From Fomitopsis serialis (lineage: Eukaryota > Basidiomycota > Agaricomycetes > Polyporales > Fomitopsidaceae): a stretch of 64,000 nt of DNA. The notes under the pieces are model-generated. The model had not been told where the DNA came from. It saw nothing but the letters and a program-made list of their open reading frames with translations, and made no database searches. Positions within the stretch are counted from its first letter, which is position 1. Each line of letters starts with the position of its first letter. The DNA lies in contig NW_025955078.1 in NCBI RefSeq assembly GCF_022376445.1, positions 1-64,000 of the forward strand, written 5' to 3'. A program made the position numbers and the translations under genes. Shown here piece by piece: positions 1 to 64,000 of this stretch.

Positions 1-1446
1 GATGTGGTCGACTTCTTCAAGTCAGACAAAGTCCAGGAGAAATACGAGCTGGATGGCTACATACCATGCCTTGCCACTGCACAACGGTGGATGCACCGAA
101 TGGACTATCAGTGGGGTAAAGGCCCAAAGGGTCAGTACATCGATGGCCACGAGCGTGACAATGTCGTTGCATACCGCCAAGACATCTTTCTACCTGCACT
201 GGCCAATCATGAGGAGCGCCTTCGTACATTCGATGGCGAGGGAAATGTGATCCCATACTCGGGTCCCCGCCCGATGACACGCCGTTTGGTGATCTGGTTC
301 CATGACGAGAGTACGTTCTATGCGAACGATTGACGGTGTGTATACTGGGTCCACAAGGACGAGACTGCTGTCCCCGAGCTGAAGGGTGAAGGGCCCTCAT
401 TGATGGTCGCGGATTTCATCTCTACCGACTATGGATGGTTGCAATCTGCTGATGGGAACAAGACGGCGCGGGTTTATTTCAAAGCTGGCAAGGAGCGAGA
501 TGGCTACTTTACCAGCGAGGAGATCATCACACAGCTGGAGAAAGCTATGGATCTCATCAAGACACTCTACCCGGAGACGATCATCTCTTCATTCTTGACA
601 ACGCGACAACTCACCTAAAGCGAGCCGACGATGTGATCTCTGCACGGAAAATGCCCAAAGGGCCAAGCCCTGCACGATCGGGTGGCACTACCCAGCGGTT
701 CGGTGTTGATGTCAAACTCAGGGATGCAGATGGGAAGCTTGTGTATGGTGCAAATGGCAAGCCTTTGAAGCACCGCATCAATATGAGCGACACAGTCTTC
801 AAGGATGGCTCACCACAGCACCTGTACTATCCCGACGCCTTTCCCGAGCATCCAGAACTCACGGGAAAGTTCAAAGGCATGGCGCAGTTGCTGATTGAGC
901 GGTATCCGGATCAGCGGGTGAAGATAATGGGCTTGAAGACGGAATGCCCGAGGTTCAATTGCCTGAAGGGAGGAACTGATTGTTGTTGCAGGCGCATGCT
1001 CTTCGTGGAGAAGGATTTTGCGGATGTACAGTCGTGTGTCGAAGAAGCGTGCACAGAGTGTGGCTTTCCCGTGCTGTTCCTACCGAAGTTCCACCCGGAG
1101 TTGAACCCGATCGAGCAGTGCTGGGGCTATGCGAAGCGTAAGTATCGCAACTATCCCGCATCATCAAAGGAAGCCGACCTCGAGCGCAACATTTGGACAG
1201 CTCTGAAGACCGTCCCAATCGAGTCAATTCGGCGGTGCGGCTACTCTGTGCTCCCTCCTCTGGAAACAATCACTCACATGGTTCTTTTCATTTGCCAGCT
1301 TCACAACACGCTCCTTTTGCTTCATGGATGCCTACCACAAGGGATTGAACGGCCAACAAGCTGCATATGCCGGCAAGAAGTACAGGGGTCACCGTGTGAT
1401 CCCAGAGTTGATCTTCGCTGATCTAGAGAAAGCGAAGCTACAGTAG
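1..1446 (+). pseudogene. IS630-like DDE transposase, decayed copy
   Basis: This is the C-terminal two thirds of a basidiomycete IS630/Tc1-type DDE transposase, cut by the window start. The three catalytic positions are readable: Asp in FHDESTF (codon 304-306), Asp in LDNATTH (597-599) and Glu in NPIEQCWG (1113-1115). The gene is broken by a TGA at 331-333, where the second copy (48204-50702, minus strand) reads ANDRRQIRW, and by a frameshift near 575-590. A plausible intron at 1235-1298 restores the frame of the last exon, which ends in AKLQ and a stop at 1444-1446; the second copy lacks this intron. Activity would be cut-and-paste at TA sites, but this copy cannot make an intact protein. The family is clear; the exact subfamily is not. 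Confidence 0.85.
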
Positions 1447-1639
1447 ATCATGACATTGTTGGACGTATTTACTGTACAGTCTACGTGTTTCTAAGGTGTA
1501 CGGAAATCTTATTCAGGGCCTACCCGGTGTTGTCTACAGTTGCGGAGCTGCCACCTTCACCGATTTCCTGTTTCGGAAGCGCCACTTCACGTGCACGTTG
1601 CGAAGCGCTGGATGGACAGGGTATGGCTGCGGCCTATCT

Positions 1640-1885
1640 TATGTTCTTTTGATGGATTCTGTCTGGACTCATCTTGTGACTCGCTCCAGACCGATCTACA
1701 CTGTTCCAGACTTATTCTGGATCATTCCACTCCCTTCCGGCATATTCCATGACCTTCCAGTACATTCCTTGATCACATGGACACTTATGCATATCCCTAT
1801 CTCTGGAGTTAAGGCTTACTCATTTCCCTAAAAACTCAGACTTAGTGATTACTGAGTCTAGCTCGCTGTCTGACTGATCACTGGC
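1640..1885 (-). repeat. LTR fragment, inverted relative to 14832-15352
   Basis: About 230 bases match, in reverse complement, the 3' half of the probable solo LTR at 14832-15352 with scattered differences. GTCTGGA/TCCAGAC-type short repeats are frequent. No matching 5' part is seen here, so this is a truncated remnant between the transposase pseudogene and the foldback arm. 1447-1640 holds nothing recognisable. Confidence 0.6.
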
Positions 1886-3064
1886 AATGCCGTTGACACA
1901 CTGACTGCAAATCATTCTTGAACAGTGGCTTTTTTCTGAACAAGACTGACTCACCTGATACATCCCCAAAGGTATGTCTTGAGGTTGCAGTAATAGTCAG
2001 GCACATTCTCTTTCATGGCCTCCAGTATTGTCATGAGGCTATCCCACCTAGGCTCATGGTCATCAGTGATGTAAGTTGAGGGATGTCAGCTACTACATGG
2101 TATTCACACAATTCATAGGTAATTGGTAAGCATCACAGGAAACGCAAACAATGTAAAAGAATGAGTGAGGCATGTGATTTTTATTGTGCTTTGTTGAATG
2201 GTGCCATATTTATATGAAAGTATGGGAAGGCATACTATGTACAGACTCTATGACACATCATATATGTGTCCGAGAATATACCCAATCAGGTTTTTTTCAT
2301 TTTTGGGAGGCCACAGCACAGCAAATACAGTGTCACTGATGAGCTTGTGGCTGGCATTCAAGCTCAACTCCAAAGTTTGGCAGCCTGCATGTTCAGGGCC
2401 TGTTGAGCCGTTGAACTAAACACAACAGCTTAGGATCCTGTTTGGAGTTGCCAGTTCCTGACAATTCCAGGTGGTACTGGTGGTTACAAGACATACAAAG
2501 ACTCACTGAAAGAGTGGCTTATATCAGGCCATGCATGGGAAACTCTGCACTACCATAGGTTTTTTGCCACATGCAAGCCTCAATAGTGAGCACAATATGA
2601 ATGTATAGTGCTTCTGGATTTTTCTCTGATTTTCCTGCTATTTATTCAGTACTGCAGAGGCCATCAATGGCCAACTTCCTAAATGGGCAGGAGACTAACC
2701 ATATATGGCAGGTTTCCATGTCTGCTTCAAAGACTCCCCTCATACCTGTGGAGCTCTCTAGTAAACATGCTTACCAAGATCTGCTCATATGCCTCAGTAT
2801 CACTTCTCATGGTCAGTACTCTCAAAGATACCTAATATGGACACCCCATCGGTATCCATGAAGCATCCCATGGAGAAGGAATATTTGGGTATTTATTTGG
2901 GTATTCTTGCACATTTAATGGGGCTCTAGTAAGAGCTCAGTTAGTGTGGCTGAAAGCCATCAAAAAGCTCGGCATGAGCAGCTGAGATTGAAAGATTACT
3001 TTAAGGGCAACATTTGTCAGCATTCCAGCCAATGGGAGTGCTCATAAATCCCTTTTGAGTGACT

Positions 3065-3106
3065 GGAGTCGTCAACAGGCTGGAATTCCGGCCTGTTGAC
3101 GACTCC
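3065..3106. repeat. 42-bp palindrome in foldback arm
   Basis: The two 21-base halves are reverse complements with one mismatch (T at 3081), centred on GGAATTCC. It is the aged version of the perfect palindrome at 44335-44378 and is followed by the same motif region (3107-3160). Confidence 0.9.
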
Positions 3107-3999
3107 GCTTCGGCAACAGGCGCTTAATTGAGCGCTTAGTAAGTGATGTAAGTGTATACTGTTTCTGACTTGTTTGGGGCTCAGAAAAGTCCCAGAAAAT
3201 CGGATAATGTTCTAGGAGATCTGTGGAATATCCTAAGCATATTCAAGTAGAGGGAACCTCAATACATGGTCATTCAGTTGTGGGAAATCAACACAGGCAT
3301 GTTATGACAATATTTCCCCATTCATAGCAGTGCTGTGCACATTCCAGACACACTCATGCTGTGTGGACTATGTGCATGGTCTATACAGGTCATATCAAAT
3401 GTGTTTCAGAGACAACAACCTATTCATATTTGGGATCACTTTGCAATTGTCCACAGAGGTTCTCTTTCTAGATTATGAATATATAGGCAAGGCATGCTAG
3501 TTATAGACTCTGAGGGCTCTATACAGGATCAATTTCTTACATACAGCAGGCATCATGGATGAATTCAATTGTACATAATATTCCCAGATTTATCAACATT
3601 TTCTGAGCCCAGACTGAGCAGCTGAATGGAAACTGCCATTTTTGGAAGGCTAGCTTCCCTATATAGCAGATCCCAGATGGGCAGTCTACAGGCTTTGATA
3701 GTGTCACTTTGAAGGTTACAAGCAATGCACTCATGTGTACAGAGGCATATGTGGGTTTTTGAGTTTTGTGAATTGTGCCATAACCACTGAAGTTGATGGG
3801 CAAGTCACAGCAGCTACAGACTCTATGACATCATACCTATCAGAGAGAATATTTCGGAGATTTGTTGTATTTGTGAAGGCTACAGTACAGCAGATACATG
3901 GACTTGAGAGTCTTTGGCCAAATACAGTAAGGCCAGTCAGAGGCTAATTCCCTTAAACAGCATATTTCAGTGGAGTCTGGGAGACTACACTGCAAGATG

Positions 4000-4037
4000 A
4001 CTCGTCCACAGGTCACAATTTTGACCTGTGGACGAGT
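4000..4037. repeat. Hairpin, 16-bp arms, 6-base loop
   Basis: Arms ACTCGTCCACAGGTCA (4000-4015) and its exact complement (4022-4037) flank the loop CAATTT. The inverted copy lies near 38779-38817. The arms match neither of the other two palindrome types. Confidence 0.9.
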
Positions 4038-5845
4038 GAACCTCACATGGCATGTGGCTGAGCCTATTGCACCAGAATCTGTGTTTCTGCTATCCCTTTC
4101 CATCTCATCCACAAGTACTCAGCATCACACATAAGTCCTATCAACCCACAATGGGACAATAGTGTTATCTAATATTCTGCTCATTTTCCGGCCATTTATG
4201 CAACACTGTAAAGGTGATCTATCATCAACTTCCCAAACAGGCAAGGGATCTACCATATATGGTGATTTTTCATATCTGGTAGCCATAGACCCCTGCATAA
4301 GATTGTCAGCCTGTAGGACTCTCCAGTAAGGGCAGTAAATGCAAAACAACATTTGTACTCTGCATCACTTGCATTGGTCAGTACACTGTGAACAAGCACT
4401 GGGATACCTAATTTGGACCTCCATAAATGTGTGCAAGGAGCATTGCATGAGAGTCAATATTCCGAGATTTCTCCACATTTAATGTGCTCTAGTAAGAGTC
4501 TAGACAGTGCTGCTGACCACATTGGGCAAGCCATCAAAAAACTCGGCATGGGGAGCTGAGATTGAATGATTCCCTTAGAAGGCAAGGTTTGCCAGTGGTT
4601 CAACCAATGACATTGCTCCAAAATCCCTTTTGGGTGAGCTCAGTTGCCGACAAATGCAGGGCTGCAGTTGTATACAAGTCTGCTTCGGCAACGGGCGCTT
4701 AATGAGAACTTAGTAAGCAGTGTAAGTGCAGACTGTTACTGTGTTCAAGAGGGCTTGTATAGACTTGAAAAAGCGGAATATTCAGAATGAATGAGGTCAA
4801 ATCCTTATAGCCTTCCATGATACAATTGTTGCATCAACTAGGGCAGTATACTCAATAACATGGTGAGATTCACATTCAGTGAGCTCATATAAGCCTATGA
4901 TCACACTTCAGACAGTGTCTCTGCAGCATACAAAGCCTGACGTCATAGTAGCATGAACACATATGTATCGATGGCCATTATATATCCCCAGATTGTGTCT
5001 ATGTGTCTATATGCCAGTTACACACCACAACTACCATATAGAGTAGGTGTCCTGCCCAAAGAGGAAGTAGGACAAGATGTGGTGCCCATGGAGCTCACAA
5101 AAATGCAGAAAATCTGTCAAATATACAGAAGCACCCAATAGGAGAATGTGAGTGCTTGGGATTATTCTAGACATCACTACACCATGTACATGGACTACAA
5201 CATGTGAAAACAGGGTCAAATGGCTCATTGTGGCTGATTTTGGCTGTAGTGCAGCACCCACTGAGTTGTACAGTGTCTGAATCACATATGTATGTCATCA
5301 CAGACATATGGAACACATCTGAGGCACAAATAGGCACTTTGACATCTGCAGAGGCACATGTGGATCTTTTTATTTTGCATTTTCTGGACCAGCCAGCCAC
5401 TCTAGCTACTCAATAATGATAGTGTATACTCTCTGAATGAAGGGCTATCAGATCAGTATACTAAGTCCATTCAAAATTGTTACTAACTAGGGCTATGGGG
5501 CAGTATATAAGTGTGAGCACTAGCAGTGAGCTGCCTGGCTGCCAGTCACATGACATGCTCACCAGTTGCCATATTGGGTGCCACTCGAAGCATTTCTTGG
5601 GCCCTCACCCCAGGACAAAGCACTGAGCCACAGCATTTGTTTGGTGGTGTTAGTGCAAGTCACGTCGTCTGGGAGTCTGAAAATTTTGAACTCCGCTAAC
5701 TGACCATAACAAATGTTAACTATACATGGTAAGCTGGGGGCAAATGACTGTACCTGTGGGAAAAAACTGCCGCATCGGGTGCCACTGGAAGTGTTTCAGG
5801 CCCATCCATCATAAGAATGATACATTCGTACCTCAGGGATCGTAA

Positions 5846-7580
5846 CTATCCAGTGTTGAGTGGGACACCCTCAAGGGCTTCATCACCGTCCAGCAGGTCT
5901 TAGCCCGTTATTTTAGGTCAGTTTGATGCTTATGAGTGTTTTCATTCTTTGCTCACCTTACATCCACACTTCTCATACAACATGATGAACGGAGAGCTGA
6001 GAACGGGCTCTCCCACCTCTCTTCATCAACATTGTGCCAGCGGAATCAATGCGGTCATTGTTGATGACATCATGAAGCCATTTGATGCACTCCACCCTTT
6101 GAAGCACTTGCTCATCCTGGCCGTCGAGGGGCACATCCACATCGATGGGAACTCAATATGCATACCTGATTGCTGCTCAGCAAGAAAGGTGCGTGTGAAG
6201 CATCTTCAAGCCAGCCCGGACTTCAATGTTGACATGTCCATTTCTGAGTCCTGCCATTGGCAGACGTGGCAGGACGGGACTGACCAGGTAGGTACCCCAC
6301 ACTACAGTAACACCTTTAGCTGACCCCTAGAACCGGAAGCTACTGCACTTCATGGTTGTCAACGGTGCAGAGGCAGCTGAGGAGGCCCCTTGGCCCCAGA
6401 GGTTGACCCACGCAGAGGCTAGAACACCCTTGCTGCCCTTGTCCCCTCTTTCTGATCTCACCCCTTTGCCCCCCAAGAGGTGCAACAACGTAGCATCATC
6501 TCCCCTCTCCCATCTCAGCACACCCTCCTCCCCTGGCGTGTCAGACACTGCCTCTCCTCCATGGCCTGGACCTTCAGCCACCTCGTCGGCAGGTGCTCGC
6601 CCCCAGCAGCCAGAAGACCAGCAACTCAGCGATCAAATCTTCATGCTGGTTACAATCAAGGAGAAGGACCCGAGAACCATGAGGCTGCCATGCCACTCGT
6701 ACGGGCTGGAAGAGCTCTGGGAGCTTCTGTGCCCGGATGGTTGCGTCACAGGAGGCTATGCGTACGGAGACAAAGTCGTGGTTGGCAAGATCAAATCCTA
6801 TCTCATGGCCTTCTATCCAGAGGATGACTACGAAACACTCTACTACCTGCGACACGGCCTGCTGTTGGCCTTCGTGGAGAAGGGCTTAGCCATGGTGAGT
6901 ACCAATGCCCATCTTACTCACCTGAAATTCTGACGCAGAGTTAGGTCATTTGCACGGACTCAGACAACCTCAACCTCAAAGAGCAAGCGGAGTTTGAGAA
7001 GTTCCTGGCCCACTACCGCAAGACCATGGGGTGCATACGACAGAAGATGTATAAGCAAACAATGGCCGTCTCCTCCATGACCGGTGAACACACCAAGGAG
7101 GAATTAGCGATGATGGCAAAGGTGGAGGTGGAGCACCAAGTAGATTGGCAACATCCTCCCATTCCAGACCCTACGGAATGCATGCTCATGGTACTCCAGC
7201 ACGGTGCTCAGCAGCTGGCAGAGGAGCAACACAACAAACACCATGTTCTGCCCTCGAAGGAACACGGCCGCTACACCAAGGCTTTGGGCCAGGCTATAAT
7301 CGATATGTTTGGCTTGGTCAAGCGTAGACTCCTCAAAGGAGAGTACACTGAGGCCAAGATGGAGTTCAAGAAAGCTCGCCTGTCCATCCACATACCCGTC
7401 CCTAAAGTCTCCCCTCCCCGCGACCTCGTCAGCCCCAGCGAGATGGACGTGTTCGCCCAGCTGAGCACCCCTCGCAACAGCAGCGAGGACGAGTGCAAGG
7501 ACAGGAAGAACAACCCGAGCTACCTGTCACCGCGGCCTCTGCAGCGGTCAAGGTCGAGGAAAGGGCAGCGCGCTGGCTAA
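5846..7580 (+). pseudogene. Gene A', 5'-truncated older copy of gene A
   Basis: This is a paralogue of the intact gene at 24892-27182. It starts abruptly at the foldback terminus inside the exon equivalent to gene A exon 3 (EWDTLKGFITVQQVLARYFR aligns with EDWALLQANLQDRPLILRHFW), so exons 1-2 are missing. The next exon (about 5980-6290) has the shared SLHQH motif. The region 6340-6600 is proline/serine-rich and out of frame in places. It is followed by the shared block around CPDGCVTGGYAYGDKVVVGK (about 6710-6800). An intron from about 6896 to 6943 leads to the last exon (VICTDSDNLNLK onward), ending at 7580. Function is unknown. Confidence 0.7.
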
Positions 7581-8046
7581 CGAGTATCCCGCGAGTAGGT
7601 TGCAAGTACGCCTTCAGTTCTCAAAGTATTCTATCCTGTCTTGTCTACGCATCCTTGTGGTCCGCTCGCCATTGGTTACTATCCATCGTGTACAGTATGG
7701 AATATTCAAGCAGACCTCGGTTATGTCATATTATTTTGGTGCTAACGACTCGAGGGTCTGCACCATCGCTCAGAACCTTGCGCCTTATGCTCTTGAAGTC
7801 GTCCATTGCAATCACATGGAACTCACCCAAGAAGAGCAACGTGCCCTGGCGGCCCTTCTTGCCTCAATCGAGGACCTTGATACCCCTCTTCAAGAACTCT
7901 TGAAACACCTTCAAAGTCAACCTGGTGGCGCTGCTTCCAACACAGTGATGCGACCGAAAAGAACACTAAAGCCACACAAAAACCCAACCGTGAGGTCGAG
8001 CAGTGGTATGCGAGGCCTCTGTGTCTATGAGATGTACGGGGGACTG

Positions 8047-11000
8047 CATCAGCAAATCAGGCAATTTCTGAGCTTCTGGGAGACTGACGGAGACCCCTCA
8101 GAGTGGCTCAGAGCACCAGATAGCTCAGATTCTCCAGAGTAGTTCAGACTTGTCAGATAGTTCAATGAGCCAACGTGGGTGTAGGACTGTCCCATATAAT
8201 CAAACATCTATTCAATAATTATGGTAGCCACAGAGTCACCACTTGTATATCGATGACTCGAGAGCATTGTACGTAGAGAATACATGGTGAGTAACTACAC
8301 TAAAGCAGATGGTCGCCATCGACACAGGCTCACGAGTCGAACCATATATTCGCACCAGCTGTCCCGCCCACATTGTCTGCCGCCTCGCTCGTGTCTCGCC
8401 GTCTCACCAATGACCTCTGCTGACTCGCCCGCCCCATGTACCCTCTCTCAACCCGTCTGCCGTCTCGTCTGCACCATCTGCCATCTTGGCCACCCCATAT
8501 ACTCATTTGCTATCCTACTCGCATGGACCGGCGGGACCCGCATATCATCTTTCATCAGCTACCGCCTTCACACTGGCCGCGAATGGTCACCGGATGAGCG
8601 TGCGGGCCGGCACGTTTGCGAGTCGGCAGTGCATACCGTGCAGGAATTCGTATACGTTCGCTGGCGATGGGGCGAGGGCGGAGCAGTGTTTGACTCGGAT
8701 GACTGGCGGGTAGGTGTAGGCAGAGTCATTCAGCGCCGCGAGGTCAAAGGACACAACGTGGGCTGTGATGTTCGCGAGCCGATTGCTAGGCTAGTGGTTC
8801 ACGCGTAGCTGGTCGAAATGTGGTGGGCGGCGTCGTGGTTAACCGTGAGACGTCGCACAGTGGGAGGTAGTGTACGGGCACGCACGCAGCCGTCAGCAGA
8901 GCCTGTGAGACGAACTTTGTGAGTAGATAAAGATGGTTGTTGATACTCGTACGTACCTTCGTTCAACTTGTCCTATCGTGTGTTGAGCGCGGCAGTAGGT
9001 GTGAGAGAAGTCATGTCGGGAGCGATGTGCAGGGGCTCGCCATGAACACTGTGGCAGTCTTGAAGCTCTCTTCGAAGTCGTCCTCCTCCTCAGTTGAACT
9101 GACCTCCTTGCGCGCAGTGACTATGTCTCGTGCGAGGTCCTGCACGGTGACATCCTCGTCGAACATCTGGGGTCATCCCACTCGACGGTAGCACCGAGGC
9201 TACCTTGCGCAATGCCGCCCGCACGCCTCCCGCCCGCGCCCGTCCCCACCCTCCGCTCGTCGCTGTGGCCGTGCCCACAGTGAGGATTGGGGTAGTCTGG
9301 AACGAAGACATATCGGGCAATGGGGAGGTGGGGATCCTGGGCGTGTGTGGATGGGAGGAGAAGACTCACGCGAGCGGGACGGCAGGCGAGAGGGACGACG
9401 GGCGAGCGGGACAGTGGGCGAGAGGGTGAGAGATGGTAGGCGAGCGAGAGAGATGGTGGGCGAGCGAGAGAGATGGCGGGCGAGCGGGTGGGCGAGCGGG
9501 CGGGCGAACGAGTAAGTGGCAGGCAAGGGAATGCACGAATCACTCACCTGTGCTATCCATCCATGGCCTGTCTCCTCCAAATTTGTGGTGCCCTCGCTTC
9601 TCCGTCGTGTTCCGCGTGTGTCTTGCATGATGCTACCGCGCAGTGTGAAGATGAGTCGACGCTGACGCGGACGGTGGAGGAGGAGGAGCTCGCGAGAAGT
9701 GCTAAGCGCCTCAGCCACGACATGTCACGCGCGCTCGCTGGACTTCGACTCTCCAGTCTTCTTCACTGTCAGCCCGCTCCTCCCTGTTTGCTTCGCCCTC
9801 GCTTGCTCACCGCCGACCTTGACTACATACCTGTGGACCCGTCCGCAAGAGACGGTGCGTGAATCGGACCACTACGCGGCTCAAGATCGCGCTGTGCGCG
9901 ACTGCAACGAGCCCCAGCGTCGCGCCAAGAGCCTCGCTGGAGGCTCGCGAAGGGCTGACATGCAGGGAGGAATGCGGGCTGCGGCCAGCAGGGCCAGCGA
10001 GTCAGGTGAGTACACCGTTTTTCACCTCAACTCCGAGAATGCCCACCAAGGACAAGTGGATGGAGTCGAACCCAACGGAGACAGCCCCGGTGCACGTTTG
10101 CCCAACGAGCACAAGCGCATACGGATACGACGCGCACTGGTACGACAAGAACAGCTCGTCGCACACCCGCTCGCCTTCTGTCTCGCTCACCCACTATTCC
10201 ACTCGCCTGCCGTTTCACGCGCCCGCCGCTCTCCTCGCCTGTTGTCGAACCCGCGGTCGCTCTCCTCGCCCGCCGTCCTGCTCGCCTGCCCGTCCTGCGC
10301 CCACTGTCTCGCTCTCCCTGTCCTCCCTCTCACTTGTGTCCCTCTCGCTGCCCTATCTACCTACCATGTTGCTCACCTACCGTCCCACTCGCCCATACGA
10401 GCCCGCGCATAACCCGTTGACCCGCGCAGCACCCGTAGCCGCTGTGGCGGGTCTGTACCGGGGCGGGTATGGGCCCGGGTCGAGCCTGTATATAGCCGTG
10501 CTCGGCCCTTCTTGTCATGCGCAAGCTCAAGAAGGATATATCCTTCGAGCGCGAGCGTGGCAAGGAGCATGGCCTGCCCGCTACTAATATACTTACACCA
10601 GCCTGACGAACTCGAGCCGAGCGAGTGCAAGCCCGCCCTGTGCCACTCCGTGCAAGTCTGCCGAGCAATGGCCCACGAGCGCGTGCAAGCCTGGTGCGTG
10701 CAAGCCCGACAGATGGTCGACACGCACGTTCCTCATCCCGCGGACGCTGCGCCACCTCGACGTGCAGCACTGGGACGAGGTGTACGGTCCGAAGTATGAG
10801 ATACTGACAAAGATAAAGTGTGAGTAACTGTGAACCCTGACGGTGCGCGACCAGCTGACGACACAAGCCAGTTGGCAACAGTTATGCGCCGGACGAGCCT
10901 CAACATACCGCGCACAGACTCACTAGCATCGAAGACTTGGCCGCTTACGGATGCGGATCACGAACCGCGCACTGGTACGATGCGGGCCAGGTTGCCATAC

Positions 11001-11505
11001 ATGATGTGCCCAAGCCCGGTACCACACAGTTTAACGAGCAGCACTACGACAGGCAACAGTCCACCAGGCATCTGGTGCGCCCAGCTCGACGCGCATATGC
11101 CCGTGAAGGATGCGCGTGCCGCGCCTCAGCCCGAGAAGGAGCTAAGCTGCCGAGTACGAATACAACGAGTAGGAGGAGTGAATCCGCCATGCATATTCAC
11201 CGGGCAGATGGTTGCTCGTACAAGTGTACGATACATAATGATTAGCAAGTGCTATTTTGTACGGTAGTAGCAATCAATAGAATATGATTGGATCGATTTC
11301 TATGACCTGTCTGATCTGACTGATGAGCTGGGTAGTCTGACAGGCTGTCTGAACACTCTGAAAATCCTGTCTGACGAGTTAGCATCGAAAAAATCCGAGG
11401 TCATGAGGGCTGAAAATCTGAAGCAATCTGGGGCAATCTGAAGGCTTCTGAAGGCTTCTGAAGCCCCTGACAGGGCCGTCAGACAGATTGCATGATTTCC
11501 TGATG
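8047..11505. mobile_element. CATCAG-TIR element, non-autonomous, 3.46 kb
   Basis: Ends are CATCAGCAAATCAGGCAAT (left) and, in complement, CATCAGGAAATCATGCAAT (right): 19 bases with two mismatches. They are flanked by TG at 8045-8046 and 11506-11507. The empty site is present in the copy at 60420-60440, which reads GGGGACTGTACAGTGG uninterrupted. TCTGA/CTGAC motifs are dense within 250 bases of both ends. No transposase frame is recognisable. The hexamer CATCAG and the 2-bp duplication match the 17.7-kb element at 16726-34453, so the same transposase family probably moves both. Confidence 0.8.
8166..11290. other. GC-rich interior of the CATCAG element, no gene recognised
   Basis: Long open frames exist on both strands but follow from the high GC content and look like low complexity. 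GCGAGCGGG-type runs occupy about 9360-9520, and the complementary CTCGCC-type runs about 10150-10400, so the two tracts face each other. A short stretch at about 10725-10805 reads like real coding sequence (RTFLIPRTLRHLDVQHWDEV) followed by a donor-like GTGAGT, and may be a captured exon. Its source was not recognised. Confidence 0.4.
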
Positions 11506-12142
11506 TGTACAGTGGTCTAGGTAAGAAGGAGGAGGACGGACAAGACTCCGAACGACGTGGGAGAGCTTCGAAGATGTCGGAGACTGTTCGAAGACGAGGG
11601 CTAAGCCTCAAAGGTAGGAGGGAGAGTTTCGACAAACGTGTCAAACGAACGGCGACAAGGAAGGCGAGCGACGGCAGGAAGAGAAGTGTAGAGCCTCTCG
11701 GGGCAACTACAAGCTGGCGAACGTACTGGCGAACTGACTGACTGACTTTGAGCATACTGACTGACTGGCGAACTGGCTGACTTCAAACGTACTGGCTGAC
11801 TGATGAACCTCGCCGGTGCGAGGTGAGATTGAGAGGGTAAGGGGGTCTCTGAGATTCGAAGGGAACAAGCCCCAGAGTATATACAGGAAAATATGGCCCA
11901 AAGACCAAGAGAGCCAAGTGAAATCCAAGAAATGATGAAGGAGAGTGATAAGGAAAACAGCCAATCGGAGAGTGTCACAACGCTTGACCCGGACCTACTA
12001 ACACATGAGAGAATCCAACTCGGCCTTCCGCAGGTTCCGAATAACGGACGACCGTCCCCGAACGGCGAAGGTCATAACCGGAGCCGGTGACAGTCCTCGA
12101 AGATATGAGACAGCCGCAGGAGTTCGCCTGACCTACACGAAC

Positions 12143-12849
12143 ATGCCTCACCTCGACCCAACTTCCGAAGCGTATGCTGCCCGCTACTACCGTCTCCTAG
12201 AGGTCCTCAAGACCGAGGGACTTGTCGAGCCGCGATACGATGCCAACAGTCCCGGAGAGTGGCTGGCTTGGGCCCACGGAGTCCGTTGGATGATTGTACG
12301 TGCCTCCGAACTTTGACTGTACTCCGAACCATCGAACCGACCTTCGAACAGCGCTTCTTGTTCGAGTCCCGTAGCCAGGCCATCCTGCTGGCAAACGATA
12401 CACTTCCTGCTCCTAGGTCGTTCCCCGAGATCGACGAGTTGATGCGTTACCTCAACGAGGTCTTTCACCGCGATGGCAACCAGGGAGATATCCTAGGTTC
12501 GCCCTACCCTACGATCGCCTGGTCCGAGACCTTGGTGCTGCTCGAACAAGTCAACCAGGCCGAGCGTCGTCCTCTCGCGAACCTGCAGTATCAGCGCGAG
12601 TCGTTGATCCTGTCCGACTTTCGCCAGCTGCCCGACAACCTCGAGTCCATGGGTCAAGCGATTCACAACATCGCAGTCGACCAGCACCGCATGCACGGCA
12701 CCCTCATCGGGTTGCTCGAAAGCCTGCTCGAGCGCGTCAACACTGACCGTGGCTTCGACACCGGTCCGTCTGTTCGTAGGGGTAGGGGTGGTGGTCATGG
12801 GTGTGGAGGTCGAGGACATAGATACGAGAGTTGCCGAGGCCGTCACTAG
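12143..12849 (+). CDS. Gag-like hypothetical protein, copy 1
   Basis: Two exons, 12143-12295 and 12352-12849, joined by an intron with GTACGT donor and CAG acceptor, give 216 residues. The intron is supported by three copies that share its position (also 47543-46740 and 59793-59087, minus strand). The family has a conserved WLAWAHGVRWMI block at the end of exon 1, an acidic/leucine-rich middle and, here, an arginine/glycine-rich tail. An in-frame ATG at 12005 could add 46 N-terminal residues; I chose 12143 because the next copy aligns from there. The basic glycine-rich tail suggests nucleic-acid binding, as in Gag proteins, but no zinc knuckle is seen. Function is unknown. Confidence 0.55.
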
Positions 12850-14831
12850 TTAGTTTGACCTAGCCGTGTACTTGCCCGTAGTCCTACCAATGTAGTGACT
12901 CTTCTAAACCGTGTGACTTCGCCGCTAAGGGTTCCGAACATTGACGCTTGAGCTTCGAACATCGGGCGGTTCCCTCGAACGGACGGATAGCGCGTCGACC
13001 ATACGGACTTAGTGTACTGTCGTACCGACCGTAATTCGCGTTTTCGGTGGGTAGGTGAGCTAAGGGCTCATCAATGGTCCTCCTGAGTCCCCCAAGCCTT
13101 CCCCGACCCACAGTGTCAGACGCCAGTAGTTCTACGATGATTGCTGGCTGGCTCAAACTCGAGCCTTCCACAACTAACGGAGGTAAGTAGTGTTGACTAT
13201 CATACCCTAACACTGTCACATTGAAGTGACTGAACGTGTAGCAGACCACGGAGAGGAGGAGTGCCGCGAATCTCAAGTCAGCCCTGTATGGGCGACGCAC
13301 TCTTCACAGCGCATACGGGTACAGGCCACCCGGAACGTGCCATATTCAAGTCCAGGTCTTCAGGGCGGACACCCTCACAAACCCATTGGCTGCCCTCGAG
13401 GAGGGATCCAATTTGTGCTGGAAGGCGCTACATCAAGCCGCAGGAAGGCCTCGGGATGGGACACACTGTCCACTCCTGCGCAAGTGGCTACCAGCTCTGT
13501 ATCATCATTCCTCATGCATCTCACCTCCAACCTTCCGCTCGAGCAGGTCCTTGAAACAGCATCGGTGATCCGGCGAACGGCACCTGCCCTTGAGGGTACC
13601 ACATTCCAGCCGGGCGAGTCATTTCCCGTACTAGCAGCTCGATGTGCATTGAGCCTCACCCTCGACGCTGCCGTGTCTTTCTGGACCATGGTGAACTTCA
13701 TACAGCTGGCTTTCCGAGTATCAAGGTGAGTACCATTGATCTGTGTCTGACTCAAGCATAACATCGACATCAGTGAGCTTCGGAGGAACAAGCAACAAAC
13801 CGTGGCCAGAATATGGTGTCACAAGCTCAAAGACATCAAGAAGGGCCCTAAGCCTAAGAAGAGAACATTTCAAGGCTGGTGTTCCAAGGGCGTGAAGTTT
13901 GCTCGTGTTGCCGGCGGAGGTATGTACTGTCTGCGTACTGTTGACTTAAACAACTTACAACTCTGGTGTTAGGTTCAATATACATCTTGGTATTAATTGC
14001 CCTACAAGGCCTGAGAAAGCCCTTTGGGGATTGCGACAGACACTTGGCAGAGGCCGTGGGCAACATGCTCAGATGCCCAGATGGTCAGTCCGTCATCCGA
14101 TACGTCGGCTGATGTTATAGCTAAACCCGGTGTTCAGATTCAGCAACTGGACAGATTATAACCAACATCATTGTCCCCTACATGGTGCAGCTTAGACAGC
14201 AGTGTCCGTTGGCCATAGAAGTAGGTGGGGGTACTCGCACTCAAGACCAGCGAACTTGTGCGCTACTCATAGACCTGGACACCTCTGACAAGGACTTCAA
14301 CTCACTGCGAACAAAGTGAGTCCAAATTCTCTGTATGTAATCTCTCAAACCCTCATCCTTTCTCATGTCACAGCACTTTCCGTCTTCTGCCAAGGTTGAA
14401 GGCGAAATGGCACCCCTGCTACGATCCAGTTGCGGCAACAGAGACAGCGGACATGGTGAATGCACTTGCCGTGCAGGCTGCCTCCCTTGCCAGCCCGTCC
14501 GGGTCAACACTGACAACGTCAGTGCACCAGATTCAGAGCCAGGGCTGAGCGACCGCCAGAGCCAGACGACTCTGCAAGATACCTCTGAGGACATTGTCGA
14601 GACGTCGTATGACACTCAACATCCTCGTAACCTGGTCTTCCCAGCCCCGCGGGGCGATCACGCCCACAATGTTGCTTGGACCAAAACTGTGCGCTGCCAA
14701 GCAACCAACACATCCAAACCTGACGATCTCAGGGAGTTACGCTCGCAGGTACACATTGTGTTGTCTCGTTCTTAGGCAGACGACCTGCTGAAATTGCGGC
14801 TGCGTCTAGTTAGATGCACAATACTCCAAAG

Positions 14832-15352
14832 GCTGTAAGTCTTGTTGAAGTGAAAGAGATTTAGAAGGGCTGTAAAGCCAGTGGAAGTGAAGGACTAGTA
14901 GATGGAGTGAACAGACCTATCCCAGAGGGAAGACTCTGATGCTAGGCAGGCAGAAGAGAGGAGAGATTGTTATCCATTAGGGGGAATCACCCCAGTATAT
15001 ATACATGTCTGGGACTGATCACATGCTACATCAGTAAGCAGATCAGTAATCACTAAGTCCGAGTTTTAGGGAAATGAGTAAGCCTTAACTCCAGAGATAG
15101 GGATATGCATAAGTGTCCATGTGATCAAGGAATGTACTGGAAGGTCATGGAACATGCCGGAAGGGAGTGGAATGATCCAGAATAAGTCTGGAACAGTGTA
15201 GATCGGTCTGGAGCGAGTCACAAGATGAGTCCAGACAGTGTCCGTCAAAAGAATGTATGTAATACTACATCGCAGAACACAAGTCCATATATGTACATAA
15301 CTGATAAGATAAGATAAGATAACACTGGAAAGTCGGAAGTTCAACAAGTCTG
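14832..15352 (+). mobile_element. Probable solo LTR inserted in the TET/JBP-like pseudogene
   Basis: This 521-bp insertion interrupts the older dioxygenase copy between the sequences equivalent to the younger copy's exons near 29582 and 29701. It starts TGTAAGTCTTGTTGAAG and ends CAACAAGTCTGACA, so TG...CA with complementary ends. A TATA-like AGTATATATAC lies at 14992. No clear target duplication was found. A related fragment lies inverted at 1640-1885. Confidence 0.6.
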
Positions 15353-16738
15353 ACACAGCCAGCTACATGCACATGCCATTAGAGTGCGTCGGGTGAGTTC
15401 CAAACTGTACTTTCATATGTTTCACTATGTTGTGGCTAACTCACGTCATTCACAGAGACGTGCTCACAATCAGGGGTGCCAACCACGAGCTAGTTGTCTG
15501 TGTGTGCACCTCAATGCCCGATATTGAGGTGGGACCGTGACACGGGCGCTTGTGGTGACACAGACATGTGACTAGCGAATGGACTGTAACGGACACGGTT
15601 AGTGTACTGCTACCTCAGTCAAGTACCACGAGGTCGAGACTGAGGTAAGCTCATTTGTAGTGTTTTCTCATGGACTCTGAGCACTCATACTGTATTTCAT
15701 AGACTGTGTAACCTTAATAGGTAGAGTAATAACGAGTCGAGTACCACGAGGTCGAGACTGAGACTGTGTAACCTTAACACCCGAGCACATCAAGAACACA
15801 CTTACAGAGAACCTGGTGGCCAGTTTCATGAGCAACCCCTTGAAGACGGTGGACACAGGTACTTCTAGCCATGAAAATGAGATGGTACATTTCGAGGCCA
15901 TTCACTTTTCATGGTACAACCAAAGTTGTATGAGGGTAAGTCGTTTTATCCTTTCGCCGCATTGCACTACAACCTAATTTTCTAACATCTGACCAGGGCA
16001 ATGACGTGCTGTTGGACATACCGCTGCGACAGCTCAGCTGGGAAGGGTGCTCAAGAACAAACTATTCTCAGATGACACCATACGTATCTGCTGACATGGA
16101 GGATCATATACCAATCTACCAGGCTATGACCTTTACTCTAGCGGATATGTTCTCATGGGTCGAAGAGAAGGTAAGTCTGTGTCACACTGAGTGTCGGCAA
16201 CTACAGCTGACACATGACAATGATACTGCAACAGCTTCAAAGCATCCTGCCCCGCAAATACGACCATCTTGAAGCCACCGCCAGCCTACTCCCTGATCTT
16301 CACCACTCCCTAGTCCACCCCTTTGTTGGCTTAGTTGTCAATATGAATGTCTGCATGTACACTCACAGGGACAGCAAGGATGACATTATCTGCCTAGTCA
16401 TTGTATTAGAGGATTTTGAAGGCGGCAAGCTCTGCCTGGTAGAACCACTGGTCTAGTTCTTCCTCTGCAACACAGTCATTTGGTTATCTTCCCGTTGTGT
16501 GGCATTACTCATTTCAACCTACATTACAAAGGCAGAAGGGCATCAATTGTCTTGTATACAGACAGAGAGCTAGGGTCTTGGACACAAGGCAATCGTAACG
16601 GTTGGGCATCCAATACCAATTTCATGTAGGTAGGATACCGTCAGGAAACAATATATACCGGCTGCGTTGGACACCTTTCACCATTTACCATCTAGTCTAA
16701 GTCTACCGTCTACTGACTACTGCACCATCAGGAAAAAC

Positions 16739-17841
16739 GGATCTGTCTTGGGCGGCATTACAAGAGATATCAGTCACGTGAAAGGCCTTCAAGACGTCGT
16801 GCTGACTTGAGAGGCGTTTAAGACAAGTAAAAGACCTCAAAGACGTGGAAGCCATCAATTCCATCATGTCTGACTTGAGGCGCAGTTACTTGTAGTACAA
16901 TTACCTTTGACTAATGACCAATACACTTATACGCCCTCACTTTTGCATTTTCACTCCTCACAAGTCTGATTCAATAAAGAATACTACGGTACAATACCAT
17001 CATCTGTAGTGAGGCTCCTGCAACTGTATCTAGTCACACATAGCTCGTGGCCACTCACTCTGTGGATGAGTGCCTGGTGGTTGGCATGACGAGTGATTGC
17101 TCATCCATGCCGAGTCCACAGGTCCACCATGACGGCCATCTAACTTGGTCCATTGCCAACTTGATGTGGGTGCGCAGACGAGTGATTGTTTGCGTGGGTG
17201 AGCCGGTCGCTACTAGCCGGCCGAGCAGGGGGAGGGCGCACACAAGAGTGCAGGCGAGAGAACGTAGCCGAGCACGCGGGTGAGCGGGTGAGCGGGTGAG
17301 ACAACGGGCAAGCTAGAAGGTGGGACAGCAAAGATGGCGCACGGAGAGACAACGGGTCAGCCGGCCCATGACTCTGCACGCGCGTCGACGTCCCTGTGTC
17401 CAGACATACTTGAGCTGGACAATGGTCAGTGCACCTCCGCCCATCGTCTAGCCTTCACTCACCTCGAGAATGCGGCTCTCGATTTCTCTGTCTGCCCGCC
17501 GTCTACTCCCCTCTCAGTCGCACCCAATCCTATCCCATTCACCACTGCTGCCTGAACGTGGGATGTCCGGCACCGTGGGCGTAGGTGAGCACCGCTACGG
17601 TCATGTCAATGCCGCCACGTACCGATCCCAGCCAATGCTGATGTACAACACACAGCCCCGCATCCCGGCGGAGACGATCTCTGCGGCGCACGGTGAGTCG
17701 GACAATGCAAGTACATACCGTGATGCAGCGCGCATGCTTCTTTCCACTGCAGACCGATCAGGATTGACAACAGGAGGATGACAGCCCATGCTGACCCGTC
17801 GATGCGCCACTGCACGGGCACTAATGACGTCGACAGGATGA
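16739..17841. other. Left subterminal region and GC-rich spacer
   Basis: 16739-16930 carries repeated CAAGAC, ACTTGAG and ACAAGTAAAAGAC motifs typical of subterminal transposase-binding arrays. From 17200 to 17330 there are GCGGGTGAG repeats. No gene is recognised. Confidence 0.5.
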
Positions 17842-19520
17842 TCAGGCCCTCTTGAGGATCTTCGGGATGTCCTCGAAGAAGATCGACCGCTCGACCTCCT
17901 TCTTCGCACCCCATGAGATGTTGTGTGAGAACAGGTGGGCGATAATCGCCTGGCTGACGGGGATCGACAGACCGCCAAAGAAGAAGCTGCACAATACGTC
18001 AGTCCTCAGCCACGACACAATCGCTATGGACTTACAAGTATGGAATCCACATAACATTGATGAGGAAAGACTTGATCAGTGGTTCTCACCCAGAGGTACT
18101 GGAGTAGAGTGTAGCCGCCGGAGCCTATGAAGACTACCGTCGTCGCCAGCCAAATCTCGAACGGAGTGCATGTAGTAGCCGTCAACGGGAAGCTCGAAGC
18201 CGAGGCAGATGTAGTTGATGACACTGATCGTGATCGAACACGCGATACCGTAGTACGAGAACATGTACGACATCATCGAGAACTTGTAGTGCAGCGGCGC
18301 GACCAGAGGAACGAGTGGATCTCCCTCGCGATTGGGCCCTGGCGCCACACCACCGAGCTATGGGGTTGAATGGCAGTTCGTTACAGCCGTACGCGTACTT
18401 CTGCCACCGGTTCAGCTCGTCATCGCACGTCAAAGACACACCTTCCTTGAAGCCACCGAGGGAGTATGTATCGAATGATAAAACGCGCTCCTGGAGCTGC
18501 ATCGCCATGTCGAAGTCCTCCGACACATTGCTCTCGGACCGGATCTTGTCCTGGCAGCACGGTCAATGAACACGGCGTCCTGGACGGCCCTCCAGTGGAG
18601 GAACACGTTGTGCCCGACGAACGGCGCGACCTCGCCGTTCGCGCACGCGTACGAGATACATTTGTTGATACGCCGGTGAAGTACGCGAAGCAGTGATGCG
18701 CGACCTGCATGATGTCCGACTCGTGCTGGATGACACCGACATCGGGCGCTCCGCATCTCGCGCGCCGCGTCCCGGAAACAGTCCTCTGGCACGATGGTGT
18801 CCGAGTTGACGATCAGGATGATCTCGCCAACACGGCACGCACGTCCCCACGTCCGTTAGCAGCCCAGGGGCGGAACTTGCGGCCGCTCGACTCGTACACC
18901 TCGTTGATGGCAATCTGCAGCACGTGCTCCCTTCCGAGTTCACCTTCTCGTCGTCCTCGCCGCCGAAGCCGACGACGCTGGCGTTACTGCCGACCCGGTG
19001 CTGGTACTGCATGCCGTAACGCTGCTCTGCCTCATGACCGAGTGAGTCGCTCTTCTGGGGGCCGCGCTCGTCTCCACAATGAGTGAGAGCCTCAAACCGT
19101 AGTTCATGTTCGAGGCTTTCTTGAACCGACCCGCACGCTGGAACCCGTCCGGCGCATCATCAAGCTTCGGCCGCGCGACCCAGCCAATGCCATGGTTGGC
19201 GTAGAATGCTATGCGTGTGTCACGCTCCTCGACCGAGAGCAACTGTCACGCAGGCATCAGCGACCCGCACAGCAAGCGTACGTCGGAACTCACCCTGAGA
19301 CCATCGTCGTTGACGAGTATCATGGACGCATCACCTTGCCGGGCATACGTCTGCATCGCGGTCAACAATCGCACAGCTCATAAGCCCGAATGGGAACTCA
19401 CAAGACAGTTTCCAGAGACTCCTTGTACACCGGCATCTCAATCGGCAGGCCGTTCTCCACGATCTTGTTCGGCCAGGGCTTGATGGCGGAATAGTACCTT
19501 GAGTGTTCGTGGTACTGCGC
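17842..19520 (-). pseudogene. Family-2 glycosyltransferase, N-terminally truncated pseudogene
   Basis: Read on the minus strand from 19520, fragments in shifting frames match a fungal membrane glycosyltransferase of the GT2 (chitin/cellulose-synthase-like) type. In order: YHEHSRYYSAIKPWPNK, DDGLR, VEERDTRIAFYANHGIGW, RFKKASNMNYGLRLS, VNSDTIVPEDCF (DxD-like), SEDFDMAMQLQ, GGFKEGVSLTCDDELNRWQK, then hydrophobic segments (PLHYKFSMMSYMFSYYGI onward) and an end in EDIPKILKRA with stop at 17842-17844. Possible introns remain near 19400 and 19250. Frameshifts are numerous and the N-terminus is missing. It looks like a host gene piece captured by the 17.7-kb element. The GT2 family call is fairly sure; the exact orthologue is not. 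Confidence 0.65.
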
Positions 19521-20700
19521 AATGGGACCGTGGGTACCAGGGACGCCGGTGTGCCCGGTGCTAGTGGAAGTATAAGTATGTGGACGGCGCGCGACCGAGC
19601 CGAAGGGCGACCGAGAGTGCGAGTGAGAGGGCGAGAGAGACAGACGGCGAGTGAGATGACGGCGAGACAGAGGGCAGACGGGCGAGAGGGACGTCAGGCA
19701 AGGACGGCAGAGTCAGAGCGAGGGCGCAAGCGAGCGGGCAGACCGATGAGGGTGTGTGGGCATGAAGGAGAGGGCATACGAATAGATTGGTTACTCAACG
19801 TTGCCTACACTCTACCTAGGCTGCGCTCCCCGCCTGCGACTTTTCGACTTCCCTGCAGTGGGACGTGCTGGCCGCCCACTGTCCCCTTTGCCCTCCGCCT
19901 TGCCTGCCCTCTGCTTCGCTTTCTCTTTCCGGGCGTCGCTCACCCGCCCACCGTCCTCCTTGTCCTTCTTGCACCGCTTGCTGGTACGAGGGACAGGGTC
20001 GTCTGCCGGAGCGGCGCGTTTTGCGACGGTAGGCTGTAAGGTGTTAGAAGATGGTCCTTTGCGAATACTCAGTACTCACCGTGACCGTGCTCGAACTGGA
20101 CACCCCGTTACTACGCGCCTCATCGTCTTCGCTGTCCGACGGCACCTCAATGACGACGCGACATGCGGCACGTCACTGGACGGGGGGAGGAGGGAAGTGT
20201 GAAAAATCCATCGTGTTCTTGTATCCGCAATATACTAGACCGTCTTCTTCGAGCTTGGTGCTATGCACCTTGCTCTTATTGACGTCGGCGCGGAAGAAGC
20301 CGACGTACTGAACGTCGTCGTCAGCAGGCTGGGGGTGAGCCCCAGGCATATCTAGTGTAAGTCATGTAGAAAGCCCAGAAGCATAGAAGAAAATGGTGAC
20401 GCACCGGTGTCAGAGGTTCACGTCGATGTGTGCAGGAGACAGAGGATGCGGCACTCCTCCGGTCGAGTTGAGCGTTCAGATCTAGATCTCGATCTCGATC
20501 TCGATCGCATGCATGACCTCACCTGTCACTGTCAGTGGGCCGTCAGTCAACTTTTACCACCCGTCCGTCTTCTTGTGCCCACGCATCGTTGTACAACCAC
20601 ACTAGTTCGGGCTCGCGCCGCGTATGTATTATTTCCAAGTAGTTCGTTCAATAAACTACGTTGCTGTGCCGCCTTGTATTTCCTTTCCACAGAAACCGTA
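19521..20700. other. GC-rich spacer, no gene recognised
   Basis: 19590-19720 is a GCGAG/GAGAGG-rich tract like those in the 8047-11505 element. A short GATCTC repeat lies at 20480-20510. No protein family was recognised on either strand. Confidence 0.4.
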
Positions 20701-23700
20701 TCACCATATAGTCTGGTAAGCATACTTACTAGACCAGTTGTTCAATACGAATTTTGAGGCGCAGTCAAGAACCGTGTCTGATTTCCAGTCATCAGGAACT
20801 GAACGCTCGAGGGAATCCAATGACGATGGGCCGGGGAAGCGGGGAATTAACTGGCACGATTGGCGAATGGAACTCAAGGGTACGACGTCTCCTTGTGGTT
20901 TGCCGTTGGATGGCAGAGGAAGCTTGTTCACGTCGTACATCATGTGTACTGGGTTCGCCGTTGAACCCAGCTTCCCGTACCACTCCACGTAGGCTAAAGG
21001 CCCCTCCTGGGCCCACTCCTCCGGTGCTTCCATATCCAGGTTTGTGGTAGGATCGCGTATGGTTTTGGGAAGCTGAAAAATAACTCTCAGTCTTCCGACG
21101 CGAGTCCCTGTATTGTACAACTGTTAGTTAGGGTTCTACGGCGGTCAGAATACTAGTGAGTCCTACCTTGTAACCCTGTGGCTTCAGCCTCGTCGCCGCG
21201 CAATACGACAACGGTATCGAATCTTGCTGGCTTGTCTGCTGAAGAAGGCCTGGCCTTGACGCCATCCTTCTCTTCGGCGTTGTCGTTGAGTGGAATGTTG
21301 TTGAACTTGAAACCGTGAAAGACTTCCACTCGGCCGAATGGTAGGTGACGGTTCGCCCGGTCCTGCTCTCTAGGGCGGAGTCTGCGCTGTAGTTTCATAG
21401 TATAGACGTACTGCGAGACGGCGTCGGTGAAGCCCGGTGCCGCGTGTCGTTCCTCGATGGAAGGTAAGGATTGTCGAGCGAACGACGGATGTTTGGCTAA
21501 TTTGATGCGTGTTTTGCTGCTGCGAGGGAGGTGCGTACTGCGCTCGTCGTCTTCAGAGTTTGCTGTGCCAGTCGTACTCTCCGAGGCAGACACTGCTTGT
21601 GGGTCTGCAGACTGGTCCGTAAGTCTGCCGCGTAGGGTATCGTACATAGAAACCTTCTCCCTCCTGTCGAGCCACTTGATCATCTGCGGGCGAGCATTGC
21701 GGTGGTTCGAGGCTCTCCACGCCTTCTTCGCACAATCAATGTGCAACCGCTCAAACATCTCGGTGTTGAAGTTGTCGGTCGTGCCGAGCCTGCGGATAGA
21801 ATCGACGTAGTGTAGAAGGGAATGGACTTTCGGTATGTTCAGGTGCTCCCGAATGCCGAGTTCCTCCAGTATATGCTTGTTGTCGTGGAACATTTTGAGG
21901 GCGTCTTCCATGTATCCGAGGGTAGACTCGTCGTGAGTGGGGTACTGGGAAAGGTATATGAAATCGAGCAGCGAACGGAAGGTGAGCATTGCAGCCCTGG
22001 GTATACGGCCAACGAGGCATCCGAGGAGAATGCGTGCGATGTCCTTCCGCTCGCTACCGGAAACCTGAGAGAGGGTGGATATCCCGGTCTTGAAATGACG
22101 GGTGCCGTACGCCGGAGGGAGGCAGCGAATGCGACGGTCGAGTTCCTTCTCTCCGATGAGTTCGGTGGACCACTCCACTATATGCTTGAATACGCCTTGA
22201 TAGAGCTGGTGAAGGATGTCAGGCGTGATGCAGGAGTGGATGTCGGTGTACGGTAGGTCCCTCCAGAAAGGTTTGATGCAGTAACCGGAGACGTTGAACT
22301 GCTTGCAAGACTTGGAGAAGGCTGTGGAGCCTCTCTCGCCTTGCTGACGAGCTTTCCGTAGCACGTCCAGGGTCCAGAGCTGGGCGCGAGGCGTCTTCGC
22401 AGACGCGTCCCCAAGGCCGCTCTCCGGGCACTGGCAGATGGGGCAAGTCCCGTACTTGGTACAACTGACCAAGCACTGCTCCGGGTAGTCCGCGACGTAA
22501 GACGCCAGGATCGGATGAACCCTGCGCACGTTTCCGTCGCCACCCGTCACGTCAATTCCCTCCTTGCCTGCGTCGACAAGAGGCTGGAGGATGGTGCGCA
22601 CCGAAGCGTGGAAGAGCTGTTGGACCAACGCTCTCCGCTTGTTCTCGGTGATGCCGGCGGAGTCGACCTTATCCACGGAAAGGTACCCGATGAGTATGCA
22701 GGCGTGTTCGGAAGGCTTACGACGAAGCTCCTTGGGGATGTTGCCCAGGGTCATGTAAACAGGGTAGGCGGATTTGTTTCCAGAGAACTGCGTGAGTTGT
22801 GTCTTGTCAGTCGAGATAATGACTGGCGCAACCGCAGCGCCTGCCGGTAAGATACTCTAGAATCTTCTTCAGCACCCCGTAAGATTTATGTGTTGGTAGT
22901 GCTTACCTGGATCGCGTGCCACCATTGACCGGTCCACATCTCCGTGTAAATCCGGTTAGTGCGTGCAGAGTTTGAGAAGATACGACTGGGTCAATACACG
23001 ATGTGATTCGCGTGAGCCGGGTTTCCTAACAAAGCCTTGATCGCCTCTATGATGTCACGGTATTGCACCAAATGTCGTTCGCCCGGACGATCCTTGAAGG
23101 TCAGCCAGCATTCCTTCCAGGACACCCTCTCTGGGATGGAGTCGACCTTCTGAAGCAAGGCTCGGTTGTTGTGATATGTGAGTCCGAGCCTCTCTTGCAC
23201 CTGTGATGTAATTCAGTTCATCTAACCAACCCGATGGAACTGCACTTACTTCTGGTATTCGAAGAAAGCGGTCTACCGCGCCCTGCCCGATCCCTTCCTT
23301 GACGAACCACTTCGCGATCTGCCAGTCCATCTCGGACTCGAATGGGGCCCACACTGCATTGACCCGTGCTAGTACGTCTTCATCACCTAATATTGATTTG
23401 TCAGGTTAGCACTGTGCACAGTGCAGGATAAGTTGATCCTCACTGCGTCTCTGCCCGCCCAAGCTATCAAAATGCTCTCTCCACGACTCTCTAATTGTTT
23501 CCGCAGTCCCTATGACCTTTCCTGCACTCCTATCGATATCCTCCACCCTGTCGTCATCATCATCATCAAGCGAAAGGGCGGTACGTTGAGCGGGCGAGGG
23601 TGCTGATGATGTCGACGCTACGGGCTGGCTGGGATCATGTACCGGAATGAACTGGTACTGTGTGTCACGTTCATCCTCTTCCTCCCACTCTGCACTACTA

Positions 23701-24029
23701 TCCGCGTCGCCGTCACCCGTAACAAGGTTGCCGTCAACATATACGCTGTACGTATCGTCAGAAATGATAATTCGTCTCACCCAGAAGTACGGAATATCTC
23801 ACCTGTTCGCCGCGTCGCCATCCTCACTGGCAGCATCAGCCTCCTCGTCTGAGGAGTCCGATGTGTCCGTCTCCTGAAGATACGCCCTCAACTTTCCCTT
23901 TTTGTACCAGGCGCACTCTCGGCTTGTAGATTGATGAGCCATGAGCCCTTGCACGGTGTCGAACGAACCGCCGCATGCATCGCATGTCTCCGCCAGCAAG
24001 GCATACAAGTGTCTTGATCGCTTTACCAT
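20701..24029 (-). CDS. Plavaka-type DDE transposase (one in-frame stop)
   Basis: Six exons fit on the minus strand: 24029-23803, 23745-23444, 23386-23250, 23200-22907, 22856-21167 and 21107-20701, together 1019 codons, near the family's usual 1000. The N-terminus has a C2H2-like finger (CDACGGSFDTVQGLMAH), then acidic linkers, WAPFESEMDWQIAKWF, EMWTGQWWHAIQ, STDKTQLTQFSGNK, a CPICQC knuckle, ITPDILHQLYQGVFKHIVEW, TTDNFNTEMFERLHIDCAKK and a C-terminal VVPLSSIRQSCQLIPRF. All are hallmarks of basidiomycete Plavaka transposases (CMC/CACTA-related). It would catalyse cut-and-paste transposition in the nucleus. A single TGA at 22993-22991, probably from CGA, interrupts exon 4; otherwise the gene is intact. 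It diverges from gene A. Confidence 0.88.
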
Positions 24030-24891
24030 GTCTTATGAGTCTTTCAGTACGTCATTTTTTGCCAGACATGCTTCAAAAACTCACCGACCGACACTGAAGC
24101 CACAGTAAAATTCTTCAGAGTCAATGTCTCTCAGGAAGGTACTCAGAGGTTGCAGCAGGACACGACGCTCAGTTGCCACCGACCCTGCGCACCGTTACGT
24201 TACGTTTCCACGGGTACTTCCCTGCCTTGGCGGCAAGTCCGCACTGACAGCGCGAGATTGATGGCTCCCGCGGATCTGGCTGTCCGGCGCGCTTCTCACG
24301 AGACTCATGCACTCTGCGCCCAAAGTACGTACCCTTACTGGTGCTCGCTCCTTGTACCTCCCAGGTAAGTTGTTCTGTTGGTCAGTCTGCTCAATTACGG
24401 ATAACATCTGTTTGATACAGGAATTGCCGTGCTACGTTGCGTGGAACTGCTGGTGCATCGTCAACTGGCGGTCCTGGTAGTATTGGCGCAGGTGAGTGCA
24501 CTTACATACCTGTTCCCGTTCTGCCTACCACCGCGTTCGCTTTTCCTTGGGGACAGCCAGAGCCAGAGGACTTCCTTATCGAGGCGCGCGGCCTGGCCGC
24601 GCGCCCCGATAAGGAAACTGGGACTTAACGCACGGAGCCAACCCCGGCAACGATAATGCAACAGTCCAGCGCGGGCTCCGCCGCCCACGGTACACAGTAT
24701 AGGCGGTGAATATACTGCGTACTGGCCAGGGTATTCCTGTGAGTTCTCCAGCAGCCAGAGTGTGCGTCGGACACTGTAACTGCCGTCCCGACCGTCCCGC
24801 CCAACTCCGGTCACTTGACGCATGAGCTTAACACTATACCTGCTTCCCTTCCCATGTACTATCCCCCGTGCTGCCTCGCGATTCCTTCCTC
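24030..24891. promoter_or_regulatory. Divergent intergenic region between transposase and gene A
   Basis: These 862 bases must hold the promoters of both divergent genes. A short spliced frame (about 24261-24628, with GTAAGT...CAG and GTGAGT...CAG introns, ending PDKETGT) could be a small gene, but nothing supports expression. A strong hairpin lies at 24572-24616. Confidence 0.35.
24572..24616. repeat. 45-bp GC-rich palindrome
   Basis: Left arm 24572-24593 and right arm 24595-24616 are complementary at 21 of 22 positions around a single T; the mismatch is A at 24582. The core is GGCGCGCGGCC. Position between two divergent genes suggests a regulatory or structural role, but this is inference. 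Confidence 0.85.
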
Positions 24892-27182
24892 ATGCCTCCC
24901 CCTCACTCTCCTAGCTTCCAGCCTCTAGGCACGTTCAGCGACCTCACCATCAACGACTGGTCCCCCTTGCCGGACAGTCCCCCCTTCAAGGACAAGCTCT
25001 CATCTGGCCTGTCCCGGACGAAGCCCACCTGGGACTTCAGGAACTTAGGTAAGTGTCGAAGTTGGCTTATCTTGTTGTACACGATAATGACCTCCTCTAG
25101 CCCCGCCGTCCTCTCCCCCCACCAGTATTGACGAGGAGGACGACATCGACACTGTGCGGCACTGGCCCTTCGCTAGACGTATCTTCGGCGACCTCTTGGA
25201 CGACAGGTATTTCCCTGCGTTGTCTGACGTTCTAATAGAGGTAAGTGTTACCGTAGGCACTTCCGAGTCTCCACCCTAGACTTAGCTCATGCTTTTTAGA
25301 CTCCTAATTTCGAGCCGGAAGATTGGGCACTTCTCCAGGCCAATCTGCAAGACAGGCCTCTCATTTTGCGTCATTTCTGGTATGTCCAAAATTTGCTAAC
25401 CTTCGTATCACTCTCACTAAAGACCTGATAACCCAGGTTCCGTTACGATCGAGCGATGAAGCGTGTAATATCCGGTTCGGCCAGCAGCCTGCATCAACAC
25501 GTCGCCACGGGTTGCGCGCAAAACATCGCGCAACAGACCATCATGCCTGTCACCCAGAAGTTTCCCGTGGATGGCATGATGGTGACGCAGAACGGCGCGA
25601 AGATGCTGGTCCAAAAGGACCACATATTGGTACCGGACTGCCTCATAGGGCTGACCGACCGTGTCAAGAACAACGTACTCAGTCTCAATCTAGACGCTGA
25701 CTGCGTTCTAGTTGAGTCTGCAAGAACGGAGAGTGTTCCTCACGTTCTTGCGAAGGTGAGCACCGTCTTCAATGGATGACTAATACAATATTAACGTTCT
25801 CCCTCAGGTTACCGACTGCATGCCGGTGGACGCTACACCAGTTAGAACGGGGGTGGGACGTACGTACGTCGATGAAATGGCATCGGAGGCAGGATCGGAC
25901 GAGTCGGAGGATGCGATGGAGGATGAGACGCAGACGCAGACCGAGGACGAGGACGAGACGCAGACGCAGACCGAGGACGACGACGGTATGCAGACTCTGG
26001 CAGGACAGGAGAATGAGCACACCGTATCTTCTCCCCTTACCCCTCTCCAGGACCCGTCGTCTCCTCTGTCGCCTCTCTCCCCCGGCTCAATGCCCTCTTC
26101 GACTCCCCCTCGTCTTCCTCCGCCTCTGGCGCCTCTGCCCCTGCAACCCGCCCAGGAAATCTCATCCATGGTTTTCATGGTGGTCTCCACGAAGGAGAAG
26201 GCCGTCAAGGAGCCACCGCCCGACGTGGACATCAGCAAGAAGGAATGGGTGGAGTTACCTTGCCCGGACGACAAATGCCTCACCGGGGGACATGCCTACG
26301 GTGGCAAGATTTACGTAGGGGAGATACGGGCTTACATGTGGGTGTTCCAAGGAGCCGAGGACCACGCCTACCTCGCAGAGCACTGGAAAGACGACCTTGA
26401 AGCCTGGGTGAGGAGCGGCAAGGCTCTGGTACGTACGGTTTGTGTTTCCAAGAACGACTGTGCTAACTTGACATTAGCTACTGCACCGGAAGTACGCAAC
26501 TCCTGCGCAGAAGGCAGCCCTGCTGCTGTGGGAAGCACGGTGGCGGGAGTGCATGCTAACGGTGCGCGAAAAGGTTCTCCACGCCCTCATCATAGCGAAG
26601 TCCGTCCAGTCCTCGCCGGAGGAACTCGAGGAGTTCCAGAAGCTGTTCAATCCGGAGCCCGACATGACACTGCCACGCATCAAGAGCCCGGTGGGAGCGG
26701 TGCGAAAGCTTGTCAACACCGGCAGCTGGCGCTTGGCAGAGGAAAGGTATGAGAAGCAGAACCAGGCCACCACTTCGTACCATTTTGACGGCATCATCGG
26801 CTCTGTGAAGGAGGCCTTCGTAGTCGGGGCCAACCTCAAGCGGGCCCTCGACGAAGGCAATTTGGAAGCAGCCCAACGGGCTCTCAAACGGCGTCACCTC
26901 GACCACGCTATCGTTGCGAAGAAGAGCTCCTTGAGCGACTCGGAGTACTTAGCGGACGGCTCGAGCGACCCGATAGCCAGCGACCCCCTCCACGATCCTA
27001 CGTTCCGTCCTGAGGCAGACGACGGCTCGTACTCGCAGGACAGCAACTACGGCGACTCGGAGTCGTCGCAGCGGGGCGACTCATCGCAGAGTACCAGCTC
27101 GTCGCAGGACGCCTCCGACTCGTCGCGGGAAGAATCCGACTCGCAGGATGAATCCGACTCGTCACAGGGCTCGTCCTTGTAG
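24892..27182 (+). CDS. Gene A: cargo protein of unknown function
   Basis: Six exons splice cleanly: 24892-25048, 25101-25240, 25300-25379, 25437-25755, 25808-26428 and 26478-27182, giving 673 residues without a stop. I recognise no domain. Visible features are a proline-rich start, a conserved WFRYDRAMKR...SLHQH block (also in gene A'), an acidic repeat of EDETQTQTEDED units (about 25917-25985), a proline/serine-rich linker, a conserved CPDDKCLTGGHAYGGKIYVG block, a charged helical C-terminal third and a Ser/Asp-rich tail (27040-27180). No signal peptide or membrane segment is evident. The start is the first ATG in frame (24892); an upstream ATG at 24854 is out of frame. It lies 410 bases before the TET/JBP-like gene, and this order is duplicated in the older set, so the two probably move and act together. 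Confidence 0.72.
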
Positions 27183-27332
27183 GACAGTAACCCACAGCAG
27201 GCGACTCGTCGCTGAACGGAGGTCCACTGCCAGTCGCAGGACGGGCTCGGAGGAGCGCGGAGTGTTCCTACATTCGCGTTCGCCCATAGTCTACCTTAAA
27301 CTGTCGTTAACGCTATCCCCACGGTACTGTAG

Positions 27333-27418
27333 TTACTCGTCGCTCACACTACTCTGCTACTCGTCGCTCATGCTACTCGTCGCTCACGCTACTCACGCTA
27401 CTCGTCTACTCGTCGCTA
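27333..27418 (+). repeat. Short tandem repeat CTACTCGTCGCTCA
   Basis: Four to five imperfect 14-15-base units lie in the likely 3' untranslated region of gene A. Nothing else is seen between 27183 and 27591. Confidence 0.7.
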
Positions 27419-27591
27419 TCCTCTGTCCTGTGTACTTATAACTGTTCAGCGTCCACGTACGTATCATAAAGGCAATACACGCAGATCCGCCGTATTGCAC
27501 ACCGCGGGAATTCCTCTGGCCGCCCAAATTAGGCAAGTCTGAGTAGTGAGGAGTTAGCGGTTGCGCCATGCTGCACTCCTGCCAGTTGTTC

Positions 27592-30500
27592 ATGCAGATC
27601 ACTCCAGAAGAACGAAGAGATCTAGAGGAGCTGTTATTACGCACCCCTAGACTCAATGAAAATCTCACGTCTCTGCTACGACGACTTCAAGACCAGCGAC
27701 CCTCCCACCAGCCTGCTGAACACCCAGCTGACTGTCAGGAAAGACGGTCAAGTCTTGACAGGCTGCCTGATGTTGCGCGTGAGTTTCATGCCCGCTCTAT
27801 CGTTCTCACTGAATAATAGAGTTTTACAGTGACTCAGGAGAACACGTCACAGGACACTGGCGGCGCCAAGCTTGCTCAGGCCCAGACTCGCTGCCAAAAT
27901 CTAGACAGGTCGGAAGGTACGTACAGTTATTGCTCGCTAGACACAGTTCAATGATTATTCAAGTTGTAGGGGATCAAGTTCTTTCTAACGGGACTGTTTG
28001 TGGCCCTCAGCGGCACACACGATCCTCTCGTCGTGCCCGCGAGGAAGCTCACCCGTACGCCCCTCAGCTCGAGGCAAACACTGTCGTAGCAAACCGGCTT
28101 GAAAAGCCTGAGGGTCACGAACGTGCTCGAAGACTGCTACGTCAGCGACCGCAGCATCGCCTCCCACCTTGCCCCCGAGGCGGTATCCAGTTCGTCCCCA
28201 TCAATTCTGCGATGGATGCCAATAACACTGCGACGGAGTCCGAGGAAGCGCAGACACAGCAGTGGGAAAACAGCTCTGAACCGGCTCTTACCACAGGGGC
28301 TGCCGTGCATAAGTACACGTCCCTCCTCACGTCAGATCTCAGCCACAGGAGGCTCCTTGACGTGTGCAGAGCGTACAGGCAAGTGTGACGGAGCTGCAGG
28401 GGGCGCCGGTTCGCCAGGACGAATCTCTGTGCTCTCTGGTAGCCAGATGCGCCTGCAGCCTGAAGCTGGATGCTGCCGCCAGCTTCTGGCTGATGATCAG
28501 TCACATAAGGCTCGCCTTTAGAGTGGCAAGGTACGTAGCTTTTCCTGCTAATATCTCCTAGTGCTAAATGGCGCGTGGCATGACTAGCATACTTGAATTA
28601 GATGACGGGAAATCTGACGACGGCAAGCTCACCGTGGCGGGAATTTGGCGGAGAGAATTTGAAGGCGTTGAGGGTGCCCCAGAGAAGAGGACATTTCAGG
28701 ACTGGAACACTACCGGCGTGAAGTTCGCGCGACTCGCCGGAGGAGGTACGTCTAGCGTGCATGTTCCCAAAATATATACTGATCTCAAAATTCACGTCCA
28801 GGCTCTATCTATCTTCTGGTGCTAGTAGCAGCCCAGAATCTCTGAGTACCTCTGGCTACCGCCAACGCACACATAGCACAAGACTTCGGTAATCTCCTGA
28901 GGTGGCCGGACGGTAGGCTGATTTTCTTATTGATATCTAACTGTTCTAAGCCGACTCAGATTCAAGAACGGACGGCTCGTCAAAGATGTCATAATCCCCG
29001 CAGTAGCTCGTCTGCGAGAACTGTGCCCGATTCGTCTTGACTGTATCCTGCCGGCAGCTCCCCAACATGGAGTGTCAAGATTGCATTTTCCGCCTGATCT
29101 GTGCGGCCATCTTGACGCGTCTGACAGCGTATTTGAATCCTGGAAATTGAAGTGAGTGTTGAGTTCGATATTGCCCCCACGTTATGGCACACTAATCGTT
29201 TATAGCTCCTTTTCTCTGGTGCCACGAAACAGAGACGTCTGGATATCGTGCTACGATGAGTGCGACACCAGCAACGCATTCACAAATGCTTTGATCAACG
29301 AACTAGGGCCGTTATCACCTCTGACGCCGATTGACTCTCCCGTCCCTCCAGAGTTCGACTTACCAGATGATGTCGTCATTTCCTCCCCGCTCAGGTCATC
29401 CCCTGTCCCGCCACACGAGGAAGTAGTGATTCGCCTCCAGTACGACGAGCAGCAGGAGGATAACCAGCGCTATCCGGGACCACGCGGTGACAGAGACAAG
29501 AACATTGTCTGGACCGAGCAAGCCCGTCAACATGCGTCCAACTCCGCTAGGCCTGCAACCCTGGAGGGTCTCCAGAGTGAGGTACGAGGCGAATAACTTC
29601 TCAATTGTGAAGTTAAACTTTACCTTTACAGCTTGACGGTTTGTACTCTGAAGGAAAGCGAATCAGGGACGACTCGTACGTGCGAGTACCCCTAGAACTT
29701 GTAAGGTCAGTAGTACTCGTATTGTCGTATCTACCTCCGACCATGCTGCAATTACTCACGACATATGACACACAGAGACGTGCTGACATTCAGAGGCGCA
29801 ACAACAGTCTCGTAGCGTCGGTCTGCACCTCGATGTCGGAAGCTATGGCAGCCGATCTGACGGAGCGGCTGGTCGTGTGCTTCGATACCGATCCTTTGAA
29901 TGACGTGGACACTGTGACGCAAACACAGCACGAGTTCCAAGCCATTCATTTCTCGTGGTACAACCGCCACGCCACGAAGGTCTGGAATACTCGTGATGTG
30001 TTTGACCTTGACCTCAACTGACATTGCCGTCTGTACAGGGTCATGACGCGCCTTCAGACGTACCGCCACAAATGATGAGCAAGTCAGGACGGTCGAGGAC
30101 CAACTACCGTCAAATGATACCGTATCCGTCCAAGGATATGGCGGTCCATGAGCCCATCTATCAGGCAATGGAGCGTATCCTCGGCGACGTGTTCAGCTGG
30201 ATGGACACCAAGGTAAGCTCAATTTCAGTACAGTACGATACTATTATTGTGAATGTGCTAATATTGTCTGAGTAGGTCAGACGATCCTTCCAGGTGTATA
30301 CCGTCATCTCGAGGCAACGGCCAGCATCCTCCCTAACCACCAGCAGTCGCTGGTCAACCCGTTTGTGGGTTTGGTCATCAACATCAACGTCGCAACCTAC
30401 GCCCACAGAGACAGCAAGGATGACACTGTCTGTGTCGTCCTTGCTGTTGGTAATTTCGAGGGCGGCAGTTGTGCCTGCACGAAGCAGGCCTCGTCATACC

Positions 30501-30665
30501 GCTGCGTCACGGCCATTTTATTATTTTTCCTTCGTGCAAACTCACGCACTTCAATCTACATTACAAGGGACGCGGGCCTCAATCGTGCTACATACGGACA
30601 AGGAGATGTTACGTTGGGCAGAGAGCGATAGGAACGGCTGGGCCTCCAATACTTATTTCCACTAA
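27592..30665 (+). pseudogene. TET/JBP-like 2OG-Fe(II) dioxygenase, younger copy, damaged
   Basis: About eleven exons run from MQITPEERRDLEEL (27592) to a stop at 30663-30665. The C-terminal core has the double-stranded beta-helix signature of the TET/JBP family: YAHRDSKDD (His 30404-30406, Asp 30410-30412, iron ligands), NFEGG, LVIPLRHGHFIIFPSC, THFNLHYKG (distal His 30547-30549) and RASIVLHTDKE. The family oxidises methylated or modified DNA bases in the nucleus with 2-oxoglutarate and oxygen. Damage: single-base shifts near 28380, 30470 and 30577, and a TGA at 28842-28844 where the older copy has CGA-type Arg. Apparent shifts near 28970 and 29800 can be avoided by alternative donors. A shorter rescue of the 28380 shift would need a 38-base intron. 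The copy is probably dead or recently dying; an assembly error cannot be excluded. Confidence 0.72.
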
Positions 30666-30941
30666 TCTAACACTAATGACTTGGAGTGGCTAAACGACGT
30701 GTACGGTCCCTAGAATCTGATGCATTCTGTTCAGTTAAAGACATGCTGGTCTTGTGGTGATTGATTCGAGTAGGCGTCCGACGTTTTATTCCCGTGACCT
30801 TCGTGCGGAACGCGGAATAGCTTTCCGCAACTCAGCGCCAGTTTGTTCCGCGCCGTGTCGTGACTTCACGACTTTCACTTTCCCTACTACCTCTATTCTC
30901 TGTGCTGGCTACCTCTCTGATCTCCGACTAGGGCTGGCACC

Positions 30942-33897
30942 ATGTCTCCACGCACTCGCTCCACCGCTAAGAAGCTCACCGCTCAGCCGAGCACGAAGGC
31001 GTCGGGATCTCGAGCTCGAAAGAGCAACAAGTCAGCCAAGCAGCAAGAATCCAGCAAGGCGTCGGGTGGCGAGGCACCTCTGTCTGCCAAGGAGCAGAAG
31101 CAACTCCAGGCGCTGCTCAAGAGACAGTCCGTTCAGAAGCAGGACAAGGAAGAGGAACGTCAGGCTGGTGAGTACGGTCCGCACAGCTCTCAAAAACATC
31201 ACCTGAACACATCCTTATTCCGACTCAGGGGTGCGCAAGAGGGCGGCGACTATGACTCGCGAGGAAGTTCAAGGATCAGACGCTGAAGGTGAGGAGCCGT
31301 CCCGTAAGAAAGCAAGACACACTACGGATTCCGATGGCGAGGGCGGTGGCGACGCGGGTTCCGATGGCGAGGGCGGGGGCGATGAAGGAAGCGAGCCAGA
31401 CGGTGGTAGCGAGCGGGACATACGAATGGAGAGCCCTTCTCCCCCTGCTCGGTGTACGTGCAAATTCATTAGTTCAGACGGTCCGACACTGACATATCAA
31501 TCGAGCTAAACCGAAGCCAGCTTACGGGCGGTACAAGAAGGCCGAGCAGGACTCAGGGAAGGGAAACACATCGTTGACTGAGGCGGAGCAGCGTATCGCA
31601 CAGACTCTCGGCGGTACGTTACATTGTAAACTACAGGTTCAGATCACGGCTAATGTCTTTTTGTATGCTTTAGCGAAGGGCAAGGCTAAAGACAAGCCTC
31701 CGTCCAAGAAGTCGGTGGTAGTCGAGAGCCCGCGGGAGGTTTCTGAAGAGGAACATGCGTCCGTTCGCTCGGGATCGGAAGAGGAGGATAGGACGAGGCG
31801 AGGGGAGATGGACAAGCAGAGCGAGAAGAGGAAGGATGTGCGTGGCGGGAAGAAGGCCTACGTGGAGATCAGGGTAGACAAGGTGAGTATCATATGTTCT
31901 GCGAACTTGACAGCCTGACATGTTCGTCAGTCCCCGTCACAGAAAAAGAAGGCAGCAAAGAGCAAGACGGTCGTCTCCAGTTCGGACGAAGACCAAGACG
32001 ACGATAAGGTCGATGAGCTCGAATCTTCGGACGATGACAGGAGCTCCGGGATCCGGATGAAGGGCGCGGGCGGTGACGACTCGGACGCCCAGATCATGCG
32101 TCCACTCAGACGATGTCATGGTAAGTGTTGCTTGCATTTGATGTGGTGCGGTACTACTAATACAGTACGTAGGAGATTGCTCAGAAGGGAGCGAAGAAGA
32201 AGCCCAGAGGCAAGGGCTCAGTAGCGGTTCGTGTGCGCGTCAGGTCCTCAGACCTGCCCATCTATGTCCGTCCCATTGTCGCCGCTGCTCAGAGCTTCCT
32301 CCGCCTTCGTCTCGCACTCGAGACGGCATGGACCAGCTACAAAGCCGCGCCCAGTTCCCGGCTGCAGGACAACATGGGCCTCGTTGTCCTCGCCCTGAAG
32401 GACGCTCGTGATATGCGTGACAAGGACGGTAAAAGGGTGAAGACTATGAGGACCGCATACACCGATCTGAAGGAAGCGAAGGGAAAGGAGGGAGACGTTA
32501 CGAGGAGAAACGTACACACAGTGGTAAGTGATGGACATTGGTGTGAACATTATGACTTGCCTTCATTCTCAGCAGATCTGGAACGTGGCGGCTCAGTTCC
32601 GGAACGAGGTAAAGAAGAAAGGCAAGAGCGTGGTAGAACACTCGTACGGGCTGAGCAACCTGACGGTCACGCAACGCGTATTGCTCGCCCAGTGGCTCCT
32701 CAAAACTCACCCGATGAAGGTCAAGGGCGGCAAGCGCGAGATCCCGAACTTCGTGTTCGGTGACATGAAGATTGCCTGGAACGCCAAGGATAAACTGGAC
32801 AAGGAGGTACGTACTGTCTGGCTAGACGTGTTTGCGGCGCGTTGTTGCGTCAAGACACTGCTAATCTTGACGGCTAGAAATGCTCTGTCAAGTCAGAGCT
32901 TCTGTTCAGGCATCCGGCGATCTCTGAGATCATCGTGCAGCAGTGGTTCCCGGGTCAAGGTGCCAGCATGGCCGTTGACCGCTTCAGCGAGGTCCCAGAT
33001 AACCTCATTGCGTTGGTCTGCAACTCGGTGAGTCTTGGACGTATCGCAGGTCTTCTCAATATTGAAATCTTGCTTCAGATCGAAGCAGCGTTGAGCGAGA
33101 TAGCGTTCGGGAACCCCGTCGCGTTCACGAACAAGCATTTCGTACCAAAGTAAGTAGTTCTCCGCACCTCTACGCAACGTTGACTGTTGAATTTTCACTA
33201 GGTGGGACGATCTCATGTCCATCCTCGAAGCTACGAAGAGAAATGCGCCCGACTACTACGCTGACATGAAGAAGCAGTTGTGGAGTCGCGTCAGGTAAGT
33301 GCGCATTCGAGACCTAAGCTACATACTGAATTAACTCTGGCAGCGCCCGAATTGAGGGCGATGATCAGGAAGATTCCGACCAGGACGACGGTGAGGACTT
33401 CGTGAAGTGGAACAAGCTTCAGGATATGGTGCTCGACGCACCCACCGCCCAGTCATCGTCTAACGCAGGCCGGGTGTCCTCGAGTACCGCCGCCAAGCCC
33501 TGTCTAGTGGCAAGCCTACATCGTCCGGTACTACGAAGCCCTCCTCTAGCGGCAAACCGTCGTCGTCGAAAGGGAGAACTAATGAGGCACAGTGTAAGCA
33601 GACAGGAACATTGTAGTACGGCAATCACTGACCTGAATCGGTGGTACAGCGCGTACGGATGCCGACGCTCCAGCGTCGTCCTCGAGCAAGAGGGCCCGCA
33701 CGATGAGGAAGAAGTCGATGCAGACGAACTTGAACGTGAGGGTATGTACACACCTGGTTGCTCTCGCGGCCCCTACAGCTGACGCGGCCCAGGTGACGAA
33801 CCTGTTCCGGAACCCGATGCCGCCGACACCTGATCGCCTCTGCTCGCCGTCTTCGCTGTCTCTACTCCAAGGGTATGAGAGCCATTTTCACTGCTGA
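30942..33897 (+). CDS. DUF6532-like protein, cargo of the 17.7-kb element
   Basis: The gene starts MSPRTRSTAKKL at 30942, with a TATA-poor, C-rich leader, and has about twelve short exons. The N-terminal half is lysine/serine-rich and acidic (SDGEGGGD repeats near 31330-31390, SSDEDQDDDK near 31980), probably disordered and nuclear. The folded part begins RSSDLPIYVRPIVAAAQSF (about 32247) and continues through LLFRHPAISEIIVQQWFPG, EVPDNLIALVCNS, FTNKHFVPKWDDLM and DYYADMKKQLW to about 33295, matching the basidiomycete DUF6532 pattern. The C-terminus is SSSGKPSSSKG-type low complexity. It needs a non-obvious acceptor near 32191 and has a likely one-base shift near 33480; the exact end is uncertain. 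Function is unknown. An older partial copy lies at 36386-36970. Confidence 0.65.
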
Positions 33898-34453
33898 AGT
33901 ACACGTCTGAAGGCATTTTAGATCACTCATTACTACCACCATACCCACATCCTAGTCCTTGGAGGTAAGAATGACCTATTTTTGTTGTTGCATTCACTCG
34001 TTCTCGTCGCTGTACCGTCTGTACTTGTACCACTATACGTTGTTCTGGAGCCTGTTGTGTTCTGCTGTATGTAGATTGTCTGTTGTTGTACCAACTGTAG
34101 GAGCGTGCACGAATACGATTTTATTGCAGTCCCCGCATGGATGAAAAAATTAAGGATTGCTTGAACAAATTATGTACTTGGTGGAGAGCCACACAGTAAA
34201 GGATACTTGAACACAAGTAAATAAGACATTTGTGCATGGAGCTTGAGAGACTTGGTAAAGACATTCAAGCCGGTTCCATGGGGCACCTGGGCAGCGGGTC
34301 AGACATACTTTTAGTCTCTCACACAAGTAATAAAAGGCATTGGTAGAGCTTGTATACCTCGTACAAGTAAACCAAGAATTTGACTTGTCTTTGTACCTCT
34401 GTTGCCTTTGTATGTCTTGAAAGTCTCACAAGTTATATTTGTTTTTCCTGATG
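33898..34453. other. Right subterminal region of the 17.7-kb element
   Basis: 34150-34440 is packed with ACAAGTAA, CTTGAA and AAGAC motifs on both strands, leading into the terminal repeat at 34441-34453. The array resembles the left end at 16739-16930 and is the expected type of transposase-binding region. Confidence 0.6.
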
Positions 34454-36385
34454 ACGCTGCGTGACGTGCTCATCCCTTCGCTCTACCCATCTACCTGTCT
34501 ACTGTCTTACCATCTACCATCTACCGTCTACCATCTACCGTCTACTGACTACTGCCCACTGCACAACATGCCTGACCCTTTGCTAGTCGTTCTTAATGGT
34601 CACGCGGCAGGTGACCATCGGGCACACGGTCAGCGCTAGAGCACCTACGGAGCTCAACCGGTACCACCGCCACCCCTCGACCGCGACCATTTTGTGTCCC
34701 TCTCGCTCGCCTTTCCCAAACTTTGGTAATTTCTCCTTCAGTTACCTCCTTCATGCTCTCTACTACTCTGGCCACATTGCAAGCACTTTTTGCGACTATA
34801 GCGACTACAAAAGCCATTGCAAGGACAACACTCAGGAAGCTCAGCCCTCGGTCCTGACCTAGACACACGACTGTGCTGCCTCCCAATCGCTCGACTGGCC
34901 AATACTTAGGTAAGCTGTTCTTCTCCTGTGTTCTAACCTATCATCTGTCTAGTCAAATGCTTTGTGGACACACATTTGAAGGACCTGTGGGGATATACCC
35001 AAACCCCTCAGCTGCAGCATCCCCGCATATCCACAGTCTCACCATGTAAGTCTTTCAGCTGAGCACAAACTGTCTCTACCATGACTCGTGTTCTGTCAGC
35101 TTGCACACCGTTGTGGGCCTAATACAGACAGGCAGTGTAGCACTATAAGCCAAGCTTGAAGTCTTCTGTCGCCCAGAGGGTTGTAAGTCGTCCATTTGTA
35201 TGTGCCTGCTCAGAGAGGTGTGCGTCGTCGCTGGTTCCACGCTGATGCGCGCTCTGTCCTCAGCAACGGCTATGTTCAATCAAGCATCCATATTCCCTCC
35301 GCATGCCTAAAGATGTTCCACCCGACGCTCGCCAGTCCTGCATCGCTTCCCCTGGGGTCTCGCTATTCCACTCTTGAACTCCCCCTTACTCAGCTTCAGG
35401 CTCGCACCCCGGTTCGTCTCGCTGTGCGTGTGTACGCGTCTTAGGCTGCCCTTCGTGCATCATTGCCACGGCTGCTAAAAAACCTTTTGGCCGGCTGACT
35501 TCAACCAGGTTTACGTGCAAAAATGTCTCGCTACAGCCACCCTGCATGCACCGTCCTGCTCTCTGAGTCTCCTGCCCGGCACGTCCGTCCTCTTCTGGCT
35601 TATGTGCTAGTGTTCTTGCTTGATTGTGTGGTCTCGCTCCCTCTCGTGTCTTGCCATGACCCGTGTGTTCATCAGCTAACTCGAGCTCCCCGGTACTCAG
35701 CTGCAAGCTCGCGAGCGGGGTTGTGTCACTGTGCGCCCGTCCAGGACCTTCCACCACCAAAGCTCCCCGGGGTATCACAGTCTGCTACGTCTACAAGAGC
35801 CCTGGTTGGCTTGCTGACCTCCACCATGTTCACCTGCGAAGGCTTGACTTCGTGATTGCTGTACTGCATGCAGTGCACGAGCACTGCTCCGTAGGGTCAT
35901 TAGGTGGGTTAAGCCAAGTCGAGTTGGGATGTCGATGTATATAACTTTGTACCCAGAACACCAATGTCTATATGTATAGATGTTCGCCAAGCGGTGTCTC
36001 GCACCGCATCCCAGGTGCGTCCACTGTTGGTGTGAGCACGTCAGGCCATACCGTGGTGGTGACTGGCTGAACACGCGCGCGGAGAGGCGATGGGTACGGG
36101 GTTCGCGAACGGTGCCCGTAATCATTCATTATGCCGGGTACCATACATACACCTAATACGACTCTACCTTTCCGCACTCATGTCTTCTAAGACATGTGCA
36201 ACTTTACTTTTACGTCTTGAAAGCCTGATGTCCTGCGTGGTGGGAAATTGAAGCCTACGTTATCAACAATCACTGTGGGAATATCTGCGGTCCCTGTCTC
36301 GCAACTTGAACACTCCCTTTGCTGCTACTACGACCTCTCTTGACCGTTCCACAACACCTACTACTACAATGACCCACCTCCTACC
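34454..36385. other. Spacer between the element end and the truncated DUF6532-like copy
   Basis: 34487-34555 is a CTACCATCTACCGT simple repeat that also occurs left of the element at 16690-16722, consistent with one locus split by the insertion. Two CT-rich stretches near 35380-35460 and 35690-35760 resemble each other. No gene recognised. Confidence 0.45.
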
Positions 36386-36970
36386 ATGTTGTCTTCTGGC
36401 ATCACGAGATCAAATACAAAGTCAGCCAAGCAGGAAACAGCGACATCCAAGAGACCTCCGAAGGCCGGTAATTCCAAGAGCAATGCAAGAAAAGCAGATA
36501 CTGAGGGTAACAAAGGAGCGACTTGGAACACTGCTGAAGAGAAGGAGTACAGAACATGTTGAAGCGGAAGAAGCAAGTGTTACAGCAATGGGAGAGCAAT
36601 CACCAGGGCAGTGAGGGCCTGAAGAAATACAAGATGTGCAAGTATTGACCTATTCTGAGAGGTGCGTAAGAAGGCCTTGGCCATGCTCCAGGAAGAAGGG
36701 CAATCCGAGGACAAGGAGACACAACCACGCAAGAAAGCGAAGAACACATCAGGCTCTGGTCACCCTGCGAGCGGAGAGGAAGCTGATGAGCAGACAGAGC
36801 AGGAGGACGAGAGCGTGATGAGGCGGTACAATCTGAGAGCCCCAGGGCCAAGCATCGCCGTAAGTACTCAGTTGCGACCAGACAAAACCACAGGATCTAC
36901 TAACAGTACGTGACTCTTACCTAGCCCAGCCAAAACCTGCCTACAAGCAGGCAAACTGCAAACTTTGTGG
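36386..36970 (+). pseudogene. DUF6532-like gene, older 5' fragment
   Basis: MLSSGITRSNTKSAKQE (36386) parallels the start of the intact-looking copy at 30942, and later fragments VRKKALAMLQEEGQSEDKE and RYNLRAPGPSIA parallel its second exon. After a GTAAGT...CCTAG intron, AKPAYKQ matches AKPKPAYGRYKK. A one-base shift near 36557 and further breaks disable it. It stops exactly at the foldback terminus (36971), so all the folded domain is missing. By order it is the third member of the older gene A' / TET' / DUF6532' set. Confidence 0.65.
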
Positions 36971-38778
36971 TTACGATCCCTGAGGTACAAAGGTATCATT
37001 CTTATGATGGACGGGCCTGAAACACTTCCAGTGGCACCCGATGCGGCAGTTTTTTCCCACAGGTACAGTCATTTGCCCCCAGCTTACCATGTATAGTTAA
37101 CATTTGTTATGGTCAGTTAGCGGAGTTCAAAATTTTCAGACTCCCAGACGACGTGACTTGCACTAACACCACCAAACAAATGCTGTGGCTCAGTGCTTTG
37201 TCCTGGGGTGAGGGCCCAAGAAATGCTTCGAGTGGCACCCAATATGGCAACTGGTGAGCATGTCATGTGACTGGCAGCCAGGCAGCTCACTGCTAGTGCT
37301 CACACTTATATACTGCCCCATAGCCCTAGTTAGTAACAATTTTGAATGGACTTAGTATACTGATCTGATAGCCCTTCATTCAGAGAGTATACACTATCAT
37401 TATTGAGTAGCTAGAGTGGCTGGCTGGTCCAGAAAATGCAAAATAAAAAGATCCACATGTGCCTCTGCAGATGTCAAAGTGCCTATTTGTGCCTCAGATG
37501 TGTTCCATATGTCTGTGATGACATACATATGTGATTCAGACACTGTACAACTCAGTGGGTGCTGCACTACAGCCAAAATCAGCCACAATGAGCCATTTGA
37601 CCCTGTTTTCACATGTTGTAGTCCATGTACATGGTGTAGTGATGTCTAGAATAATCCCAAGCACTCACATTCTCCTATTGGGTGCTTCTGTATATTTGAC
37701 AGATTTTCTGCATTTTTGTGAGCTCCATGGGCACCACATCTTGTCCTACTTCCTCTTTGGGCAGGACACCTACTCTATATGGTAGTTGTGGTGTGTAACT
37801 GGCATATAGACACATAGACACAATCTGGGGATATATAATGGCCATCGATACATATGTGTTCATGCTACTATGACGTCAGGCTTTGTATGCTGCAGAGACA
37901 CTGTCTGAAGTGTGATCATAGGCTTATATGAGCTCACTGAATGTGAATCTCACCGTGTTATTGAGTATACTGCCCTAGTTGATGCAACAATTGTATCATG
38001 GAAGGCTATAAGGATTTGACCTCATTCATTCTGAATATTCCGCTTTTTCAAGTCTATACAAGCCCTCTTGAACACAGTAACAGTCTGCACTTACACTGCT
38101 TACTAAGTTCTCATTAAGCGCCCGTTGCCGAAGCAGACTTGTATACAACTGCAGCCCTGCATTTGTCGGCAACTGAGCTCACCCAAAAGGGATTTTGGAG
38201 CAATGTCATTGGTTGAACCACTGGCAAACCTTGCCTTCTAAGGGAATCATTCAATCTCAGCTCCCCATGCCGAGTTTTTTGATGGCTTGCCCAATGTGGT
38301 CAGCAGCACTGTCTAGACTCTTACTAGAGCACATTAAATGTGGAGAAATCTCGGAATATTGACTCTCATGCAATGCTCCTTGCACACATTTATGGAGGTC
38401 CAAATTAGGTATCCCAGTGCTTGTTCACAGTGTACTGACCAATGCAAGTGATGCAGAGTACAAATGTTGTTTTGCATTTACTGCCCTTACTGGAGAGTCC
38501 TACAGGCTGACAATCTTATGCAGGGGTCTATGGCTACCAGATATGAAAAATCACCATATATGGTAGATCCCTTGCCTGTTTGGGAAGTTGATGATAGATC
38601 ACCTTTACAGTGTTGCATAAATGGCCGGAAAATGAGCAGAATATTAGATAACACTATTGTCCCATTGTGGGTTGATAGGACTTATGTGTGATGCTGAGTA
38701 CTTGTGGATGAGATGGAAAGGGATAGCAGAAACACAGATTCTGGTGCAATAGGCTCAGCCACATGCCATGTGAGGTTC

Positions 38779-38817
38779 ACTCGTCCACAGGTCAAAATTG
38801 TGACCTGTGGACGAGTC
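38779..38817. repeat. Hairpin, inverted copy of 4000-4037
   Basis: Same 16-base complementary arms as at 4000-4037, here with loop AAAATT, inside the inverted block 36971-39550. Confidence 0.85.
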
Positions 38818-39548
38818 ATCTTGCAGTGTAGTCTCCCAGACTCCACTGAAATATGCTGTTTAAGGGAATTAGCCTCTGACTGGCCTTACTGTATTTGGCC
38901 AAAGACTCTCAAGTCCATGTATCTGCTGTACTGTAGCCTTCACAAATACAACAAATCTCCGAAATATTCTCTCTGATAGGTATGATGTCATAGAGTCTGT
39001 AGCTGCTGTGACTTGCCCATCAACTTCAGTGGTTATGGCACAATTCACAAAACTCAAAAACCCACATATGCCTCTGTACACATGAGTGCATTGCTTGTAA
39101 CCTTCAAAGTGACACTATCAAAGCCTGTAGACTGCCCATCTGGGATCTGCTATATAGGGAAGCTAGCCTTCCAAAAATGGCAGTTTCCATTCAGCTGCTC
39201 AGTCTGGGCTCAGAAAATGTTGATAAAATCTGGGAATATTATGTACAATTGAATTCATCCATGATGCCTGCTGTATGTAAGAAATTGATCCTGTATAGAG
39301 CCCTCAGAGTCTATAACTAGCATGCCTTGCCTATATATTCATAATCTAGAAAAGAGAACCTCTGTGGACAATTGCAAAGTGATCCCAAATATGAATAGGT
39401 TGTTGTCTCTGAAACACATTTGATATGACCTGTATAGACCATGCACATAGTCCACACAGCATGAGTGTGTCTGGAATGTGCACAGCACTGCTATGAATGG
39501 GGAAATATTGTCATAACATGCCTGTGTTGATTTCCCACAACTGAATGA

Positions 39549-40863
39549 CCTTTGGTATCAGAATTTCTCTGATCAAGGGCTAATACCTATACAACAGCAC
39601 TGACAGCAAGTCCCAACTGAGTAGTGGTTACTGTAGTCAACCCCCCAGATTCCCCTTCCTTGAGTTCTAGTTGATCTAGAGGATCTCCTTACTTCTTTGC
39701 AACATTCCCAAGCTATTTGCTCTATGTTACTTTCAATACAAACCAGTAACACTGCTCATTAGCATACAGATCATATTGATAAGCAACTTGGCAATTTACC
39801 AAGTAAGAAACAGATCCATAATGTCTGTTGCTCATGATTGCAAGCTATGATCCTCATATTACAACAACCTAAGAAATTAGCAGGCTACTCTGAAGTGCAA
39901 AATGTGGGAGATATGTCAGTACTCTATGCATAGACAATATACTAGCAGTCTTACCAAGCATGACTTCTGATGCGGGCAGCATGAAGTTGTTCATAAATTG
40001 ACATATCTCCTACCAAAGGGATCGTACTGCCAGCTATGGCCCTCTCCCCAGCAAGTCTCATGCAATAGCCCTCCCATAACGTGCCTGAAACTACTGATTG
40101 TTAGAACAGAAGATACTATCAGAGGTCTCACACTGTGTGAGATACTGCCTCAAATAGTAACTGATTGACTTAAAACAGAAACTGCAGATGTCTTACACCA
40201 GATGTCTGAGAGGGTACTACTGGGATTGCATGCATTTGACTGAAAAACACAGGGCTTTATATACACTTAGTGAACTCCTTAATAAGCAGCTGAGTAAGAT
40301 AATGAGTAAGCAAGCTCTCAAATTAACCAATCAAATCCTATCATGTGATCACTATCACTTGCTGGGGAGAGGGCCATAGCTGGCAGTACGATCCCTTTGG
40401 TAGGAGATATGTCAATTTATGAACAACTTCATGCTGCCCGCATCAGAAGTCATGCTTGGTAAGACTGCTAGTATATTGTCTATGCATAGAGTACTGACAT
40501 ATCTCCCACATTTTGCACTTCAGAGTAGCCTGCTAATTTCTTAGGTTGTTGTAATATGAGGATCATAGCTTGCAATCATGAGCAACAGACATTATGGATC
40601 TGTTTCTTACTTGGTAAATTGCCAAGTTGCTTATCAATATGATCTGTATGCTAATGAGCAGTGTTACTGGTTTGTATTGAAAGTAACATAGAGCAAATAG
40701 CTTGGGAATGTTGCAAAGAAGTAAGGAGATCCTCTAGATCAACTAGAACTCAAGGAAGGGGAATCTGGGGGTTGACTACAGTAACCACTACTCAGTTGGG
40801 ACTTGCTGTCAGTGCTGTTGTACAAGTATTAGCCCTTGATCAGAGAAATTCTGATACCAAAGG
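39549..40863. repeat. Snapback: 508-bp inverted repeat with 300-bp loop
   Basis: Arms 39549-40056 and 40357-40863 are near-identical inverted copies beginning CCTTTGGTATCAGAATTTC. The loop (40057-40356) is AT-rich with no gene. A third copy of the arm lies at 58254-58761. It forms the centre of the giant foldback element. Confidence 0.85.
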
Positions 40864-43800
40864 ATGTCTTTCAGTAGATTGTTAACAGTACTTCCCCAAG
40901 TACAAACCAATCAACAGTGGAGGATGGAACCAATATACAGAGGAGAAGTAGTATGCCAGCAAGGAATTCTAAAAAAGGCCTGTCAAGAATTGATGTGTTA
41001 TACAAGGAATACAACCAAAGACTGTGCAGTTTGCTCTCACCATAAGTGAACAGTTACCAGACACTGACCAGTAGTACAAAGCCATACTAAGGTATGTTAC
41101 TGGATTGGAGCTCAGCTCCTGAGTCAATAGTAATGCGCTCATGTAGTACAATGTGAAGCAATGTGTCACCATAGTAAGTGCCATCAAGACTGATAGAGTC
41201 ATGGGCAGGATTGATCACTGATGAATTGAAGGTACACTGGCATAAGAGTACAGAAGCAAGTGGTAGATGAGATAGATGTTTGGACTTGCTCATAGGGATG
41301 CTCCTTTTGTGCATTTATGCACAGCCTTTTAGCTACATAAAATACTTCATAGAATCCTACAAAATAGTAGAAGACTCAGTACACCACTTTCCAAGGCCAT
41401 TCAAGATGCAAAATAAGCTCACAGGCTCATTGTAAGGCAAGGGTAGATGTGCCAATAATTCTCACTGATCATCAAGGATGTGCTCGATTTATGACACACC
41501 ACTTGCATGTTGTCCTGAAACACTAGCACAGCCTTATGAACACTAGTCACTCATAGATTGCCTGCCAGCTGGGATAATATATCAATAGATAACATAGTCT
41601 GAGCTAATAGAACCCCAGTAATATCTTTCAAAGCATCTGGTCACAAGGGGTCTAAGGAGAGCACTAGAAACTTGGTAATAGTCCAGTCAGAACATACACC
41701 AATAGGTGCCACAAAGAATAACAATGTGGGAAAAAAAGATCACTGAAATCTGGTCAGAAGCATTGTGAACCCCAAATGAAGTCCATTAAAAGAATCTAGA
41801 CTAAAGATAACAAAGCCCAGGAGTGATAAGTATTCCTGCTGCCTACCCTAGTCAAAGACCATATCTATGGAATTTCTTGTAAAAAAAGGGTTTCAATGCC
41901 TTGTCCTAACAACAGACTGCATACTAAGACTTGCACATTGGCCTTTCCTGGGTATTCTAGTAATGCATACTATCAATGGTCATGCTCTCTGATCATAAGT
42001 CCAGGATTTCTATATCTTCAGACATACTCCCACGATAATCACCAGTGTCATTTTCTGGCTGACTGTTCATTTTGTGTGCACATACAATGTATGGTACTAT
42101 ATTTGGATTAGACATATATTTTCATGTTGACATTCTCCAGCGCAGATACCGCCCAGGATCAACTGCCAAATGGTGTACTGGTAGGCACACTGCCACAAAT
42201 TTCCAATGCTGTTCAAATATACACATGTTCACACCTGGGTCTAAAGTGTTATATTTCCACTTTCCATATAACATGAAAGGACCCAACATGAGTAGCTGAT
42301 ATTTTATCATCACATGTAAAAGGAAACAGTTGCAGCAAATGAGAGTACTCCCAAAGTCATATTATTGACTAGAGATCCATAAAAGGACAGCCATATATTG
42401 GCTCAGAAGTCCATTGTAATATGGCCTCTTCACTGTTGCTTAGTAAGCAATGCAAGTCTGCATTATTTCCATGGCAACCATGACTTCTTCTGAGCCCAAT
42501 CAGGAAGAAATCACAGCATACACTGCACAAACAGACACCACTGTCAATACATTTTTGCCCATATGAACAAGCCAAGAGCTGCCTATTCTATCTTCACATA
42601 CCAAGGGCCATTGCATGAGAATAGGATGATGGTAGTGCATACAGACATTAGATATGCTCCAGGCAAAAATTATATGAGCAATTAACAATCAAGCATAGCA
42701 CCATCATACTGTATAATTGGCACTGCTTCATATTGATACAATCAGTCAAAGACATGCTTATACTGGACTGGGACAATAGAGCTGCAGACATCAGGCTGTG
42801 AACTCTGCATTAGCACATCTGAGATGTACTGTCATGCATTGGCCTACAACAGTCAGCACAATATGATGTCATGGGATCATCTGATTTTATCTCATTTCCT
42901 ACCATGTATCTAGCATTGCAGAGACCATCAAAGCATTTGATCACCTATGGGTGGTGTCCCTACTTTATGACATTGCTAGCCTATAGACTTTCTAGCAACA
43001 GTAGTAGATGCACAACACAACTTGTACAATGTCTTTCTATCACTTTCTAGGATCAGTACAGTGTCATAAAGCTCTGCGAACCCATAATATTGATAGCTAT
43101 GCCATTCACATGTGAGACAAAGCCAATATTATGAACATACTCAGCATTAACTGTGGCCTTTGTGCCACAGGTGTTCACCATTTTCTGCATATGCCATTGC
43201 CTGCCAAGAGGTTTAGAAATGAGCCAATCAATACTTATAGCTAGCAAGCAGTACAAGGTGAGTGGAATCATACAGAATATTCCCTTGTTTTATCCACATT
43301 TTCTGAGCCCAGACACAGCAGATAACTCGGACTTTCCATTTTGAGAAGGTCAGGTACCACATATGGCAGGTTTCATTCAGGTCTCATATAGCCACACAAT
43401 CCATAGGCAGTTGGCAAGCATCACAGGAAACACAAACAAAGTGAAAGAACCAGTGTGTACAGAGGCATATGTATTTTATTTTGCTTTGTGAATGGTGGGT
43501 GCCATGTTTATATGAATCCATGGGAAGGCATACTATGTACAGCCTCTCTGACATCATATACATGACTGGGAATATTCCCAACTGTTTTTTGGGAGACCAT
43601 AGCACAGCAAATACATTGTCACTAATGAGCCTGTGGCTTGCATTCAAATTCAGCCCAATAGCCTGCCTTTGCAGGGCCTATTGGAGAGTTGAACTGAACA
43701 GAATAGCCTGGATCCTGTCTGGAGCTGCCAGTCCCTGAGAATTCCAGGTGATAATGGTGCTTACAAGATGGACCAAGACTCATTGAAAGAGTGGCTTGTA

Positions 43801-44334
43801 TCAGGCTATGCGTGGGAAACTCTGCATTATTATATGTTTTCTGCCATATGGCCTCAACAGTCAACCCAATACAAATCCATAGTACTATCTAATCTTTCTC
43901 TGGTTTTCCTGCTATTTATCCAGTCCTGCAGAGGCCATGCATGGCCAACTTCCCAAGTGGGCAGGGGACTAACCATATATGGCAGTTTTGTATGTTTGAT
44001 ATCCTCCACCTCACATAGCCCATACATGTGGAACTGTCTTGTACAAGCATTTTGCTTATATCCCCAGTATCACTTGCCAAGGTCAGTACTCTGTGAAAAA
44101 CAACAAGAACACCTAATCTGGGCACCCTTGTCAGTACTCAAGGGGCATTCCATGGAGAAGCAATATTTTAGGATTTTTCCGCATTTAATGGGGTTCTAGT
44201 AAGAGCTCAGTTAGTGTGGCTTGAAGCCATCAAAAAACTCGGCATGAAGAGCTGAGATTGAAAGATTACTTTAAAAGGGAACATTTGTCAGCATTTCAGC
44301 CAATGGGAGTGCTCCAAAATCCCCTTTGAGTGAC

Positions 44335-44378
44335 CGGAGTCGTCGACAGGCCGGAATTCCGGCCTGTCGACGACTCCG
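44335..44378. repeat. 44-bp perfect palindrome
   Basis: All 22 base pairs match, centred on GGAATTCC. It is immediately followed by CTTCGGCAACGGGCGCTTAA and the CGCTTAGTAAGCGATGTAAG motif (44379-44425). Mirror copy at 54736-54779; aged copy at 3065-3106. Confidence 0.95.
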
Positions 44379-45462
44379 CTTCGGCAACGGGCGCTTAATC
44401 GAGCGCTTAGTAAGCGATGTAAGTGCACACTGTTACCGCAGCACAATTCACTTGTTTTGGGGTCAAGAAAATGCGGATTAATCAGACAATATTCCAGGAT
44501 ATATGTGGAGCATCCCTGAGCATATTTACAAGTGGAGAAGATTCCCTATATGGTCATTCAGTGCTGACATCAAAACATGCATGTTATTACCATTTTTCCC
44601 CACCAATAGCTGTGCTGTGCAACTTCCAGACACATCCATGCATTGTAAACTATGCACATATCCATACAGGTCATAGGCAATGTGTTTCAGAGACAACAAG
44701 CCATTCATATCTGCACAGTCACTTGTGATTCTCTAAATGTTGTCCTTTGTTCTTCATTCCTTCAATGTATGATTAACCCTTGAAATGATGGGCTATCAAA
44801 TGAGTTTATCATCTCTATAACCTCTATAAGAGTTGATTAGATTTCAGTCAGTGTATCCCAGTCAAATGCCACATTCATGCATGTGTTTCTCTGTTTCCTG
44901 AATTTCAAACAACTGGGCAAGTCATACTAGTGATATATTGTGGGGGCCTCCATACAAGATGAATTGCCTTCATATACAAGGCAATACAGATGAGTCTGAT
45001 TACACATAATATTCCCTGATTTTATCTGCATTTTGTGAGCCCAGACTGAGCAGGTTAAGCAAAATTACCATTTTAGGAAGGTCAGCTACCCTATTTAGCA
45101 AGTTTGAGATGTCAGAGAATCTGTGGGCAGCATATAGGCTTCAAAAGAGAGACTTTTGAGGTGAAAAGGGATGCACTCATGTGCACAGAGGCATTTGCAT
45201 GTTTTTTTGTTTTGTGAATTGTGCCATGACCAGTGAAGGTAATGGGCAAGTCACAGCAGCTATAGACTCTATGACATCATACCTATCACAGAGATTATTT
45301 TGGGAATTTTCCGCATTTTAGTGGGTCCACAGTACAGCAGGTACAGTGCCACTAAGGAGCTGTGGCTGAGATTCAAACTCAGCTCAAAACCTCGGCAGCC
45401 TGCCTGATTAGGGCAGAAAAGGGGCTTGTTGCACCAATCAGAGCAGCTCGGCATCCCTCTCG

Positions 45463-45519
45463 TGCCGTTCGGAGGTGCAACCGTGCCAAATTTCCGCACG
45501 GTTGCACCTCCGAACGGCA
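45463..45519. repeat. Hairpin, 24-bp perfect arms, 9-base loop
   Basis: Arms at 45463-45486 and 45496-45519 (outer bases TGCCGTTCGGAGG) flank the loop CAAATTTCC. They are followed by GGGCGCTTAGTAAGCGATGT (45523 onward), the same downstream motif as the 44335 palindrome although the arms differ. Mirror copy at 53595-53651. Confidence 0.95.
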
Positions 45520-46739
45520 TCTGGGCGCTTAGTAAGCGATGTAAGTGCGGACTGTTACTGTGCTTAAGAGAGCTTGTATAGGCTCAGAAAAAAGCGGAAA
45601 ATGGAGACAATATTCAAAATGATCCAGGCAATGTGAATGAAGCTGTATATTGCATGGGTTTGACATCAGATCAGATAGCATTCTCAATAACCTGGTAAGA
45701 TGGTTGCTGTGGCCCCAGTGAGCTTATATAAGCCTGCTACTTCACTCTTGGAACTGCTCATGTACTGGACAACCCTATAAGATCATAGTGTAAGTACACA
45801 TTCAGGTATGTATCCCTAGATTGTGTCTGTGAGCAAGACAAAGCCAGCAGTGGATGCATAATTACCATATGGAGTATGTGACCTTCCCAAAGAGGAATCA
45901 TACACAAACAGGGGCATGTAGGGCTCAGAGAAATGCAGAAAATCTATGAAATATACAGACACATCAAAGACAAGTGTATGATTGCCTTGAGCTGCAATGG
46001 TTACCATTACATTGTATGCAAGGGCCATAAGATGGCAAAAGATGCTCAGATTACCCATTATAGTCCTTGTTACCTGTATTATTGAAGCTACTGAGTAGTC
46101 CACAGTGTCTGAACTACACATATACATTGCAGTGTACATATAGACCATATTTGAGTCATAAACAAGCAGATTGAATCTGCAGAGGCACATGTGCATTTTT
46201 TTGCTTTGCATTTCCTGGGTTAGCCAGCCATTGTATACACTCAATAGAATTTCTGTATACTCTCTGAATGAAGGGCTATCAGATGAGCATACTATGTATA
46301 CTATGATTTGTTACTGGCTGAGGCTATATAGGCCCTACAGTGTGTGAGCGCTTGGAGCAATGGCCCACCAAGCTGCCAGTCACATGATATGTTTACCAGT
46401 TTCCTTATTGGGGGAACTGCTAAGGCGTTTCAATGGGCCTCATAAGATAGGCCCAACGCATTCTCGACTACTATCGGCGTCTGGAAGACGGCACGTGAAG
46501 GGCATGCCAACCCCAACCTTAGTGAGATAAGTCCGCATTCGGCCTAACTGACGCGCACCTAGCGAGGGTGGCGATGTTCGACGGCGGGCACACATTGGAT
46601 GGGCGGATTGTACTATACTAGAGCCACGGTGTGGGGTAGGCCCACATGGGAGCCCCGGCGCGAGCCTCAATACAACGCACACACGGTCAAAGCAAGAAAA
46701 GAGGAGCGCGGTAACATTAACACACGACGCATGCGGAGG

Positions 46740-47543
46740 CTACTGTACACGAACGGCAGGCTCCTCCGCCACCTCATCCTCGACCTCTCCCTCCTCCATC
46801 GCCTCGACGTCCCGAGGGTGCGCGAACTGCAAGCGACGCGGTATCCCCGAATAACCATCGGGAACGTACACTCCTTCCGATAAGCGAGCGTGCAAGTCCC
46901 GGACGCTGGTCTCAACTGAACTCAGGCCCCGGGCGATACGGACAGCCTCGGAACGAGCGTCACGATTAGCGGTGCGGCACTCGTCCAGGAGGCCTTGGAA
47001 CCGGGTCAATAGACCATCGAGGCTGTCGGAAGAGGCGCGGAAGGAAGATAACTGCATGGGACGCTCCAGGTACCGAACCGGAAGGAGCGGGCGGCCGAGC
47101 TCAGTGTCGGATTGCTCGGCGGTGACACGGTTTGGAGCCCAGGCGATCAACGGGTAGGGCTCGCCCACGTAGCTGTGCTGAGACGGGAGAGTCAGGAACA
47201 CCTGGTCGAGGTATTCGATCAGGTCCTGCACGTCGGAGTATCGGCGAACGAGCGGAAGGGAAGCATCGCCGTGGGCGACCGCGCGAGACCGAGAATCGAA
47301 GAGCATCCGCTGTGTAGAGCGAAGGAAGGTTGGCGAGACATGGAGGATGAGGCGGAAGAAGGCACGTACGATTAGCCATCGGGCGCCATGAGCCCAGGCG
47401 AGCCACTCCAGGTCGCTATCGGGGTTCAGACGGGGCTCTACCACTCGCTCGTCCCGAAGGAGGTCGACGAGGCGATAGAAACGGGTGGTGTAGACAATGG
47501 TCGAGGGGTTGGGCGGGATGTCAGCGGGCATCGAGGACTCCAA
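46740..47543 (-). CDS. Gag-like hypothetical protein, copy inside the IS630-like element
   Basis: Two exons, 47543-47370 and 47309-46740, with the same intron position as the copies at 12143 and 59793 give 247 residues. The 60-base intron also reads through in frame. Conserved LEWLAWAHGARWLI ends exon 1 and SYVGEPYPLIAW follows in exon 2. The tail is acidic (EEGEVEDEVAEE) rather than Gly/Arg-rich. It sits downstream of the transposase within the same TIRs, so it may be a second element-encoded protein or a nested insertion. Function is unknown. Confidence 0.6.
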   Translation of the reverse strand: MESSMPADIPPNPSTIVYTTRFYRLVDLLRDERVVEPRLNPDSDLEWLAWAHGARWLIVRAFFRLILHVSPTFLRSTQRMLFDSRSRAVAHGDASLPLVRRYSDVQDLIEYLDQVFLTLPSQHSYVGEPYPLIAWAPNRVTAEQSDTELGRPLLPVRYLERPMQLSSFRASSDSLDGLLTRFQGLLDECRTANRDARSEAVRIARGLSSVETSVRDLHARLSEGVYVPDGYSGIPRRLQFAHPRDVEAMEEGEVEDEVAEEPAVRVQ

Positions 47544-48203
47544 CGACGGTGGGCTGGCGAACGGAAGAGGAGGGCAGGGACGGCGGAAGGAGACCTAAGG
47601 GTGCGGAAGGAGTAGGAGCGGAGGGAGGCCCAAGGGCGCGGAAGGAGTAGGAGCGGAGGGAGGCCCAAGGGCGCGGAAGGAGTAGGAGCGGAAGGGAGCG
47701 GGTGCCAGCGAGGTAGGGACGTGGGAAAGGCAGCGGAAGGGGGCTAGGAGGACGGGGCGGAGGAAAGGGGGAGTTAGTTACCTACCACTACCTCTCAGGA
47801 CTCAGTATCTAGGTTGCACCGGGCAATCTCAGGCTTCAGGTCCCGTCTCGGGCTCGCGTTTAGGCTAAGGAAGGTCGCAGAAGTTAGGCTCAGGCTCAGG
47901 ATCCAGGAGAGCTCAGGTTAGGATCGTCGGAGGGAAGGCTATCGAGTATACCAGGCTCAGGAAAGGCGGTCTTCACTAAAGGACATCGCGGACGAAGCGT
48001 GCGGCGCACCACCCCATCTCCCCTTTTCCCTCCGCGAGGTACCACGAACCTCGCTCGCTTCCTCCGCGAACCGTCAACTTGCACCAACGACCCCCGCCCA
48101 TCGTTTTCACCGATACCAAGAATTCCCTTCCGCGTCGTCCACGCACCGGGGACTCGCAATCACCACAACGGTCATATAGATTCAACAGATGTTTTAAATT
48201 GTG
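47544..48203. other. Region between the two genes of the IS630-like element
   Basis: 47590-47700 contains a tandem GGCGCGGAAGGAGTAGGAGC-type repeat (about three 46-base units). 47860-47960 has CTCAGG-rich sequence. The promoter of the gag-like gene should lie here. No other gene seen. Confidence 0.5.
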
Positions 48204-50702
48204 CTACTCGCGCTCTATGCCAGCAGTTTCAAGCTCTTCAAGGATGCTGTTTGGCAGCACACGATGACCTCGGTATTTTTTACTCGCCCATGCAGCCTGC
48301 TTCCCCGACAAACCGCGACGATAAGCATTCATGAAGCGCTGTGAACGCACGAAGAACCGCCGGACAGAGTCGAGAGGCACTGTGTCAAGGGCGGCTATGG
48401 TGTTCCGCTCGAGGTCTGCCTCGAGCGTCGATGGTGCGCATTTGCGGTAGACACGTTTTGCAGAACCCCAGCACTGCTCAATCGGATTGAGTTCGCAGTG
48501 GAATTTCGGGAGGAAGAGCACCCGGAATCCACGCTGTCGACAATGTCCTTCCAGTGTTGATTCGACATCGCGGAAGTCCGGCTGGTTATACAGAAGACGC
48601 CGCATACAGCAATCGAGGGCCGGAGGCTGGCAGTGAAATTTGGGGCATTGTGCACGAAGGCCGACCGTCGCAATACCGCGCTCCTCGAGAATCTTCTCCA
48701 TGCCCTTGAACACGCCCACTTTCTCCGACCCCTCCTCGAAGTAGAGTGATTGTGGCTGGCCATTTGGCAACACTCCATCTGACATCCGCACGCGTTGCTG
48801 AAGCTTCTTCCCGTTCACGCCATAGATCGGCTTCCCATCTTGGCCAATCACATCAACATCAACACCGAACAGGGGCTTATTGGGTGCGGTTTGCGGCGCA
48901 CAGATAATGCATCATCACTTCGCTTCAGGTGAGTCGGGGCGTTATCGAAGACGAGGACATGTTCTTCGTCTGGGTGTTCACGTTGTAGGATGTCCATGGC
49001 CAACGATGCGTGCTCGAGGATCTCGTCATTGGTGAAGTAGCCATCGCGGCTTTTTCCTGCCGTGAAGAGCTTCTGTGCTGACTCGGCCCCATCAGGAGAG
49101 CGCAACCATCCATACTCGGCAGAGACGAAATCGGCAACCATAAGGGAAGCTCCCTCTCCCTTGGCATGAGGTTGGGCCTTCTCACCCTTTTTGACCCAGC
49201 GAATCTGACGGCGATCATTTGCATAGAATGTCAATTTGTCATGATACCAGAAGACAACTCGCCTCCGAGTTGGGTGACCTGAGCTGTCTCCTGGCAATAC
49301 AACATTCAAAACAACTCCATGGATTGGGCTGTCATCCGAAAGGGAGATTCGGACATCGCCTGTCAGACGGAATGACCCATCAGGTAAGAGGGGTCCTTGT
49401 GCCTCGAATCCGTTGATCCAATCCCGCGTGTATAGGTAGGACCCATCTGCCAAGACAGGTCCCTGAACAAAGGCCCCATCGATGAATTGCTGCACATATG
49501 GATCCAGGGCAGCGAGCGCGGGGAGGAAGACATTGTCGCGGTAGTCAACAACATCCGCCCGCTCGTGTCCATCAACGTACTGCCCCGATGGTGTCTTCGT
49601 CCAGCGGTAATCAAGCGCGTGCATCCACGCCTGTGCAGTTGAGAGGCCAATCGGCTTCTTCAGGCCATATCGGAGGAGGACTTCGGGATCGGACATGAAC
49701 TCGACTATGTCCATGGCCCGTACGTACTTTCCCACCGTCTGCAGATGCTCACAGAGAGCATCCTTCAGGTCAGGTTTCTCCAGCAACGACCTCGTCCACT
49801 CCCCATTGGACTGAATGGAAGGGCATGTCGGTCCTGCAGGAAATCGCGCGTCCATTTGCGCAGCCGCTTTGCTCGGTGGGGCCCGAATTCCCAGGCCACA
49901 GCAGTCTGAAGAGACGCAGCTATCCAGCTCCCAAAACTGTTCGACTCGGGCCGGGTATAGTGACCCAGCAGCATCTTCATCTGTTCCATACGAGACTGGA
50001 GCTGATCATCGCCAACAAATCTCAGATAACCGAGCTGACTCTTCCGCCTCGGATGCAACAGCTCGCGGAGATCTCGCAGAGCCACAGTTGCCTCTTCGAC
50101 AGAAGGTGGAGGCTCAAACATGGGCCGCTTCTCTGGCCTTCTCGGTGAGTCATTCATGCTGTCTTGTGCTGCTCGTATGGCTTCGAGTTCTTCGGACACA
50201 GATGCAATCGGAGATTCCACTGCAATGGCATGCTCGGACTCGGAGTCACCAAGACTCGCATGTTCTGTTTATCAAGAGTATAAGGTGCATTATAAGTCTG
50301 ATATGGCAGTACTGAATGCAAAAATGCGCACCTGTACTAGACATCAGGCCTGACTCGGAGTCGGACACGAAGGCAGGTTGATGCTCAGGTTCCGAGTGGC
50401 TTGGAGTCGGAGCAGTCCATGTAGGCTGCGTGATTTCAGCGAAGGTATGTCTCATGTCTTCATAAACCTCCATTGGTGTCTTCGGTAGCTCATGCAACAC
50501 TGTGTCTAGCTCGGGTCCGGGTGCTGCCTCAAGCTAGAATTGAGGTGGTTTTGGAACTGTGAGTCAGACGAGTTGGTCTCATTCATCGAGGGAGTTACAT
50601 CACATTTTCCTTCCCTGCATCCACAGCAAGTCGTGGCCGCTTCTGAGCATATGCCCCGAGGTTCTGTAGGCCAACACGACCTCTTTTGTTGTGTGGGGCC
50701 AT
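48204..50702 (-). pseudogene. IS630-like DDE transposase, nearly complete copy
   Basis: The gene begins MAPHNKRGRVGLQNLG at 50702 and uses introns near 50590-50527 and 50335-50270. It shows an N-terminal MKMLLGHYTRP...SWIAAS region, then the catalytic residues: Asp in WYHDKLTFY, Asp in VFDNAPTHLKR and Glu in NPIEQCWGSAKRVYR. It ends in ETAGIERE at 48204. The Glu that follows the first Asp in the 1-1446 copy (FHDES) is Lys here. There is one frameshift near 49810. A deletion near 48870 joins RRKPHPISP to FGVDV; the other copy has about ten more residues there. It is therefore probably inactive as read. Confidence 0.8.
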
Positions 50703-51266
50703 AGTACAGCACAGTCGGGCAGGCCACTGCGCATTACGACCGCGAGACGGCCAGTATATTGTATATTCCAGATTACATAAGCATGTAAATGCTAATATCG
50801 AAGACATTGGCTGCGCGAGTGAACACCACCGAGAAATGCGAAATTCGTGAACTGTCAGATATTCTTGAAAGTGCTTTCCTCCAATCTGACAGTGCTACTT
50901 TTTTAATATCTCGGTGCTGTATTTCTTTATGCTAGTTTCTCGTGTCCGCTCCCAGCCAAAGTGGTGTACAGGCGCCGAAAGCCGGTACACGTGATGTAGT
51001 CGAGAATGCGTTGGGCCTATCTTATCCATAACTGAGCACTTAGCCACTGCATTTGTTTGTATCTGTTGGTCCAAGCCGCGTCGTCTGGGAGTGTAAAATT
51101 TCAGACTCAGATAAGCAACCCATACTAACAGTTACTTATCTCTGCTTATCGGGGTGGCTGCAAGTCACGTGCACTGTGGGAACAAACTGCCATTCCGGAG
51201 GAATCACTAAGGCGTTTCATGGTGGTCCATCATAAGAACGATACCTTCGTACCTCAGGGATCGTAA

Positions 51267-51610
51267 AACAGCCACAAAGTCGAAATCAACAAAGCAGTGA
51301 AAAATCGGATGAGTGCAGGGGTTCAAATCCCTGAAGATGCAAACATTATAGAAAATGGTAGACTGAAGGGAATGACGTCGAAAAAATACAGTGTAGGCAC
51401 GGTATAGTGATGGCGTCCATGTAGAATAAAGGGGAACACCAGGACACGTTCCACAACTTGGACAGGGCAATGGAGCTCAGAATAATTCGCAGAAATGCGG
51501 AATAAATTCTGAGCTCAACAAGGTGCTCAGTCAGCAATGCCAAGAGCATTAGTACTTGCTGGATATCAGGCCACAATGGATAGAATTATGGTATTGGTCG
51601 GCCAGTTGTG
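51267..51610 (+). repeat. 344-bp spacer between tandem foldback copies, tRNA-like B box
   Basis: Starts AACAGCCACAAAG directly after one foldback terminus and ends CAGTTGTG directly before the next. 51315-51340 holds CAGGGGTTCAAATCCCTG, a perfect T-arm with a Pol III B box. No A box, acceptor stem or anticodon arm could be fitted, so it is not a tRNA gene. The first 230 bases recur at 63774-64000 with few changes. Confidence 0.7.
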
Positions 51611-51865
51611 TTACGATCCCTGAGGTACGAAGGTATCGTTCTTATGATGGACCACCATGAAACGCCTTAGCGATTCCTCCGGAATGGCAGTTTGTTCCCA
51701 CAGTGCACGTGACTTGCAGCCACCCCGATAAGCAGAGATAAGTAACTGTTAGTATGGGTTGCTTATCTGAGTCTGAAATTTTACACTCCCAGACGACGCG
51801 GCTTGGACCAACAGATACAAACAAATGCAGTGGCTAAGTGCTCAGTTATGGATATGAGGCCCATT

Positions 51866-52679
51866 CACTGGGGACAAGACGCGTTGCTCGTCGCGCGAAC
51901 ATGTTACGGACATTCTACGACTTATGATAAATTTTCCCACGGTGTTCAGTCGCCGAACACTCGAGGATCATTGACAGTGACTGCCCCGTGTTCGAAGTCC
52001 CAAGCATTGCAACAGCATTATCATTGTCTGGACGATTAACATGAGGCGTGTTCATGGTGTGTTCCATAAGAGTGCATAGACCAAACACTATGCATGATCC
52101 TCATCTGTAAGCCACATGTTCTGTGTCTGTACATGCCGAGTGTACACCGTCGTGATATGAAGCGAACATTGCAAGCACATGATAACTGTTCTTGCAATGT
52201 TCCGAGTATGACCACCGTGCATGTCTGGAGGTCAAACATGGTCACAACATTGTAAAAACATTGGTTCTTAATCATGTTCTTTCAATGATCACACATGTCC
52301 TTGGAATGTTAACTCCCCAAATCTTCAAAATGTCCGGTGCATGAACATGAGAACACAATGCTTCATGGTCATGGTATGTCGTCACAATGTGGTGCATACA
52401 AACATTGTGGTTGGTTTACACATGTCCTAATCGAGGTCACACTATAAACATACCCTGTGACAGTACAATGTTTGCTCTCCGAACATGACATGCACATTTG
52501 GCATGTTCGAGTCGCAAACAGCAGTGCTGTCCATACAATGTTCTTTTCTCCGAACATCTGAGAGACACTTGGCATGGTCGTGCGATGTCCTGAGGAATAA
52601 CATCGAGGGAAAATATGTCATAAGTCGGAAGATGTCCGTATAATGTTTGAACTCCGGTCAACGCGTCTTGCCCCCGGTG
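51866..52679. mobile_element. CACTG-ended non-autonomous element, 814 bp
   Basis: Ends CACTGGGGACAAGACGCG and, in complement, CACCGGGGGCAAGACGCG extend into an imperfect inverted repeat of about 80 bases. A 3-bp duplication ATT flanks it (51863-51865 and 52680-52682). The empty site CCCATTGAAAC is preserved in the other arm (46430-46440). The interior is full of ACATGTTC, ACAATGTT and GAACAT motifs. The 3-bp duplication and CACT end are typical of the CACTA superfamily; no coding capacity. Confidence 0.88.
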
Positions 52680-53594
52680 ATTGAAACACCTTAGCAGTTC
52701 CCCCAATAAGGAAACTGGTAAACATATCATGTGACTGGCAGCTTGGTGGGCCATTGCTCCAAGCGCTCACACACTGTAGGGCCTATATAGCCTCAGCCAG
52801 TAACAAATCATAGTATACATAGTATGCTCATCTGATAGCCCTTCATTCAGAGAGTATACAGAAATTCTATTGAGTGTATACAATGGCTGGCTAACCCAGG
52901 AAATGCAAAGCAAAAAAATGCACATGTGCCTCTGCAGATTCAATCTGCTTGTTTATGACTCAAATATGGTCTATATGTACACTGCAATGTATATGTGTAG
53001 TTCAGACACTGTGGACTACTCAGTAGCTTCAATAATACAGGTAACAAGGACTATAATGGGTAATCTGAGCATCTTTTGCCATCTTATGGCCCTTGCATAC
53101 AATGTAATGGTAACCATTGCAGCTCAAGGCAATCATACACTTGTCTTTGATGTGTCTGTATATTTCATAGATTTTCTGCATTTCTCTGAGCCCTACATGC
53201 CCCTGTTTGTGTATGATTCCTCTTTGGGAAGGTCACATACTCCATATGGTAATTATGCATCCACTGCTGGCTTTGTCTTGCTCACAGACACAATCTAGGG
53301 ATACATACCTGAATGTGTACTTACACTATGATCTTATAGGGTTGTCCAGTACATGAGCAGTTCCAAGAGTGAAGTAGCAGGCTTATATAAGCTCACTGGG
53401 GCCACAGCAACCATCTTACCAGGTTATTGAGAATGCTATCTGATCTGATGTCAAACCCATGCAATATACAGCTTCATTCACATTGCCTGGATCATTTTGA
53501 ATATTGTCTCCATTTTCCGCTTTTTTCTGAGCCTATACAAGCTCTCTTAAGCACAGTAACAGTCCGCACTTACATCGCTTACTAAGCGCCCAGA

Positions 53595-53651
53595 TGCCGT
53601 TCGGAGGTGCAACCGTGCGGAAATTTGGCACGGTTGCACCTCCGAACGGCA
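53595..53651. repeat. Hairpin, mirror copy of 45463-45519
   Basis: Same 24-base complementary arms and 9-base loop in opposite orientation, in arm 2. Confidence 0.93.
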
Positions 53652-54735
53652 CGAGAGGGATGCCGAGCTGCTCTGATTGGTGCAACAAGCCCCTTTTCTG
53701 CCCTAATCAGGCAGGCTGCCGAGGTTTTGAGCTGAGTTTGAATCTCAGCCACAGCTCCTTAGTGGCACTGTACCTGCTGTACTGTGGACCCACTAAAATG
53801 CGGAAAATTCCCAAAATAATCTCTGTGATAGGTATGATGTCATAGAGTCTATAGCTGCTGTGACTTGCCCATTACCTTCACTGGTCATGGCACAATTCAC
53901 AAAACAAAAAAACATGCAAATGCCTCTGTGCACATGAGTGCATCCCTTTTCACCTCAAAAGTCTCTCTTTTGAAGCCTATATGCTGCCCACAGATTCTCT
54001 GACATCTCAAACTTGCTAAATAGGGTAGCTGACCTTCCTAAAATGGTAATTTTGCTTAACCTGCTCAGTCTGGGCTCACAAAATGCAGATAAAATCAGGG
54101 AATATTATGTGTAATCAGACTCATCTGTATTGCCTTGTATATGAAGGCAATTCATCTTGTATGGAGGCCCCCACAATATATCACTAGTATGACTTGCCCA
54201 GTTGTTTGAAATTCAGGAAACAGAGAAACACATGCATGAATGTGGCATTTGACTGGGATACACTGACTGAAATCTAATCAACTCTTATAGAGGTTATAGA
54301 GATGATAAACTCATTTGATAGCCCATCATTTCAAGGGTTAATCATACATTGAAGGAATGAAGAACAAAGGACAACATTTAGAGAATCACAAGTGACTGTG
54401 CAGATATGAATGGCTTGTTGTCTCTGAAACACATTGCCTATGACCTGTATGGATATGTGCATAGTTTACAATGCATGGATGTGTCTGGAAGTTGCACAGC
54501 ACAGCTATTGGTGGGGAAAAATGGTAATAACATGCATGTTTTGATGTCAGCACTGAATGACCATATAGGGAATCTTCTCCACTTGTAAATATGCTCAGGG
54601 ATGCTCCACATATATCCTGGAATATTGTCTGATTAATCCGCATTTTCTTGACCCCAAAACAAGTGAATTGTGCTGCGGTAACAGTGTGCACTTACATCGC
54701 TTACTAAGCGCTCGATTAAGCGCCCGTTGCCGAAG

Positions 54736-54779
54736 CGGAGTCGTCGACAGGCCGGAATTCCGGCCTGTCGACGACTCCG
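54736..54779. repeat. 44-bp perfect palindrome, mirror copy of 44335-44378
   Basis: All 22 pairs retained in arm 2; the CGCTTAGTAAGCG motif precedes it in inverse orientation (54690-54735). Confidence 0.94.
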
Positions 54780-57700
54780 GTCACTCAAAGGGGATTTTGG
54801 AGCACTCCCATTGGCTGAAATGCTGACAAATGTTCCCTTTTAAAGTAATCTTTCAATCTCAGCTCTTCATGCCGAGTTTTTTGATGGCTTCAAGCCACAC
54901 TAACTGAGCTCTTACTAGAACCCCATTAAATGCGGAAAAATCCTAAAATATTGCTTCTCCATGGAATGCCCCTTGAGTACTGACAAGGGTGCCCAGATTA
55001 GGTGTTCTTGTTGTTTTTCACAGAGTACTGACCTTGGCAAGTGATACTGGGGATATAAGCAAAATGCTTGTACAAGACAGTTCCACATGTATGGGCTATG
55101 TGAGGTGGAGGATATCAAACATACAAAACTGCCATATATGGTTAGTCCCCTGCCCACTTGGGAAGTTGGCCATGCATGGCCTCTGCAGGACTGGATAAAT
55201 AGCAGGAAAACCAGAGAAAGATTAGATAGTACTATGGATTTGTATTGGGTTGACTGTTGAGGCCATATGGCAGAAAACATATAATAATGCAGAGTTTCCC
55301 ACGCATAGCCTGATACAAGCCACTCTTTCAATGAGTCTTGGTCCATCTTGTAAGCACCATTATCACCTGGAATTCTCAGGGACTGGCAGCTCCAGACAGG
55401 ATCCCAGGCTATTCTGTTCAGTTCAACTCTCCAATAGGCCCTGCAAAGGCAGGCTATTGGGCTGAATTTGAATGCAAGCCACAGGCTCATTAGTGACAAT
55501 GTATTTGCTGTGCTATGGTCTCCCAAAAAACAGTTGGGAATATTCCCAGTCATGTATATGATGTCAGAGAGGCTGTACATAGTATGCCTTCCCATGGATT
55601 CATATAAACATGGCACCCACCATTCACAAAGCAAAATAAAATACATATGCCTCTGTACACACTGGTTCTTTCACTTTGTTTGTGTTTCCTGTGATGCTTG
55701 CCAACTGCCTATGGATTGTGTGGCTATATGAGACCTGAATGAAACCTGCCATATGTGGTACCTGACCTTCTCAAAATGGAAAGTCCGAGTTATCTGCTGT
55801 GTCTGGGCTCAGAAAATGTGGATAAAACAAGGGAATATTCTGTATGATTCCACTCACCTTGTACTGCTTGCTAGCTATAAGTATTGATTGGCTCATTTCT
55901 AAACCTCTTGGCAGGCAATGGCATATGCAGAAAATGGTGAACACCTGTGGCACAAAGGCCACAGTTAATGCTGAGTATGTTCATAATATTGGCTTTGTCT
56001 CACATGTGAATGGCATAGCTATCAATATTATGGGTTCGCAGAGCTTTATGACACTGTACTGATCCTAGAAAGTGATAGAAAGACATTGTACAAGTTGTGT
56101 TGTGCATCTACTACTGTTGCTAGAAAGTCTATAGGCTAGCAATGTCATAAAGTAGGGACACCACCCATAGGTGATCAAATGCTTTGATGGTCTCTGCAAT
56201 GCTAGATACATGGTAGGAAATGAGATAAAATCAGATGATCCCATGACATCATATTGTGCTGACTGTTGTAGGCCAATGCATGACAGTACATCTCAGATGT
56301 GCTAATGCAGAGTTCACAGCCTGATGTCTGCAGCTCTATTGTCCCAGTCCAGTATAAGCATGTCTTTGACTGATTGTATCAATATGAAGCAGTGCCAATT
56401 ATACAGTATGATGGTGCTATGCTTGATTGTTAATTGCTCATATAATTTTTGCCTGGAGCATATCTAATGTCTGTATGCACTACCATCATCCTATTCTCAT
56501 GCAATGGCCCTTGGTATGTGAAGATAGAATAGGCAGCTCTTGGCTTGTTCATATGGGCAAAAATGTATTGACAGTGGTGTCTGTTTGTGCAGTGTATGCT
56601 GTGATTTCTTCCTGATTGGGCTCAGAAGAAGTCATGGTTGCCATGGAAATAATGCAGACTTGCATTGCTTACTAAGCAACAGTGAAGAGGCCATATTACA
56701 ATGGACTTCTGAGCCAATATATGGCTGTCCTTTTATGGATCTCTAGTCAATAATATGACTTTGGGAGTACTCTCATTTGCTGCAACTGTTTCCTTTTACA
56801 TGTGATGATAAAATATCAGCTACTCATGTTGGGTCCTTTCATGTTATATGGAAAGTGGAAATATAACACTTTAGACCCAGGTGTGAACATGTGTAATACT
56901 TGAACAGCATTGGAAATTTGTGGCAGTGTGCCTACCAGTACACCATTTGGCAGTTGATCCTGGGCGGTATCTGCGCTGGAGTAATGTCAACATGAAAAAT
57001 ATATTGTCTAATCCAAATATAGTACCATACATTGTATGTGCACACAAAATGAACAGTCAGCCAGAAAATGACACTGGTGATTATCGTGGGAGTATGTCTG
57101 AAGATATAGAAATCCCTGGACTTATGATCAGAGAGCATGACCATTGATAGTATGCATTACTAGAATACCCAGGAAAGGCCAATGTGCAAGTCTTAGTATG
57201 CAGTCTGTTGTTAGGACAAGGCATTGAAACCCCTTTTTGTTTACAAGAAATTCCATAGATATGGTCTTTGACTAGGGTAGGCAGCAGGAATACTTATCAC
57301 TCCTGGGCTTTGTTATCTTTAGTCTAGATTCTTTTAATGGACTTCATTTGGGGTTCACAATGCTTTCTGACCAGATTTCAGTGATCTTTTTTTCCCACAT
57401 TGTTATTCTTTGTGGCACCTATTGGTGTATGTTCTGACTGGACTATTACCAAGTTTCTAGTGCTCTCCTTAGACCCCTTGTGACCAGATGCTTTGAAAGA
57501 TATTACTGGGGTTCTATTAGCTCAGACTATGTTATCTATTGATATATTATCCCAGCTGGCAGGCAATCTATGAGTGACTAGTGTTCATAAGGCTGTGCTA
57601 GTGTTTCAGGACAACATGCAAGTGGTGTGTCATAAATCGAGCACATCCTTGATGATCAGTGAGAATTATTGGCACATCTACCCTTGCCTTACAATGAGCC

Positions 57701-58862
57701 TGTGAGCTTATTGTGCATCTTGAATGGCCTTGGAAAGTGGTGTACTGAGTCTTCTACTATTTTGTAGGATATGAAGTATTTTATGTAGCTAAAAGGCTGT
57801 GCATGAATGCACAAAAGGAGCATCCCTATGAGCAAGTCCAAACATCTATCTCATCTACCACTTGCTTCTGTACTCTTATGCCAGTGTACCTTCAATTCAT
57901 CAGTGATCAATCCTGCCCATGACTCTATCAGTCTTGATGGCACTTACTATGGTGACACATTGCTTCACATTGTACTACATGAGCCAATTACTATTGACTC
58001 AGGAGCTGAGCTCCAATCCAGTAACATACCTTAGTATGGCTTTGTACTACTGGTCAGTGTCTGGTAATTGTTCACTTATGGTGAGAGCAAACTGCACATT
58101 CTTTGGTTGTATTCCTTGTATAACACATCAATTCTTGACAAAACTTTTTCAGAATTCCTTACTGGTATACTTCTCCTCTGTATATTGGTTCCATCCTCCA
58201 CTGTTGATTGGTTTGGACTTGGGGAAGTACTGTAAACAATCTACTGAAAGACATCCTTTGGTATCAGAATTTCTCTGATCAAGGGCTAATACTTGTACAA
58301 CAGCACTGACAGCAAGTCCCAACTGAGTAGTGGTTACTGTAGTCAACCCCCCAGATTCCCCTTCCTTGAGTTCTAGTTGATCTAGAGGCTCACCTTACTT
58401 CTTTGCAACATTCCCAAGCTATTTGCTCTATGTTACTATCAATACAAACCAGTAACACTGCTCATTAGTATTCAGATCATATTGATAAGCAACTTGGCAA
58501 TTTACCAAGTAAGAAACAGATCCATAATGTCTGTTGCTCATGATTGCAAGCTATGATCCTCATATTACAACAACCTAATAAATGAGCAGGCTACTCTGAA
58601 GTGCAAAATGTGGAAGATATGTCAGTACTCTATGCATAGACAATATACTAGCAGTCTTGCCAAGCATGACTTCTGATGTGGGCAGCATGAAGTTGTTCAT
58701 AAATTGACATGTATCCTACCAAAGGGATCGTACTGCCAGCTATGGCCCTCTCCCCAGCAAGTCTACTGTACAGTTATGGTCGCCTTACGTAACGCACACC
58801 GTAGACAGTCTGCCTCGTCGAGCTCTAACTCCCTAAGACTTTACAGAGCTCGACTTAGGCGC

Positions 58863-60532
58863 TGATGAGCCCTTAGCTCACCTACCCACCGAAAACGCGA
58901 TTTACGGTCGGTACGACAGTATACTAAGTCCGTATGGTCGACGCGCTATCCGTCCGTTCGAGGGAACCGCCCGATGTTCGAAGCTCAAGCGTCAATGTTC
59001 GGAACCCTTAGCGGCGAAGTCACACGGTTTAGAAGAGTCACTACATTGGTAGGACTACGGGCAAGTACACGGCTAGGTCAAACTAACTAGTGACGGCCTC
59101 GGCAACTCTCGTATCTGTGGCCTCGACTTCCACACCCATGACCACCACCCCTACCCCTACGAACAGACGGACCGGTGTCGGAGCCACGGTCAGTGTTGAC
59201 GCGCTCGAGCAGGCTTTCGAGCAATCCGACAAGGGTGCCGTGCGAGCGGCGCTGGTCGACTGCGATGTTGTGAATCGCTCGACCCATGGACTCGAGGTTG
59301 TCGGGCAGCTGGCGGAAGTCGGAAAGGATCAACGACTCGCGCTGATACTGTGGGTTCGCGAGAGGACGACACTCGGCCTGGTTGACTTGTTCGAGCAGCA
59401 CCAAGGTCTCGGACCAGGCGATCGTAGGGTAGGGCGAACCTAGGATATCTCCCTGGTTGCCATCGCGGTGAAAGACCTCGTCGAGGTAACACATCAACTC
59501 GTCGATCTCGGGGAACGACCTGGGAGCAGGAAGCGTATCGTTCGCTAGCAGGATAGCCCGGCTACGGGACTCGAACAAGAAGCGCTGTTTGAAGGTCGGT
59601 ACGATGGTTCGAAGGATAGTCAATGTTCGGAGGCACGTACGATCATCCAGCGGACTCCGTGGGCCCAAGCCAGCCACTCTCCGGGACTGTTGGCATCGTA
59701 TCGCGGTTCGACAAGTCCCTCGGTCTTGAGGACTTCGAGGAGGCGATAGTAGCGGGCAGCATACGCTTCGGAAGTTGGGTCGAGGTGCGGCATGTTCGTG
59801 TAAGTCAGGCGAACTCCTGCGGCTGTCTCATATCTTCGAGGACTGTCACCGGCTCCGGTTATGACCTTCGCCGTTCGGGGGACGGTCGCCCGTTATTCGG
59901 AACTTGCGGAAGGCCGAGTTGGATTCTCTCATGTGTTAGTAGGTCCGGGTCGAGCGTTGTGACATTCTCCGATTGGCTGCTTTCCTTATCACTTTCATTC
60001 ATCATGTCTTGTATTTCTCTTGGCTCTCTTGGTCTTCGGACCGTATTTTCCTGTATATACTCTGGGACTGGTTCCCTCCGAATCTCAGAGACCCCCTTAC
60101 CCTCTCAATCTCACCTCGCACCGGCGAGGTTCGTCAGTCAGCCAGTACGTTCGAAGTCAGCAAGTTCGCCAGTCAGTCAGTACGTTCGAAGCCAGTCAGT
60201 CAGTTCGCCAGTACGTTCGCCAGCTCGTAGTTGCCCCGAGAGGCTCTACACTTCTTCTCCTGCCGTCGCTAGTCTTCCTTGTCACCGTTCGTTCGACACG
60301 TCTGTCGAAACCCTCCCTCCTACCTTCGAGGCTTAACCCTCGTCTTCGAACAGTCTTCGACATCTTCGAAGCTCTCCCACGTCGTTCGGAGTCTTGTCCG
60401 TCCTCCTCCTTCTTACCTAGACCACTGTACAGTCCCCCGTACATCTCATAGACGCAGAGGCCTCGCATACCACTGCTCGACCTCACGGTTGGGTTTTTGT
60501 GTGGCTTTAGTGTTCTTTTCGGTCGCGTCAGC
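58863..60532 (-). mobile_element. Gag-like repeat element, copy 2 (uninterrupted)
   Basis: This 1.67-kb inverse match to 7946-8046 plus 11506-13075 has ends TGATGAGCCC and GCGTCAGCA on the plus strand. It preserves the empty site of the CATCAG element near 60430 and a TATA-like GTATATAC at about 60052, upstream of the gene on the minus strand. Confidence 0.65.
59087..59793 (-). CDS. Gag-like hypothetical protein, copy 2
   Basis: Two exons, 59793-59641 and 59584-59087, give 216 residues and an open frame, about 95 percent like the 12143-12849 copy. It has the same WLAWAHGVRWMI block, SPYPTIAWSETLVLL and Arg/Gly-rich tail. Two intact copies suggest the element was active recently. No known domain recognised. 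Confidence 0.55.
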
Positions 60533-63500
60533 ACATTGCAGCCAACACACCTCTATTGTGCTGACAAAGCACAATAAAATGAGTAAGCACTGCTGAATAT
60601 CACGGACTGGATCTAGGTGCTCAGCTGACTTTGATCTGACTTTGGATATTCAGCCACTGGTCTCCCTCATGTGCACACGCACCACCATGTCACTGCAAAC
60701 CACACTCCATCCACACTCAACCACAGCTATGCCACTCTCCCATGACATACTGTTTGACATGTCTTCTTGCTGAGACATGTGGGGTGAGGTCACTGAGGGG
60801 GAGAGTGTCTTAGTGTGTTATTACTAAACCTTCTGAGACTTCCTACAACAGCATACAATGTCTGCACAACACTATCCTGAAGTGGCACCTTGCCAAAAAG
60901 ATCTTTAGCAATCGATCTTGAACACTTGTGATTTCCCCTGCATCTACAACACTCACATCCATCATCACAACATAACACCGCAAGACTAAGACACAGGCAT
61001 ATCTTGAACAGCACTTGTATATTGTGCGCTGCCTTTTGTAAGTTGCACAATATCATCACCACACTCACACTGACTCTTCATGAGTTGAGTTGAGTTTACA
61101 ATCTGACCATGGCCACAGTCAATGTGTACTCTCCGACAAGCTTGCATCAGATTGTCACTGAGTCAATGAACAAGGACATAGTGAAAATGAGCACAGTGAA
61201 AGGCCCTCAAATGGAGCTCCGGGGCTCATCACCGACAATGTACTATGTAGGGCATACCTCCATAATATTGATCTCAACAACTTGACAACTTCCAAGCAGC
61301 AACCTAATATTGACCCAGACCCCAAATATTCAGCACCAGACACTGGTGGGTTCATCAAGGGAGGCGGCGAGGCCAATGATTCTGTCCACTGGCTGGAAGC
61401 AGAGGGATGAGGCGCTGATAAAGAGGGTTAAAGCTCAGTGGTATATGTTCATTCTGGAGGATTGTGCTGAACCCCAGCACTGCGTCAAGATACAGCGCAA
61501 GCACAGGGACTGAGTGATATGGAAGTATGGTGTGGTGCATCATTGATATTCTGTCTGAGTTGCTGGCTCATCACTCACACTTTGGCAGCTGATCCAGCAC
61601 GTATTGTATTGTATACCAGCTGGGCTCAGTGGAGATCATAGCATGTGATTTTGCACTTCGCAGGTACCAGGCAGTGATCACCACCCCAGAGTTCATCAGA
61701 GACATCCAAATCACATGTCAGAAGCCCCAAGATCACTGGAATAGACACAGCTATCATACAGAGAGTTAGAGCCGGGCTAGGTGGTGGCAGTAGTAATGGT
61801 GGGAGTTCCCTGTTTAGCAGAGGTTGACCTGTCTGATAGCTGGAGAAAACTCAGACACCGCCAGGGTGGCAAACCACATTAAGAGGCTCAGCACAGATGG
61901 CCCCAACAAATATGTTTAGACAATCTCACAGATTTGCTGATTAGTACAACGGGCCAGTGAGTGCGTCAGTAAGTACTAAGTGTGGTTCAGATCACAGCAA
62001 GCTCTGGAGATATCATTGGCAGAGTGTAGATGTGGATAGATATGATATGATAATGACATCTGATTGGCACCCCCACTGTGGCATGCACTGACACATACCC
62101 ATCTCTGAGAGCCCTGGACCTGCTCCCAGCTATAACAGGACCAGCTGCAAAGGCAGTAAATTTTTCCACAATCTCCCTGACAGCAGGGATGTCCATGACA
62201 ATGGTGTGGGAGACAGTTGGTTTGAGTGGTTGCCCAACACCAAAGTGCATGAAGGTATCATACAGAGCAAGCCTTGTAGGAGGCTCATTTCCCTGCTCAT
62301 GTTATAGTCATTGATATGTATGAGAGATTGAAGTGCTCTACCCACTTGTTGTGGGTAATAATGGACCTTGCTAGAACCCAGTGCATCCATAAGTTGTGGT
62401 CAATCACACCTCCCTGAGTGGTAATGCTGGCTTGAAGGGCAGTTTATGAGGCACAGGCCTGCAGTTGCACCATGATGAGGATTGGTTCCTCCACTTTACC
62501 CTCATCCTGCCTCTGTCCCCACCAATTCAGCATGGCCCTCCAAAAGGTGAGGGTCTTGCCCAATTACATTGGAAAAGGTTGTGAGAATTGCTGGCAGAGT
62601 GCTTGGAAGGGATCAGGCACCTACTGTTAGTGTTAAAGGGAAGAGATATTAGCATAATACTGTACTGTTCATGGTTCATCTACCTGGTGCTGTACTCGTT
62701 AGGCTGGCTGCTAAAGAACACTACCTTATTCATCATTGCGACTTACAAGTGGGAACAAAGGTCCTCCTTGAGGCTGCACTTGCACAGGATTGCCTCCTGG
62801 CTGATGAAAAACTTAATTCAGCATGACATTAATTTTATAAATCCTGAACTAGCCTGAGCAAGACCATTCATAGTGACAGTGGCAGTGAATGGTGCAGTAG
62901 CTGTGATTGTGAGCCAGGCTGGCCTGTAGTGCATTGCAGGGGTATAGCCCCAGATACTTGACCTGGTACCCTTACCCTTACCCTCAAGGGTATGATACCC
63001 CTCTCAAAGGTAAGGGTATGTCAAGGGTACACAAGAGTACAAGGGTAGGGGGTATATACAAGGGTATATGTCAAAATGTTACACAACTGTCAAGTTTGTG
63101 GCAAAAACGGATATGCATACAAAGCAACAACTGTTAACTACTACTAATGAGCACTATGTCCCCAGACATCCTCAGGATCCTCATCATCTTTGTCAGCAAC
63201 AGACTGTACAGTGATTGACAGGATATCTGTACCAGATATTCCTGTTATGGTATATGTTTGTCATTGGATGCTTGAGAGCTTGTATGGTGTGCCTGGACTT
63301 GTTGTGGGCCAATTATGCAACAAGACAATGCTCAGTCAAGAGTATTATAAGTCGAAGGGCATGCCTGATTGTATGAGAAAGGTGTGTGCTCATGTCTTGC
63401 AACTAGCATAGTAATACTGATCTTTCAGCAGCGTAAACGAGAAAAAAAACTCCAACCACACACCCCTCCTAGGGTGGGTGATCCGATCGGGTGTGCTGTT

Positions 63501-63676
63501 GAGAAGCAGGATACTCCAAGTTGCTTGAAGCCAGACAACAATATCTTGAAAGTGTGGCAAGCCACAAGAGCCCAAGACCCATGCAAGCCTCTGTTGGCTG
63601 CAGTGTGCCTCAGAGCAATTCCAAAGGCAAGTCGAGCTCTGTAAAGTCTTCTATATTCAGGAATCAGAGATACACA
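60533..63676. other. Interior of the 97-bp-TIR element, no gene recognised
   Basis: The sequence is of mixed composition with short frames only. 62966-63060 has repeated AAGGGTA/TACCCTT units. AAGTCGAGCTCTGTAAAGTC occurs at 63631-63650 and again within the right terminal repeat at 63680-63699. No transposase motif could be read. Confidence 0.5.
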
Positions 63677-63773
63677 CCTAAGTCGAGCTCTGTAAAGTCT
63701 TAGGGAGTTAGAGCTCGACGAGGCGGACTGTCTATGGTGTGCGTTACGTAAGGCGACCATAACTGTACAGTAG

Positions 63774-64000
63774 AAACAGCCACAAAGTCGAAATCAACAA
63801 AGCAGTGAAAAATCGGATGAGTGCAGGGGTTCAAATCCCTGAAAATGCAAACATTATGGAAACAGTAGACTGAAGGGAATGACGTCGGAAAAGATACAGC
63901 AGGCACGGTATAGTAATGGTGTCCATGTCGAATAAAGGAGAACACACCAGGACGCGTTCCACGACTTGGACAGGGCAATGGAGCTCAGAATAATTCGCAG
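63774..64000 (+). repeat. Second copy of the tRNA-like spacer, cut by the window end
   Basis: Direct repeat of 51267-51491 with about a dozen differences, including the intact GGGGTTCAAATCCC B-box hairpin. Its presence right after the 97-bp-TIR element suggests the tandem unit of spacer plus foldback element continues beyond the window. Confidence 0.8.

Follow-up and report, generated by a model that had tools for sequence, protein, structure and literature searches.

A PlavakaB-Type Transposon of Fomitopsis serialis Carrying a TET/JBP-Like Gene and a DUF6532 Gene

1. The Element and Its Termini

The DNA analyzed here, referred to as the window, is a stretch of 64,000 nucleotides from Fomitopsis serialis (Polyporales). 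Positions 16726 to 34453 are occupied by a cut-and-paste DNA transposon of the PlavakaB type, which contains a Plavaka transposase on the minus strand and three genes on the plus strand, namely, gene A, a TET/JBP-like gene, and a DUF6532 gene (Table 1). The element is bounded by perfect 13-bp inverted repeats, CATCAGGAAAAAC, and the dinucleotide AC abuts both ends on the outside as a 2-bp target-site duplication. The termini read CATCA..TGATG, and the duplication is of the 2 or 3 bp typical of PlavakaB. The assignment to PlavakaB, as derived from termini, duplication, transposase domain, and motifs, is a sequence-based one.

Table 1: Features of the transposon and its borders in the window.
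Feature	Position	Strand	Remarks
Left target-site duplication AC	16724..16725	.	
Left 13-bp terminal inverted repeat	16726..16738	+	92+87 genomic copies, control 0
Left subterminal zone	16726..17325	.	7 CAAGT/ACTTG motifs
Glycosyltransferase family 2 fragment, captured, frame-broken	18344..19245	-	PF13632
Plavaka transposase, main exon, 567 aa	21156..22856	-	PF18759, E 1.5e-89
Upstream transposase exons (introns predicted)	23058..24032	-	Homologous pieces in C29, C72, C124, C23, C146, C76, C129, C62
Gene A, core	25432..27179	+	Annotated protein B0H18DRAFT_958844, 732 aa, starts further upstream
TET/JBP-like gene (N-terminal limit and introns predicted)	27592..30665	+	Catalytic exon ~30272-30665, frameshifted in the window copy
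DUF6532 gene (limits predicted)	30942..33779	+	PF20149 matches within 32528-33150
Right subterminal zone	33854..34453	.	9 CAAGT/ACTTG motifs
Right 13-bp terminal inverted repeat	34441..34453	-	
Right target-site duplication AC	34454..34455	.	

In the 66-Mb genome (806 contigs), the 13-mer occurs 92 times in forward and 87 times in reverse orientation, compared with 0+0 for the reversed control. Pairing of ends was based on 100 of these 179 places; among them, adjacent copies lying 4-25 kb apart form 14 convergent (+-), seven ++, three --, and three divergent pairs. Identical 2-bp flanks are present in six of ten end-bounded intervals (nine plus that of the window), for which chance would be 1/16 each (P ~1e-5), and identical 3-bp flanks in none of the ten. 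The motif CAAGT/ACTTG is clustered in either terminal 600 bp of the window element, compared with 1.09 motifs per 600 bp in its interior; in the other nine intervals it is found 1-8 times per end, and the enrichment is less clear. The inverted ends, the AC duplication, and the subterminal repeats given in a preliminary description of this DNA were thus confirmed. The genome search proposed there for paired ends has been carried out, and the finding that would have spoken against a transposon, a lack of other copies with such ends, did not materialize.

When the joined flanks (225+245 bp) were searched in the genome as a candidate empty site, no match across the junction was found; the left half of the query aligns with remnants of TET genes on C457 and C334. 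The element starts 87 bp beyond the end of the similarity to C457.

2. Genes and Passenger Sequences

The main exon of the transposase scores 300.9 bits with PF18759 against a cut-off of 26.3. It contains CPIC and HSLLH, read by eye as the two PlavakaB motifs ahead of the last catalytic acidic residue, C(2)C for the former and H(3-4)H for the latter. Over the stretch searched, gene A matches the annotated F. serialis protein of Table 1 with 100% identity, and it has no Pfam family above its cut-off; a protein search returned three matches, which are the window's own protein, another one of F. serialis, and one in Amylocystis lapponica. By sequence, gene A is recognizable in close copies only. 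By profile it is found on C23, weakly on C29, and in a remnant in the left flank of the element, with no match in C72, C124, C146, and C62. From this patchy distribution, the constant part of the cargo would be TET-DUF6532, with gene A either evolving fast or being replaced. The DUF6532 gene is recognized by PF20149 above its cut-off in two pieces on the plus strand.

For the TET pieces at 29617-30662(+), there are 171 matching places in the genome. In the catalytic exon of the window copy the frame changes twice, and a third break at its start was read by eye against C223, so that this copy cannot make an intact TET enzyme of its own and would depend on other genomic copies. The TET gene of C223 changes frame upstream of the catalytic exon. 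Catalytic exons are open over the aligned stretch in C223, C23, C29, C146, C158, and C72 and broken in C124 and C62. The near-intact transposase and the three plus-strand genes of the preliminary description are indeed all inside the element; the TET gene, however, is frameshifted. Two components had escaped that description, a glycosyltransferase fragment within the element and, directly to its left, older remains of these genes (gene A-like at 5904-7577, TET at 14587-16623).

A piece of the glycosyltransferase fragment recurs at about 1.9 kb from Plavaka, with the same spacing as in the window, in C64, C466, and C300, and no match was found on C223, C667, and C484; it is thus probable that one subfamily acquired host DNA once it had separated from the C223 group. 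The first 61 residues of the fragment are 93% identical to places with open frames at C379 and C51, which are the likely host source. A part for this gene in a base-modification pathway was considered and rejected, since it is a PF13632 family fragment with broken frames.

The equal spacing also bears on whether the two ends might belong to different elements and enclose a chance or nested composite. Nests do occur locally, the left flank being itself such a remnant, and four of the ten intervals are without matching 2-bp flanks. With AC on both sides, an internal order as in other copies, the constant position of the glycosyltransferase fragment, and motif clusters at both ends, a composite is nevertheless very improbable.

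3. Gene Order in Other Copies

All 14 convergent pairs among the 100 places listed contain DUF6532. Plavaka is present in 12 of them (the exceptions are C158 and C169) and TET in ten, being absent from C76, C129, C169, and C219 (for C169 and C219, among the matches listed). The three genes occur together in nine pairs (C22, C23, C29, C62, C63, C72, C124, C146, and C223), with the order Plavaka(-)/TET(+)/DUF6532(+) in C22, C29, C72, C124, C23, C146, C62, and C223 and the reverse in C63. Thus, the co-occurrence that had been expected between such ends holds for the transposase, TET, and DUF6532, and Plavaka may be regarded as the vehicle; the fixed trio of the preliminary description has to be reduced, as gene A is variable.

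Linkage was also counted over 77 of 83 Plavaka matches (second pieces of the same copy were left out), 86 listed catalytic exons out of the 171 TET matches, and one DUF6532 match per place. Among the TET matches listed, a TET exon lies on the divergent side of Plavaka, oriented as expected and 3-16 kb away, for 35 of the 77 Plavaka matches, the distance being 7.0-8.6 kb in 27 of these 35; every other placement within 16 kb of Plavaka accounts for 11 TETs, and for 42 of the 77 no TET was found in place. DUF6532 follows downstream on the same strand in 57 of the 86 TET matches and in 22 of the 35 Plavaka-TET arrangements.

Several copies deviate in composition. A 9.2-kb interval with the same ends and a TC duplication (L058, C158:28248-37472) contains TET and DUF6532 with no transposase found and is possibly a non-autonomous form. 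The near-identical, terminal-repeat-bounded Plavaka copies on C76 and C129 (L051-L054) contain DUF6532 with no TET found. In C124 and C62 (L044-L046 and L055-L057), the right flank is the same, the left flank is different, and identity shifts sharply along the element, as would result from recombination or from an assembly join.

4. The Plavaka-Linked TET/JBP-Like Protein

The Tet_JBP profile gives no match to the broken catalytic exon of the window; it matches the catalytic exons of six of six other copies at E<=0.01. Two Tet_JBP matches have 29.2 and 33.5 bits, both under the Pfam cut-off of 34.9 (member 1 is below the curated cut-off), and most Plavaka-linked matches are likewise below it, those on C23 and C156 being above. 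HxD, the distal His, and the following Arg are retained in all six aligned catalytic exons of other copies; in the window copy they do not fall within one open frame, with HRD present. As HRD is found in all six exons and in the window, in place of the HxE of the PE type, the protein is not of the type reported by Kojima for Plavaka.

Nor is it close to the AG type, since CcTet is missed at E<=1 by both Plavaka TET profiles; a KDZ-linked TET from this genome (C264, the one tested) does match CcTet, at 2e-21. One of the profiles reaches PKHD-type hydroxylases at E 0.56-0.8, with the unrelated PINK1 at a similar value. When a Plavaka TET profile was compared with six genomic Tet_JBP domains, the majority of them KDZ-linked, the match had a probability of 95.5 over 98 columns, which shows at the profile level that the Plavaka-linked and KDZ-linked proteins belong to one superfamily. 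A KDZ match lies within 10 kb for 24 of the 36 Tet_JBP matches above cut-off. From the HxD motif and the missed CcTet, unlike in the KDZ-linked protein, the Plavaka TET may be a separate type, set apart from both the AG and the PE types. No relatives with gene context were found in the viral contigs scanned.

Another reading of these matches is a TET/JBP-superfamily 2OG-Fe(II) oxygenase which would no longer act on DNA bases. The two sub-threshold scores, the low scores of most Plavaka-linked matches, and the PKHD-type hits in combination with the missed CcTet would fit such an enzyme. The profile match to the genomic Tet_JBP domains, the E<=0.01 matches of all six exons, and the above-threshold scores of C23 and C156 argue against it, and we regard it as distinctly unlikely.

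TET-carrying Plavaka elements are already published in outline. As far as the consulted part of Kojima (2025; PMC12730594) goes, TET-positive PlavakaB occurs in Agaricus bisporus and Gymnopus confluens (Agaricales) with a PE-type TET (HxE), and in Polyporales TET-positive Kyakuja only; according to the same source, Iyer et al. (2014) implied an association of Plavaka with TET/JBP, Fomitopsis pinicola included, and among the fungi of that study A. bisporus alone then yielded TET-positive Plavaka families. The F. serialis elements share with those of A. bisporus and G. confluens, as described there, the Plavaka transposase, the termini CATCA..TGATG, duplications of 2 or 3 bp, and an internal TET/JBP gene. 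They differ in the HxD enzyme, the linked DUF6532 gene, and, in one subfamily, the captured glycosyltransferase fragment. With TET-positive Kyakuja (KDZ), whose TET is of the AG type, as in Coprinopsis CcTET, they have in common the linkage of a TET/JBP gene to a DNA transposon; the transposase is another one, and the Plavaka TET profiles miss CcTet. No published description of TET-DUF6532 linkage was found in the literature searched; DUF6532 is mentioned there in work on Ganoderma. Measured against these portions of the literature, the HxD enzyme and the gene set look new.

It is conceivable, if on balance doubtful, that PlavakaB of Polyporales took up a TET of an HxD type, neither AG nor PE, that is undescribed in Agaricomycetes, independently of Kyakuja, and has long carried it with DUF6532 as a single module against silencing, whose accessory protein would steer the oxidase to the subterminal repeats.

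5. Codivergence and Selection

Elements with a transposase more similar to that of the window copy also have the more similar TET (Spearman 0.67, 35 elements), and the distance matrices of the two are correlated over seven elements (Mantel r 0.65; 62 of 5040 permutations), which are not seven independent points, as C62 and C124 are near relatives. Between the window and C223, dN/dS is 0.03-0.18 for seven TET pieces, 0.07 and 0.32 for gene A, and 0.39, 0.49, and 0.13 for the DUF6532 gene. Among distant copies, 12 of 15 pairs of the catalytic exon are saturated and the remaining three give 0.05-0.13; middle-exon pairs give 0.02-0.58 (13 of 28 computable, 47-48 codons), and the transposase 0.07-0.08 in two of three pairs, with high dS. 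Values for DUF6532b among distant copies contain intron sequence and were left out. By these substitution-based measures, the TET-DUF6532 set, with gene A, is shown to codiverge with the transposase and to be under purifying selection, so that the TET protein likely does something the element needs.

6. Methylation and the Possible Role of the Enzyme

One DNA methylase exon was found in the host genome. The observed/expected ratio of CpG is 0.88-1.07 in end-bounded TET-positive intervals, compared with values down to 0.06 in repeats of the window; it is also 1.03 and 1.07 in the TET-less copies on C76 and C129 and near 1 in TET-free DNA at 46-50 kb. Recent changes were followed in a few pairs of Plavaka stretches, the TET-positive ones less than 1.4% apart, positions adjoining gaps being excluded. 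Between the TET-less C76 and C129, eight of nine differences are CpG transitions (CpG versus other, 8 versus 1). For TET-positive DNA, the first 7.3 kb of C124 and C62 show four CpG versus one other transition and one transversion, and the right ends show 8 versus 3 (C124/C158) and 8 versus 2 (C62/C158) CpG versus other transitions with three transversions each, the latter two comparisons not being independent. Since C124 and C62 each carry a broken TET gene, these spectra test protection poorly. KDZ-linked TET loci of more than 99% identity are mixed in CpG versus other transitions (1/9, 1/6, 2/5, 4/6, 6/6, 4/2, and 4/1). In this small sample, the pattern suggests 5-methylcytosine on Plavaka copies with and without TET, deamination being the presumed cause. 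CpG content was dropped as proof of protection, because the TET-less copies are also normal and recent TET-positive stretches change mainly at CpG. Accordingly, the proposal of the preliminary description that the TET protein counters silencing by host methylation gained no support from the window, where the gene is broken, nor from CpG ratios and recent CpG transitions, which in the few TET-positive pairs gave no sign of protection.

The explanation we consider probable is nonetheless a PlavakaB transposon with a selected TET-DUF6532 set, plus gene A, whose TET enzyme would oxidize 5-methylcytosine on the element against silencing while an accessory factor acts on the repeats. The transposase would cleave at the 13-bp terminal repeats, oxidation of element DNA by the TET/JBP enzyme would counter silencing, and DUF6532, gene A, or both would act on the subterminal repeats of the CAAGT type as an accessory factor, in the manner of TnpA in En/Spm. 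The plant En/Spm (CACTA) system with TnpD and TnpA has a transposase of a related group, short ends, subterminal repeats, and an accessory protein, and it has no TET. DUF6532 and gene A would be comparable to TnpA by role only.

A real TET-carrying Plavaka element could also employ its enzyme in a role other than anti-silencing, for instance, in marking its own DNA after replication, in timing excision, or in acting genome-wide. In favor of such a role are the invisibility of CpG protection, the second, KDZ-linked TET population of the same genome, which could act in trans, and oxidized methylcytosine on retrotransposons in other mushrooms, as cited in the consulted part of Kojima (2025; PMC12730594). 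Nothing direct opposes it; anti-silencing is, however, the simplest role for a selected TET in a mobile element, and we rate the alternative roles as unlikely, though to be taken seriously. A single genome would harbor two different types of TET-armed transposon population, Plavaka and KDZ, so that anti-silencing by transposon-borne TET becomes testable by a comparison of TET-positive with TET-less copies that share their ends. The DUF6532 gene, present in all 14 paired-end intervals examined, gains a setting where its function could be sought.

Outside the element, the window contains CpG-depleted repeats at 2001-6000, 38001-46000, and 52001-58000 (observed/expected 0.06-0.42 in 2-kb windows); no such depletion is seen in the 2-kb windows between 46 and 50 kb. 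DDE_3 transposase matches lie at 633-1418 and 48207-49855, the pieces of the latter being below the curated cut-off. Among the CpG-depleted repeats there are young inverted copy pairs, 40357-46434 versus 52680-58762 with 99.28% identity and 3268-5846 versus 36970-39550 with 99.77%.
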